From an uncultured Bacteroidales bacterium (GTDB lineage: Bacteria; Bacteroidota; Bacteroidia; Bacteroidales; FEN-979), in contig CAIKNA010000007.1 in NCBI GenBank assembly GCA_903828645.1, positions 1-50,550 on the forward strand: 50,550 nucleotides of DNA. Direction: 5' to 3'. Positions 1 through 50,550 of this stretch are shown here, piece by piece (the stretch's first letter is position 1; every line of letters begins with the position of its first letter). A model generated the notes under the pieces. The model was not told the origin of the DNA and did no database searches. It worked only from the letters and a program-made list of their open reading frames with translations. Made by a program: the position numbers and the translations under genes.

Positions 1-2209
1 ATTTAATTTCAGCAAGCTGGTTGCCGGCTCAGAGGGTACACTGATCTTCATGACTGAAATCACCCTGAACCTGGTTCCGTTGCCGCCGAAAGAGAAAGCC
101 TTGATTTGTGTGCATTGCCATTCCGTTGCAGAATCATTAATAGCTAACCTTATCGCCCTGAAATACGAACCCGGGTCAGTTGAACTGATGGACAAAGCGA
201 TTATGGATTGCACCCGAGACAACATAACCCAGCGGCAGAACCGTTTTTTTATAGAAGGCGACCCGGGAGCAATCCTGATCATTGAGTTCGCCCGTGATAC
301 ACGGGAGGAGATTATGGACATTTACAGCGCGCTTGAAACAGAAATGAGGTCATCCGGGCTGGGATATCATTTTCCGATTATATTTCCACCAGATGTAAAA
401 AAGGTATGGGATCTGCGTAAAGCCGGACTTGGAGTACTATCCAACTATCCTGGCGATCGGAAACCTGTTCCTGTAACCGAAGACACTGCTATTACCCCTG
501 CTGTGCTTCCGGAATATATTAAGGAATTCGATCAGTTGCTTGCGCGGTTGGGTCTTGACTGTGTCTATTACGCACATGTCGGTTCAGGTGAATTACATCT
601 CAGGCCGGTGCTGAACCTCAAAGACCCTGCTGATGTGGAACTTTTTCACACGGTTGCCCTGGAAACCGCGAAACTGGTCAAGAAATTCAACGGATCGCTG
701 TCCGGCGAACACGGAGATGGCCGGCTGAGAGGTGAATTCATCCCGCTGATGCTGGGAGAGCAGAATTACAGGTTGCTTAAAGATATTAAAAAACTTTGGG
801 ATCCAAACCACATTTTCAATCCCAATAAAATCGTTGATACACCGGTAATGAACACCAGTCTGCGGTTTGAACCGGGGAAACAAGTACGCGACATCCCGAC
901 TGTATTTGATTTTTCTGGCAGCCACGGAATCCTTCGGGCCGCGGAACAATGCAATGGTTCAGGTGACTGCCGAAACACAGTGATCACTGGCAGGTATATG
1001 TGCCCGTCGTATATGGCGGTCAAGGATGAAAATACCACCACCCGTGCCAGGGCCAACATACTCAGGGAGTTCCTGACCAACTCTCCCAAATCGAATCCTT
1101 TTGATCACAAAGAGATTTACGAGGTGATGGACCTTTGCCTCTCATGCAAGGCATGCAAATCGGAATGCCCGTCGAATGTCGATATCGCCAAACTGAAAGC
1201 CGAATTCCTGCAGCACTGGCATGATTCCAACGGAATCCCTCTTCGGTCGCGACTAATTGCCAATATTACCTGGATCAACAAGATCGGGAGCTTCGCTCCC
1301 ACCCTCTTCAATTTTTTTCTGACAAATAAATTTGTTTCAGGAATTACGAAAGCGATGCTTGGTTTTGCACCGGAGCGCAACATCCCGTTACTCTTTTCAA
1401 CAACATTGCGGACATGGGCAAGCAAGAACCTGAATAATGGCATGTCTGAACATACCCCACTGGAAAAAGGAACACAAGTGCGGAGAGTATATCTGTTTGC
1501 CGACGAATTCTCTGACTTCAACGATGTGGAAATTGGAATTAAAGCCATCAAACTTCTGAATTCATTCGGCTACAGGGTCATCATCCCCGATCATGTCGAA
1601 AGCGGGCGAACCTATTTGTCGAAAGGGTTGATCAGGGAGGCAAAAAAACTGGCCAATTCTAATGTGCAAAAGTTAAAGGACCTGATCACGGATGAAACCC
1701 CGTTAATCGGCATCGAACCCTCAGCGATACTCTCTTTTCGGGATGAGTATCCTGAATTGGTAGATGAATCCCTGAAGGAAGCTGCAAGTAATTTGGCCAA
1801 AAATGTGATGATGTTTGATGAGTTTGTCGGAAGGAGGGAAAACATTCTTACCTATGCCGGACTTTTTACCAATAGTGTCAGGGTTATCAAACTCCATGGA
1901 CATTGCCATCAGAAAGCACTGGCTTCTGTCGAACCAACTAAAAGGATGTTGTCAATTCCGGTCAATTTCAGCGTGGAGGAGATCAGGTCGGGTTGCTGTG
2001 GAATGGCAGGCTCATTCGGTTACGAAAAAGAGCATTATGATGTTTCGATGAAAGTGGGCGAACTCGTATTGTTCCCCGAAGTCCGTAAGGCATTGCCAGA
2101 AATGATCATCGCTGCTCCGGGAACCTCCTGCCGTCATCAGATCATGGATGGTACTGGAAGGAGAGCATTGCACCCTATTGAAGTGCTTTATGATGCACTC
2201 AATAAATAA
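1..2209 (+). CDS. FAD-linked oxidase / Fe-S D-lactate or glycolate dehydrogenase-like protein (5' truncated)
   Basis: The reading frame is open to the window edge: codons from base 2 encode a VAGSEGTL stretch typical of the FAD-binding type 4 domain, so the N-terminus lies outside the window. After the FAD domain comes an FAD-oxidase C-terminal domain with HVGSGELHLRP and GEHGDG motifs. Next is a ferredoxin-like region with Cys-x5-Cys-x10-Cys (residues 301-318, counting from the ATG at 50) and CLSCKACKSECP (363-374). A CCG-type domain with HGHCHQK and SGCCGMAGSFG closes the protein. This order matches fused Dld/GlcD-GlcF-type enzymes, which oxidise a 2-hydroxy acid (D-lactate, glycolate or similar) and pass electrons through Fe-S clusters, probably to quinone. 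The exact substrate cannot be read from sequence. It is followed by a separate promoter and gene, so it is probably the last gene of its transcript. Confidence 0.9.
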   Translation, partial: FNFSKLVAGSEGTLIFMTEITLNLVPLPPKEKALICVHCHSVAESLIANLIALKYEPGSVELMDKAIMDCTRDNITQRQNRFFIEGDPGAILIIEFARDTREEIMDIYSALETEMRSSGLGYHFPIIFPPDVKKVWDLRKAGLGVLSNYPGDRKPVPVTEDTAITPAVLPEYIKEFDQLLARLGLDCVYYAHVGSGELHLRPVLNLKDPADVELFHTVALETAKLVKKFNGSLSGEHGDGRLRGEFIPLMLGEQNYRLLKDIKKLWDPNHIFNPNKIVDTPVMNTSLRFEPGKQVRDIPTVFDFSGSHGILRAAEQCNGSGDCRNTVITGRYMCPSYMAVKDENTTTRARANILREFLTNSPKSNPFDHKEIYEVMDLCLSCKACKSECPSNVDIAKLKAEFLQHWHDSNGIPLRSRLIANITWINKIGSFAPTLFNFFLTNKFVSGITKAMLGFAPERNIPLLFSTTLRTWASKNLNNGMSEHTPLEKGTQVRRVYLFADEFSDFNDVEIGIKAIKLLNSFGYRVIIPDHVESGRTYLSKGLIREAKKLANSNVQKLKDLITDETPLIGIEPSAILSFRDEYPELVDESLKEAASNLAKNVMMFDEFVGRRENILTYAGLFTNSVRVIKLHGHCHQKALASVEPTKRMLSIPVNFSVEEIRSGCCGMAGSFGYEKEHYDVSMKVGELVLFPEVRKALPEMIIAAPGTSCRHQIMDGTGRRALHPIEVLYDALNK

Positions 2210-2247
2210 TAGAAAAACTGTCATTTCGTTGTGGATGATTCATTGCG

Positions 2248-2255
2248 TATCTTTG
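2248..2255 (+). promoter_or_regulatory. Bacteroidetes-type -7 box (TATCTTTG) for the anchor-L protein gene
   Basis: TATCTTTG matches the Bacteroidetes housekeeping sigma -7 consensus TAnnTTTG exactly and lies 26 bases before the ATG at 2282. A weak TTTC at 2224-2227, 20 bases upstream, could serve as the -33 element. Predicted from sequence only. Confidence 0.5.
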
Positions 2256-2281
2256 TCCATGATTAAACTTGCACCACGATC

Positions 2282-4678
2282 ATGAGATCAGTCATTGCAA
2301 CACGGATCCTTTTCAGCCTGTTATCTCTATGCTGGCTGTTTATTTCACCGGATACTAAAGCGCAGCTTACTGTTATCCAGGGTGGTTCTATGAACATGAC
2401 TCCCCAGCAACTGGTGCAAAATTACCTGGTTGGTTCGGGGATAACAGTGAGCAATGTAACCTTCAACGGCTCTTCTACCAGCATAACCTCCAACCAGGTT
2501 GGCACATTTGCAACAGCCGGAGCTGCCACTAACCAGCTGGGGCTTAGCGGTGGCATCCTTATGACTTCCGGGAAGGCCAGCCTGGCAATTGGGCCAAATA
2601 CGTTAGCCGGAGCCGGGGCACAGATTGGCGGGCCGGGTGATCCGGATCTCAATACACTATCAGGATCCACTACATTTGATAAAGCTGTGATTGAATTTGA
2701 CTTCATACCACAATCAGACACTGTTCGCTTTCGGTACGTCTTCGGTTCCGAGGAATTCTTTGAATTTTGCAACTCCTACAATGATGCATTTGGGTTCTTC
2801 CTCAGCGGGCCCGGAATCACTGGTACTTTTTCGAACAACAGCGTAAATATTGCCCGGATGCCCGGCTCATTAAGCAGCTACGTCACCATCAACAACATAT
2901 GTGCAAACACCCTTTCCAGATGGTCAAATCCCTCAGGAGGGCTTTACTACCAATACGACGGCCTTACTTATGTTTATACCGCATGGTATGTGGTACAACC
3001 CTGTGCATCCTATCACATCAAGCTGGCGATCGGAGATGCGGTCGATAAGGCATATGATTCGGGTGTGTTTCTTGAGCAGAATAGTTTCAGCAGTTCAGGG
3101 GTGAACCTGGTTAACAACAGCACTATTCCCCAACTTGGAAATAAAGCTGTTGAAGGGTGCAATGATGTAGCCATTAATTTCAGGTTGTTGAGCACTCTCG
3201 ACTACCCATATAAAGTTCCTTACACCATTGGCGGAACGGCTGTGAATGGTGTTGACTACGATCACATCGGCGACTATGTAATTTTTCCTCCCGGTGAAGA
3301 CAGCATCAATGTGATCATACATCCTATCCCGGATAACATTTCTGAAGGTGAAAAAACCGTGATCCTTACCCTGAACCAGATTTCTTGTGACGGTACGATC
3401 AAGCGTGATACTGTTTATATTGACGATTATGTTCCGATGGTCATCGTTCCGAATCCGGATACTGCCCTGTGTTTCGGAGGAAGTATTGAACTTAAGGCCA
3501 ATACGACCGGCGGTATCATGCCCCTCACATACCACTGGAATATTGCCGGTAATGACAGCACTGTGATCGTCACTCCTCCTGTTGGCAACAATATCTACAC
3601 GGTGAAAGTCACTGATGTGTGTAGCCGTTCGGTTTCTGATACGTCAAAGATACTGGTGCACCCTATACCTTTGGCCTACGCGGGTCCCAATGTAACCATC
3701 GCCAATGGCACAAGCACAACACTGCATGGAATTGGCAGCGGCGGATACGGAAGTTATGCATATTCCTGGACTTCAAACCCTCCCGGATTCACTTCGACCC
3801 TGCCTGAGCCCTCCACAGGCAACATGACCCATACCATTATTTACATTCTTCAGGTGACCGACCTTGCCAGTGGTTGCCAAAGTCAGCCATCCCAGGTGAT
3901 TGTATCTGTAGAAGGAGGTCCGCTTTCAGTCAACCCCGTTTCAGAACCAACTGCAGTGTGCCTCGGTGATACCTCACAACTGTTTGCTTTGTCGGGCGGT
4001 GGTTCAGGCATTTACACCTATCAGTGGAGCGCAACTCCGGGCGGGTTCTCTTCTGCCGCAGCCAATCCTTACGTCACTCCCTCTGAAACAACAACTTACA
4101 ATCTCCTGGTCAGTGATGGTTTTAACCAGTTGTCGGGCAGTACAAGTGTGACTGTATACCCCTTGCCGGTCATCCGGTTGGGACCATCCGACTCAACTGT
4201 TTGCATTTATGATACCGTGAGGCTCGATGCCGGGAATCAGGGCGCTACATACCGGTGGTCAACAGGTTCCACAAACCGGTACCTGACCACTTCAACCACC
4301 GGGATTGGATTTGATGTCCAAACTTATTCCGTCGTCGTGACCAACCAAAATGGATGCAGCAATACGGCAACCATCAACCTGACTTTTTCTTTTGATAATT
4401 GCGTCGGTGTTGAGGATCATTCCAGGAAACTGGAATTTTCGGTATATCCCAACCCTGCACATGGTACTTTCCATATACTCGTCGTGAATACAGAAGCTGA
4501 TATCAACATGGACCTCATGAATATGATAGGAACCAAATTTCTGAGCGTATGCTTCCACAAGCCCCATGGTTCTTTGATCGAACATGAAGTAGATATTTCG
4601 ACTCTCCCTCCGGGAATCTACTTTTTACGAATCCGCAGCGAAAAGCTTTCGGATTGTATTAAACTGATTGTTCAATAG
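2282..4678 (+). CDS. Secreted choice-of-anchor L domain protein with T9SS type A sorting domain
   Basis: The N-terminus is a Sec signal peptide (hydrophobic core, cleavage probably after DTKAQ near residue 28). Residues about 35-270 form a choice-of-anchor L domain, recognised by NMTPQQLVQNYLVG, the GLSGGILMTSG segment and FGSEEFFEF. Residues about 285-385 resemble a Calx-beta domain (GTAVNGVDYD, EGEKTVILTL). Then come two or three Ig/PKD-like repeats with alternating proline, cysteine and aromatic residues. The last 75 residues are a T9SS type A sorting domain (FSVYPNPAHGTF ... GIYFLRI). By family knowledge such proteins cross the outer membrane by T9SS and are anchored or released at the cell surface, often as adhesins or matrix components. 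The ligand is unknown. It is probably monocistronic, with its own promoter at 2248. Confidence 0.88.
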   Translation: MRSVIATRILFSLLSLCWLFISPDTKAQLTVIQGGSMNMTPQQLVQNYLVGSGITVSNVTFNGSSTSITSNQVGTFATAGAATNQLGLSGGILMTSGKASLAIGPNTLAGAGAQIGGPGDPDLNTLSGSTTFDKAVIEFDFIPQSDTVRFRYVFGSEEFFEFCNSYNDAFGFFLSGPGITGTFSNNSVNIARMPGSLSSYVTINNICANTLSRWSNPSGGLYYQYDGLTYVYTAWYVVQPCASYHIKLAIGDAVDKAYDSGVFLEQNSFSSSGVNLVNNSTIPQLGNKAVEGCNDVAINFRLLSTLDYPYKVPYTIGGTAVNGVDYDHIGDYVIFPPGEDSINVIIHPIPDNISEGEKTVILTLNQISCDGTIKRDTVYIDDYVPMVIVPNPDTALCFGGSIELKANTTGGIMPLTYHWNIAGNDSTVIVTPPVGNNIYTVKVTDVCSRSVSDTSKILVHPIPLAYAGPNVTIANGTSTTLHGIGSGGYGSYAYSWTSNPPGFTSTLPEPSTGNMTHTIIYILQVTDLASGCQSQPSQVIVSVEGGPLSVNPVSEPTAVCLGDTSQLFALSGGGSGIYTYQWSATPGGFSSAAANPYVTPSETTTYNLLVSDGFNQLSGSTSVTVYPLPVIRLGPSDSTVCIYDTVRLDAGNQGATYRWSTGSTNRYLTTSTTGIGFDVQTYSVVVTNQNGCSNTATINLTFSFDNCVGVEDHSRKLEFSVYPNPAHGTFHILVVNTEADINMDLMNMIGTKFLSVCFHKPHGSLIEHEVDISTLPPGIYFLRIRSEKLSDCIKLIVQ

Positions 4679-4907
4679 CGTCCGGCAAATAATTCTTTCC
4701 TTTCCGTTTTTTCATCATTCCTCCTGAGTCCATTCCTCGTGAAGCACATTTTCTTATATACTCCCATGCCCAGTCGTGAGAAATGGGAATAACAAGTTAT
4801 CAAGGCAAATTTGTTGGTGAATCAGCATATTGTTTATTTTTTCAACACATGTACAATAAATACACACAGACACTAAGTATCTAATAATCTAATATTTACG
4901 TTCTCAA

Positions 4908-4946
4908 ACACAAGAAAGTGTTGAATAAATCAACACTTTCTTGTGT
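4908..4946. promoter_or_regulatory. Perfect 17-bp inverted repeat, candidate upstream activator site
   Basis: Bases 4908-4924 and 4930-4946 are exact reverse complements separated by five bases (ATAAA). The dyad centre (4927) lies about 110 bases upstream of the start predicted from the sigma-54-like promoter at 5011-5026, the usual distance for NtrC-family enhancer sites. No T tract follows, and the preceding stop codon is 230 bases away, so a terminator for the upstream gene is less likely. The activator encoded at 11581-12927 is the obvious candidate to bind here (inference). Confidence 0.6.
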
Positions 4947-5010
4947 GCATTTTCTAAACATATACATCTCATCATATTGATTTACTGTCGTTTGACACAA
5001 CACAAATTCT

Positions 5011-5026
5011 TTGGCACTATAATTGA
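5011..5026 (+). promoter_or_regulatory. Sigma-54-type -24/-12 promoter
   Basis: TTGGCAC (5011-5017), five bases, then TTGA (5023-5026) matches the RpoN consensus TGGCAC-N5-TTGC in every position but the last. The spacing between the GG and the -12 G is exact. The predicted start is near 5038, leaving a leader of about 24 bases before the ATG at 5062. A sigma-54 activator is encoded in the same locus, which strengthens the call. Confidence 0.65.
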
Positions 5027-5061
5027 ATACCTAAAGTGTCATTAAAAACACAGAAACAACC

Positions 5062-6753
5062 ATGAAAACCAGGACTATTTTATTTATTGGATTATTGCTG
5101 CTAAGTTGCAGTATTGCAAGTAGTAATCAAGGATCGACCGGAACCGGCAATACCCTTGCGGGTACAATCAGGGTGTTCGCCTCTCCCGATTTATATAATC
5201 TCACCTCGAAATGGGCAGGTGAATACAATAAGTTGAATCCAAAGTTGACAATCAATGTTGTCAGATCGACGGATAACTCACTTAAAAGCACGATTGGGAA
5301 AAGCGAAGGGATTTGTTTTATGGCTGGTGATTCATATGCAACCATCAGCAAACAATCCGCATGGGACATGGTAGTTGGCCGAGATGTGATCGTTCCGGTC
5401 ATGAATCTGAAAAATCCATTTCTGGAAGAAATTTCACGGAAAGGAATTACATCAGAAGAGTTGAATCGACTGTTTTCAAGCTCTGAAAGGCAAAATTGGG
5501 GAACTCTGCTTGGAAATGGGCAAAATACTCCTATTCATTTTTACATGACGGCGGATCCCATTGTTAAATCGGGTATGGGGAAATTCCTGAACAACAGCCA
5601 GGTAGATTTTATTGGAACCAGGCTGACAAGCGGGATTGAAATGATCTCAGCCATTCAACAAGACCCGGATGCACTGGGGTTTTGCAAACTGATTGACATC
5701 ATCAATGATAAGAGTCATGGTATTGCTGCAAATATTAAAATTGTGCCACTCGATAAAAACGGGAATGGAAAGATTGATTTCATGGAAAATATTTATACTG
5801 ACCTTCAAACATTTACACGAGGGGTTTGGATTGGCAAGTATCCAAAAGCACTATCCGGGAACATTTATGCAATTGCATCTGTTAAACCGACAGACGAAAC
5901 AGAAATGGCATTCCTGAAATGGGTACTCACTGACGGGCAGGTGTTTTTGAATACAAATGGGTTCAGCGACCTGGTAAACGGTGAGAGACAAACCCAGTTG
6001 GATAAGCTGAACGGCGCGATATACCTGGTTGCTCCTGAAAAAGACAATCTTGCCATCGTAAAAATTCTGCTTCTGGTGTTATTCATTTTAATAGTGGCAG
6101 GTGTATTTGTTGATATTTTTGTCCGGCGTATCAGAAACAGAAAAGCGACAATTGTAAATGGCGCAGATTCTTTTTCCCCGGTTTTTGATGAGAATTCGGT
6201 GAGTATTCCCAAAGGACTATATTTTGACAAAACTCATACATGGGCTTTCATGGAAAAAAATGGTTCTGTAAAAATCGGGATTGATGATTTTCTGCAACAT
6301 ATAACTGGTCCACTCACCCGTATTGAAATGAAAAATACCGGTGAAAAAATAAAAAAGGGCGACCGCTTGTTTACCATCATCCGGAAAGGAAAGCAGTTGA
6401 ACATCTATTCCCCCATTTCCGGAACCATTACTGCTCAAAATAAAACACTGATCACCAATTCGTCTATTCTCAATACTGCTTCCTGTGACGAGGGATGGAT
6501 TTATATGATAGAACCTACAAACTGGTTGCTGGAAATCCAATTTTTATTTATGGCAGAAAAATACAAAATCTGGCTGAAAGATGAATTTTCAAGGCTCAAG
6601 GATTTCATTGTAGCTTCAATTAATGCAAGCACACCGGGATTTGCATATGTTGCGATCCAGGATGGCGGATCGCTTCGTGATAATATCCTGGCCGATCTCG
6701 GACCGGAAATATGGGAAGATTTTCAAATACAATTTATTGATACCTCCAGGTAA
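5062..6753 (+). CDS. Periplasmic binding domain - membrane helix - GcvH-like domain fusion protein
   Basis: Residues 1-17 form a signal sequence ending in LLSC, a possible lipobox. Residues about 34-315 resemble a PstS-type periplasmic substrate-binding domain and contain a perfect EF-hand-like loop, DKNGNGKIDFME (231-242). Residues 331-354 are one hydrophobic helix followed by RRIRNRK, so by the positive-inside rule the C-terminal part is cytoplasmic. Residues about 386-490 are homologous to glycine cleavage H protein (HTWAFME, YSPISG, DEGWIYMIEPTNW), but the lipoyl-lysine position is Gly443, so canonical lipoylation is not expected. A further 70-residue extension with DFIVASI and QDGGSLRD is shared with the gene at 8999. 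It is first in a likely sigma-54-driven operon. It probably couples periplasmic ligand or ion sensing to a cytoplasmic H-like module; ligand and partner are unknown. Confidence 0.85.
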   Translation: MKTRTILFIGLLLLSCSIASSNQGSTGTGNTLAGTIRVFASPDLYNLTSKWAGEYNKLNPKLTINVVRSTDNSLKSTIGKSEGICFMAGDSYATISKQSAWDMVVGRDVIVPVMNLKNPFLEEISRKGITSEELNRLFSSSERQNWGTLLGNGQNTPIHFYMTADPIVKSGMGKFLNNSQVDFIGTRLTSGIEMISAIQQDPDALGFCKLIDIINDKSHGIAANIKIVPLDKNGNGKIDFMENIYTDLQTFTRGVWIGKYPKALSGNIYAIASVKPTDETEMAFLKWVLTDGQVFLNTNGFSDLVNGERQTQLDKLNGAIYLVAPEKDNLAIVKILLLVLFILIVAGVFVDIFVRRIRNRKATIVNGADSFSPVFDENSVSIPKGLYFDKTHTWAFMEKNGSVKIGIDDFLQHITGPLTRIEMKNTGEKIKKGDRLFTIIRKGKQLNIYSPISGTITAQNKTLITNSSILNTASCDEGWIYMIEPTNWLLEIQFLFMAEKYKIWLKDEFSRLKDFIVASINASTPGFAYVAIQDGGSLRDNILADLGPEIWEDFQIQFIDTSR

Positions 6754-6872
6754 ACCAACCTGGAATTTCGACCCAAACAGTAAGAATTTTATTCCTTCTC
6801 TTACTGGGGCGAAAAGGGTCATGGGAATGAAGTAAATCATGCACATTTTTTCATCATACCAAAAACGTGGTT

Positions 6873-7739
6873 ATGGGATTAAATCGAAGAGGCTTTTTTA
6901 AGCTGCTGGGCATTACCGGAATGACACTAGCAATAGGAAAAGAGACGATTGCCTCATCCGGGAGTAAACGTGGTGTGGAATTTTATGGGGTTCTGTATGA
7001 TGCTGCACGATGCAAGGGTTGCCGGGGGTGCGAATTCGATTGTGCGGAAGCACATGGCTTAAAGGAACCATTGCCCACGAAAAATATCAAATCGATCCGC
7101 ACAACAGATGAGACCTGCAACACTGTTGTGAATACCTGTAAAACTTCGAAAGGTGATGTTCATGTCAAGCGGCAGTGCATGCATTGCAATGAACCTGCCT
7201 GTGTCGCAGCCTGCCTGACCCAGGCCATGCACAAGACAACAATGGGGCCTGTGACCTGGGACGGGGATAAATGCATGGGGTGCAGATATTGCATGGTATC
7301 CTGTCCGTTTGACATCCCAAAGTTTGAATTTCACAGTGCAAACCCTAAAATTCAAAAATGCGACATGTGCTTTGAACGGTTAAAAACCGGCGAAAGTCCT
7401 GCATGTGCGTTCAACTGCCCTTATGAAGCATTGCTATATGGAAAACGAAAAAACCTGATCAGGGAAGCACACAGGAGAATTTATGAAAAGCCGGAATTGT
7501 ATGTAGATCAGATTTATGGCGAACATGATGCAGGAGGCACTGGTTGGCTCTATTTGTCTCCAGTACCTATTGAAGAACTGGGACTGAATACGACACTGCA
7601 GCAATCATCTTATCCTGCCTTGACCAAAGGATTTCTCTACAGTGTCCCGACTATCTTCGTGCTGTTACCTGCATTTCTGACGGGAATTTTTCAGGCCCTG
7701 AAAAGCACTCACCCTTATGAGGAGGACGAAGATGAATAA
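6873..7739 (+). CDS. HybA-like Tat-exported 4x[4Fe-4S] ferredoxin subunit
   Basis: I chose the ATG at 6873; a GTG at 6867 would add two residues. The N-terminus has a twin-arginine signal (NRRGFFK, then LLGITGMTLA), so the folded protein is exported with its clusters. Four cysteine quartets follow: C47/50/53/57, C102/105/110/114, C134/137/140/144 and C163/166/178/182, which would hold four [4Fe-4S] clusters. The segment YGEHDAGGTGWLYLSP and one C-terminal membrane helix (253-275) match HybA/Hmc2-type subunits. These proteins carry electrons between a periplasmic enzyme and a membrane quinone protein. The next gene, NrfD/HybB-like, overlaps it by 8 bases and is the expected partner. No hydrogenase or molybdopterin catalytic subunit is nearby, so the electron donor or acceptor is unknown. 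Confidence 0.9.
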   Translation: MGLNRRGFFKLLGITGMTLAIGKETIASSGSKRGVEFYGVLYDAARCKGCRGCEFDCAEAHGLKEPLPTKNIKSIRTTDETCNTVVNTCKTSKGDVHVKRQCMHCNEPACVAACLTQAMHKTTMGPVTWDGDKCMGCRYCMVSCPFDIPKFEFHSANPKIQKCDMCFERLKTGESPACAFNCPYEALLYGKRKNLIREAHRRIYEKPELYVDQIYGEHDAGGTGWLYLSPVPIEELGLNTTLQQSSYPALTKGFLYSVPTIFVLLPAFLTGIFQALKSTHPYEEDEDE

Positions 7740-8958
7740 TAGCTATCCAACTGCATTGGATCACGATGGCAATTCGATATGGAAGTTCCTGGTTAGCGAA
7801 TTGAAACCCAAAGGAAAAATCCTCACCCCGTTTAACATAATTTCCATTCCTGTCATGGTTCTCGGATTGGTTTTGATCATAATCCGTTTTTGGAAAGGAA
7901 TCGGCTCAATAACAAACCTTTCCCAGGAAATTCCATGGGGATTGTGGATAGGGTTTGATGTGGTTACCGGTGTCGCATTTGCTGGAGGTGCCTATGTGCT
8001 TACATTTATGGTTTATATCCTGAATATGCGAAAATACCATTCCATTGTCAGGGTAACTGTGCTAAACGGATTCCTCGCATATGTTTTTTATGCAGGTGCA
8101 CTGCTTCTCGACCTGGGAAGACCATGGCATGTGATCAATCCGATAATCGGGAATGGATTCGGCACCAGTTCTGTCCTCTTTTTAGTAGCATGGCATTTTC
8201 TGTTGTACATGATAGCAGAACTGATTGAATTTTCACCGGCCGTTGCCGAATGGCTCGGAGCCCGGAAGGCACATAAAATTCTTTCAGGCATGACCATTGC
8301 CGCGGTAATTTTCGGGATTACCCTTTCAACTCTGCATCAGTCAGGGTTGGGTGCACTTTACCTGATGGCCAAAGATAAAATCCACCCACTGTGGTATTCG
8401 GAATTTATCCCGGTCATGTTTTTCGTTTCGAGTATTTTTGCCGGTCTTTCAATGGTTATTTTTGAAGGATCCATCACTCACAAGGTTTTTTCCAGGCAGA
8501 TCAGTGAAAAAAATCATCACGCACAGCAAGTCATTATCCACGGTTTATCAAAAATATGCGCAGGTGCCATGTTTGCATACTTTTTCCTGCAAATGCTTGT
8601 CTTTATCCATGGACAGCACTGGAACCTTCTCAATACACCTATGGGCTACTGGTATCTCCTAGAGATGCTGGGGTTTGTCCTGCTGCCAATGATCCTTTTC
8701 CTTGTCAGTTACCGGACAAAAAACATTACAATGATTAAAGTCGCAGCAATCATCACCATGCTCGGGGTCATTTTAAACAGGTTGAATGTCACAGTTATCG
8801 GATTCAGATGGGATATGGCCATACGGTATGTTCCGTCATGGATGGAGTTTGCGGTGACCCTTGCAGTAATCTTTACAGAAATTTGGATTTTCAGATGGGT
8901 AATCAACCGCATGCCAGTGCTGCGCGATTCACCATCCTGGGCAAATAATAACAAATAA
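7732..8958 (+). CDS. NrfD/HybB-family integral membrane quinone-interacting subunit
   Basis: The protein is almost wholly hydrophobic, with about nine or ten predicted helices, and contains the family signature PWGLWIGFDVVTGVAFAGG plus LDLGRPWH. The start at 7732 is preferred over an in-frame ATG at 7717 because GAGGAGG at 7719-7725 is a good ribosome-binding site for it; the start then overlaps the upstream stop by 8 bases, suggesting translational coupling. NrfD/PsrC/HybB proteins bind quinone or quinol and exchange electrons with a periplasmic Fe-S partner, here the HybA-like protein at 6873. Whether this protein reduces or oxidises the quinone pool, and whether it moves protons, cannot be judged from sequence. 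Confidence 0.92.
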   Translation: MNNSYPTALDHDGNSIWKFLVSELKPKGKILTPFNIISIPVMVLGLVLIIIRFWKGIGSITNLSQEIPWGLWIGFDVVTGVAFAGGAYVLTFMVYILNMRKYHSIVRVTVLNGFLAYVFYAGALLLDLGRPWHVINPIIGNGFGTSSVLFLVAWHFLLYMIAELIEFSPAVAEWLGARKAHKILSGMTIAAVIFGITLSTLHQSGLGALYLMAKDKIHPLWYSEFIPVMFFVSSIFAGLSMVIFEGSITHKVFSRQISEKNHHAQQVIIHGLSKICAGAMFAYFFLQMLVFIHGQHWNLLNTPMGYWYLLEMLGFVLLPMILFLVSYRTKNITMIKVAAIITMLGVILNRLNVTVIGFRWDMAIRYVPSWMEFAVTLAVIFTEIWIFRWVINRMPVLRDSPSWANNNK

Positions 8959-8998
8959 ATTAACCCGCGGTTATGATAACCGCATAATAACAAAACAT

Positions 8999-9721
8999 AT
9001 GGAAGGCTTTAGTTATTCTGATATTTTTGCAACAAAAGGCATTGAATATCTGGTCATAATTGCATTCCTGGCCACGCTGATCCCCTTTTCTGTTTTTTTG
9101 AACAAACAGGTCAAAATCACGCGGCAGATTCAAACAGCACTTGGCATACTTTCAGTACGGATTCTAAAAATTCCCCTGGGATTGTTCTTCAGCAGGAATC
9201 ATACATGGATGTTTATGGAACAATCGGGTACTGCAAAAGTGGGACTTGACGATCTTTTACTTCATATTACAGGCGAAGTAAAATTCACAAACCTGAAAAA
9301 CCCGGGCGAGTTGATCAATAAAGGTGATGTTCTGACAGAGATTGATCAAAACGGTAAAATGCTTCAGGTGCTTTCTCCCCTATCCGGGAAAATCCTGGAT
9401 ACGAACCCTATCCTGCGCTACCATCCCGGAATGTTGAATGAAGATCCATATGGAAAGGGATGGATCTGCAAAGTCAAACCGTCGAACTGGATTGCAGACG
9501 CAAAATGCTGTTTTTTTGCGGAAGAAGCTGCAAACTGGTCGGCCATGGAACTTGACCGCTTCAAGGATTTTCTGGCCGTGACCGTGAGAAACTATGTTCC
9601 CGGTTCAGCGAAGGTCGTGATGCAGGATGGTGGCGAATTACGTGATCATTCACTTTCAGAATTACCAGCTGAAATCTGGAAGGATTTCCAGAAAGAATTT
9701 TTAAATCTTTATCGTTTTTAA
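8999..9721 (+). CDS. Membrane-anchored GcvH-like protein lacking the lipoyl lysine
   Basis: Residues 16-34 form one membrane helix followed by a basic stretch, placing the rest in the cytoplasm. Residues about 66-164 align without gaps to glycine cleavage H protein (HTWMFME, VGLDDLLLHITGEV, LSPLSG, NEDPYGKGWICKVKPSNW). At the position of the lipoylated lysine (six residues before the Leu of LSP) there is Gly119, with Lys120 next to it. The C-terminal 70 residues (DRFKDFL, VMQDGGELRDHS, EIWKDFQ) match the C-terminus of the protein at 5062, so the two are paralogues. No gcvT, gcvP or lipoate-attachment gene is nearby. The protein is probably a structural or signalling part of the same membrane complex rather than of glycine cleavage. 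It is last in its operon, before the terminator at 9804. Confidence 0.85.
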   Translation: MEGFSYSDIFATKGIEYLVIIAFLATLIPFSVFLNKQVKITRQIQTALGILSVRILKIPLGLFFSRNHTWMFMEQSGTAKVGLDDLLLHITGEVKFTNLKNPGELINKGDVLTEIDQNGKMLQVLSPLSGKILDTNPILRYHPGMLNEDPYGKGWICKVKPSNWIADAKCCFFAEEAANWSAMELDRFKDFLAVTVRNYVPGSAKVVMQDGGELRDHSLSELPAEIWKDFQKEFLNLYRF

Positions 9722-9803
9722 CAACAAACATCTGAATTAGATATATTTAGCACTTTTTTTAACAACATAATCCGGAAAATCAACCCCCGGGAAATTAAAT
9801 TTC

Positions 9804-9832
9804 AAAACTGGTGTCAAATCACCAGTTTTTTT
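9804..9832 (+). terminator. Rho-independent terminator after the GcvH/NrfD operon
   Basis: A perfect 10-bp stem (AAAACTGGTG at 9804-9813 with its complement at 9820-9829) has a 6-base loop and runs into seven T's. It separates the 5062-9721 operon from the kinase operon that starts at 9901. Confidence 0.82.
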
Positions 9833-9900
9833 GTACTTTGCAGTGAAATATAACCTTTTGGGTGTGAAAGGGTAATCACTGCTTAAAACAATCTGCTGCC

Positions 9901-11568
9901 ATGTTTCTAAAGAATAAACAGAAAAACAACACAGGGAAAGCGATCTTTACTAAATATGTTAAATTCCGTTCTTCGATTTATGGCCGAGTAGTGATGGTCA
10001 TCACCATCTTATCAATTTTTCTGTTCGTATCCTTCAGTCTTATTTTCAGGTCGGTCAATGAGCAATATCTGAACACGGTCATTCGACAGAGCGGGAATAA
10101 CATTGGTTCCATTGTGGAGGGGGCATTGTATCATTCAATGCTCGAAAATGATAAAAGTTCATTACAATCAACACTGGATGTTATCAATACGCTGCCGGGT
10201 ATCGATGAGGTGAACATGTACGACAGTGACGACAACCTTGTCTATTCGTCCATCCCTACCGATACAATTAACAGTCATGGCAACCCGAACTGTACCAGTT
10301 GCCACGCCAATATCAGGTCGATGTTCTCCGGAAAGGGAAAGTCTTACAGGATCATCAGCACCGACAGCGACTGCAAGATGGCGCACAACGACAGCAGCAG
10401 CAGGCACTTGTTGATCAGGTCACCAATTATGAATGAAAAATCCTGCTATACCAGTTCCTGTCATGCACATAAGGCTACAGATACCTTGCTGGGTTCACTG
10501 GTAATAAAAATCCCATTGAAAAACCTGGATGCAGCGGTTACAAAATCGTCGACCGAATTTTTCCTCCTGGCCATATTCACGACGCTTTCACTCGCCTCGG
10601 TTCTTATTTTTTTTACAAGGAAAAGGATTAAAGATCCATTGAACGCACTGATCAAAGTGAGCATTGCAGTTGCAAACGGGGATAAAAGTACCCGGGTTGA
10701 TATAGAGCCAAATCAACTGGATGATATGAGAATGGTATCCAAGGCATTCAACGATATGCTCGACAACCTGCAGTCGGCAACAGACGAGCTGAAAAACTGG
10801 TCTCAGCAACTGGAATACAAAGTCCAGAAAAAATCAGAGGAATTGGGAGCAGCTCAAAATGAATTGATGCATGTTGAAAGACTGGCATCACTGGGAAAAT
10901 TATCCTCCTCAGTGGCTCATGAAATAAACAATCCCCTGTCGGGTATTCTGATTTATACCAAACTGTTGTCAAAACAAATGAGCAACCCCGAATTGTACGT
11001 ATTAAAAAAGGATTCGATGCTCAAACATTTAAAAATGATTGAAAATGAGACCAAACGTTGCGGTGATATTGTAAAAGGCTTACTGGATTTTTCCAGAAAA
11101 GACCAGGATGATTTTGAACAAAAACACCTGCATGAAATACTCCAGGAAACCTATGATTTGATGACCCATCCCATTAAAATTGCCAATATCAGTTTCCTGA
11201 CAGATTTTTCCGCCGTTTCCGATTTGATTTATTGCAGTCCGAACCAGATCAAACAGGCTTGTGTTGCCATCATCGTAAATGCTTCAGAGGCAGTGCTTGA
11301 AAACGGTGAGATTCTGATAAGAACAAAGAACCCTGATGAAGATTCGATCAACTTTGAGATATCAGATAACGGTCTGGGCATTGCAGCAGAAGACATCCCC
11401 CATATTTTTGAGCCCTTTTTCTCAACCAAGCAGAACGCAAGCGGCATAGGTTTGGGGTTGGCCATTGTTCACGGTATTGTGCAAAATCATAAAGGGAAAA
11501 TTCAGGTTAAATCGGACGTTGGAAGTGGAACGACTATCTCGGTGACTATTCCTTTGATTAAAAATTAA
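9901..11568 (+). CDS. Sensor histidine kinase with periplasmic heme-c-binding motifs
   Basis: Two membrane helices (about 30-50 and 219-238) bracket a periplasmic domain of roughly 165 residues. That domain has a canonical heme-c attachment motif, CTSCH (131-135), and a longer CYTSSCH (182-188, Cys-x4-Cys-His). A HAMP segment follows (about 240-295), then a coiled coil. The HisKA domain has the phospho-accepting histidine at 340 (VAHEINNPL), and the ATPase domain has N, G1 (DNGLGI), F (FEPFF) and G2 (GIGLGL) boxes. The kinase most likely senses redox state or a small ligand at heme and phosphorylates the regulator encoded 12 bases downstream. The position just after the GcvH/NrfD operon suggests it controls that operon. 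I see no clear promoter in the 70 bases after the terminator. Confidence 0.92.
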   Translation: MFLKNKQKNNTGKAIFTKYVKFRSSIYGRVVMVITILSIFLFVSFSLIFRSVNEQYLNTVIRQSGNNIGSIVEGALYHSMLENDKSSLQSTLDVINTLPGIDEVNMYDSDDNLVYSSIPTDTINSHGNPNCTSCHANIRSMFSGKGKSYRIISTDSDCKMAHNDSSSRHLLIRSPIMNEKSCYTSSCHAHKATDTLLGSLVIKIPLKNLDAAVTKSSTEFFLLAIFTTLSLASVLIFFTRKRIKDPLNALIKVSIAVANGDKSTRVDIEPNQLDDMRMVSKAFNDMLDNLQSATDELKNWSQQLEYKVQKKSEELGAAQNELMHVERLASLGKLSSSVAHEINNPLSGILIYTKLLSKQMSNPELYVLKKDSMLKHLKMIENETKRCGDIVKGLLDFSRKDQDDFEQKHLHEILQETYDLMTHPIKIANISFLTDFSAVSDLIYCSPNQIKQACVAIIVNASEAVLENGEILIRTKNPDEDSINFEISDNGLGIAAEDIPHIFEPFFSTKQNASGIGLGLAIVHGIVQNHKGKIQVKSDVGSGTTISVTIPLIKN

Positions 11569-11580
11569 ATTGCTTTAATC

Positions 11581-12927
11581 ATGGCAAGAAAAATATCTAT
11601 TTTAATTGTTGACGATGAAGAGTCCGTTAGAGAATCGCTGCAAAGCTGGTTCATTGAAGACGGGTATCGGGTTGCAAGTGCCGAAAACGCCAAGAAAGCG
11701 CTGACAATACTTGAATCCGATGAGTTCGACATCATTCTGGCAGATATCAAAATGCCGGGAATGGACGGTTTGGAAATGCTCCGGAGAATAAAAGCCCATA
11801 ATAATGAAGCCATTGTAATTGTGATGACGGCTTTTGCAACAGTGGATACCGCTGTAAAGGCACTGAAAGACGGTGCCTTTGACTACATTACAAAACCTTT
11901 TGATCCGGATGATTTAACCCACCTGATCCGTAATGCAACAAAGCAAATTTCCCTGGTTGATGAAAATGAAAACTTGAAAAAAAAACTGACCTCTCTGGAA
12001 AATGTGGAAGACATTATAGGGAACAGTGAAGCCATGAAAAATGTGCTGAGGGATGTGGAGAGTGTGGCCCAAACAAATTCGTCGGTGATAATTACCGGGG
12101 AAAGCGGTACTGGGAAAGAACTTGTCGCCATTGCTATTCATGCCAATTCACCAAGGAAATTCTTTCCTTTTGTCAGTGTCCACTGCGGTGCATTGACCGA
12201 AAGTTTGCTGGAAAGCGAATTATTCGGTCATGAAAAGGGAGCCTTTACGGGAGCCATGTACAACCGCAAAGGACGGTTCGAAATGGCAGACAACGGCTCA
12301 ATTTTCCTGGACGAAATTGCCACCATCTCCGCTAAAATGCAGGTGGAATTGTTGCGGGTCCTGGAATCAAAAACATTTATCCGGGTAGGCGGCAACAAGG
12401 AGATCAGTTCCGATTTCAGGGTGATCTGCGCTACAAATAAGGATCTGAAAAGTATGGTTGAAAAAGGGACATTCCGGGAAGATCTTTTTTACAGGCTCAA
12501 TGTTGTAAACATACACATACCGCCATTGCGTGAGCGAAAATCTGACATCCCTTTGCTTGTTGATTATTTTATCAAAAAGTATTGTACAACGATGAACAAA
12601 CCTCCTGTTACGATTGATCAGAATGCTATGAATCGTTTACAGGAGTTCAACTTTCCCGGGAACATCCGCGAACTGGAAAACATGATCGAACGTGCCATTG
12701 TTGTCGGGGATGGTAAAAAAATAACACTGAAGGACCTTCCGTTGGAAAAAACGATTGTGAGCAATACCGTTGAAAGTCTGGATGATTTCGAAAGCGCATT
12801 TATCCTTCAGATACTCAATAAATACAGTTGGAATATTTCCCGGACGGCAAAAGCATTAAAAGTGGACAGGGTTACTCTTTACAATAAAATCAAAAAGTAC
12901 GATTTAAAACCCTCGGATCAACAATAA
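11581..12927 (+). CDS. NtrC-family sigma-54-dependent response regulator
   Basis: The domains are in NtrC order. A receiver (1-120) has acidic residues DD at 11-12, phospho-acceptor Asp55 (ILADIKMPGMDG) and the KPFD lysine. A sigma-54 AAA+ domain (about 140-375) has Walker A GESGTGKE, the sigma-54-contacting GAFTGA loop and Walker B IFLDEIA. A Fis-type helix-turn-helix (about 412-442, ISRTAKALKVDRVTLYNKI) closes the protein. Phosphorylated regulators of this type bind upstream dyads and drive open-complex formation by sigma-54 polymerase. It lies 12 bases after its kinase gene and 6 bases before the archaemetzincin gene. The dyad at 4908 and the sigma-54-like promoter at 5011 are its likely targets (inference). 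Confidence 0.95.
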   Translation: MARKISILIVDDEESVRESLQSWFIEDGYRVASAENAKKALTILESDEFDIILADIKMPGMDGLEMLRRIKAHNNEAIVIVMTAFATVDTAVKALKDGAFDYITKPFDPDDLTHLIRNATKQISLVDENENLKKKLTSLENVEDIIGNSEAMKNVLRDVESVAQTNSSVIITGESGTGKELVAIAIHANSPRKFFPFVSVHCGALTESLLESELFGHEKGAFTGAMYNRKGRFEMADNGSIFLDEIATISAKMQVELLRVLESKTFIRVGGNKEISSDFRVICATNKDLKSMVEKGTFREDLFYRLNVVNIHIPPLRERKSDIPLLVDYFIKKYCTTMNKPPVTIDQNAMNRLQEFNFPGNIRELENMIERAIVVGDGKKITLKDLPLEKTIVSNTVESLDDFESAFILQILNKYSWNISRTAKALKVDRVTLYNKIKKYDLKPSDQQ

Positions 12928-12933
12928 TGCAGA

Positions 12934-13467
12934 ATGAGCGTGCAAAACATCACCTTAATTTCTTTTGGATATTTCGAGAAAGATGTTCTTGAGCAGCTTG
13001 CCGAATCTGTTGAACGTGAATTCAGATGTTCCCTGAATCTCAGGGAAGGGCATATTGATTTGAGTGAATTTTATGATACCTCGCGGAGACAATACAATGG
13101 GAACAACCTTCTGAAACATGTTGATTCGTTGGCATTTCCCGAATCATGCAAAACCCTTGGGTTGTTCAATGTCGATCTATTTATTCCCATCCTGACATTC
13201 ATTTTCGGTCAGGCATTCCTGGGCGGGCGCAGCGGGATCGCCTCGGTATACCGGTTAAATAATACGAGTTACGGATTGGCCATGGATGATAATTTGTTGC
13301 TTGATCGCTTCAAAAAAGAGGTTATTCATGAACTTGGCCATACCTTCGGATTAATACACTGCAACACTACAACCTGCGTCATGAGATCAAGTACTTATGT
13401 TGGGGATATTGATCAAAAAAGAATGCACTTGTGTCATACATGCCGGATTGAGTTAGGATTGCAATAA
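12934..13467 (+). CDS. amzA: Archaemetzincin family zinc metalloprotease
   Basis: The 177-residue protein has the archaemetzincin signature intact: HELGHTFGLIH (132-142) directly followed by Cys143, then Cys148, Met150, and a CHTC pair at 167 and 170. In this family the three histidines and the glutamate hold the catalytic zinc, and the four cysteines bind a second, structural zinc. There is no signal peptide, so it should be cytoplasmic. The length is typical of microbial members. Substrates are unknown for the family. It begins 6 bases after the response regulator stop and shares its transcript, which suggests a role in the same response, for example turnover of a component. The transcript ends at the hairpin at 13468. 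Confidence 0.9.
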   Translation: MSVQNITLISFGYFEKDVLEQLAESVEREFRCSLNLREGHIDLSEFYDTSRRQYNGNNLLKHVDSLAFPESCKTLGLFNVDLFIPILTFIFGQAFLGGRSGIASVYRLNNTSYGLAMDDNLLLDRFKKEVIHELGHTFGLIHCNTTTCVMRSSTYVGDIDQKRMHLCHTCRIELGLQ

Positions 13468-13545
13468 AAAAGCAACTTGTATTTACCCTTGGTACTGCCG
13501 ATTGTTTCGGCAGGGATTTAGCAAGGGCAAAAACAAGTTGCTTTT
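13468..13545. terminator. Nested bidirectional terminator between convergent genes
   Basis: A perfect 13-bp outer stem (13468-13480 with 13533-13545) begins right after the archaemetzincin stop codon. Its loop holds a CCCTTG/CAAGGG helix (13486-13491 with 13522-13527) and an inner CTGCCGA/TCGGCAG hairpin (13495-13501 with 13507-13513). The outer stem is flanked by A's on the left and T's on the right, so it can end transcription from both sides. Confidence 0.82.
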
Positions 13546-13571
13546 ATTTAATAGTGCTATATAGCAGCGTC

Positions 13572-16500
13572 TTATTGTTTGATGATCTTTGTCAATCCCG
13601 TTTCCTTTCCGTCAACCACGCGGATGAGATAAACACCATGTTGTCTGTCAGAAAGGTCAAAAACCTGTTGTTTTAAACCGGATATCTCTCTGGTCAGGAT
13701 TTTTTCACCCAGAATCCCGTAAATCTCCACGGAAACTTTGACCGATGCTGCCACACCGTTAAGTTCGAGTGTGAATGTACCTGTTGTCGGGTTAGGATAA
13801 ACCTTAAAGAATGTCTGTTCACCCGCAGGCTGTATCCCTGTTGCTTCCCCATTCATGCTTGCCATCGCTGGTGGCAGGGAGGTGTTACAGCAATATGTAC
13901 CTGTTGTAGTAATGTAGCCATGCAGGTATGAGCCGGCATTTCCCTTGGTTCCGGGAAGCAGGTTTATTTTCTGTCCTGCCACCATCAGTGCACTTCCTCC
14001 ACTCTGAACAAGGAATGTCGTTCCATTTCCGGCCACTGCGATTGATTGTGTCGCATTGTAACAATTACTCTGACCGGAAGGAATAGTAATGTTATTTAAC
14101 GGAAGTATGGGAACCAGCGCATTAAACTGCGTAACGGTGACAGGTATGCTGGCATTAGCATGAAATACTCCGTCGAATGCGGTAACATGATAGGTAGTAT
14201 TCACCGCAGGGTGGTCAACCGGGTTCTGCTGGGTTGAAGTAAAACCAGCAGGCTGTGACGTCCAGGTAAAAGCTACCCCATCAGCACTACCTACATCGGC
14301 ATGAAGCTGAACAGCATCCCCGCTGCATACGCTGGCAGGAGTTGCATTGGCAGTCGCATTCAACCCATTGATACCGGTAAGCGCCGACAAACCATTTTGA
14401 GTGAACAATCCATTGCTAATGGGGTACGTAAAATCATAGGTTACATCAATCGGATTTGCATCACCCTTTACAATTGAACATAATCTCCAGATGATGGGTT
14501 CCCCTTTCGCAAAACCGTCTTTGACAGTGGTGGCCGGGTCATCACCATAGGCCACCAGGATCTGGTCACTGGCTCCGCTGAACTCGGTTAGTCCTCCACA
14601 CACCTCCATCCCGGCTGCATCATGAAAAAATACACCAAGTACATCCCCCGGGTTAAGGTTTGGCAGGTCGTGCGGGATGGTGATGTAGTGTTTCAGATTT
14701 GTATGTACCGGTAACCAGTGAGGGCAGGTTTGAACCCGGTAATCTTCAACTTCACCATTCAATGCAAGGCCATAATAGGTTAAACCTCCAAGGGTATTGA
14801 ATCTGAACCTCGTATAAGTTTTACCCTGTTGTGAGCCTGCAGGAATCATGAAGGTAAGATTATTCACCCCCGCTGACAAAGGCTGGTTCGTAAAGATCTG
14901 TTCTCCGGCATCAGCCCAGTCACCATCTTTATTAAAATCCATCCAGGCATTGAGGAAACCGGAAATCGATGCTGTTACCTTTATATTCGCAGGCATCCCA
15001 ACATACATGGTCCCGATAAACTGCACCCCGTCCTCATCAGCAAGAGCAGAAAGGTCGTCGCCCAAAGCCAGGGCGTTTGGCTGGCCATTGGCTTCACTAT
15101 CAATCAAGGCACCAAGACGAATATTGGAATACATGATATGGCGTGCTCCGTTGCTTGAAAGCAATGTGGGATAGTTGAACCCTGCGGCAGGCAAATCAGG
15201 TGCATCACCAAAATCAAGTTGATCGCCCTGCGGACATTCTTCGATGAAAACAGGGTAATCTTCTACTTCACCATCGGTGGCGAGGCCATTGTAGCTTAAC
15301 GCAGGTATGCTGTAAGTCCTGAATCGGAACCGGGCATAAGATTGTCCCATCGTTGCAGTAGCAGGTACAACGAAGGAAAGAAGGTTGCTCCCCGAAGTAA
15401 CGGGAAGTGTGTTATAAACATGTTCGCCAGGCCCGACCCAGGTACCATCTATGTTGTAGTCAATCCATAAATCAAGGAATCCAGCTACAGAAGCCTGAAC
15501 AGTGATATTGATGGTATTGCCGATCTCAATCGTCGACGGCATTGTAACACCATCTTCATCGTCCCCGCCTGAAGGACCGGCACAGTCGTTATCATCACAA
15601 TCGGCCCCTATGCTTGGTTGTCCGTTGGCTTCAGCATCAACTTTCGCACCAAGATAAACACCAGGTACGATGATATGCCGGGCCCCATTGGGAAGAAGGG
15701 TTTGATAATTGTACCCGGTATTGCCATCAGGAGCATCGCCGAAATCCAGCCCGAGATTCGGATTACAGTGTTTTACAGTCAGGCAAAACACGCCTGCAGT
15801 ATCACGACACCCATAGACAGTTCCAACAACAACTGAAATCTGATGACTGCCCAGGACTGCTGTATTAAACGAGAGGGTTTGACCTGTTCCGATGGGAGTT
15901 GCATAATTGCCATTGTCATACCATTTAATAAAAGGGTAGGCAGCAGGGTAGGTATTAAAAGGTGCTAATGCATTCAGTGGCAATGGAATATACAAATGCA
16001 GTGTGTCAGTCTGGCAGATGCTGTCGCAACCACGCGGGAACAAACTCAGGTCGGGTTTTGGATGAATGATGGCTGCCAATGCAGATGTAGTGCAACCGGT
16101 CGTTTTGTCAGTAATGGTCAGACTGTAGGTACCGGCGGCTGAAACTACGATTGATTGAGTGGTTTTACCATTGCTCCACTGATAATGGTATTGAGTAGGC
16201 GCCAAAGGAGCTGGAATCCCTGTTAAGGTAACGGGTGGTCCTTCGCATCCGGTATAGAAATTCACCGTCAACGTCGGGGTTTCATAAAATGTCACGCAGA
16301 GTGTATCCCTGTTCTCGCAATGTGTGATGGTATCGGTTACTTTAACAATGAAACTGCAGGTATAGGGCAAGGTAAGCGGCAAGGTAAGACTAACATTGGT
16401 TATGTAACTGGCATTACTATTATTGGGAGTGAATACGGCTCCTGCCGGGTTGCTTGACCATGAATATGAATAGTTTGCATTGTAAAATGCTGATAACTGG

Positions 16501-19364
16501 AATTGTGCAAGTCCACCTGGAGTGGCACAAACTGTTCCTTCACCGGTAATTTTCGCGGTGGGTTTGGCTTTCTCATATATAAAAATATGATTTGAGTTGT
16601 TGGTACATCCATAAATATTGGATACCTGAACCCAGTAATCTCCATATTGATAGGCATTATAACCACTACTTGTGGCACCACTGATCGCGTTTCCGTCCTT
16701 GAACCACTGGTAAGAACTCTGGCCGGTACATGCAGAAAACGTCACATAACCTCCCGGACAATACATCGTATCAGATACTGTGATATTGCAGTTTGGGGTC
16801 GGTTTGACAACGATTGCATGCACAGTATCGTGCACACAGCTTCCAAGTGTGGCAGTCACCGTGACATAATAGGTACCAGAGGAAACATAAGTATGTTGTG
16901 TTGGCGACTGGAATGAAGTAGCTCCATCACCAAAAGCCCATGCATAAGTAAAACCAGGGTTAGGGCCCGGCGGGATCGTCGTGGCCGTAAAGGTTGCAGG
17001 TTGGCCTTCGCAAACCGGGCTGGGATTGAAGGTGAAGTCTACGGCACAGGTGATGGGATTAGGCGGAGGCCCACCAGTTCCCGAACAGGTACCGATAAGC
17101 ACCTGGATATTCGCTGTCGCTGTGCAAAACCCGTTTGAAACAACCACTGTATAAACAAATGAACCTCCAACGACAGGAAATGGCGGCGGATTATAGGAAA
17201 AATTAGTTGCCCCGGGAATAAGTCCGGATGGTCCATACCATTGGTATGTCGAATAAATATTCGGCACACTGAGGGTAAAGGTCAGTGGGGGAAGATTTGG
17301 GAGGCAATAGATCAGTGGTCCACTGGCAGTAATAACCGGGATAACAGGTGGGTTTAAAATCGTTACGGGAACTGAATTGGAACCACCACAATTGGATGCG
17401 GCCACGATAGCAATGGCTGGTGGTCCGTGCCAGCGAATATTTACCGTGCTTGACCCTTGCCCGGAGATGATCGAACCTCTGTTTGGCGGAGTTACTGTCC
17501 ACTGGATAGGAAGTGGTCCTGTTGCAGAAAAGCTGGTAACCGCATCGACGCAGACAGTGATTGCCGGAGGTGGCGAGGGTGTAATTACGGGCGGGCCATA
17601 CCTCGTAATAACCTTTGTTTGTGGAAGAGAGGAACAGAATACACCCGGACTGATCTCAATCTGCTGAACCACACTGATAGTCCATGTTGGTCCTCCGGTC
17701 AACTTTATAATTGAAGTGTTCTGGTCAGGTCCGAACTGTGTCTCTACTATACCTGTTCCGGCAATAATTGACCAGGCAAACGGACTCCCTGTTGTGTTGG
17801 ATGAAACGCTGTAGGTTAAATTGGTTCCAGGGCATACTACAGAGGGTCCGACAATAGGGTTCAGGATTGGCACTGCAACTACCTTGACCATTTTTATGGC
17901 ACTTACATTGCAATAGATACCGGGAGGTGGCGTTGCAGTGACGATATAGTTACCGGGTAAGGTAAACGTAATATTTGTTGAAGATCCGGTCGCCGGTGAT
18001 ACAGACACACCTGTTGCCGGTGTGACGGTCCAGGTGGCTGTGCCGCTTCCGGAATAAACATTAGTTGAGCCCTGGCAAACCATATCGTTTCCGAATATTG
18101 AAAATACCGGGAGAACGTTTACCGTAAAAATACTGGTTCCGCTGCATCCGGCCAATGGATTGGTATAATTGCAAATGATCTGGTAAGTTCCGCCAACATT
18201 GAATGTAATGTTTACATTGGCAACATTCCTGTCCTTGTCATTAAAAGTGTAGGTTCCTGCAGCCGCCGTGGTGGTCCATGTATAATAGGTCCCCGGCATC
18301 GAAGGCAGGAAGAAACTGCCGGAAGATCCGACACAAAGCGGATTCGGCCCGCTGATGGGTAGATTCGGGTACAAAACAGGCACATGAAGGGTAGTGGTAC
18401 CGGGACAGGGAGCAGCAGCGCAACCAGGCACTGATAGAGACACCGTTGTAGGAACGGTATAGGCGGCATTCCACTTAATTTTAATACAGTTGGAACCGGC
18501 TCCGGATATGATTACGCCTCCGGCAACAGTCCAGTTATAGGTGCCGCAGACCAAAGGAGTACAAAATGACGAAGTATCTCCCGGACATACAGTTCCATAA
18601 CAACAGGTTGTTTCAATTTTCGGACCGCTGCCACTCAGAACATGAATGACTTTTGAGATTGTGTCGACGCAACCGCATGGAGTTTTGGAATCCGATCCCT
18701 GTCTGGAAGGCCCCAGGTCGTAGGCAGTCAGAATAACGGTATAGTCGCCGGGCAACACATAACTGTGATCAGGCGGACTTGCAAGCGGGGAAGTCGTACC
18801 ATCTCCAAAATCCCATAGATACCCTCCTCCTCCGGCCGAGGTGTTTGTGAAATGCACAGGGGTTCCTGCGCATACAGGGTTCGGAACCGCTGTAAAATTT
18901 GCCTTGGGGCCATCAACGAGACAAATTTGCTGAGTAATTGAATCATGACACGCTCCTCCATTGATAACCACGGTGATAAACCCGGTTGTACCTGAACCCC
19001 ACAATATCGTGTTTGGATTACCTGTCAAACTGATCGGGGTTCCTCCGGTTACTGTCCAGGTGAAGGTATAACCAGTGAGATTGGGAAACACAGTATACGT
19101 ATGAGCACTTAATTTGCAGGCGACCATCGTACCATGTCCGCCTCCGGGTGTTGTCCCACCCTGGCATGCACCTTCTGGGGGGCAAATTACGACGGCATCC
19201 TGTAATTTAAAATCGGGACAGCAAACCTGCTGCGCCTGAGATTCCATGGCTAAAAATGAGATTACAAATATGAAAGCATTGAAAAAGACCCAATGCATTA
19301 ATCCTGATTTCAAAAGGAATCGGGAAACCGGCTTATCTCCTAAAAAAGTATTTTTTTGCTCCAT
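13572..19364 (-). CDS. Giant secreted PKD/GEVED-repeat protein with T9SS type A sorting domain
   Basis: The start at 19364 is chosen because AAAAGGAGGA sits 7 bases upstream; an ATG at 19394 would add ten residues but has no such site. The 1930-residue product begins with a Sec signal peptide cleaved near ESQAQQ. It contains at least two clear PKD domains (YLWDFGDGTTS; YAWAFGDGATS), many cysteine-containing Ig/PKD-like repeats, and two tandem GEVED domains (each with DFGDAPD, DEDGV, WIDYN/WMDFN and GEVEDY). The C-terminus is a T9SS type A sorting domain (KVYPNPTTGTFTLEL ... HGVYLIRV). Such proteins are exported through the outer membrane and attached to the surface, usually as adhesins or matrix proteins. 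The binding target cannot be predicted. It is monocistronic, convergent with the archaemetzincin gene and divergent from the FNR-like regulator at 19692, a possible controller. Confidence 0.92.
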   Translation of the reverse strand: MEQKNTFLGDKPVSRFLLKSGLMHWVFFNAFIFVISFLAMESQAQQVCCPDFKLQDAVVICPPEGACQGGTTPGGGHGTMVACKLSAHTYTVFPNLTGYTFTWTVTGGTPISLTGNPNTILWGSGTTGFITVVINGGACHDSITQQICLVDGPKANFTAVPNPVCAGTPVHFTNTSAGGGGYLWDFGDGTTSPLASPPDHSYVLPGDYTVILTAYDLGPSRQGSDSKTPCGCVDTISKVIHVLSGSGPKIETTCCYGTVCPGDTSSFCTPLVCGTYNWTVAGGVIISGAGSNCIKIKWNAAYTVPTTVSLSVPGCAAAPCPGTTTLHVPVLYPNLPISGPNPLCVGSSGSFFLPSMPGTYYTWTTTAAAGTYTFNDKDRNVANVNITFNVGGTYQIICNYTNPLAGCSGTSIFTVNVLPVFSIFGNDMVCQGSTNVYSGSGTATWTVTPATGVSVSPATGSSTNITFTLPGNYIVTATPPPGIYCNVSAIKMVKVVAVPILNPIVGPSVVCPGTNLTYSVSSNTTGSPFAWSIIAGTGIVETQFGPDQNTSIIKLTGGPTWTISVVQQIEISPGVFCSSLPQTKVITRYGPPVITPSPPPAITVCVDAVTSFSATGPLPIQWTVTPPNRGSIISGQGSSTVNIRWHGPPAIAIVAASNCGGSNSVPVTILNPPVIPVITASGPLIYCLPNLPPLTFTLSVPNIYSTYQWYGPSGLIPGATNFSYNPPPFPVVGGSFVYTVVVSNGFCTATANIQVLIGTCSGTGGPPPNPITCAVDFTFNPSPVCEGQPATFTATTIPPGPNPGFTYAWAFGDGATSFQSPTQHTYVSSGTYYVTVTATLGSCVHDTVHAIVVKPTPNCNITVSDTMYCPGGYVTFSACTGQSSYQWFKDGNAISGATSSGYNAYQYGDYWVQVSNIYGCTNNSNHIFIYEKAKPTAKITGEGTVCATPGGLAQFQLSAFYNANYSYSWSSNPAGAVFTPNNSNASYITNVSLTLPLTLPYTCSFIVKVTDTITHCENRDTLCVTFYETPTLTVNFYTGCEGPPVTLTGIPAPLAPTQYHYQWSNGKTTQSIVVSAAGTYSLTITDKTTGCTTSALAAIIHPKPDLSLFPRGCDSICQTDTLHLYIPLPLNALAPFNTYPAAYPFIKWYDNGNYATPIGTGQTLSFNTAVLGSHQISVVVGTVYGCRDTAGVFCLTVKHCNPNLGLDFGDAPDGNTGYNYQTLLPNGARHIIVPGVYLGAKVDAEANGQPSIGADCDDNDCAGPSGGDDEDGVTMPSTIEIGNTINITVQASVAGFLDLWIDYNIDGTWVGPGEHVYNTLPVTSGSNLLSFVVPATATMGQSYARFRFRTYSIPALSYNGLATDGEVEDYPVFIEECPQGDQLDFGDAPDLPAAGFNYPTLLSSNGARHIMYSNIRLGALIDSEANGQPNALALGDDLSALADEDGVQFIGTMYVGMPANIKVTASISGFLNAWMDFNKDGDWADAGEQIFTNQPLSAGVNNLTFMIPAGSQQGKTYTRFRFNTLGGLTYYGLALNGEVEDYRVQTCPHWLPVHTNLKHYITIPHDLPNLNPGDVLGVFFHDAAGMEVCGGLTEFSGASDQILVAYGDDPATTVKDGFAKGEPIIWRLCSIVKGDANPIDVTYDFTYPISNGLFTQNGLSALTGINGLNATANATPASVCSGDAVQLHADVGSADGVAFTWTSQPAGFTSTQQNPVDHPAVNTTYHVTAFDGVFHANASIPVTVTQFNALVPILPLNNITIPSGQSNCYNATQSIAVAGNGTTFLVQSGGSALMVAGQKINLLPGTKGNAGSYLHGYITTTGTYCCNTSLPPAMASMNGEATGIQPAGEQTFFKVYPNPTTGTFTLELNGVAASVKVSVEIYGILGEKILTREISGLKQQVFDLSDRQHGVYLIRVVDGKETGLTKIIKQ

Positions 19365-19507
19365 AATAAATCCTCCTTTTAATGTTATCCGCATTTGCGG
19401 TAGTAAAATTGATTTGACTAAAAATTCCTGTTTAAATGGTCTCGTGTCCTAAAGTAAATTGTCGTATATGAAATCATTACGGGACATACATCGACCAATA
19501 TATTCTG

Positions 19508-19515
19508 CAAATATA
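19508..19515 (-). promoter_or_regulatory. Bacteroidetes-type -7 box (TATATTTG) for the giant T9SS gene
   Basis: On the minus strand TATATTTG matches TAnnTTTG exactly, about 145 bases before the start codon at 19364. No good TTTG -33 element is seen, so the call is tentative. Confidence 0.35.
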
Positions 19516-19642
19516 TGTTAATTCAGTCTAAATTGAATATATTATTGACTTTTTTTCAACCGAACATTTACGATATTTTTCTCTTTAGAATGAGAAAAAT
19601 AACCTGTTTAAAAAGGAAAAATAACGGTTATTCTATTTTTTA

Positions 19643-19650
19643 TACCTTTG
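19643..19650 (+). promoter_or_regulatory. Bacteroidetes-type -7 box (TACCTTTG) for the FNR-like regulator
   Basis: TACCTTTG is an exact TAnnTTTG match 41 bases before the ATG at 19692. It lies inside the longer open frame, so it argues for the downstream start. A TTTG -33 element is not evident. Confidence 0.45.
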
Positions 19651-19691
19651 GTCGGGATTATACGAGGAGTTTCATCAAGTTTTTAGACCTT

Positions 19692-20393
19692 ATGAAAAAC
19701 AGTTGTCATAACGAAGATCGTCATTGTGCAGGATGCGAATTCAGGTCCCCCCTGTTCTGCTTTCTGACAGAAAATGACCTGAACCTCGTTGACAAGAATA
19801 AAATCACGGTTCATTTCAACAAGGGAGAAACTATTCGCAAGCAAGGCACCTTTATGTCGCATGTAATTTCAGTGAATTCAGGGCTTGCAAAACTTTACAT
19901 TGAGGGAACCGAGCAAAGAAATGCCATCATCAGGATTGTTAAACCTACAAACTTCATTGGCGGACCGGGAATCTATCTGGATCAACGCCACCATTTTTCG
20001 GTCACTGCGCTGATGGAAACCACCGTCTGTTTTATTGATTTGGCAGTTTTTAAAGAGATTATTGACAGGAACAAGAGTTTTTCAGCAGAATTCATGAAGG
20101 ATTTCAGCAGGAATATTCTTTCCGTCTATAACAGGTTGTTAAGCCTGACCCAGAAGCAAATGCCCGGTAGGATGGCTGATACGCTCATCTATCTTTTCGA
20201 GGACATTTTTGAATCTCCGAAATTCACAATGATTCTTTCCCGGCAGGATATCTCTGAATTATCTGGCATGTCGAAAGACAGTGCCGTAAAGATTTTGCGT
20301 GAGTTTCAGCATGACGGGATCATCAATCTCACCGAAAATGAGATGGAATTACTTGATTCTGAGGCACTGCACAGGATTAGCAAGATAGGGTAA
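19692..20393 (+). CDS. Crp/Fnr family transcriptional regulator with FNR-like cysteines
   Basis: The start at 19692 gives a 233-residue protein of normal family length; the frame could extend to 19515, but the extra residues are low-complexity and contain a promoter box. An N-terminal cysteine set (C5, C12, C15, C23) precedes the cyclic-nucleotide-binding-like beta-roll (about 30-145). A C-terminal winged helix-turn-helix follows (about 150-230; SRQDISELSGMSKDSAVKILREF). Another cysteine at 113 sits about 90 residues after C23, close to the spacing between the N-terminal and central cluster ligands of E. coli FNR. This suggests, but does not prove, an oxygen- or NO-labile [4Fe-4S] cluster. 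It is divergent from the giant T9SS protein gene, whose control it may share. Confidence 0.85.
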   Translation: MKNSCHNEDRHCAGCEFRSPLFCFLTENDLNLVDKNKITVHFNKGETIRKQGTFMSHVISVNSGLAKLYIEGTEQRNAIIRIVKPTNFIGGPGIYLDQRHHFSVTALMETTVCFIDLAVFKEIIDRNKSFSAEFMKDFSRNILSVYNRLLSLTQKQMPGRMADTLIYLFEDIFESPKFTMILSRQDISELSGMSKDSAVKILREFQHDGIINLTENEMELLDSEALHRISKIG

Positions 20394-20407
20394 TTTTCAA
20401 CATTAAA

Positions 20408-21490
20408 CTACCTGAATGTTACTCCATTGGGCGCTACTCCCACTGTATATTGCTTTAGCACGTTTCCCTGGGAGGAATAACGGCGGAGAAATCCGGGTGT
20501 TGAAAAATCGGTTGCATCAAGTGTGAAAATTTCATCATTTACCGGATTAATCCTGAATCCATAGAAAAACTTGCTGCCATCCACTAATGACACGGAAGGT
20601 ATTGCAGCAGCTGTGATGCCCATGGCAAATATTCCCGCATAACCGAATCCTCCGCCATAGAAGATGGTAGATTTATCCTTGCTGATATCAATATGCTGCG
20701 GATGTTTTGTCGCCGATATGACAAACTCCCCTGTCTTCTGGAAAGACTCACCTGAAAGCCTTACCAACTTTGACGGAGTTTCAAGAATGATGTTGAAAGA
20801 TCCATCGTATTTGATATACCCGTAACACAAAACCCAAATATCATTATTTTTATCGATTACCATTTCTTTAGGGTTATCACCGACTTTGATTGTCTGAACC
20901 ACTTCGTCAGTTACCGGGTCGATTACAGTGATGGTTGAATCAACAGTGTATCCACCTCCATTGCATACCAGGATACTTCCATTTGCAACGATTGCCTGTT
21001 CGGGACCGGTACCGACTCCAATGGTTTTAACAACATTATTCGTGCTGAGGTTGACAACTTTTACCTCTCCGTTTCCGCCTGATCCCCATTGGGTAATATA
21101 ACCCTTTCTGTTGCTGGAAGTCATGCAGCGAGGTGAATTCAACCCTGTGATGATCCCTGTCTCTATGAAATTTTCGGCATTGGCAATTACCACTGTATCG
21201 GAAAGGTTCAAAATCATATAGACTTTCCCGTTGATAAGGTACATTGACTGGAGTAACTGTCCAAGGGGATGATTGTTCACTGCAGCAAAAATCGAATTTC
21301 TCACACTGTCTCCGGCAAAACTGTAAAAGCTGACCGAAGCGTTTGACTGGCCGAAAGTTCCTTCATTGGAAATAAATGCCCCATTGGCAAAAGGCCCGGC
21401 TGGAATTAAAACAGTTTCGTCCTTTTTACATCCTGAAATCAGGACGATGATGAACATTACCCATATTAAAATAGTGTGGTTGAGTTTCAT
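20408..21490 (-). CDS. BtuG-like beta-propeller surface lipoprotein (YncE/DUF5074 family)
   Basis: A lipoprotein signal peptide ends in LISGC (Cys21), followed by KKDE, which resembles the charged motif that sends Bacteroidetes lipoproteins to the outer face of the outer membrane. The mature part (about 340 residues) is a YncE-like seven-bladed beta-propeller: repeats such as TITVIDPVTDEVVQTIKVGDNP and ISNEGTFGQSNASVSFY are typical of the DUF5074/YncE group. A cobalamin riboswitch lies directly upstream on the same strand. In Bacteroides the riboswitch-controlled propeller BtuG captures vitamin B12 and hands it to the TonB receptor BtuB. The same role is likely here, but no btuB is present in the window and the gene appears to be alone in its transcript. 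Confidence 0.85.
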   Translation of the reverse strand: MKLNHTILIWVMFIIVLISGCKKDETVLIPAGPFANGAFISNEGTFGQSNASVSFYSFAGDSVRNSIFAAVNNHPLGQLLQSMYLINGKVYMILNLSDTVVIANAENFIETGIITGLNSPRCMTSSNRKGYITQWGSGGNGEVKVVNLSTNNVVKTIGVGTGPEQAIVANGSILVCNGGGYTVDSTITVIDPVTDEVVQTIKVGDNPKEMVIDKNNDIWVLCYGYIKYDGSFNIILETPSKLVRLSGESFQKTGEFVISATKHPQHIDISKDKSTIFYGGGFGYAGIFAMGITAAAIPSVSLVDGSKFFYGFRINPVNDEIFTLDATDFSTPGFLRRYSSQGNVLKQYTVGVAPNGVTFR

Positions 21491-21544
21491 GATAAGGTGT
21501 TAGAGGAATGATTCATCGCTTTTCTCCCGAAAGTTCCGAAACTC

Positions 21545-21721
21545 GCTGATGGCAGGTCTTCTGGCTCGCTCGGTTGTTCGAAGTCTTCCCGCTTCGCATG
21601 GGCGGAACAGTGACAAAAGAGGTCGAAAACTGTTATAGAGCATACAGCTGCGGGAACAGTTCCGGATTTTCACCGGATTCCCTTTTCACACTCCCTGAAG
21701 AAATTCAGAAAGTGAACCAGC
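21545..21721 (-). ncRNA. Cobalamin (adenosylcobalamin) riboswitch
   Basis: Read on the minus strand, the leader has the conserved AAAAGGGAA, GGTGAAAATCC, ACTGTTCCCGCAGCTGTA and GCGAAGCGGGAAGAC elements. It ends with the B12 box (complement of 21551-21567, GAGCCAGAAGACCTGCC). Closing helix P1 can form between 21716-21721 and 21545-21550. It lies 55 bases upstream of the BtuG-like start codon. In this family cobalamin binding lowers expression of the downstream transport gene. Outer limits are approximate. Confidence 0.93.
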
Positions 21722-21734
21722 AACAAATTCATCG

Positions 21735-21742
21735 CAAAATTA
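21735..21742 (-). promoter_or_regulatory. -7 box (TAATTTTG) upstream of the cobalamin riboswitch
   Basis: On the minus strand TAATTTTG matches TAnnTTTG and would start transcription about 5 bases before the riboswitch. No clear -33 element is seen. Confidence 0.4.
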
Positions 21743-21762
21743 ATAAAAAAACTGAGAAGGTG

Positions 21763-22551
21763 TCATATATTTAAAAGAAGTCCCTCCTCGGCCGCGTAAG
21801 TCTCAGGGTACACCGACCTGGCTTCAGCAAGCAAGGGACCGATATCCTCGTACCTTGCAGAAAAGTGGCCGATAAGGAGTTTTTTCACTCTGGCTTTGAC
21901 GGCCACTGAGGCTGCCTCCATCGCTGTTGCATGAAGTTTCTCGTCGGCAACTGAAGCAAGGTTCTGCATAAAGGTTGCTTCATGATACAACAAACCAACC
22001 TCATGAATGAATGGAATGATTGCTTCGGAGTATCCAGTATCGCTGCAATAAGCATACGACCGCGCCCCTGCAACTTTGCGAGGTGGTTTTTTCTCCCTGA
22101 AGATAAAACCACAGGTGGGAATACTGTGCCGGAGAGGGAAACTATGGACTGATAACCGATCCTGGTCGAGGATCAGATCGTAGCTATCCGTGCACAACGG
22201 ATGAAAAATCAACGGGTACTTCAGTATTGTTTGAGAAACCTCCAGTTGAAGGTTGATGATTTCATAAAGCATGGCGGGTGCATAGAGGTGCAATTCCTCC
22301 TTGCGTCCAAGCAGGTGCATCGAATTAAGCAAACCAATCAGTCCAAAAAAATGATCTCCATGTAAATGGCTTATAAAAATATGCTTGATCCTTTGAAAGG
22401 AGAGGTGATACTTCCGTAATTGAAACTGGGTGCCTTCACCGCAGTCAATTAAAAAAAAACGCTCATTTGCATTGAGCAAATGAGCGCTTAAGTTTCTGTT
22501 GTTTGCCGGAACGGCTGCATTGCTGCCCAGCACTGTCAACGAGAAGGTCAT
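21763..22551 (-). CDS. rnz: Ribonuclease Z (tRNA 3' processing endonuclease)
   Basis: A metallo-beta-lactamase-fold protein with the zinc motif SHLHGDHFFGL (residues 61-71), the N-terminal VLGSNAAVP strand, the DCGEGTQFQLR motif and a late HATAMEAA/LLIGHFSARY segment characteristic of RNase Z. The enzyme cuts pre-tRNAs 3' of the acceptor stem in the cytoplasm. At 262 residues it is shorter than the usual 300-310, and the exosite arm looks reduced. It starts 9 bases after the rpsA stop codon on the same strand, so the two are probably co-transcribed from the rpsA promoter. Confidence 0.92.
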   Translation of the reverse strand: MTFSLTVLGSNAAVPANNRNLSAHLLNANERFFLIDCGEGTQFQLRKYHLSFQRIKHIFISHLHGDHFFGLIGLLNSMHLLGRKEELHLYAPAMLYEIINLQLEVSQTILKYPLIFHPLCTDSYDLILDQDRLSVHSFPLRHSIPTCGFIFREKKPPRKVAGARSYAYCSDTGYSEAIIPFIHEVGLLYHEATFMQNLASVADEKLHATAMEAASVAVKARVKKLLIGHFSARYEDIGPLLAEARSVYPETYAAEEGLLLNI

Positions 22552-22560
22552 GCAGTGTTA

Positions 22561-24684
22561 TTAGGCAATTGGTTCTTCACCGGCAGCCTCAACTTCTGGT
22601 TTTACCTCTTCAGAAGCGGACTTGGCATCACGCGCCAGATTTTCGGCTTTCACCATGTCAGCTTTCAGGTTGGCCAGGGCATCAATATCTCCAAGGGTCG
22701 TTTTCTCGAGATTGTCCTTGAGTTTCTTAACAGCCTTTTTAGTATCGCTTTCCTTTTTCAACCCGGTTTTTGCATCCTTGTTCTTATCGGCATTCGCAAC
22801 ATCCTGGTGAATTTTGCTGTGGCTCAGGATGATCTTTTTGTTTTCTTTCGAAAATTCTATCACCTTGAAATCCATTGCTTCTTCTTCACGGGCCATGCTG
22901 TTATCTTCCTTTCCAAGATGACGCAGCGGGGCAAAGCCTTCTACGCCGTAAGGGAGTGCAATGATGGCTCCTTTGTCATTCAGACTGACAATGGTGCCCA
23001 GGTGCACGGAACCGATGGCAAAAACATTTTCGAACACATCCCAGGGATTTTCTTCGAGTTGTTTGTGCCCAAGGCTGAGGCGGCGGTTTTCAACATCCAC
23101 ATCCAACACCATCACTTCGATGCTTTCTCCAATTTTGGTAAATTCAGCAGGATGCTTGATTTTCTTCGACCAGCTAAGATCAGAGATGTGAATCAATCCA
23201 TCAACACCTTCTTCCAGTTCTACAAAAATTCCAAAATTCGTGAAATTGCGAACAGTGGCCGTGTGTTTTGAACGGAGGGGATATTTATCCCTGATGTTTG
23301 TCCATGGATCGGGTATGAGTTGTTTGATCCCCATCGACATCTTACGCTCTTCGCGGTCGAGTGTGAGGATAACGGCTTCCACTTCCTGCCCTACCTTGAG
23401 GAAATCGTGGGCAGTGCGCAGGTGCTGCGACCACGACATTTCGGAAACGTGAATAAGCCCTTCAACACCGGTGGTAATTTCAACAAATGCACCATAATCG
23501 GCAATGACAACAACTTTACCCTTCACTTTATCGCCAATCTTCAGCTCCTGATCCAATGAATCCCATGGATGAGGTGTCAGTTGCTTGAGACCTAATGCGA
23601 TACGCTTCTTGTTTTCATCGAAATCAAGAATGACCACCTTAATTTTCTGATCAAGTTTAACGATTTCCTCCGGATGGTTGATACGTCCCCAGCTGAGATC
23701 AGTGATATGGACCAGGCCGTCAACACCGCCAAGATCAACAAATACACCATAGCTGGTGATGTTTTTAACGGTACCTTCAAGTATCTGTCCCTTTTCAAGT
23801 TTCTTGATGATCTCTGCCTTCTGGGCTTCGAGTTCGTCTTCGATAAGGGCTTTATGTGATACTACGACATTCTTATATTCGTGGTTGATCTTCACAACCT
23901 TGAATTCCATCACTTTATCAACAAAAACATCGTAATCGCGGATTGGTTTCACATCGATCTGTGAGCCCGGAAGGAAAGCCTCAATGCCGAAAATATCGAC
24001 GATCAGACCACCTTTTGTCCGGGATTTTACATAACCCTTGATAATTTCCTGTTTTTCGTAAGCATCGTTAATGCGCTCCCAAGACTTAAGAATGCGTGCT
24101 TTTTTGTGTGAAAGGAGCAGCTGACCGCTAGTATCTTCCTGGTTTTCAATGTACACTTCCACTTTATCCCCGATCTTTAATTCAGGGTTGTAGCGGAATT
24201 CGTTCATCTGGATCACTCCATCGCTTTTGAAGCCGATATTGACGATGACTTCTCGATTGGTCATGGTGACCACTGTGCCTTCAATCACTTCATGATCCTG
24301 GATAGCTTTCAGGGTCTGATCGTAAACATCTTCCAGCTTGGTACGTTCTTCGCTTGTGTAAATTTCATGTTTTTTACCGATGGCATCCCAGTCAAAATCG
24401 GCAGGGGCAACAGGAGCCACATGCATTTTCCTGGTTGACTTAACGGCCGGTTCTGCAGGAGCAGGTTCAGCAACGATTTCTGTTACAGGCTCTGCCACAA
24501 CAGCTGCAGCAGGCTCAGCAACAGGTTCCGCAACAATTTCCGCAACCGGTTCTGCAACTACTTCTGCAACAGCTTCATTAACAACCTCTTTCACTACAGG
24601 GGTTTCGTTTTCAACATTTGCAATCTGTTCAACAATGGGTTCAGCATTCTGCTCCATGTTCTCAATGTTTTCTTCAGGAGTCAT
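22561..24684 (-). CDS. rpsA: 30S ribosomal protein S1
   Basis: Six S1 (OB-fold) domains are present between residues about 130 and 640, with repeated GxV...GxFV/GVFVDL...GLVHISDLSW motifs. S1 helps the ribosome bind and unfold mRNA leaders, which matters in Bacteroidetes where Shine-Dalgarno sequences are weak. The 707-residue length exceeds typical E. coli S1 (557) because of an N-terminal extension of about 110 residues rich in Ala, Val, Glu and Pro (repeats like VAEPVAE) and a lysine/glutamate-rich tail. It is first in an operon with rnz and has a good TATCTTTG promoter at 24796 plus a leader of about 105 bases with a hairpin at its 5' end. Confidence 0.96.
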   Translation of the reverse strand: MTPEENIENMEQNAEPIVEQIANVENETPVVKEVVNEAVAEVVAEPVAEIVAEPVAEPAAAVVAEPVTEIVAEPAPAEPAVKSTRKMHVAPVAPADFDWDAIGKKHEIYTSEERTKLEDVYDQTLKAIQDHEVIEGTVVTMTNREVIVNIGFKSDGVIQMNEFRYNPELKIGDKVEVYIENQEDTSGQLLLSHKKARILKSWERINDAYEKQEIIKGYVKSRTKGGLIVDIFGIEAFLPGSQIDVKPIRDYDVFVDKVMEFKVVKINHEYKNVVVSHKALIEDELEAQKAEIIKKLEKGQILEGTVKNITSYGVFVDLGGVDGLVHITDLSWGRINHPEEIVKLDQKIKVVILDFDENKKRIALGLKQLTPHPWDSLDQELKIGDKVKGKVVVIADYGAFVEITTGVEGLIHVSEMSWSQHLRTAHDFLKVGQEVEAVILTLDREERKMSMGIKQLIPDPWTNIRDKYPLRSKHTATVRNFTNFGIFVELEEGVDGLIHISDLSWSKKIKHPAEFTKIGESIEVMVLDVDVENRRLSLGHKQLEENPWDVFENVFAIGSVHLGTIVSLNDKGAIIALPYGVEGFAPLRHLGKEDNSMAREEEAMDFKVIEFSKENKKIILSHSKIHQDVANADKNKDAKTGLKKESDTKKAVKKLKDNLEKTTLGDIDALANLKADMVKAENLARDAKSASEEVKPEVEAAGEEPIA

Positions 24685-24767
24685 TCATTTTTGCTTTATG
24701 GCAGCGCAATTACGCTGGCCGGGTTTAACATTTGGTTAACTTACAGGGCTTTAAATAAAGAACGTTT

Positions 24768-24792
24768 CCCATTTTTACCCTTGGAAAATGGG
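24768..24792 (-). other. Hairpin at the 5' end of the rpsA leader
   Basis: CCCATTTT (24768-24775) and AAAATGGG (24785-24792) form an 8-bp stem with a 9-base loop. From the promoter at 24796 the transcript would start at about 24790, so the hairpin would occupy the first bases of the mRNA. It could protect the 5' end or take part in S1 autoregulation (inference). Confidence 0.45.
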
Positions 24793-24795
24793 GTG

Positions 24796-24827
24796 CAAAG
24801 ATAGAAAGAATTATTTTGCAGGACAAG
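24796..24827 (-). promoter_or_regulatory. Promoter of the rpsA-rnz operon
   Basis: On the minus strand TTG (-33; complement of CAA at 24824-24826) is followed after about 20 bases by TATCTTTG (complement of 24796-24803), an exact -7 box. The spacing fits Bacteroidetes housekeeping promoters. Confidence 0.6.
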
Positions 24828-24862
24828 CATTATGTGCAATTTACGATTTTTGTTAAGCGATT

Positions 24863-24891
24863 TTTGATTTAGGAAAATATTTCTATTTTTG
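24863..24891 (+). promoter_or_regulatory. Promoter of the small membrane protein/lipoprotein pair
   Basis: TTTG (24863-24866), 17 bases, then TATTTTTG (24884-24891), an exact -7 match, end 33 bases before the ATG at 24925. Confidence 0.55.
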
Positions 24892-24924
24892 TAATTTGAC
24901 AATTTTCACTTAAATCACTTTTTT

Positions 24925-25125
24925 ATGGAAACATTGCTGAAGTGGGCATCATGGTTGGTTGCGGCTGCATCAACTTATCTTATCGGACTGGGTTTCCTCG
25001 GATACCTGCTTGGAAACATCCAGATTTTCGGTGTTCATTACGGAACCTATATTTTATTCGGTGGATATTTTATCCTGTTTTCAATCATGGTGATTTTACT
25101 GAAAATCTCCTGCCAGAAAAAATAA
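24925..25125 (+). CDS. Small two-helix membrane protein of unknown function
   Basis: The 66-residue product has two hydrophobic helices (about 6-30 and 38-60) with a short Gly-rich turn between them and a basic end (CQKK). It has its own promoter at 24863. Its stop codon lies 3 bases before the GTG start of the lipoprotein gene, so the two are probably translationally coupled. I do not recognise a family. The coding call rests on the promoter, the clean helix pattern and the tight junction with the next gene. Confidence 0.65.
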   Translation: METLLKWASWLVAAASTYLIGLGFLGYLLGNIQIFGVHYGTYILFGGYFILFSIMVILLKISCQKK

Positions 25126-25128
25126 CAT

Positions 25129-26367
25129 GTGAAGCACATACTGATATTTTTCCTGACAGGGTTAATTCTTGGTTCTGTCGGATGCAGGAAAAAGGAGGCT
25201 GAGGTTGATCCAGGGTCGATAACTGTATTGATGACCTTGAATTTTAAGGATAATTTCATCAATCCAAAATTGGGAGCCATTGTTTTTGCTTCAGATTCAG
25301 TTGGCCATGTAATTGCCGACACGATGTACAAGGGGAATGGCAAATTTTTTCTGGACGCGAAACCCGGGATTAAAATTCCTTCCCGTTTTATGTTGACCAT
25401 TGTGACCTGGGAACCTTCCATGCATGATTTCGAAATTTCACTAAACTCGTACCTGCAGGTAGAGAGTTCTGAGTGGACATTGCAGGGCCACCGTCCTGAT
25501 ACCCTTGGACATGTTACAGTCAGTCTTTCCAATGTTCCGCAATCAACGCTCATTCTTTATGCAAATTCAGGTTATGCAAACCTGACAACAATCTCAAACG
25601 ACGTAATTGCGTTGACATATCTCGATCCTGATGATCTCTTTGTGAAGACTGAAAACAGCCAGGGGCAGCTTTTCCGATGGATCAGCGACATTCATCCGGG
25701 AGGAATCTATGATGTTGACATGGCATCTGCCCAGGCACCCGCGCTTACCACCATCGGCCTGAGCGGAAAGTACTACGAAGCGCGGATATGGGGTTATAAA
25801 AACACCGACTACGAAAACAGTCTGCCAGTAATGACCGAATTTTCTTTTGGCGATATCCCAGCTGGCAATTTTATCCGGGTACCTGATTTACCGGAACATT
25901 TTCAAGGGTATCACACGGAACTGAAACAGGTTGAGAGCTGGGACTCCTCGACCTCATATACCTTTCGGGTGAATGGTGCCATCCCTTCCGGTTTTCAGAA
26001 AATTGATGCCCGGGTAGAGAACTTAACAGTTTATCCTGTAGGAAAAATCCACCTCTATCCCTCCGGGGATTTTACGTCCACGAATGCAACATGGCAATTT
26101 TATGGCCATAACAACCAGTCTTTTTCATGGACGATGCATGGCTGTGACACCACGAAGTACTTCAAACTGCCCAAACTACCCGAATCCATTATCCAGTTCT
26201 TTCCTACCCTGTCGCTCGACTCCCTCTATTTTTACAATGTCGAACTCTCCAAATACCCTGATTTTGCTTCATATGACGAGATAATACACCATATTTTTAA
26301 TCCAACTCATCCACATTCTCAAAACAAGCTGAATGCCAGTACGTTGATATATGGTCAAAGCAAATGA
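25129..26367 (+). CDS. Hypothetical lipoprotein (GTG start)
   Basis: The frame starts with GTG at 25129; the overlapping ATG at 25127 is followed at once by TGA, so GTG is the only sensible start. A lipoprotein signal peptide ends in LGSVGC (Cys19), followed by RKKE. The mature protein of about 390 residues looks like an all-beta, envelope-located protein with several WxxxxxF and aromatic strand patterns (STLILYANSGYANLTTIS, SFSWTMHGCDTTKYFKLP). I do not recognise a domain. It pairs with the small membrane protein upstream and is followed by a separate cytoplasmic gene. Confidence 0.75.
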   Translation: MKHILIFFLTGLILGSVGCRKKEAEVDPGSITVLMTLNFKDNFINPKLGAIVFASDSVGHVIADTMYKGNGKFFLDAKPGIKIPSRFMLTIVTWEPSMHDFEISLNSYLQVESSEWTLQGHRPDTLGHVTVSLSNVPQSTLILYANSGYANLTTISNDVIALTYLDPDDLFVKTENSQGQLFRWISDIHPGGIYDVDMASAQAPALTTIGLSGKYYEARIWGYKNTDYENSLPVMTEFSFGDIPAGNFIRVPDLPEHFQGYHTELKQVESWDSSTSYTFRVNGAIPSGFQKIDARVENLTVYPVGKIHLYPSGDFTSTNATWQFYGHNNQSFSWTMHGCDTTKYFKLPKLPESIIQFFPTLSLDSLYFYNVELSKYPDFASYDEIIHHIFNPTHPHSQNKLNASTLIYGQSK

Positions 26368-26409
26368 TCATTTTATTTTCATAACTTCGCAAACTAAAAA
26401 ATACTCAAT

Positions 26410-27501
26410 ATGCCATTAAAATGCGGAATTATCGGGCTGTCAGGTTCAGGAAAAACCACGCTATTTAACTGTATCTCAAATAACCGTGCCGAAACACATG
26501 CTGCCGCTTTTTCAGGTACGAAATCGAACCTGGGAGTCATGAATGTCCCGGATGCCCGGCTACAGGCCATCGATAAGATCATCAAATCAGTTAAAGTCGT
26601 TCAGACAACCATTGAAATGGTCGACATTCCTGGTTTGTCAAAAGGAGGCAGCCAGACTGAAGGCAACAAGTTTCTCTCAGATATCCGCAATGTTGATGCC
26701 CTGATCCATGTGATCCGTTGTTTTGACGATCCGCAGCTGCCTCATCTTGAAGGTTCCGTAAACGCTGTTCGCGACAGGGAAATTGTTGACCTTGAATTGC
26801 AGATTAAGGATCTTGAATCGGTGGAGAAAAAGATCGGGAGGATGGAAAAGCAGTTGAAGGCAGGTGATAAAGAGGCAAAACACGGACTGGAGGTGCTGCA
26901 TGTGCTTAAATCTCACCTTGAATCGTTTGAGTCGGCACGTACTGTCCCACTTTCCATTGATGACAAGCGTTTCATGGATGACATGTTCCTCCTTAGTGAT
27001 AAACCTGTGATGTACGTCTGCAATGTGGATGACTTGTCTGCCACCAAAGGAAACGGATATACTGCAAAATTCATCGAATCAATCAAAGGCCAGGAAGCGG
27101 AAATCCTTGTAATAGCGGCAAAAATGGAGGCGGAAATTGCAGAGCTTGAAAGTGAAGAGGATCGGCTGGCATTCCTTGCTGATGCCGGGTTGACTGAACC
27201 GGGTGTGAACAGGCTTGTGCGGGCGGCATTTCAGCTGATCGACCTCCAGTGTTTCTTCACCGCCGGGCCAAAAGAGGTGCGTGCCTGGACCATCAAAAAA
27301 GGAATGACGGCTCCGCAAGCTGCCGGAGTTATTCATAGCGACCTCGAACGAGGCTTTATCCGCGCCGAGGTTATGAAATATGATGATTTCATGAGACTTG
27401 GTTCAGAACACGCCTGCAAGGAGCACGGAAAACTCATGATCGAAGGAAAAAATTATGTCGTGGGTGATGGAGATATCCTGCACATCCGGTTCAATGTATA
27501 A
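26410..27501 (+). CDS. YchF/Obg-like GTPase-fold ATPase with variant P-loop
   Basis: The 363-residue protein has the complete YchF layout. A P-loop G domain (1-about 275) has VDIPGLSKGG as switch II/G3 and an alpha-helical coiled-coil insert (about 130-185). A C-terminal TGS domain (about 278-363; CFFTAGPKEVRAWTIKKGMTAPQAAGVIHSDLERGFIRAEV) follows. YchF binds ribosomes and hydrolyses ATP rather than GTP. The G1 motif is GLSGSGKTT (9-17), where YchF proteins normally have GLPNVGKST, and the NVDD motif replaces the usual NVDE. It may therefore be a divergent paralogue rather than YchF itself, so no symbol is given. A weak TAACTTCG box at 26382 could be its promoter. Confidence 0.88.
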   Translation: MPLKCGIIGLSGSGKTTLFNCISNNRAETHAAAFSGTKSNLGVMNVPDARLQAIDKIIKSVKVVQTTIEMVDIPGLSKGGSQTEGNKFLSDIRNVDALIHVIRCFDDPQLPHLEGSVNAVRDREIVDLELQIKDLESVEKKIGRMEKQLKAGDKEAKHGLEVLHVLKSHLESFESARTVPLSIDDKRFMDDMFLLSDKPVMYVCNVDDLSATKGNGYTAKFIESIKGQEAEILVIAAKMEAEIAELESEEDRLAFLADAGLTEPGVNRLVRAAFQLIDLQCFFTAGPKEVRAWTIKKGMTAPQAAGVIHSDLERGFIRAEVMKYDDFMRLGSEHACKEHGKLMIEGKNYVVGDGDILHIRFNV

Positions 27502-27513
27502 CAAAGTAAATCC

Positions 27514-27546
27514 CAAATCGTAAATCGTAAATCGTAAATCGTAAAT
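27514..27546. repeat. 7-bp tandem repeat (TAAATCG) between ychF-like gene and hydE
   Basis: AAATCG followed by three perfect TAAATCG units and a partial fifth unit (TAAAT) fills half of the 62-base gap. Similar short A/T-rich arrays are common between genes in Bacteroidetes. It is probably prone to slippage and sits just upstream of the hydE start. Confidence 0.85.
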
Positions 27547-27563
27547 TCCTTCCTTTCCACCCG

Positions 27564-28649
27564 ATGCCCGAACCAATAGAAAAAATCCTGGAACATTCAC
27601 GGTTTATCAAAAGCGATCTTGTATACCTGCTTAATACCGGTGGAAAAGAACGTCTTGAACTCTTCACTAAAGCCAAAGAGACCAAGGCCACCTTCGTGGG
27701 AAAAAAAGTTTACTTCAGGGGGTTGATAGAGTATTCGAATTACTGTAAGAAAAACTGTTATTACTGCGGGATCCGTGCCGGAAACAGCCGCTATGTAAGG
27801 TACCGGATGACCGATAGTGAGGTGCTGGAAGCTGTGGATTATGCCCATGCAAATAATTATGCTTCCATTGTGATCCAGTCGGGCGAACAAACAAACAAGG
27901 CATTCGTCAACAAGATTGAATCTTTGTTAAAGAGAATCCACCTGCAAACCGAAGGAAAAGTTCATGTAACGCTTTCGCTTGGCGAACAAAGTAGGGAAAC
28001 CTATCAGCGCTGGTTTGATGCAGGGGCGCACCGGTATCTTTTGCGCATTGAAGTTTCAAACCCTGCGCTGTATCTGAAACTTCACCCCAATAACCCGGGC
28101 CACGATTACCATCGCCGGCTGGATTCGTTGAAAACCCTGAGGAATGTGGGCTACCAGGTTGGCACCGGTGTGATGATCGGTTTGCCTTTTCAAACCATTG
28201 ATGACCTCGCCGACGATCTTATCTTTTTCAGGGAATTCGACATCGACATGGCCGGGATGGGTCCCTACATAGAACATGCAGACACTCCCTTATACCAGTA
28301 TCGCGACAAACTTTTACCCCTGAAAGAGCGTTTTGACCTCTCGCTGAAAATGGTAGCCATTTTACGGATCATGATGAAAAATATCAACATTGCTGCCACT
28401 ACAGCCATGCAGACAATTGATCCCCAAGGGCGTGAAAAAGCATTGATGGTGGGTGCCAATGTGATCATGCCCAACCTCACTCCGGTAAAATACCGCCAGG
28501 ATTATTTACTGTATGAAAACAAACCCTGCCTTGACGAAGAGGCAGAGGAGTGTAAAAGCTGTCTTGAAGCACGCATCCATATGGCAGGCGATACCATTGG
28601 TTATGGTGAGTGGGGAGATTCCGGCCATTTTCTCGAAAGAAACCCATAA
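27564..28649 (+). CDS. hydE: [FeFe]-hydrogenase H-cluster radical SAM maturase HydE
   Basis: The radical SAM motif is CKKNCYYC (Cys61, 65, 68), preceded by YSNY. The barrel contains the HydE-typical SLGEQS, RYLLRIEVSNPALY and GMGPYIEHADTPL segments. The C-terminus carries three more cysteines (322, 330, 333) in the pattern that binds an accessory [2Fe-2S] cluster in many HydE proteins. HydE works with HydG and HydF to build the diiron subcluster of [FeFe]-hydrogenase. Length (361) is normal. No hydrogenase, hydF or hydG lies in the window, so the partners must be elsewhere. The related enzyme PylB is possible in principle but the C-terminal cysteines favour HydE. Confidence 0.9.
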   Translation: MPEPIEKILEHSRFIKSDLVYLLNTGGKERLELFTKAKETKATFVGKKVYFRGLIEYSNYCKKNCYYCGIRAGNSRYVRYRMTDSEVLEAVDYAHANNYASIVIQSGEQTNKAFVNKIESLLKRIHLQTEGKVHVTLSLGEQSRETYQRWFDAGAHRYLLRIEVSNPALYLKLHPNNPGHDYHRRLDSLKTLRNVGYQVGTGVMIGLPFQTIDDLADDLIFFREFDIDMAGMGPYIEHADTPLYQYRDKLLPLKERFDLSLKMVAILRIMMKNINIAATTAMQTIDPQGREKALMVGANVIMPNLTPVKYRQDYLLYENKPCLDEEAEECKSCLEARIHMAGDTIGYGEWGDSGHFLERNP

Positions 28650-28861
28650 ATTTCCTCTCTTCCTCCGAATTTTAGGTAATTTTTGTAGGGCAAACCACTA
28701 CAAGAAAATCAGGTTTTAGCCTAAAAAAAAATCCGGATTCCTTACGCATAAATTGATAAAAATTCACCAATTTTGGAGAAGACAAATATTATCTGTTTGT
28801 AAAATTAAACACGTAAATTGCATTCCAATTTTGGATGAACTGAAGATTTAATATTTTTATT

Positions 28862-29680
28862 ATGAAGCACAAAATTCTGGTCATAGATGATGAGAATATG
28901 ATTCGTAGTATTCTGAAGGCATCTCTTCAATCAAAAGGTTATGATGTGGAAGCAATTGATAGTGCTGAGAAGGCATTCGAATGGCTGAAAGATAACCTTC
29001 CCGACCTGGTTATCTGTGACATTCAAATGCAACCAATGGATGGATACGGGTTCCTGGATAAATTCCGCAAAGGAAGCCATACCCAAAAAACTCCTGTTAT
29101 CATGCTTTCTGGAGTTGAAGAAAAAAAGGAACGCGTCAAGTGTTACAGGAATGGAGCCCAGGATTTCCTTAGCAAGCCCTTCAATCGCGAAGAACTTTAT
29201 GCACTGATTATAAAAAACCTGGATCCGATTTATTATAACCTTGAACCTGATTCCCCTGATGGAATATCCCCCCAAAAACAAACAAAGTCCATTCCGAAAA
29301 AAATACTGGTGATTGATGATGACCCTACGATACGCATGATTCTGAAAACGTTTCTATCAGTCAAATATGATGTCGAAGCTATGGGAGACGGCAAAGCGGC
29401 GTTGGAATGGCTTGAGCGAAAACCCCCTCCTGACCTGGTTATTTGCGATATCCTGATGGAGCCCATGAATGGATATGAATTTCTTGAGAAGTTTCGTCAG
29501 CGCGGATATACCAAGCATACACCGGTCATCATGCTTTCAAGGGAAGATAAAACAGAAGACCGGGTTGATTGTTACAGTCGCCTGGCCCAGGATTACCTTA
29601 TCAAACCATTTAATCCTGAGGAGCTTGAAGAGTTGATACATAAGAATCTGTTCCCGGTCAATTGTGCCAGGAAGTGGTAG
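28862..29680 (+). CDS. Stand-alone tandem receiver (REC-REC) response regulator
   Basis: Two complete receiver domains stand in a row with no output domain. REC1 (about 3-120) has DD at 10-11, phospho-acceptor Asp53 (VICDIQMQPMDG) and SKPF. REC2 (about 145-265) has DDD, an equivalent Asp (VICDILMEPMNG) and IKPF. They are similar enough to suggest internal duplication. Such proteins act as phosphate relays or sinks, or control partners by binding. It lies just upstream of a receiver-sugar transferase fusion at the head of the polysaccharide genes. The 212-base gap before it holds two weak hairpins (28683-28703 and 28714-28726), possibly the end of the hydE transcript, and no exact -7 box. Confidence 0.9.
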   Translation: MKHKILVIDDENMIRSILKASLQSKGYDVEAIDSAEKAFEWLKDNLPDLVICDIQMQPMDGYGFLDKFRKGSHTQKTPVIMLSGVEEKKERVKCYRNGAQDFLSKPFNREELYALIIKNLDPIYYNLEPDSPDGISPQKQTKSIPKKILVIDDDPTIRMILKTFLSVKYDVEAMGDGKAALEWLERKPPPDLVICDILMEPMNGYEFLEKFRQRGYTKHTPVIMLSREDKTEDRVDCYSRLAQDYLIKPFNPEELEELIHKNLFPVNCARKW

Positions 29681-29740
29681 AGAATATGAAAATTGATTTT
29701 TTCTTCATAAATGAGTGAATAGAAAATAGACCTTGCAAAT

Positions 29741-30955
29741 ATGATAAAAAAAGTATCGATTCTTTATATCGGAGTTTCACCAATCATGATTGAGAATCTT
29801 GGATCACATGATGAAATTGAGCTTATTGTTCACCGGAATCTGCAGGCAGCAGAAAATTATCTGAAAACCAGTCCCAAACCTGATGCGATTCTCTGTGATC
29901 AATATCTTTCAGGTGGCAGTGGCATGGAATACCACGACAAACTTAGTGAAAATCAGAAATTTAACAAAGTAGCATTCATTTTGCTCACTGATGAATTCAG
30001 GAAAAATGTTTACCACAATGCGATCATGAAGGGGATCGATGATTTCTTTGTCCTTCCTGATCCATCTGCTGATTCTCTATTGAATCGCGTAAAATTTCTG
30101 AGTGAGTACCGGCACAAATATCCTGTCCTGCCACCAATTTTCGCGCGGGACATGGAACTTAAAATACCTCGTTCAAAACGTCTCTTTGACCTGGTGGTGG
30201 CAATCAGCGCGCTGCTTTTCCTGTCACCGCTCCTGTTGTTGGTCATTATCGCCATCCGGCTCGAATCGAAAGGAAAAGTATACTACATCTCCAAACGGTT
30301 CGGACAGAGTAAGATTTTCGATTTTTACAAGCTCCGGTCAATGCGCACAGGGTCGGATGCTGAAATTGATAAAATGAAAAAGGAAAAAAACCAATATTCA
30401 GGGGCCAGGAAGCAATTGGAAATTGATTTTTCCAATCCCTGCAGAGAATGTGAAAAATTACCCGCAGGTGAGAAATGCTCGACAACATTGTACATTCACG
30501 GACATGAAATTTGCCAGACAGAATTTAAAAGACAAGAGCGGGAAATTGCAAAAACGAAATCTGCGTTTGTAAAAGTATTAAACGATCCTCGTGTTACAAG
30601 GGTTGGTAAATTCATCCGGAAAACCAGTATTGACGAATTACCCCAGCTCATCAATGTGATTAAAGGGGATATGTCCATTGTTGGAAACCGACCTTTGCCA
30701 ATCTATGAAGTCGAACATCTTCTAAAGGACTGGGAAACTCAAATGGCCATGCGGTGCCTTGCACCTGCCGGTATTACAGGACTCTGGCAGATAAAGGAAA
30801 GGGGAAAGGGTGGTGAAGAAATGTCTGAAGAGGAACGCAAAAATTATGACATTGAATACGCGGCTCATTTACTTCCCGGCAAATATTCATTCTGGTACGA
30901 TTTGAAACTGGTCTTACAAACTTTTACAACCCTGTTTCAAAAAGACTCAGTTTAA
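29741..30955 (+). CDS. Receiver domain fused to an initiating sugar (glycosyl-1-phosphate) transferase
   Basis: Residues 1-125 are a receiver-like domain with Asp53 (AILCDQYL) and Thr83 kept, but the conserved lysine is replaced (FFVLPDP). Residues 143-404 are a bacterial sugar transferase of the WcaJ/PglC type: a hydrophobic segment (150-173), YKLRSM, DPRVTRVGKFIRKTSIDELPQ, NVIKGDMSIVGNRPLP, and GITGLWQIKERG. These enzymes transfer a sugar phosphate to undecaprenyl phosphate at the inner membrane and start polysaccharide assembly. A cysteine-rich insert (Cys234, 237, 246, 258 with His253 and His255) interrupts the catalytic domain between YKLRSM and DPRVT and could bind zinc or another metal. 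The fusion suggests direct control of the committing step by signalling. It is likely the first enzyme of the cluster. Confidence 0.9.
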   Translation: MIKKVSILYIGVSPIMIENLGSHDEIELIVHRNLQAAENYLKTSPKPDAILCDQYLSGGSGMEYHDKLSENQKFNKVAFILLTDEFRKNVYHNAIMKGIDDFFVLPDPSADSLLNRVKFLSEYRHKYPVLPPIFARDMELKIPRSKRLFDLVVAISALLFLSPLLLLVIIAIRLESKGKVYYISKRFGQSKIFDFYKLRSMRTGSDAEIDKMKKEKNQYSGARKQLEIDFSNPCRECEKLPAGEKCSTTLYIHGHEICQTEFKRQEREIAKTKSAFVKVLNDPRVTRVGKFIRKTSIDELPQLINVIKGDMSIVGNRPLPIYEVEHLLKDWETQMAMRCLAPAGITGLWQIKERGKGGEEMSEEERKNYDIEYAAHLLPGKYSFWYDLKLVLQTFTTLFQKDSV

Positions 30956-31018
30956 CGTCATCCTGCTATTTGTCCATTGAGATGGCAGGCTATTCAGTGA
31001 CATTTTATATGCGGGTTT

Positions 31019-31933
31019 ATGGAATTACCACTTGTTTCAATCATCACCATCAACTACGATCATCCTGAAGTGACCTGCGAGCTTCTTGCCTCACTGCGTA
31101 AAATAACCTATCCGGCAATTGAAATCATCGTTGTGGACAATGCTTCTCCCAATGACGATCCTTCGGTGATCAAACAGAACTTTGATGAGATCCAATTCAT
31201 TCAAAGCAAAGAGAATCTTGGTTTTGCAGGCGGTAACAACCTGGGAATAAGAAATGCCCACGGAAAATACATTCTCTTACTGAACAACGACACGGAAGTT
31301 GATGCCGGGTTTCTTGAACCCATGGTGGCTAAATTTGAATCCAGTGCACGGATTGGGGCCATCAGTCCAAAAATCAAATTTTTTCATACCCCCGACACAA
31401 TCCAGTTTTCTGGAATTACCGAGTTCAACACTTATACAATCCGCAACCGGGGCTTAGGGTTCGGGACCAGGGATAGCGGCCAGTTCGACAAGGATGCCGT
31501 CACCGCATATTGTCATGGTGCTGCCATGATGATACCGATGAAAGTTCTGCGCAAGGTTGGCCTCATGGCTGAATGCTATTTTCTTTATTATGAGGAACAT
31601 GACTTTGGCTCGAGGATCAGGCGGGCCGGTTATGAGTTATGGTATGTCCATAATTCGACAGTTTTTCATAAGGAATCTATCTCTACCGGAAAATTGAGCC
31701 CGCTCAAGACCTATTATATGAACCGTTCACGGTTGCTTTTCCTGAGGCGAAACATAAGCGGTGTAAAATTCGTAATTGCAGCCCTTTACCAGTTACTCAT
31801 TGCCATTCCAAAAAATTTGTTGGGATTCCTGTTAAAAGGCACACCCGGGCATTTCAAGGCTTACCTAAGAGCGATAACCTGGCACATGACACATTTATTT
31901 TCAAAGGAGATTCATAAACAACCTGAATTCTGA
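31019..31933 (+). CDS. Glycosyltransferase family 2 (WbbL/rhamnosyltransferase-like)
   Basis: A GT2 fold: N-terminal SIITINYDHPEVT, IIVVDNASPND nucleotide-binding strand, NLGFAGGNNLGI, and the LLLNNDTEVD catalytic metal motif, followed by AAMMIPMKVLRKVG and a C-terminal amphipathic/hydrophobic segment. This order is typical of rhamnosyl- and related transferases that extend a lipid-linked repeat unit on the cytoplasmic face of the inner membrane. The sugar donor cannot be assigned. It follows the initiating transferase by 63 bases and precedes another GT2 by 28. Confidence 0.92.
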   Translation: MELPLVSIITINYDHPEVTCELLASLRKITYPAIEIIVVDNASPNDDPSVIKQNFDEIQFIQSKENLGFAGGNNLGIRNAHGKYILLLNNDTEVDAGFLEPMVAKFESSARIGAISPKIKFFHTPDTIQFSGITEFNTYTIRNRGLGFGTRDSGQFDKDAVTAYCHGAAMMIPMKVLRKVGLMAECYFLYYEEHDFGSRIRRAGYELWYVHNSTVFHKESISTGKLSPLKTYYMNRSRLLFLRRNISGVKFVIAALYQLLIAIPKNLLGFLLKGTPGHFKAYLRAITWHMTHLFSKEIHKQPEF

Positions 31934-31961
31934 TAATAACCGTTTAAAAATCAAAGGATCA

Positions 31962-33173
31962 ATGAACCAATCCGCCCTCATTGTATTTAACGTTATTCAA
32001 CTGTTGGCAGGAATTCCATTGGCACTTGCCACACTTTACATTTTCATTTTTGCTTTTGCCGGGCTTTTTTACAAGCAGCCACGGTATCCCCAAAACCCCC
32101 TACTGCGAAAAATTGCAGTTCTGATCCCGGGATACAAGGAGGATGAGGTTATTGTCGAAGTGGCACAGGAGGGATTATTGCAGGATTATCCAAAGGAATG
32201 TTATGATGTGGTGATCATTGCGGATTCTTTTAAACCGGAGACGATTTCAGCCTTAAAAGCCCTTCCTGTAAAGGTAATTGAGGTTAAATTCGACAAGAGT
32301 ACGAAGTCAAAGGCTTTGAACAAAGCAATGGAACAACTCCCCGCCGGTTACGAAATAGCGGTGGTGCTTGATGCAGACAATGTGATGGCCCCTGATTTTT
32401 TAAGGAAAGTCAATGCTGCATTTGAACAGGGATGCGATGCATTGCAAGGACACCGGAAGGCTAAGAATATGGATACTTCCCTTGCAGTGCTTGATGCCAT
32501 CAGTGAAGAGATCAACAACCATATCTTCCGGAAAGGTCACCGGGTCCTTGGACTTTCTTCGGCCATCATAGGTTCGGGAATGGCCTTCAGATATTCGTTT
32601 TTCAAAGAAATCATGTCTACAGTAACGGCCATAGGCGGTTTTGACAAAGAAATCGAGTTGAAAATGCTAAGGGACGGGCATAAAATCGTCTATCTGGACG
32701 ACGCTGCCGTTTTTGATGAAAAGGTACAGAAAGCCGAGGTTTTCAGCAACCAGCGCAGGAGGTGGCTTTCTGCCCAACTCATCTATTTCCGCCGGGATTT
32801 TTTTACTGCTCTCAAAGCCCTGATCACAAAGGGCAACATCGACTATTTTGATAAAGCCATTCAGTTTATTCAGCCTCCCAGGATTCTCCTCCTTGGAATG
32901 GTAATACTTTTCGGTTCATGCTTCATTTTCTTGAACCTCCTTATTTTTAACAATCTCTTTTTTGCTGCTTTTTGGGGAATCCTGATGACCGGTTGTGTAG
33001 TTTCATTTATCTGTTCCATTCCTGGAGCATTTTATAACATGCAAACGGTAAAGGCAGCAATCAGCCTCCCAAAAGGGATGCTTTTAATGCTGGGATCCTT
33101 GTTGAAGATCAAGGGAGCAAACAAACAGTTTATTCATACGCAACATACAGCAGGCAAGCAAAATATAAAATAA
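31962..33173 (+). CDS. Membrane glycosyltransferase family 2 with QRRRW motif
   Basis: An N-terminal membrane helix (about 8-32) precedes a GT2 catalytic domain with AVLIPGYKEDEV, VVLDADNVM and GGFDKEIELKML. The QRRRW motif near residue 265 is a hallmark of processive synthases such as cellulose and hyaluronan synthase. Two or three C-terminal helices follow (about 302-350). It may therefore add several sugars or act at the membrane. Within a Wzx/Wzy-type cluster a non-processive role is also possible. Donor and acceptor are unknown. Confidence 0.9.
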   Translation: MNQSALIVFNVIQLLAGIPLALATLYIFIFAFAGLFYKQPRYPQNPLLRKIAVLIPGYKEDEVIVEVAQEGLLQDYPKECYDVVIIADSFKPETISALKALPVKVIEVKFDKSTKSKALNKAMEQLPAGYEIAVVLDADNVMAPDFLRKVNAAFEQGCDALQGHRKAKNMDTSLAVLDAISEEINNHIFRKGHRVLGLSSAIIGSGMAFRYSFFKEIMSTVTAIGGFDKEIELKMLRDGHKIVYLDDAAVFDEKVQKAEVFSNQRRRWLSAQLIYFRRDFFTALKALITKGNIDYFDKAIQFIQPPRILLLGMVILFGSCFIFLNLLIFNNLFFAAFWGILMTGCVVSFICSIPGAFYNMQTVKAAISLPKGMLLMLGSLLKIKGANKQFIHTQHTAGKQNIK

Positions 33174-33199
33174 ACAGATGCACTTTTAACAATTGGCTT

Positions 33200-34354
33200 A
33201 TGAAAATCGGGATAGAAGGACAGCGGCTTTTTCGCAGCAAAAAACACGGCATGGACATGGTTGCGCTGGAACTCATCCGTAATCTTCAAAAAATTGATCA
33301 TGAAAACGATTATGTGCTCTTTATCAAACCCGATGAAGATGACGGCTGTTTGAAGGAAACCCCCCGTTTCAGGATTGTCCGGCTCGAAGGAGGGTTTTAC
33401 CCCCTCTGGGAACAGGTTGCCTTGCCGAAGGCTGCCAAAGCTGCAGGTTGCCAGATACTTCATTGCACCAGCAATACTGCGCCAGTCAATACAACCATCC
33501 CATTGGTTGTGACCCTCCATGACATCATCTACATGGAAAGCAGCTATGGGAAAATTTTAAGCGGCAGTGGAACTGCCTACCAGAAATTTGGCAATGCATA
33601 CCGGCGGATGATCGTACCAAAAATAGTTCAGAAAAGCAGGAAAATCATAACAGTTTCACATTTCGAGAAAGACCGGATCGGTGAATTCTTTGGAATCAGG
33701 GGTGATTCAAGGTTAACAGCTGTTTATAACGGGGTAAGCGAACATTTTAAACCTGTTACGGATCAAAAGGAGTTGACAAGGGTGAAAGAGAAATACCATC
33801 TTCCCGACCGGTTCTTTTTCTTCCTTGGTAACACCGATCCCAAAAAAAATACCCGGGGGACCCTGAATGCCTTTTCCGATTTTTTAAAACAATACGGGGG
33901 AGATTACCGCCTGGTCATGCTTGATTATGACCGGACCGAACTTGAAAAAATTCTGAATGAAATAGGTGATAAAGCATTGATTGACAGAATTGTACTCACC
34001 GGTTATGTGGTGAATACCGATTTACCAGCCATTTACAGCCTGTGTGAACTCTTTCTTTATCCTTCATTGCGGGAAAGTTTCGGGATCCCGATGCTTGAAG
34101 CAATGGCATGCGGCGTCCCGGTGATCACAAGTAATACTTCCTCGATGCCTGAAGTCTCCGGCGATGCTGCATATCTTGTTGATCCTTATGATCCCAAACA
34201 GATCACTGCAGCCATGAAAGATATTATGAACAATATCAGCCTCCGGCAGGATCTGGTCGGTAAAGGGCTGGCTCAGTCCGCCAGGTTCTCCTGGAGAAAG
34301 ATGGCGGAAGATGTCAAAGAAATTTATCAAACCGTAATACGTGAAAAAGCATAA
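33200..34354 (+). CDS. Glycosyltransferase family 4
   Basis: A GT-B fold enzyme: N-terminal Rossmann domain with GIEGQRLFRSKKHGMDM and HCTSNTAP, and C-terminal nucleotide-sugar domain with FFLGNTDPKKNTRG and PSLRESFGIPMLEAMACGVPVITS (the E-x7-E motif), then EVSGDAAYLVDPYDP. These match GT4 mannosyl/rhamnosyl-type transferases. Cytoplasmic, probably adding one sugar of the repeat unit. It is 26 bases after the QRRRW transferase and 24 before the acyltransferase. Confidence 0.93.
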   Translation: MKIGIEGQRLFRSKKHGMDMVALELIRNLQKIDHENDYVLFIKPDEDDGCLKETPRFRIVRLEGGFYPLWEQVALPKAAKAAGCQILHCTSNTAPVNTTIPLVVTLHDIIYMESSYGKILSGSGTAYQKFGNAYRRMIVPKIVQKSRKIITVSHFEKDRIGEFFGIRGDSRLTAVYNGVSEHFKPVTDQKELTRVKEKYHLPDRFFFFLGNTDPKKNTRGTLNAFSDFLKQYGGDYRLVMLDYDRTELEKILNEIGDKALIDRIVLTGYVVNTDLPAIYSLCELFLYPSLRESFGIPMLEAMACGVPVITSNTSSMPEVSGDAAYLVDPYDPKQITAAMKDIMNNISLRQDLVGKGLAQSARFSWRKMAEDVKEIYQTVIREKA

Positions 34355-34378
34355 ACAAAACATTTTACAAACAATCAG

Positions 34379-35533
34379 ATGGACAACAATAAAATTTACT
34401 TCCCGGGGCTGAACGGATTGCGGTTTTGGGCTGCCCTCATTGTGATCCTGCATCATGTGGAACAGTTCAAACTGTGGCAAAAAATGCCCAATTATTTCAC
34501 GATTCCATTCATTGAATCGGTTGGTCACCAGGGCGTTGCGCTCTTTTTTGTACTGAGTGGTTTTTTAATCACCTACCTGTTGCTGGCCGAATATCAAAAA
34601 ACCCATCACATTGCAGTTAAAAATTTCTACATCAGGAGGGTTTTACGTATCTGGCCGCTCTATTACCTGATCATGCTTATCGCATTCTTTATCCTCCCCC
34701 ATTTTATCACTATCGGGCCGGTTTCACAACTGCATGAACATTTCACTTTGAAAATCCTGTTGTTTTTATTCATGTTGCCAAACGTGCTGCGGGTGACCGA
34801 AGCTCCGGTTGTAGGCGCAAACCAGGCGTGGTCGGTCGGGGTTGAAGAACAATTTTACATCCTCTGGCCATTGCTAATCAGGACATTCCGCAAACATCTT
34901 CTCAAATTTCTTATTATTTTTATCATCCTGAAATTTTCGGTGACCGTAATCATGGCCATCACACTCGATCACATTCTCAGTCCCGACTTCAGGTACATGA
35001 TGTATTTAAGGACGATCCAGCGGTTCTGGGATCTGTTCCAGATCGAACAGATGTCGTTCGGTGCGATTGGTGCCTATGTACTTTTTCATAAAAAAGAGAA
35101 AATCCTGAATATCATTTATCTCCCTGTTACACAGATCCTGATGGCCATCGGAATCGTCATCCTGCTGCTCACAAGATTCCTGTTTATCGGACACACCCTG
35201 CTGGAAGCCTTGATTTTCGTCGTATTGATCATCAACATTTCAACCAATAAGAAATTCCATTTAAAACTTGAAAACTCCTGGTACGCATACCTGGGTAACA
35301 TATCCTACGGGATTTACATGTATCATACGCTTTGCATCGCCATCACCATGACCATCCTGCAGAAGATAGGGCTGGACAAAGAAAACTGGATTGCCTTTAA
35401 TGCGCTCCTTTATACCGCATCAATTATCCTTACCATCGCACTTGCAGGATTATCCTATAAATATTATGAATCATATTTCCTGACGCTGAAACAAAAGTTC
35501 ATGATCATCATTAGTTCCACCAAAAAGGTCTGA
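34379..35533 (+). CDS. Acyltransferase family 3 (OafA/YrhL-like) polysaccharide O-acyltransferase
   Basis: About ten membrane helices with the family motifs: GLNGLRFWAALIVILHH near the N-terminus (catalytic-site His), GVALFFVLSGFLITYLL, RRVLRIWPLYY and WSVGVEEQFYILWPLL. These proteins transfer acetyl or similar groups from the cytoplasm to sugars on the other side of the inner membrane. It probably decorates the polysaccharide made by this cluster. It starts 24 bases after the GT4 gene and ends 5 bases before the beta-helix gene. Confidence 0.93.
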   Translation: MDNNKIYFPGLNGLRFWAALIVILHHVEQFKLWQKMPNYFTIPFIESVGHQGVALFFVLSGFLITYLLLAEYQKTHHIAVKNFYIRRVLRIWPLYYLIMLIAFFILPHFITIGPVSQLHEHFTLKILLFLFMLPNVLRVTEAPVVGANQAWSVGVEEQFYILWPLLIRTFRKHLLKFLIIFIILKFSVTVIMAITLDHILSPDFRYMMYLRTIQRFWDLFQIEQMSFGAIGAYVLFHKKEKILNIIYLPVTQILMAIGIVILLLTRFLFIGHTLLEALIFVVLIINISTNKKFHLKLENSWYAYLGNISYGIYMYHTLCIAITMTILQKIGLDKENWIAFNALLYTASIILTIALAGLSYKYYESYFLTLKQKFMIIISSTKKV

Positions 35534-35538
35534 TCGGA

Positions 35539-37212
35539 ATGAAGAAGGTTATTTTTTCATTTCTTTTTCTAATACTGCCTGGCTTGACAGATTCCATTGC
35601 CCAGGGAGCGGTTGTTCAGATCGACACGGCTTCAACCATTGCTGATGCTTCTTTGCCACCATTTGACCAGGTAAAACCCGGTGATACACTTCTCCTGGAA
35701 CCAGGACGACGCTCTTTCCTTATTATCAGGAATTTCCTCGGGGCACCAGGAATTCCAATTATCATCATCAATGGTAATGGAGCAGTTTTGATAGAGACAG
35801 ACCACTATTTCGGGATTTCCATACGCAACTGCAGGTATTTCAGGCTAACCGGATCGGGAGACACTTCTGTTTTTTATGGTATTGCCGTCCAGCATATTCC
35901 GGGTGGAAGCGCAATTGGCATCGGTGAAATGAGCTCGGATTTTGAAGTCGATCACATTTCCATTGAACATGTATCCGGTGGGGGAATTTATGCCAAAACA
36001 GATCCTGACTGTTCCTTTAGCTCCACCCGTGAAAAATTCACCCAATTCAACACGATCATCCATGACAACTATATTGCCGATGTGGGGATGGAAGGATTGT
36101 ATATCGGCAGTACCAAATATTTTGGTCAAACCATTAACTGCAATGGGTTTGACACCTTATTGCTGCCATGCCTGCTGATTGGTGTCCATGTGTTTAACAA
36201 CATTATAAAATACACCGGTTGGGACGGAATGCAGATCAGTTCCGCATCCTCTGGCTGCCAGATTTACCACAATACGGTAATGTACGACAGCCAGAAAGAA
36301 TTTTACAACCAAATGTCGGGCATCTTAATCGGAGGAGGATCCAAATGTGATTGCTTTAACAACAATATCAGCAATGGCAATGGCAATGGCATTGAAAGTC
36401 ATGGACTTGGCGGTTACAAAATATACAACAACCTCATTGTTGATGCAGGCAGGGGTTTCCTCCCCAATGACACCACCCAGATGATTCACGGTATTTTTCT
36501 CAATGATATAACCGGTCAGTCTGATTCATCTTACAATATCATGTTTAACGACATCATCAATCCAAAATCAGATGGGATCCGTTTTGCAAGCCTGCTCAGC
36601 AGGAACAACCTGATCGCTTCGAATGCGATTATCAATCCCGGGAACTTTAATTTTTACCAAAACGGCCACACCAGTTTCAAAGGGGTGGATTCCTATATCA
36701 TGTTCCCCGAACCCGGGTTTGACGGTTTGGTCAAGAATAATTTTTTTTCAAGAGTAGCCGGCGAGGCAAAGTTTGAGGAGAATGGACTTTCGTTGCGTCC
36801 TGATTCCCCGCTCATCAATGCCGGATATCCGGATACCGAAAACATTATGTTCGATTTCAACAACCATCCCAGGGTTTTCGGCACATACGCTGACATTGGC
36901 GCTTATGAATATAATCCGGCCTATATTGGAATTCCCGAAAACCAATGGCCGGTTAAACCGGATCCGGGTGTATTTCCCGATCCGGTTAACCAATTTCTTG
37001 TCATCAGGTTTGATGCTCCTGTCCAATCAGAGTTGGTCCTTGACATTATTGATTTCCAGGGAAAAATTGTATTGCAAAAAAAGTATCCTGAACATCCGGG
37101 AGGGGAAATGACCTGCATTACAGATGTAGGACAGATGATACCAGGTATCTATTTCTATTCTCTTCATTCGGATGGAAAATTTTCGACCGGCAGGTTCATC
37201 AAATCAAATTAA
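35539..37212 (+). CDS. Secreted right-handed beta-helix protein with T9SS-type C-terminus
   Basis: Signal peptide (1-21, cleaved near SIAQG). Residues about 60-440 show the Asn- and Gly-rich repeating strands of a right-handed parallel beta-helix (NNNISNGNGNGIESHG, NLIVDAGRGFL, NDIINPKSDGIRF), a fold found in polysaccharide lyases, epimerases and glycosidases. A GAYEY end segment is followed by a C-terminal type A sorting domain (FPDPVNQFLVIRF ... GIYFYSLHSDGKFSTGRFI), in which the usual YPNP is FPDP. Secretion to the surface is therefore likely. Located inside the polysaccharide cluster, 5 bases after an acyltransferase, it may bind, cut or modify the exported polymer. No catalytic residues could be assigned. 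Confidence 0.85.
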   Translation: MKKVIFSFLFLILPGLTDSIAQGAVVQIDTASTIADASLPPFDQVKPGDTLLLEPGRRSFLIIRNFLGAPGIPIIIINGNGAVLIETDHYFGISIRNCRYFRLTGSGDTSVFYGIAVQHIPGGSAIGIGEMSSDFEVDHISIEHVSGGGIYAKTDPDCSFSSTREKFTQFNTIIHDNYIADVGMEGLYIGSTKYFGQTINCNGFDTLLLPCLLIGVHVFNNIIKYTGWDGMQISSASSGCQIYHNTVMYDSQKEFYNQMSGILIGGGSKCDCFNNNISNGNGNGIESHGLGGYKIYNNLIVDAGRGFLPNDTTQMIHGIFLNDITGQSDSSYNIMFNDIINPKSDGIRFASLLSRNNLIASNAIINPGNFNFYQNGHTSFKGVDSYIMFPEPGFDGLVKNNFFSRVAGEAKFEENGLSLRPDSPLINAGYPDTENIMFDFNNHPRVFGTYADIGAYEYNPAYIGIPENQWPVKPDPGVFPDPVNQFLVIRFDAPVQSELVLDIIDFQGKIVLQKKYPEHPGGEMTCITDVGQMIPGIYFYSLHSDGKFSTGRFIKSN

Positions 37213-37265
37213 TGGATACCAGGGTTTACAACAAAGAGTACGAATACTTTAACAGTGAAATTTAG

Positions 37266-37273
37266 TATATTTG
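37266..37273 (+). promoter_or_regulatory. Possible internal -7 box (TATATTTG) before the TolC-like gene
   Basis: TATATTTG is an exact TAnnTTTG match but lies only 6 bases before the ATG at 37280, so a transcript from it would be leaderless or nearly so. No good -33 element is seen. It may be a chance match in the polysaccharide operon. Confidence 0.3.
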
Positions 37274-37279
37274 CCAATT

Positions 37280-38044
37280 ATGAGACGTTTTTGCGCCATC
37301 TTTCTTTTGACATTTCCCTGCATGGTTTTATCTTTAGCCGGGATTGCACAAACACCAAGGCATTTTAACATCACGACGGATGATATCAGCACGATGATCC
37401 CGCCCCTTCATGATCTCATCGACTCTGCCATCGTCAACAATTCCGGTATTAAATCCGTTGATCTGCAAATTATTATAAATAAATACGCACTGCAAACAAA
37501 CCGAAACTACTGGACAAGGAACTTAAGCGTACTGGCAGAAGTCAGGTATGGCAATTTCACCAGTTATACTTCTGATCTTGCTACTAATGCAAACCTTGCC
37601 ACAACCAGGGGAGAATTCAGATACGGGTTCGGCGGTTCATTAAAATTTCCAATCCAGGATTTGCTTGATCGTAAAAACCAGATCAGGATTGCTCAAACGC
37701 AGATTAACCTTGCCAGGAGCGTGGCAGAAGAGAAACAGAGTGAACTGCGCAAAATAGTGATTATGCAGTATAATGAGCTGATCCTGAAACAACGGTTGAT
37801 GAAATTATCAGCAAAAAACATTGAAACTGAAAAGATCAATATGCAAATGGTGGAAAAAGAGTTTCTGAACGGCGTTCTTCCGCTCAGCGAATATGCCCGT
37901 TTGTCTGGGATTGTTTCGGATACAGAGGCGAAGTTTGAGAATGCACGAATGGACTTCCTTACTGCTTACATGATTCTGGAGGAGGTTGTTGGCATGAAAT
38001 TCAAAGTAGTTATTAGCGCACCAGGGACGGATGAACATCACTGA
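37280..38044 (+). CDS. Short TolC-family-like periplasmic/outer-membrane protein
   Basis: I use the ATG at 37280; a TTG three codons upstream overlaps a promoter-like box. A signal peptide (1-22, ending AGIAQ) precedes about 230 residues that resemble one half of a TolC/outer-membrane efflux protein: a beta segment with VLAEVRYGNF and FRYGFGGSLKFPIQDLLDRKN, then long amphipathic helices (RIAQTQINLARSVAEEKQSELRKIVI). Full-length TolC proteins have two such halves in about 450 residues, so this may form part of an export channel or a periplasmic scaffold. Its stop overlaps the co-polymerase start by 14 bases, implying coupled translation and a shared export role. Confidence 0.78.
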   Translation: MRRFCAIFLLTFPCMVLSLAGIAQTPRHFNITTDDISTMIPPLHDLIDSAIVNNSGIKSVDLQIIINKYALQTNRNYWTRNLSVLAEVRYGNFTSYTSDLATNANLATTRGEFRYGFGGSLKFPIQDLLDRKNQIRIAQTQINLARSVAEEKQSELRKIVIMQYNELILKQRLMKLSAKNIETEKINMQMVEKEFLNGVLPLSEYARLSGIVSDTEAKFENARMDFLTAYMILEEVVGMKFKVVISAPGTDEHH

Positions 38045-40781
38045 ACTTTTACGATTGCTTAGGAAGCATCTTGTATTGTTGCTTTTCACGCCAATAATGA
38101 TGGCCCTGTTGGTTATGTTTTTCACAAGGAAGCCTTCTTATACATATTCATCCGAAACCACCCTGTATACCGGGATCGCTTCAGGGTCCAGCGTGGAAAT
38201 GGACAAATCATTCAGCTATTTCGCAAACAACACTGCATTCGATAACCTTATCAATGTAATCAATTCTCGCGAAACACAGCAGGAAGTTGCAATCCGAATG
38301 CTGGCCCTGCATCTCATGCTTGACAGTTACGATCCGAATTATATCTCAAAACAATCGTTTATCAACCTCAGGAGCATTACTCCTCCTTCTATTTTCAAAC
38401 TGGTTGTAAAAAACGGGAAAAATCTTAAACCGAAAAAATACAATTCAGGCAAAACCATTATTAAAGCCGCTGAGCCTGCTCCATCTCCCAAAAAACCGGC
38501 TACAAAAGAATACAAGACTTACACTGTTAACCCCGGGCAGACCTTGTATGCCATCTCAAAACAATTTAACCTGACTGTCGACCAATTAAAGCAGATAAAC
38601 GGCATTACCGATAACACAATCACTCCCGGGCAGGTGTTACGGGTCGGTGTTGCTTCAGGCGGAGTCGGGGAGAGCATGGAAACCAAATCTGTTTCACAGG
38701 ATGATTCTACCCCCGATTCCGTAACGGTTAATAAAACCTTCTCCTTTAAAGATCTCGATACTTCGAATACCGGGAAGATCCAACCGGCTTCAATTGACCA
38801 GGCAGCCTATGAGCAAACAGTTGCAAACCTTCGGGCGTTTATGGCCAAAAACGACACGAACTTCATCTATAGGTTACTCTATTTCAAGGATCCTCATTAT
38901 TCACTCGACGCAATCTCCAAAATTACGGTCCAAAGGATCGGAAGCAGCGACCTGGTAAGGTTGAAATATGATTCAGATGATCCGGGCATTTGCAGGCAGA
39001 CACTTGCCCTTATTACAGAAGTATGTATAGAAAACTATAAAAATATCAAGGAGAACCGTTCGGATGCGGTGGTGAAATATTTTGAATTCCAGGTTGACCA
39101 GGCAGCAGGACGCCTGAAAGTCGGAGAAGACAAGCTGCTGAAGTTCAACGAGGATCATAACATCATCAACTATTACGAGCAAAGCAAGGCGGTTGCGAAT
39201 GTGAAAGAGGACCTCGATGTGAGTTATCATAATAAACGTATTAAACTTGCCGGTACCCAGGCTGCCATCAGGCGGATAGAGGAAAAGCTTGGGAACCAGC
39301 AGCAAATTCAATTGAGCAACACTTCAATCATTGAAAAACGGAACCAACTCGGGGAGATCAATGCGAAAATTGCGACTGCGGAAACAGTAGGGTTTGGAGA
39401 TAGCATTGACGAAAAATCGCTTGTAAAACTTAAACTAAAAGCCGAAAAGCTCAAGGAAGAGATGCGAAATGCGGTGAACAAGCTTTACAGCTATGGCAAC
39501 ACAACGGAAGGTTTGCCAATTGCCACACTGCTTAATGACTGGCTCAACAATGTGATCGATTATGAAGATACCAAAGCCGGCCTTGATGTACTCGGTGAGC
39601 GAATCGTTGAATTCCAGAAACAATATGCCATTTATGCACCTGCGGGAGCAAATATCAAACGGATAGAGCGGGAAATCAATGTTTCCGAGCAGGAGTTTCT
39701 TGAATTGCTGCATGGACTGAACCTGGCCAAACTTAAAATGCAGGATGCCGAGCTTTCTTCCAGCATTAAAACCGTAGATCCCCCTTTCCTGCCATTGACT
39801 CCGAATCCGACAAAACGGAGCATTTTGATTATCGTTGCCGGACTCATTGGTTTTATCATCGTCCTTGGTACAATCCTGATGATGGAATATTTTGATGAAA
39901 CACTCAAGAATCCAAAAAAAGCTTCAAAAATCCTTAACCTTAATCCGGCCGGTATATTCCCGAAAATATTCCTCGAAACCGGGTCACTTAATTTCCTGTT
40001 TGTCGTTAACCGCCTTCTGGAGATGATTATTCAGCAGGTCACCCTCTATCCCAAAGAAAAAACTGCAGGAAACGAACCAAGAACATTGCTATTTTTTAGC
40101 ACTTTAAGCAATGAAGGGAAAACCGTCCTTGTTGGGAATCTTGCATTGAAACTTAAAAAGCAGGGTAAAAAAGTCCTGGTGCTTATTTTTTCGCGTGAAT
40201 CATTGCGTAAAACAGAACTCTCACAACTCGGATACTCCGAAGAACCGGCCCAGTTAACCACTTCGGGTGCCATCAAAAAAAAGCACCGCTTTTCATTTTT
40301 TACTCGCCTGATCGGGTATGGCGACACGCGCGTAGATTACGAAAGCCCTTTTCTTGATGCACCTGCCTCAAGGCTTGACACAGATGAACTCCTGTATTAT
40401 AATGTTGACAGCGGCTTTTTTTCCACAAGCCATTATACCGAATTGCTCAGGGGAAACCAATTTACAATCCCCTATATCCCTGATTATGTTTTAATTGAAC
40501 TTCCTCCTATCCTTTACTATCCTTATCCACCCAAATTAATTGCCTCCGCTGATATTGCGCTTTTAGTTTGCCGGGCCAATAATGTCTGGTCCCAGGCTGA
40601 CCAGAGTGCGCTTGACAGTTTTATGAAACTTACAATCAATGCCCCGCTTTTCCTGCTCAATGGAGTTGAATTACAGGTTATTGAATCAGTTTTGGGCGAT
40701 TTGCCAAAAAAACGCAGCCGATTGCGCAGAATTTTCAAAAAAGTCGTTCATTTTCAATTTTTCACCCGGTATCAACCATAA
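38031..40781 (+). CDS. Polysaccharide co-polymerase (Wzz/GumC type) with LysM insert and degenerate BY-kinase domain
   Basis: Two membrane helices (about 14-31 and 597-618) bracket a large periplasmic domain with long coiled coils (about 340-580), as in Wzz/GumC chain-length regulators. A complete LysM domain sits at residues 163-207 (YTVNPGQTLYAISKQFNL), between the first Wzz strand region and the coiled coil, flanked by a Pro/Lys-rich linker. The cytoplasmic C-terminus (680-916) is homologous to BY-type tyrosine kinases, with SNEGKT (693-698) at Walker A. Walker A' (VLVLIF) has no aspartate, Walker B reads VLIELPP, and no tyrosine cluster is present, so kinase activity is doubtful. It likely controls chain length and links the complex to peptidoglycan. 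A 14-base overlap couples it to the TolC-like gene. Confidence 0.9.
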   Translation: MNITELLRLLRKHLVLLLFTPIMMALLVMFFTRKPSYTYSSETTLYTGIASGSSVEMDKSFSYFANNTAFDNLINVINSRETQQEVAIRMLALHLMLDSYDPNYISKQSFINLRSITPPSIFKLVVKNGKNLKPKKYNSGKTIIKAAEPAPSPKKPATKEYKTYTVNPGQTLYAISKQFNLTVDQLKQINGITDNTITPGQVLRVGVASGGVGESMETKSVSQDDSTPDSVTVNKTFSFKDLDTSNTGKIQPASIDQAAYEQTVANLRAFMAKNDTNFIYRLLYFKDPHYSLDAISKITVQRIGSSDLVRLKYDSDDPGICRQTLALITEVCIENYKNIKENRSDAVVKYFEFQVDQAAGRLKVGEDKLLKFNEDHNIINYYEQSKAVANVKEDLDVSYHNKRIKLAGTQAAIRRIEEKLGNQQQIQLSNTSIIEKRNQLGEINAKIATAETVGFGDSIDEKSLVKLKLKAEKLKEEMRNAVNKLYSYGNTTEGLPIATLLNDWLNNVIDYEDTKAGLDVLGERIVEFQKQYAIYAPAGANIKRIEREINVSEQEFLELLHGLNLAKLKMQDAELSSSIKTVDPPFLPLTPNPTKRSILIIVAGLIGFIIVLGTILMMEYFDETLKNPKKASKILNLNPAGIFPKIFLETGSLNFLFVVNRLLEMIIQQVTLYPKEKTAGNEPRTLLFFSTLSNEGKTVLVGNLALKLKKQGKKVLVLIFSRESLRKTELSQLGYSEEPAQLTTSGAIKKKHRFSFFTRLIGYGDTRVDYESPFLDAPASRLDTDELLYYNVDSGFFSTSHYTELLRGNQFTIPYIPDYVLIELPPILYYPYPPKLIASADIALLVCRANNVWSQADQSALDSFMKLTINAPLFLLNGVELQVIESVLGDLPKKRSRLRRIFKKVVHFQFFTRYQP

Positions 40782-40792
40782 TTCATGCCTCG

Positions 40793-42160
40793 ATGAAAGC
40801 TGCCATTCAGAAGATAATACATGAAGCAAACTTTCTGTCTTTGGCAGGCAATCTGACATTCGCTTTTTTTGGCTTTGCGGGGTTTGCAATTCTTGCCCGC
40901 AGTTTTCCACTGGATGTATTCGGACAGTGGGTATTGTATATTTCATCAGCCACCTTTGTCGAAATGTTCCGGTTCGGAATCACAAATACTGCAATCGTCC
41001 GTTACCTTTCAGGTGTGGACAATGATGAAAGATTGAAATTTATCGGGTCCAACGGACTCATAGGAACGGTAGCGACTATCGGAATATCCATAATTTTATG
41101 GTCCTGCCATCTTTTTTTTGCAGAGCCCATCAGGCATGTCGGATACGAACTCTTTTTCACATGGTATCCGCTGCTTGCATTTTTCAATTTGCCATTCAAC
41201 ACTGCATTGGTTGTAATGCAGGCGGACCAGAAGTTTGGTAAAATTCTTTGGATAAAGTCGGTGAACAGTGGGGGCTTTTTCCTTATCTTACTCATCAATT
41301 ACCTGTTTCTAAATATGACGTTGATGCAGTTGATCTGGGTGCAACTTGGAATCAACCTTCTTACCTCCGCAATTTGCATATTCAACGGCTGGGACGGACT
41401 GAGGTACATGATGAAAGCGACGTCCCGGACCAACAAGGTGTTGTTGAATTTCGGAAAATACACAACCTTCACGCTGATTGGCACAAATCTGCTCAGAAGC
41501 GCAGACACACTGATCATCAGCCTGAGCCCGCTGGGTACTGCTGCCGTTGCCTTGTACAGCATCCCCATGAAGCTTACTGAACTGCAGCAGATTCCATTGA
41601 GGAGCTTTGCAGCTACCGCTTTTCCAAAACTATCGAAAGCAAGTATCCTTGGAAAAGTTGAGGAGGTTAAATCTCTGTTTTATGAATACTCCGGTGCCAT
41701 GACCTACCTATTCATCGTTATAAGTCTGACCACTTTCGTTTTTGCCGATTTTTTTGTTTTAATCCTTGGAGGGCACAAATACCTGGGAACTGATCCTGTG
41801 ACAGGTTCGAGTGCAGCCATGATTGTAAGAATATTCTCGGTTTATGGACTCTTTTTACCGCTCGACCGGATGACAGGACTCGGACTGGACAGTATCAACA
41901 GACCCGACCGGAATTTAATAAAAGTGGGATGCATGGTACTTGCCAATGTGATCGGCGATTTGATTGCGGTATTTATTTTCAAGTCTCTGGCTGTCATCGC
42001 CATTGCCTCTGTAATATTCACAATGCTTGGTGTCTGGATAGGATATTACTTCCTTGACCAGGAACTCCGGCTCGACCACAACAATATCTTTTCTGCAGGA
42101 TTAGGCTTCTATAAAACTATGTATGTGAAATTCAGGAAAACAAGGATCCAACGGGTTTGA
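40793..42160 (+). CDS. Polysaccharide flippase (Wzx/MATE-like)
   Basis: The 455-residue protein has about 12-14 predicted membrane helices, an N-terminal region with FGFAGFAILARSFPLDVFGQWVLYIS (typical of oligosaccharide flippases) and a mid-region LRSADTLIISLSPLGTAAVALYSIPMKL. These features match Wzx-type MOP-family flippases, which move undecaprenyl-linked repeat units across the inner membrane. It is 11 bases after the co-polymerase gene and before the O-antigen ligase/polymerase-like gene, the expected export order. Confidence 0.9.
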   Translation: MKAAIQKIIHEANFLSLAGNLTFAFFGFAGFAILARSFPLDVFGQWVLYISSATFVEMFRFGITNTAIVRYLSGVDNDERLKFIGSNGLIGTVATIGISIILWSCHLFFAEPIRHVGYELFFTWYPLLAFFNLPFNTALVVMQADQKFGKILWIKSVNSGGFFLILLINYLFLNMTLMQLIWVQLGINLLTSAICIFNGWDGLRYMMKATSRTNKVLLNFGKYTTFTLIGTNLLRSADTLIISLSPLGTAAVALYSIPMKLTELQQIPLRSFAATAFPKLSKASILGKVEEVKSLFYEYSGAMTYLFIVISLTTFVFADFFVLILGGHKYLGTDPVTGSSAAMIVRIFSVYGLFLPLDRMTGLGLDSINRPDRNLIKVGCMVLANVIGDLIAVFIFKSLAVIAIASVIFTMLGVWIGYYFLDQELRLDHNNIFSAGLGFYKTMYVKFRKTRIQRV

Positions 42161-42205
42161 TGAATCGAAAAATTGAAAATCCCGGGGTTTCTGAAATAGC
42201 AATTG

Positions 42206-43723
42206 ATGGCAACAACCTCAAATCCGTTTGAAACTGGCTCAGGCTCTGCCAAATTAGCATCGGCCAGTTACTATATTCCCTTTTTTGTTATATGTGTTCT
42301 GACTGCATGGCTAATCAGTTATTCGGGCATAGTTGCAGGATTGGGACTAATCGCACTGCCATTTGTACTGCTGTATCTGAATTTTCTTTTCCGTAATCCG
42401 ATTCTCGGATTATATACCATGATTCCCCTTGGGTTTATAATACTAGGCGCCAATCGCTATGTGAAAATTCCCCAGATCGGAATATCAACTGACAGCATCT
42501 TGGTATTGACATTTCTCGCATTAATTTTTAAGAATTTCTATGATAAAGTAGATTGGAAGCCAGCAAAAAAAGACATTACACTTCTGGCATTTATCTGGTT
42601 TGCATATGGCTTGATGAGTGCTGCGAACCCCGAAATAAGAAGCATGGCCGTCTGGCTTGCCAGTTTTCGTGGAATCTCCGTGTACATGTTACTGATAATC
42701 ACCCTTACGTTGCTTCTGCTAAACACCCGGAAAAGATTGAATATGTTTTTTTTGCTGTGGGGAATTTTTTCCATCCTTGCATCTTTGAAAGGTATCCAGC
42801 AAGTTACCCTGGGCGTTGATCCCTGGGAAAAAGCATGGCTCGATGCCGGAGCCCATTTTACGCATGTGCTTTTCGGAAGACTCAGGGTGTTTTCGTTTTT
42901 AAGTGATGCAGGTCAGTTTGGTGCCAACCAGGCATACTCGGGTGTCGTGTTTATTATCCTTTCACTTAGTCAGAAGGATCGGAAAAAGAAGATTTTTTTC
43001 CTGATTGTCGGAGTACTGGGATTATACGGGATGCTACTTTCAGGAACCCGGGGCTCGATCAGCGTTCCGTTAGCCGGGTTCATGCTCTATTTTATTTTGC
43101 GGAGGAATGTTGTTGTCCTGATTATCGGTGTGTTTCTTCTGGCAGTTGTTTTCATTTTCTTTAAATACACCACCATTGGCCAGGATAACCAGCAAATCAG
43201 GCGAATGCGTACAGCCTTTGATCCAAATGATGCTTCCCTGCAACTCAGGTTGTCGAACCAGAAGAAACTCGCCGTTTATCTTTCAACCCGACCATTCGGC
43301 GGGGGATTGGGTCATGCCGGCAGCAAGGCGATGAAATCCCTTCCGAATACATTTCTTGCGAATGTTGCAACAGACAGCTGGTATGTTATGATTTGGGCAG
43401 AACAAGGTGTTGTGGGCCTCGTACTACACCTGTTTATTCTTTTTTATATTATTCTTAAATCCTCTTACCTGATTGTTTTCAGAATCAGGGATCCATTGCT
43501 GAAAATGACGATGACTGCACTGACTGCCGGTATGTTCGGTGTAATGGCAGCATCCTATGGCAATGCAGTGTTGGGCAGTTTTCCTACGGGGGTGCTTATT
43601 TACATCTCCATGGCGTTGATGCTCAACGCTGAAGTTCTTGACAAAGAAACAGCACAGGAAAACTTGCCTGCGGCAATTCCTGACAATTTTTTAACATTTA
43701 ATGATGCAAACAATAAGAGTTAA
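42206..43723 (+). CDS. O-antigen ligase/polymerase-like membrane protein (Wzy-type)
   Basis: About 11-12 membrane helices in 505 residues, with a large periplasmic loop and the Wzy_C motif segment GMLLSGTRGSISVPLAGFMLYFILRR. The frame also opens one codon earlier with TTG, but the ATG at 42206 is the likely start. Wzy and WaaL proteins share this fold, so it either polymerises repeat units or ligates the chain to an acceptor; the presence of a flippase and co-polymerase next to it favours polymerase. A strong promoter follows at 43733. Confidence 0.88.
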   Translation: MATTSNPFETGSGSAKLASASYYIPFFVICVLTAWLISYSGIVAGLGLIALPFVLLYLNFLFRNPILGLYTMIPLGFIILGANRYVKIPQIGISTDSILVLTFLALIFKNFYDKVDWKPAKKDITLLAFIWFAYGLMSAANPEIRSMAVWLASFRGISVYMLLIITLTLLLLNTRKRLNMFFLLWGIFSILASLKGIQQVTLGVDPWEKAWLDAGAHFTHVLFGRLRVFSFLSDAGQFGANQAYSGVVFIILSLSQKDRKKKIFFLIVGVLGLYGMLLSGTRGSISVPLAGFMLYFILRRNVVVLIIGVFLLAVVFIFFKYTTIGQDNQQIRRMRTAFDPNDASLQLRLSNQKKLAVYLSTRPFGGGLGHAGSKAMKSLPNTFLANVATDSWYVMIWAEQGVVGLVLHLFILFYIILKSSYLIVFRIRDPLLKMTMTALTAGMFGVMAASYGNAVLGSFPTGVLIYISMALMLNAEVLDKETAQENLPAAIPDNFLTFNDANNKS

Positions 43724-43732
43724 TCCGACAGG

Positions 43733-43762
43733 TTGGAATAAGGATATAAACACCTAACTTTG
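43733..43762 (+). promoter_or_regulatory. Internal promoter of the polysaccharide cluster
   Basis: TTG (43733-43735), 19 bases, then TAACTTTG (43755-43762), an exact -7 box, about 80 bases before the ATG at 43844. It could drive the last four genes of the cluster independently of the upstream part. Confidence 0.6.
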
Positions 43763-43843
43763 TGTATTACATTTTCATGTAAAATATTCTCACGATAGAA
43801 TTCCGGCTTATCCGAAAATAAGAAACCATCAATATCTAATCCT

Positions 43844-45040
43844 ATGATTAAAGATCAGAATATAGTTTGTATCGGCAATACGACCTGGTTCGGGGATTAT
43901 CAAAAATCTTCCGTTCAATTGCTTTCGAGACTTGCCAAAACCAACAATGTGCTTTATGTGGATTATGCCTATACCATCAAGGATGTAATTTCCGGTTTTA
44001 TGGGAAAAACAAAGGCGCCTGTAAAACAGATACTCGGAATCAAAAACAGGTTGGATGTTATCGCCGTAAATGATGCCGGGAAAGTGGTAAAATTAACGCT
44101 TCCACCGGTTATCCCGTTCAATCATTTCAAGAATGACCGCCTGTTCAGGATGGTGTTAAAATTCAACAGTTACATCATAGCAGGTTCTGTTAAAAAAGCC
44201 ATGAGAAAACTCGGTATGGATAATGTCATCTCCATTACCTCCTTCATGCCTTTCTATGGTTTGTTCCTGAAGAGTAAATTAAACGAAAAGCTGAACGTTT
44301 ACTATTGTTACGATTCCATCGACGGGAAAAGAAACGGCCCCCGCGGGAAAACATACGAAAACGAATACATGAAAGACATCGACGGGGTGATTGTAACTTC
44401 AGATAATCTTGCAGCCCAGAAAACCTCATTGAATCCAAATATCTTCATTGTCAAAAACGGAGTTGATTTCCAACTTTTCCGGCAGGCTGTTGAAGGATGC
44501 CACAAGCCCGGACCTCCCAAAGTCGTCTGTTACACCGGAAGCATCGACCAGCGGTTTGAAACAGAAATGGTGGAATATTGCATTAAAAATGCACCTGAGT
44601 ACAAATTTATTTTCGTTGGACCTGTCAGGAACAAGGGCGCCGCGGATAAGATAGGCAAGTATCCGAATGTCACGATCAAAGCCCCGGTGCCTCCTGAAGA
44701 AATCCCCCTGATCATGTACAACAGCCATGTGGGAATTATCCCCTACACGAGAACCCACCTCAACAAGAATGTATATCCATTGAAGATCAATGAATACCTG
44801 GCAGTCGGGACAGCTGTGGTCATGACGGATTTTGCCCTCCTTCCCGAATTCGAAAGCCTTGTATCCGTTGCTCCCGACCAGGAGACGTTTTTTGCAAAAC
44901 TTAAACTGGAAATAGAATCCGATACTCCGGAGAAACAGAACGAACGTGTTGCTTTTGCTTCGAAAAATTCATGGGACAGCCGGACTGAGGCATTCTCTGA
45001 GGTCCTGCAAAGGTTACTTGAAAAGAAAACCAAGAAATAA
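43844..45040 (+). CDS. Glycosyltransferase (GT-B fold, GT4-like)
   Basis: The N-terminal domain has VCIGNTTWFGDYQKSSVQLLSRLAK and VYYCYDSIDG, and the C-terminal domain has CYTGSIDQRFE, YKFIFVGPV, and YPLKINEYLAVGTAVVMTDF, where the conserved glutamate contacts the donor sugar. This pattern occurs in exopolysaccharide transferases related to glycosyltransferase family 1/4. Cytoplasmic. It is the first gene after the internal promoter at 43733, followed by an acyltransferase 70 bases on. Confidence 0.9.
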   Translation: MIKDQNIVCIGNTTWFGDYQKSSVQLLSRLAKTNNVLYVDYAYTIKDVISGFMGKTKAPVKQILGIKNRLDVIAVNDAGKVVKLTLPPVIPFNHFKNDRLFRMVLKFNSYIIAGSVKKAMRKLGMDNVISITSFMPFYGLFLKSKLNEKLNVYYCYDSIDGKRNGPRGKTYENEYMKDIDGVIVTSDNLAAQKTSLNPNIFIVKNGVDFQLFRQAVEGCHKPGPPKVVCYTGSIDQRFETEMVEYCIKNAPEYKFIFVGPVRNKGAADKIGKYPNVTIKAPVPPEEIPLIMYNSHVGIIPYTRTHLNKNVYPLKINEYLAVGTAVVMTDFALLPEFESLVSVAPDQETFFAKLKLEIESDTPEKQNERVAFASKNSWDSRTEAFSEVLQRLLEKKTKK

Positions 45041-45110
45041 TCCATCAAAACAAAAGGGCGAATTTCCGATGACGGAACCCCTCAATTATTCACCTTAAAA
45101 ACATAAAGCG

Positions 45111-45719
45111 ATGTTAGACAGCAGACCAAAACTCAAGAAAATAATTCATTACCTCATGATTCATCCATATGCAACAAGGCCGCGTCTATGGACAAGGTTG
45201 CTTGTATATCCTTTTATCATTAAACGGGGCAAAGGGTCCATCATCAAAAGAAAAGCCCGGCTGGACCTTTTCCCGTCGAAAACTTTTTCAATCGGTTACA
45301 GGACCATCATTGAAGACTATGCGATCATCAACAACGGCATGGGTGATATCATCATCGGAGACCGGTGTGCCGTTACCTCAAGGGTAAAGCTTGTTGGCCC
45401 TGTCACCCTTGGAAACCTGGTGACCATTGGAAGCGGTGCACAAATTACCGGGCTTACCCATAATTTCGAGGATGTTACCCGCCCGATAAAGGATCAAGGA
45501 GTGCTGCCAAACCGCACGGTGGTTGCCGATGATGTATGGATCGGGGGTAATTCCGTCATCATCCAGGGGCTCAAGATCGGAACCCACAGCATCATTGCCT
45601 CAGGCAGTGTGGTTACCCGGGATGTTCCTCCTTATTCCGTTGTTGCCGGCAACCCTGCACGGGTCATCAAACAATATAATTTTGAAACGCACCAGTGGGA
45701 AAAACCGGCAGCCAGATAG
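45111..45719 (+). CDS. Left-handed beta-helix (hexapeptide) acyltransferase
   Basis: Residues about 55-190 show hexapeptide repeats ([LIV]-G-x-x-x-x), including DIIIGDRCAVTSRVKLVGPVTLGN, THNFEDVTRPI with the catalytic histidine, and VVADDVWIGGNSVIIQGLKIGTHSIIASGSVVTRDVPPYSVVAGNPARVIK. This fits O-acetyltransferases of the maltose/WbbJ type that use acetyl-CoA in the cytoplasm. It probably acetylates a sugar of the repeat unit before export, complementing the membrane acyltransferase at 34379. Confidence 0.93.
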   Translation: MLDSRPKLKKIIHYLMIHPYATRPRLWTRLLVYPFIIKRGKGSIIKRKARLDLFPSKTFSIGYRTIIEDYAIINNGMGDIIIGDRCAVTSRVKLVGPVTLGNLVTIGSGAQITGLTHNFEDVTRPIKDQGVLPNRTVVADDVWIGGNSVIIQGLKIGTHSIIASGSVVTRDVPPYSVVAGNPARVIKQYNFETHQWEKPAAR

Positions 45720-45731
45720 CCGGGAAACACA

Positions 45732-46505
45732 ATGAAAAAAGTAAAAACCTATTTAAGATACTTTTGGGAATATTTAAAGCATGGAGATCTGGTCTCCATT
45801 TTAAGTTCTGCCAAATACCTTCTATTTCATACTTCACATGGAAATGACAGGATCATCAAAACCACCATTGGCACTTTTTACTGCAGGAAAAACACCAATG
45901 ATTTCCAGTTTGCCAATTTTGGATATGAATGGGGAGTGAAAAAATTTCTCCTGGATCATTGCAAAGAGTATTCAGTTTTCATCGATGGCGGAGCCTGTGT
46001 GGGAGATTATTCCATTCTTCTTTCCCGTTACGGTTTGCATTGCATCGCCTTCGAACCGATTGAAAGCAACTTTAAAGTCATGGAGAAAAACCTTGAGCTG
46101 AACCAGATGACCGGTAAGATTTCCATATTTCATTGCGGACTTGGTGAAAAACACAGTAAGGCAGGTTTTGTCTTTAACCCTGTAAACACAGGCGCTTCCT
46201 TTAAATCAACCGATCCCGACAAATCGAATTGCGTGGGGGAAATCATGACCTTCGACTCCCTCCTACCTGAATTGAACCTGAACAAAAACGATCACATCCT
46301 GTTCAAACTCGATATAGAAGGCATGGAAACAGAAGCGATACGCGGTGCAGCGGAGTTTATCAGAAACTATCCTTTCATCACTTTTGTCCTGGAGGATAAA
46401 CATACCGGACAGGATCCGATTCAACAAGCGCTGAGTGAAATTGCCCCGTTTGATTTCGGGATCGTGGATGATTTTAACATTTTTGCAAAAAAGCAAATTC
46501 CCTAA
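45732..46505 (+). CDS. FkbM family methyltransferase
   Basis: The SAM-binding motif is FIDGGACVGDYSILLSRYG (about residues 80-98), then IAFEPIESNFKVMEKNLELN, followed by the FkbM-typical MTFDSLLP and HILFKLDIEGMETEAIRGA. FkbM enzymes are O-methyltransferases often found in polysaccharide clusters, where they methylate a hydroxyl or a non-reducing end sugar and may stop chain growth. It begins 12 bases after the acyltransferase stop. Confidence 0.93.
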   Translation: MKKVKTYLRYFWEYLKHGDLVSILSSAKYLLFHTSHGNDRIIKTTIGTFYCRKNTNDFQFANFGYEWGVKKFLLDHCKEYSVFIDGGACVGDYSILLSRYGLHCIAFEPIESNFKVMEKNLELNQMTGKISIFHCGLGEKHSKAGFVFNPVNTGASFKSTDPDKSNCVGEIMTFDSLLPELNLNKNDHILFKLDIEGMETEAIRGAAEFIRNYPFITFVLEDKHTGQDPIQQALSEIAPFDFGIVDDFNIFAKKQIP

Positions 46506-46525
46506 CCTTTCAATTTTCCTGCTGT

Positions 46526-47710
46526 ATGACCGCATTAAAAATCATTTTTTGGATTCTTCTATTTATTGTTTTTTATGCTTATATCGGTTATGGCATATTG
46601 CTGTATATCCTGGTAAAAATCAAGAGGTTGTCAGGCAGGGGAAAAATGGAGGCCAGACCGGGATTTGAACCTGACGTTACGCTGTTCATTGCTGCCTACA
46701 ATGAAAAGGATTTTATTGCCGAAAAAATCAAAAACTCCCTGGAACTGGAATATCCCAGGGAAAAGTTGCACCTGCTATGGGTAACAGACGGTTCGGATGA
46801 CGGTACACCGGAAGTGCTGAAACAATATCCCGGAGTGGAGGTCCATCACCTTCCGCAGCGCAGCGGCAAGATCGGGGCCATGAACCGCGGGATGCATTTT
46901 GTAAAAACGCCCATTACGGTATTTTGTGATGCCAACACCATGCTTGGCCGCGAATCGATCAGAAGAATCGTGAAGTTGTTCAGCGATCCCAAAGTGGGAT
47001 GTGTCTCCGGTGAAAAACGCATCTACAGCAAGGACAAGGATTCTGCGGCCGGTGCAGGTGAAGGGCTGTATTGGAAATACGAATCAACCCTTAAAAAATG
47101 GGATGCCGAACTCTATTCGGTTGTCGGAGCTGCCGGTGAATTGTTTGCCATTCGGACCGAACTTTTCCAGGAAGTTGAGCGAGACACCCTGCTCGATGAT
47201 TTTATCATTTCTCTCAGGGTGGCTCAAAAAGGATATACCATTCAGTACGATCCCGAAGCTTACGCCATCGAAACAGCATCTGCCAATGTAAAAGAAGAAC
47301 TCAAGCGGAAGATACGAATTTCCGCCGGGGGAATTCAATCGGTCGTCAGGCTGAGGTCGCTGTTGAATGTTTTCAAATATGGAACACTCTCTTTCCAGTA
47401 CATTTCACACCGGGTGCTGCGTTGGACCCTTGCCCCGCTCTCCCTGCTGTTCATGCTTATCATTGGCTTCTTTACAGCATGGCAGGAGGGTATCTTCAAA
47501 ACCGGCTTATACAGCATCCTTTTCTGGCTGCAGGTTTTGTTCTACCTCGCTGCATTGCTGGGCTGGTACCTTGAAAACCGTTCCATCCGGCTTAAGATAC
47601 TGTTTGTACCCTATTACTTTTTCATCATGAATCTTTCAGTTTTCCTGGGATTAAAAAGATACCTGAAAGGATCTCAGTCGGTCAACTGGGAGCGTGCAAA
47701 ACGTGGTTAA
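46526..47710 (+). CDS. Membrane glycosyltransferase family 2
   Basis: One N-terminal helix (5-32), a GT2 domain with TLFIAAYNEKDFI, LLWVTDGSDDGTPEVL, VFCDANTML and a LLDDFIISLR motif, then RKIRISAGGIQS and three C-terminal helices (about 285-380). It resembles IcaA/PgaC- or BcsA-type synthases in layout. It is the last gene of the polysaccharide cluster. Its stop codon directly abuts the stop codon of the convergent Hpt gene, with no space for a separate terminator. Confidence 0.92.
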   Translation: MTALKIIFWILLFIVFYAYIGYGILLYILVKIKRLSGRGKMEARPGFEPDVTLFIAAYNEKDFIAEKIKNSLELEYPREKLHLLWVTDGSDDGTPEVLKQYPGVEVHHLPQRSGKIGAMNRGMHFVKTPITVFCDANTMLGRESIRRIVKLFSDPKVGCVSGEKRIYSKDKDSAAGAGEGLYWKYESTLKKWDAELYSVVGAAGELFAIRTELFQEVERDTLLDDFIISLRVAQKGYTIQYDPEAYAIETASANVKEELKRKIRISAGGIQSVVRLRSLLNVFKYGTLSFQYISHRVLRWTLAPLSLLFMLIIGFFTAWQEGIFKTGLYSILFWLQVLFYLAALLGWYLENRSIRLKILFVPYYFFIMNLSVFLGLKRYLKGSQSVNWERAKRG

Positions 47711-48247
47711 TCAGGATGCAAGCTCCTTTCTTAGCAATATTAGTTCATCAACAAGCTGAAGGGTGGATGTTTTCAAATCTGCAAACATTTGAGGGATTCC
47801 ATCTTCGGTAAAACGCTTCTCCAGGTCTTGCAGTTTCAATGCTTTTTCGGCAGAAAACGAACCAAGATAACCACTTAGAAAAGCATTTATGCTGCCTGCT
47901 TTGTAGATGGCCATATAAAGCTCATTTCCGTCGAGTTTTTGTTTTAAATTTTCAAGTATTCCCGGAGATTCAACAAGCAGAATATCAATAATAGTGAAAA
48001 CTTTTTCACGTGCAGCCTCCTCCATTTTTCTCCCATGTTCCAGTGCAACGGGATCACCCAACTGGCCGCATATAGATCCAAGTTTGTGTACATTCCACTT
48101 AACTCCAACAAGATCATTATCCGAAATATTGTGTTCCAGAAGCCTTAGGTATTCTTTTGACTCGGCAAAGAACATGTCAAGAATCTCTATCGTTCCTGAA
48201 ACCTCAAAATTTTGGAAAGTATCATTAAATTGCTGTTTATCTATCAT
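47711..48247 (-). CDS. Tandem histidine phosphotransfer (Hpt) protein with inactive second domain
   Basis: The 178-residue protein is all helical and consists of two similar halves. The first (about 18-88) has ILDMFFAESKEYLRLLE and the Hpt motif WNVHKLGSICGQLG, with phospho-acceptor His54. The second (about 87-160) has IIDILLVESPGILENLK and AIYKAGSINAFLSGYLG, where Tyr115 replaces the histidine. Hpt proteins carry phosphate from a hybrid kinase receiver to another receiver. Here the tandem-receiver protein at 28862 and the receiver-transferase at 29741 are possible partners. A -7 box at 48315 is the likely promoter. Confidence 0.78.
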   Translation of the reverse strand: MIDKQQFNDTFQNFEVSGTIEILDMFFAESKEYLRLLEHNISDNDLVGVKWNVHKLGSICGQLGDPVALEHGRKMEEAAREKVFTIIDILLVESPGILENLKQKLDGNELYMAIYKAGSINAFLSGYLGSFSAEKALKLQDLEKRFTEDGIPQMFADLKTSTLQLVDELILLRKELAS

Positions 48248-48314
48248 ATATAAATGTTTAAACAGGCTTATGCTTCCAGCCTTGCAAGCAGGGCATTCAG
48301 CCTGAAATTTTTAA

Positions 48315-48341
48315 CAAATATAATTATTGTTGTTCTTCAAA
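48315..48341 (-). promoter_or_regulatory. Promoter of the tandem Hpt gene
   Basis: On the minus strand TATATTTG (complement of 48315-48322) matches the -7 box exactly, about 67 bases upstream of the start at 48247. A TTTG (complement of 48338-48341) is 15 bases further, closer than usual. Confidence 0.4.
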
Positions 48342-48445
48342 CGAAAAGAAATCTCGGGTTGTTTGTGGGACAATGCCAATATTGTCAGCAATTCATTGGT
48401 TCCCATTAAAAAAATGATTAATATTGTTACATAAAGTGGTAAATT

Positions 48446-50550
48446 ATGAAAACCAATACCAGGATTACCTTGTTGTTTATTGCCCTGTTAGGTTTTTTCT
48501 CATTATTTGTGGCTGGTTTTTTTTACATCCGGGCTGAAGAACAAAATTTGTATGTGGCTTCCAAGCAAAATAGTGATGAAAACGTTATAAAGACGGTCCT
48601 GAAATTTAAAATGGAAGGTTTTTTAAAACCTGTTAAAGACAACTCAGCCTGGGACGAAATGGTTGCTTTCTCCAAAACCAACGATTTGCTCTGGGCAAAA
48701 AATAATCTTGCCCCGATCGTTGCTACATTCGGCATGAGTTATCTTGGCATTTATGACCTTGACGGAAAACTTGCTTTCGGTGCAAATGATTCCATTGACC
48801 AGGATATTTCATTGCCCCCCCCGCTGGTAAAAAAGTTATTTTCAGAAAAAAACACCTGGAGCTGTTTCATGTTCCAGAACGGGATCCTCTATGAACTTTT
48901 TGGTGCAACGGTTGTGCCTACTTTCGATATTGCACGAAAGACCAAACCGAATGCCTACCTGGTTGCTTCCAAAAAATGGGACTCTTCCTATTGTGCGGAA
49001 ATTGGATTAGCCACAGGGTTTGCGATCGAAATTCATCCAAATGATATTAAACCCATAAAACGGCTAAAGGATACTGAGTTGATCTACCAGGACCTGGATG
49101 GCCCTAACAACTCCAAAACGGGTTTTTTAAAATTTTATCGTGCCAATAACCTGGCAAGCGAACTGACAATGCTTGGTTATTTTGCCATTGCCGGGGCTTT
49201 GATGCTGATCCTCGTCTGCTTTGTATTCTTTTTCTGGATCAACAAATGGATATCGACACCCCTTAAGCAGATAACCAGGAGTTTATCCAATGGCAATATC
49301 GGGGAGGTGAAGGACTTTATTGAAAAACAGGACGAATTTGGCGATATTGCCAGGCTTATTCGCAGGTTTAATTCCCAGCAAGTTGACCTTGTTAAGAAAA
49401 TCGAAGAAAAAGATCATGCGGATGAACAGATTAAAAAGTTATCAACCGCCGTTGAGCAGAGCGCCAATACCATCATGATCACAAATCTACAGGGCAAAAT
49501 TGAATATGTAAACAAGCGGTTTACCGAGCTCACAGGTTACCAGGCGGAAGAAGCCATCGGGCAATATCCAAGGATGTTAAAATCAGGCTTCCAGGATGCT
49601 GCGTTCTATGAAAATTTATGGACCACTATTTCAGCAGGAAATGAATGGAAAGGTGAAATTTACAATAAAAAGAAAAATGGCGACTTTTTCTGGGAATCAA
49701 CCAGCATTGCGCCAATTAAAAATCAACAAGGTGACCTGACAAGTTTCGTCGCAATCAAGGAGGATATTACCGAACGGAAACGAACGGAAAAAGCCCTGAC
49801 AGAGGCAAAAGAATTCGCAGAGCTTATTTACAAGGTTATCCCAAGTGCACTTTTCACCGTTGATTGTGACCAGAGAATTACCAGTTGGAATAAACAGGCT
49901 GAAGAAATAACCGGATTTTCCAAACAGGAAATGATTGGAAACAGCTGCCATGCTTTTGCAGAGACACCCTGCAACGACCGCTGTGGTTTATTTGAGCCTT
50001 CGATTGCCAAACCTATTCACGGACGTGAATGCACCCTGCGGAACAAATCGGGACATACAATTACCGTTTCTAAAAATGTCGACACACTTAAGGATCCAAT
50101 GGGAAACATCATTGGCGGAATTGAAAGCTTTGAAGATATCACGGAGCGGAAAAAAGTTGAAAAAGCCCTGTTCGACAGCAATCAGAGGTACTCAACGCTT
50201 GTTCATAAACTTCCCGATCTCATTATTATTCACCGGCTGGGGAAAATTCTTTTTGCCAATGAAGCAGCGCTCTCTTTGATAGGTGTTTCGTTTGAAGATA
50301 TGATTGGACGCAACATCATGGAATTTATCGCCGAAGAGTCGAAAGCAACGGTCATCGAAAACATGAAAAAAAGGATTGAAGGGACCAGCCTGGTGAGGGA
50401 TTATGAGATAAAAGCCATTACCAGGAAGGGTGAAGTTAAAGATACGATCATCAGGAGCGACAACATTATTTTCGACAACGAACCGGCAATCATTGCCATC
50501 CTGATAGATATTACTGAAAGAAAACTGATTGAAACAGCACTTCAAAAAGC
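48446..50550 (+). CDS. CHASE4-HAMP-PAS sensor protein, 3' truncated
   Basis: The frame runs open from the ATG at 48446 to the window edge (701 complete codons). Two membrane helices (about 9-28 and 243-264) bracket a periplasmic CHASE4 domain, recognised by the DNSAWDEMVAF motif at 65-75. A HAMP linker (about 265-320) and three PAS domains follow (about 335-450, 455-580, 585-700), each ending with an ITERK-type motif. The second PAS has a cysteine-rich insert (CHAFAETPCNDRCGLFEP, then GREC). The C-terminal output (histidine kinase, hybrid kinase or GGDEF domain) lies beyond the window. It is divergent from the Hpt gene and may feed the same phosphorelay. Confidence 0.88.
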   Translation, partial: MKTNTRITLLFIALLGFFSLFVAGFFYIRAEEQNLYVASKQNSDENVIKTVLKFKMEGFLKPVKDNSAWDEMVAFSKTNDLLWAKNNLAPIVATFGMSYLGIYDLDGKLAFGANDSIDQDISLPPPLVKKLFSEKNTWSCFMFQNGILYELFGATVVPTFDIARKTKPNAYLVASKKWDSSYCAEIGLATGFAIEIHPNDIKPIKRLKDTELIYQDLDGPNNSKTGFLKFYRANNLASELTMLGYFAIAGALMLILVCFVFFFWINKWISTPLKQITRSLSNGNIGEVKDFIEKQDEFGDIARLIRRFNSQQVDLVKKIEEKDHADEQIKKLSTAVEQSANTIMITNLQGKIEYVNKRFTELTGYQAEEAIGQYPRMLKSGFQDAAFYENLWTTISAGNEWKGEIYNKKKNGDFFWESTSIAPIKNQQGDLTSFVAIKEDITERKRTEKALTEAKEFAELIYKVIPSALFTVDCDQRITSWNKQAEEITGFSKQEMIGNSCHAFAETPCNDRCGLFEPSIAKPIHGRECTLRNKSGHTITVSKNVDTLKDPMGNIIGGIESFEDITERKKVEKALFDSNQRYSTLVHKLPDLIIIHRLGKILFANEAALSLIGVSFEDMIGRNIMEFIAEESKATVIENMKKRIEGTSLVRDYEIKAITRKGEVKDTIIRSDNIIFDNEPAIIAILIDITERKLIETALQK

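Follow-up and report, generated by a model that had tools for sequence, protein, structure and literature searches.

The four genes that the preliminary description had singled out in the window, i.e. the whole stretch of 50,550 nucleotides that was analysed, make up the first half of a locus of seven conserved genes. Comparison of gene neighbourhoods places a histidine kinase, a sigma-54 activator and an archaemetzincin (9901-13467) directly 3' of the four genes (Table 1). At the level of sequence, these three genes are genetically tied to the gene of the fusion protein P0001. We propose, giving the reading roughly even chances, that the locus encodes a haem-sensing two-component circuit which would induce a co-receptor together with an Fe-S/NrfD module linked to quinones, and in which unlipoylated H-like domains would act as adaptors. 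No description of the conserved set was found in the literature searches made, which is in accordance with the earlier view that the set belongs to no described system. In the part of the literature that was searched there was likewise no description of NrfD with GcvH or GcvH-like proteins, or of a histidine kinase with the glycine cleavage H protein.

Layout of the locus

The four open reading frames and their domain calls agree with the preliminary description, the latter by Pfam and by AlphaFold/Foldseek: GCV_H scored above its cut-off in P0001 and P0004, Fer4 domains were seen in P0002 and NrfD in P0003. The topology proposed there, i.e. ferredoxin and binding domain outside and both H-like domains inside, is plausible on visual inspection and in view of the P0001 model, which contains the helix. 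A sigma-54-like site, with GA at -12, and the terminator were also recovered. The terminator separates the four genes from the kinase genes, which speaks against a single circuit.

Table 1. Features of the seven-gene locus and its upstream region, in window coordinates
Feature	Position	Strand	Description
Palindrome with 17-bp arms and TGTTGA-N5-TCAACA	4908..4946	.	Proposed activator site; also scores terminator-like; hexamers enriched upstream of orthologues
Sigma-54-like -24/-12 element TTGGCAC-N5-TTGA, TTGGCACTATAATTGA	5011..5026	+	GA replaces usual GC at -12
P0001	5062..6753	+	PstS-like domain (degenerate, EF-hand-like loop present) behind a signal peptide; single TM helix (about 331-359); GcvH-like domain in the cytoplasm (386-507); tail containing DGG
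P0002	6867..7739	+	Tat-type four-cluster ferredoxin, HmcB/HybA type, C-terminal hydrophobic tail; start perhaps ATG 6873
P0003	7717..8958	+	Membrane protein of NrfD/HybB type, closest to HmcC; may start at ATG 7732
P0004	8999..9721	+	One TM helix (by eye), cytoplasmic GcvH-like domain (64-166), tail
Intrinsic terminator-like hairpin, gap between P0004 and kinase gene	9804..9829	+	
P0005, histidine kinase	9901..11568	+	Periplasmic sensor with CxxCH (131-135) and Cx4CHxH (182-190), HAMP, HisKA, HATPase
P0006, NtrC-family response regulator	11581..12927	+	Receiver, AAA+ sigma-54 domain (GAFTGA), Fis-type HTH
Archaemetzincin (Peptidase_M54)	12934..13467	+	Zinc motif intact

Conservation and the short form

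The gene order recurs beyond chance. Among the loci of 80 relatives of the fusion protein, all seven genes were present in 51, a short form was seen in seven, 20 were cut by contig or locus ends and two were different. The four-gene module of the preliminary description is therefore conserved as a set, but the unit continues with the kinase, the activator and the archaemetzincin, i.e. four of its seven genes had been seen. The genome searches covered relatives of the window within its phylum, together with one contig scan that used P0001 as the query. The kinase was found in 18 of 149 genomes of the order and the protease in 22, including all 18; matches to P0001 at E 1e-60, a few of them partial, were found in 19, again including all 18 kinase genomes.

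The short form consists of the fusion, the kinase, the activator and the protease, without the ferredoxin, NrfD and the second H-like protein, and is present in the isolate Draconibacterium mangrovi (L163). Well-supported branches of the kinase tree force a minimum of seven changes to account for it. Its rows are scattered over that tree much as chance would place them, values as low being reached in 120 of 500 shuffles. Repeated loss would explain this pattern, and so would misassembly or patchy gain. A search of eight short-form genomes, which had no positive control of its own, detected NrfD at another place in none of them. Since the fusion is kept with kinase, activator and protease in the short form, we assign it to the kinase; the redox genes, which had been taken as the core, are an optional branch.

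Promoter, proposed activator sites and P0006

The element TGGYAY-N5-TTG is present in 68 of 73 upstream regions, and a -24-type element scoring at least 0.85 in 34 of them, as compared to 1.1% in Markov resamples. Against a sigma-54 promoter speaks the -12 dinucleotide of the 73 regions, which is mostly GA (55), followed by GG (12) and GT (5), and is the usual GC in one region. TGTTGA/TCAACA hexamers occur 2.23 times per 250 bp upstream of the fusion orthologues vs 0.30 in resampled sequences; upstream of 67 kinase genes the value is 0.19 per 250 bp. Within its own genome, the combination of hexamers and promoter found here is the only such match outside ORFs of at least 120 aa. The promoter pattern has 11 matches in that genome, three of which are outside ORFs of at least 100 aa: the window site, L174, and L172, the locus of another sigma-54 activator with ABC-transporter genes.

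P0006 has the receiver, the AAA+ domain with GAFTGA and the HTH of an NtrC-type activator, and GAFTGA is found in 60 of 61 sequences. The pairing of a kinase with a REC-AAA+-HTH activator is shared with NtrC-family two-component systems, as would be the putative -24/-12-type promoter and the sites 5' of it; in contrast to these systems, the pair is accompanied here by an archaemetzincin and by a membrane fusion of a binding domain with GcvH. The genetic linkage is well supported, and so is the architecture of the putative promoter region.

The archaemetzincin

The protease scored 75.6 bits with Peptidase_M54 (cut-off 24.4). Its complete zinc motif, HEXXHXXGXXHCX4CXM...CXXC, is shared with archaemetzincins, for which it is quoted in the available part of PMC3427221, and was found in 62 of 65 related ORFs longer than 150 aa. 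The gene lies 3' of 67 of the 74 activator orthologues; five of the others are at an edge and two (L132 and L152) are without it. Unlike known archaemetzincins, the window protein sits in a fixed operon context, and such a context was not seen in the available parts of the literature matches listed. Very little is known of the biological importance of archaemetzincins, according to the same part of PMC3427221.

The ferredoxin/NrfD module

The four clusters claimed for the ferredoxin are borne out by 16 cysteines conserved in all 58 rows of P0002. The best NCBIfam matches are HmcB for P0002 (299.4 bits) and HmcC for P0003 (403.9 bits). Because these scores are below the equivalog cut-offs of 420 and 550 bits, the two proteins are Hmc relatives rather than equivalogs. 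An HmcB-like tail-anchored ferredoxin followed by an HmcC-like NrfD protein is also found in the Hmc complex of Desulfovibrio (hmcABCDEF with rrf1 and rrf2), an operon with regulators beside it according to the available part of PMC10924467. However, HmcA, D and E were not recognised at the window locus, which instead has two GcvH-like proteins, the binding-protein fusion, a haem-type kinase, the sigma-54 activator and the archaemetzincin. A GlpC-like FAD/Fe-S protein of the HmcF-like superfamily lies at 50-2209; it was rejected as a member of the unit, being near the module in two of the 55 relatives with enough upstream sequence.

The Hmc likeness of P0002 and P0003 is what first speaks for a plain respiratory module, a rather unlikely alternative according to which growth under some condition would depend on a quinol:periplasmic-acceptor (or reverse) complex of HmcBC and the two H-like proteins. 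The two-component system would be the switch of this complex, and the H-like proteins would be structural components at its cytoplasmic face. Receiver-GcvH fusions of other Bacteroidota occur together with this kinase type and with the HmcBC pair, and in seven of nine such stretches HmcBC is joined by a protein that has 13 CxxCH motifs, like HmcA in Hmc. L043 and L046, moreover, keep GcvH-HmcBC without a kinase block within the stretch read. On the other hand, the short form retains the fusion, kinase, activator and protease without HmcBC, so the fusion would be more than a subunit; the receiver-GcvH proteins, which keep the phospho-Asp in 17 of 17 cases, point to signalling; and the window locus encodes no periplasmic cytochrome partner according to the ORF list and Pfam.

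The kinase sensor

Residues C131, C134, H135, C182, C187, H188 and H190 of P0005 are conserved in 66 of 66 kinases, and both c-haem-like motifs recur in the kinases beside receiver-GcvH proteins. The sensor is thus predicted, from its residues, to bind haem. No haem-family profile matched it above cut-off; sCache_heme (PF11845) had no match at the window locus and reached 12.2 of 24.1 bits with a related kinase. The sensor model is moderately confident (pLDDT mostly 55-80), a fold search with the kinase model gave kinase bodies alone among the best 50 matches, and a PDB sequence search with the sensor gave nothing useful. Predicted strands and sub-threshold Cache matches suggest a Cache-like fold.

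A Cache-like periplasmic sensor with CxxCH that feeds a kinase is the arrangement of sCache_heme sensors (DUF3365/Tll0287), the signalling members of which have NO-sensor properties according to the available part of PMC12889525. This likeness argues for a nitrosative-stress circuit in which the kinase haem binds NO and the module detoxifies NO or bypasses NO-inhibited respiration. We consider this improbable: the P0005 sensor is outside the DUF3365 family by profile and carries the second conserved motif Cx4CHxH, and no NO-handling enzyme was recognised among the locus genes.

The fusion protein and the H-like domains

The AlphaFold model of P0001 (pLDDT 81.9, pTM 0.51) has phosphate-binding, i.e. 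PstS-type, proteins as its top Foldseek matches and also matches GcvH. The PstS-type fold is seen as well in PBP_like_2, which scored just below its Pfam cut-off (24.5 of 27 bits). The motifs SGAFALYP, GGAGKGM, SR and TRSDACGA, common with small variations to the 11 PstS-like paralogues aligned and probably their ligand binders, are missing in P0001 and five aligned orthologues, whereas the EF-hand-like loop is retained. Judged by this alignment, the binding domain is related to PstS but has lost the motifs of its nearest paralogues. Ligand binding, part of the preliminary description, was rejected in the form that these paralogues suggest, since the shared motifs are gone.

The GcvH fold of P0001 and P0004 is common to the lipoyl carriers GcvH and LbpA, the latter a member of the sHdr pathway. 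The P0001 model retains this fold intact, its best GcvH matches having a TM-score by target of 0.94 and an rmsd of 1.1-1.4 A, and the H-like hairpin aligns without a gap to the usual lipoyl hairpin. However, Gly occupies the lipoyl-lysine position in all 77 fusion proteins aligned (one further row was unusable), and in the 63 P0004 orthologues it is G (56), D (4), E (2) or N (1), never Lys. Further differences from GcvH and LbpA are the extra DGG tail and the membrane or receiver fusions. The other GcvH of the genome (C126) has Lys at this position. The GcvH models gave the H-like domains 61.7-75.6 bits, under the cut-offs of 115.85 and 117. The matches listed for plasmids were true GcvH, receivers of the ordinary kind and a small number of binding proteins.

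The missing lysine argues against a lipoate, acyl or sulfur carrier system, in which the H-like domains would bear a group that the membrane module reduces or oxidises, as in GcvH or in LbpA, which the available part of PMC6067878 describes as a lipoyl carrier. Apart from the intact fold, this idea, raised in the preliminary description, has in its favour one receiver-GcvH protein (L044) with Lys at the site, among 33 H-like domains of a wider alignment, and a Lys one residue past the site that is invariant in the fusion (77/77). We consider a carrier role very improbable and rejected it for this operon; the invariant neighbouring Lys leaves some use of the hairpin open.

HybA-HybB of hydrogenase-2 and other tail-anchored ferredoxin/HybB pairs are the same two-protein pair with the same topology as P0002-P0003; in the available part of PMC10924467 such pairs accompany octahaem cytochromes, Hmc or FeFe hydrogenase, and GcvH-like partners do not appear there. 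That P0002-P0003 serve as HybA-HybB for a [NiFe]-hydrogenase encoded elsewhere, for which the HybA/HybB-type scores (210 and 249 bits) and a large subunit on another contig (L192) could speak, is scarcely credible and was largely rejected, as the HmcB/HmcC models score higher, no hydrogenase subunits are at the window locus (ORF list and Pfam), and the L192 locus has its own putative b-type cytochrome gene after the large subunit (by eye, first 50 residues).

The proposed circuit and its meaning

That periplasmic sensing or redox is turned into a cytoplasmic signal, as had been suggested, is likely because the haem-type kinase and the sigma-54 activator belong to the locus. In the haem-sensing circuit, for which we infer the signal, the electron partner and the adaptor role of the H-like domains, the periplasmic Cache-like sensor would carry one or two c-type haems and would detect either the redox state or a gas, for instance NO. 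Phosphorylated P0006 would then bind the TGTTGA sites and fire the -24-type promoter, so that more of the binding-domain/TM/GcvH fusion, a presumed co-receptor of the kinase, is made. At most loci the HmcBC-type module would also be induced and would link quinones to a periplasmic partner by electron transfer. On the cytoplasmic side, the GcvH-like domains would be adaptors, docking to the kinase and/or NrfD and reporting or adjusting their state, and the archaemetzincin may trim one of the proteins of the circuit.

We tentatively extend this to Bacteroidota, where the lipoate-stripped H-protein fold could possibly be a general signalling adaptor that links haem-sensing kinases to NrfD-type quinone modules and is anchored through a membrane helix, through a co-receptor with a degenerate binding-protein domain or through a phosphorylatable receiver, i.e. 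a new class of respiratory-chain-coupled signalling. Unlipoylated GcvH-like proteins, now classed by family models as glycine-cleavage proteins, would thereby gain a function. The short form, with the fusion kept and the redox half lost, yields a clear testable prediction. If the circuit is true, it would give archaemetzincins a bacterial context and would open a path from a membrane quinone module to sigma-54 transcription in environmental Bacteroidales.

Conservation of the seven-gene locus

The preliminary description listed a set of four genes, P0001 (binding domain, transmembrane segment, GcvH-like domain), P0002 (Tat-type ferredoxin), P0003 (NrfD) and P0004 (transmembrane segment, GcvH-like domain), which the open reading frames and their domains confirm. 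Immediately 3' of P0004 lie a histidine kinase (P0005), an NtrC-type activator (P0006) and an archaemetzincin, i.e. the conserved unit is one of seven genes, not four.

The window is one contig of a genome of 5.1 Mb in 409 contigs. When genome contigs were scanned with P0001, 101 relatives were obtained and 80 retained; the relatives with names fetched in this way are recorded as MAGs from Bacteroidales or from other Bacteroidota, with the exceptions of L135 and L163. The co-occurrence of the four genes was checked in these relatives and recurs, 51 of the 80 P0001 loci having all seven genes. A short form consisting only of P0001, kinase, activator and archaemetzincin is present in 7 loci, 20 are truncated at the end of a contig or locus, and two deviate: in L102 the kinase and activator are upstream of the other four genes, and L133 has P0001 without the remaining genes. 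In 100 loci, the archaemetzincin adjoins 67 of 74 activator orthologues (5 are at an edge, 2 have no archaemetzincin).

The kinase is present in 18 of 149 genomes of the order, and all 18 are included both in the 22 genomes with the archaemetzincin and in the 19 with a P0001 match at E 1e-60 or better (among the 19, G214, G236 and G304 have partial matches and G322 an internal stop). Fisher tests of co-occurrence, which ignore relatedness, gave p values near 1e-19 and 3e-22.

Two neighbours of the locus are included in the table. The FAD/GlpC-like protein adjoins the module in only 2 of 55 relatives.

Coordinates of features in the window and in the fetched stretches of relatives
Feature	Stretch	Position	Remark
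FAD-oxidase C-terminal + GlpC-like Fe-S protein	window	50-2209	near contig start, upstream of module
Terminator-like hairpin	window	9804-9829	between P0004 and kinase gene
Giant protein, 1940 aa	window	13572-19394, minus strand	adjoins archaemetzincin; secreted repeat protein with C-terminal sorting-like end, judged by eye
HmcB + HmcC	L041	9578-11651	52-55% identical to those of the window, yet in receiver-GcvH context
Receiver-GcvH pair	L042	14038-16048	beside haem-type kinase and HmcBC, as in six more stretches and the next two rows
Receiver-GcvH pair	L044	10243-12281	
Receiver-GcvH pair	L049	7835-9837	
Receiver-GcvH protein	L044	10243-11400	Lys at lipoyl position
Another sigma-54 activator locus	L175	1-11027	beside ABC-transporter-type genes; very similar -24/-12 element

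The redox genes are an optional part

The ferredoxin, NrfD and second H-like protein are an optional part of the locus. On a tree of 74 kinases the 8 short-form rows require 7 changes, and well-supported branches force all 7; the 8 kinases that come from other classes of the phylum group as a single clade. Clustering of the short-form label is at chance level (120 of 500 shuffles were as low), as expected from repeated loss. Short forms may also stem from misassembly or gain, and in one of the 8 rows (L147) the contig ends after the activator. Another, L153, retains a 72-residue ferredoxin-like remnant, and L157, its near twin, has the complete locus. NrfD was found elsewhere in none of the 8 short-form genomes at E 1e-10, in a search that had no separate positive control. 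Loss is the more economical reading because the ferredoxin-NrfD pair (HmcBC) and the kinase block occur together in 8 loci outside the class of the window.

Other genomic contexts

Twenty stretches were picked from matches in 198 genomes, which is not a census. Eight (L034-L039, L042, L047) have the order GcvH, HmcB, HmcC, second H-like protein, kinase, activator, archaemetzincin, and their H-like proteins have no matched binding domain; in L042 and L047 the second H-like protein was assigned by position and weak alignment, having no BLAST match. Two (L043, L046) have GcvH and HmcBC with no kinase block within reach. Nine (L040, L041, L042, L044, L045, L048, L049, L050, L053) combine HmcBC and a kinase with both Cys/His motifs with receiver-GcvH fusions, and 7 of these also have a 13-CxxCH protein. 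L042 is counted in both groups, and L051 and L052 show neither context. The haem-type kinase and GcvH-like proteins are constant across most contexts, and the fusion partner of GcvH varies.

The phospho-acceptor Asp is kept in 17 of 17 receiver-GcvH proteins examined (one further, shorter L040 protein is outside the 17), and no DNA-binding domain was found in the two that were scanned. Proteins with 14-19 CxxCH motifs are near the pairs of L044, L049 and L053. The sigma-54-type module and the receiver-GcvH type stand side by side in one genome in L042 (whole module) and L040, where the other kinase and activator type is at the edge. The HmcBC pair of L041 hints at exchange between the two contexts.

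H-like, binding and sensor domains

By structure prediction and fold comparison, the GcvH fold of the H-like domains is intact. All 77 usable P0001 orthologues, after exclusion of 1 row, have Gly where the lipoyl lysine would be; the 63 P0004 orthologues have Gly (56), Asp (4), Glu (2) or Asn (1) there. A Lys follows directly in 77/77 and 54/63, respectively; the exact position of the lysine matters for lipoylation. In a wider alignment the ordinary GcvH proteins of the own genome (L001, contig C126) and of L052 have the Lys, and 32 of 33 H-like domains are without it, the exception being a receiver-GcvH protein of L044. Many H-like domains are extended at the C-terminus, and the added part frequently holds a DGG motif.

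The P0001 binding domain, whose conservation is lower than that of the GcvH-like part, can be aligned with PstS-like paralogues of the order. It has lost their SGAFALYP, GGAGKGM, SR and TRSDACGA motifs, and in our reading it has been repurposed for interaction or sensing. An EF-hand-like loop (DxNxNG; DxNxNGxID-type in a PstS-like subfamily of the order, i.e. P0001 and paralogues in L073-L083) persists in P0001 even though the other motifs have vanished.

All 66 P0005 orthologues have M80, CxxCH (131-135), C158 and Cx4CHxH (182-190); of these, M80 and the two Cys/His motifs also hold in 8 relatives near 30% identity, and C158 does not. The predicted sensor structure is Cache-like, a long helix with five strands. 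Weak Pfam matches (window and two related sensors) include Cache and CHASE domains and a class 40H chemotaxis sensor, and also unrelated families. c-haem Cache domains binding NO are described in a 2026 preprint (PMC12889525); the P0005 sensor is no profile member and has a second motif. We infer that it binds haem.

Putative promoter and regulatory sites

We compared 73 upstream regions, from the window and from those 72 of the 80 loci in which the orthologue was usable and the sequence long enough. The element with the highest score reads TGGCAY-N5-TTG in 62, located 25-86 bp ahead of the start, and TGGYAY-N5-TTG in 68. Scores of at least 0.85 occur in 34 regions vs 1.1% of first-order Markov resamples. 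The -12 dinucleotide (GA 55, GG 12, GT 5, GC 1) deviates from the common sigma-54 consensus. The density of TGTTGA or TCAACA is 2.23 per 250 bp, vs 0.30 after resampling and 0.19 ahead of 67 kinase genes. These sites are most frequent 80-100 bp before the element and form a second group at 140-200; 23 regions have an inverted pair. The own genome has 11 exact promoter matches, three of them outside ORFs of at least 100 aa (the window site, L172 at another activator's locus, and L174). Patterns that join hexamer and promoter gave 7 and 8 matches, of which only the window site is outside ORFs of at least 120 aa.

Relation to known modules and proposed mechanism

The families closest to P0002 and P0003 are HmcB and HmcC, respectively, with scores under the equivalog cut-offs. 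Tail-anchored ferredoxin/HybB pairs were surveyed in the contexts of octahaem cytochrome, Hmc and FeFe-hydrogenase (PMC10924467); in the portion of that survey considered here none is with GcvH. No account of NrfD together with GcvH was found in the literature searched. We class the locus with Hmc/Hyb-type modules and NtrC-type systems, as a variant of these; it may instead represent a new class of system.

The genetic linkage, the missing lysine and the promoter architecture are evident from the sequences themselves. In the mechanism we propose, the haem-type kinase would sense a periplasmic signal, and the activator would turn on the fusion gene, plus HmcBC with the second H-like protein where present. 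The H-like domains may serve as cytoplasmic adaptors without a lipoyl group; electron flow, contacts between the proteins and a protease target are further parts that we infer. More degenerate targets of the activator are possible. On the promoter and hexamer evidence, the circuit seems to switch on its own receptor and redox genes.
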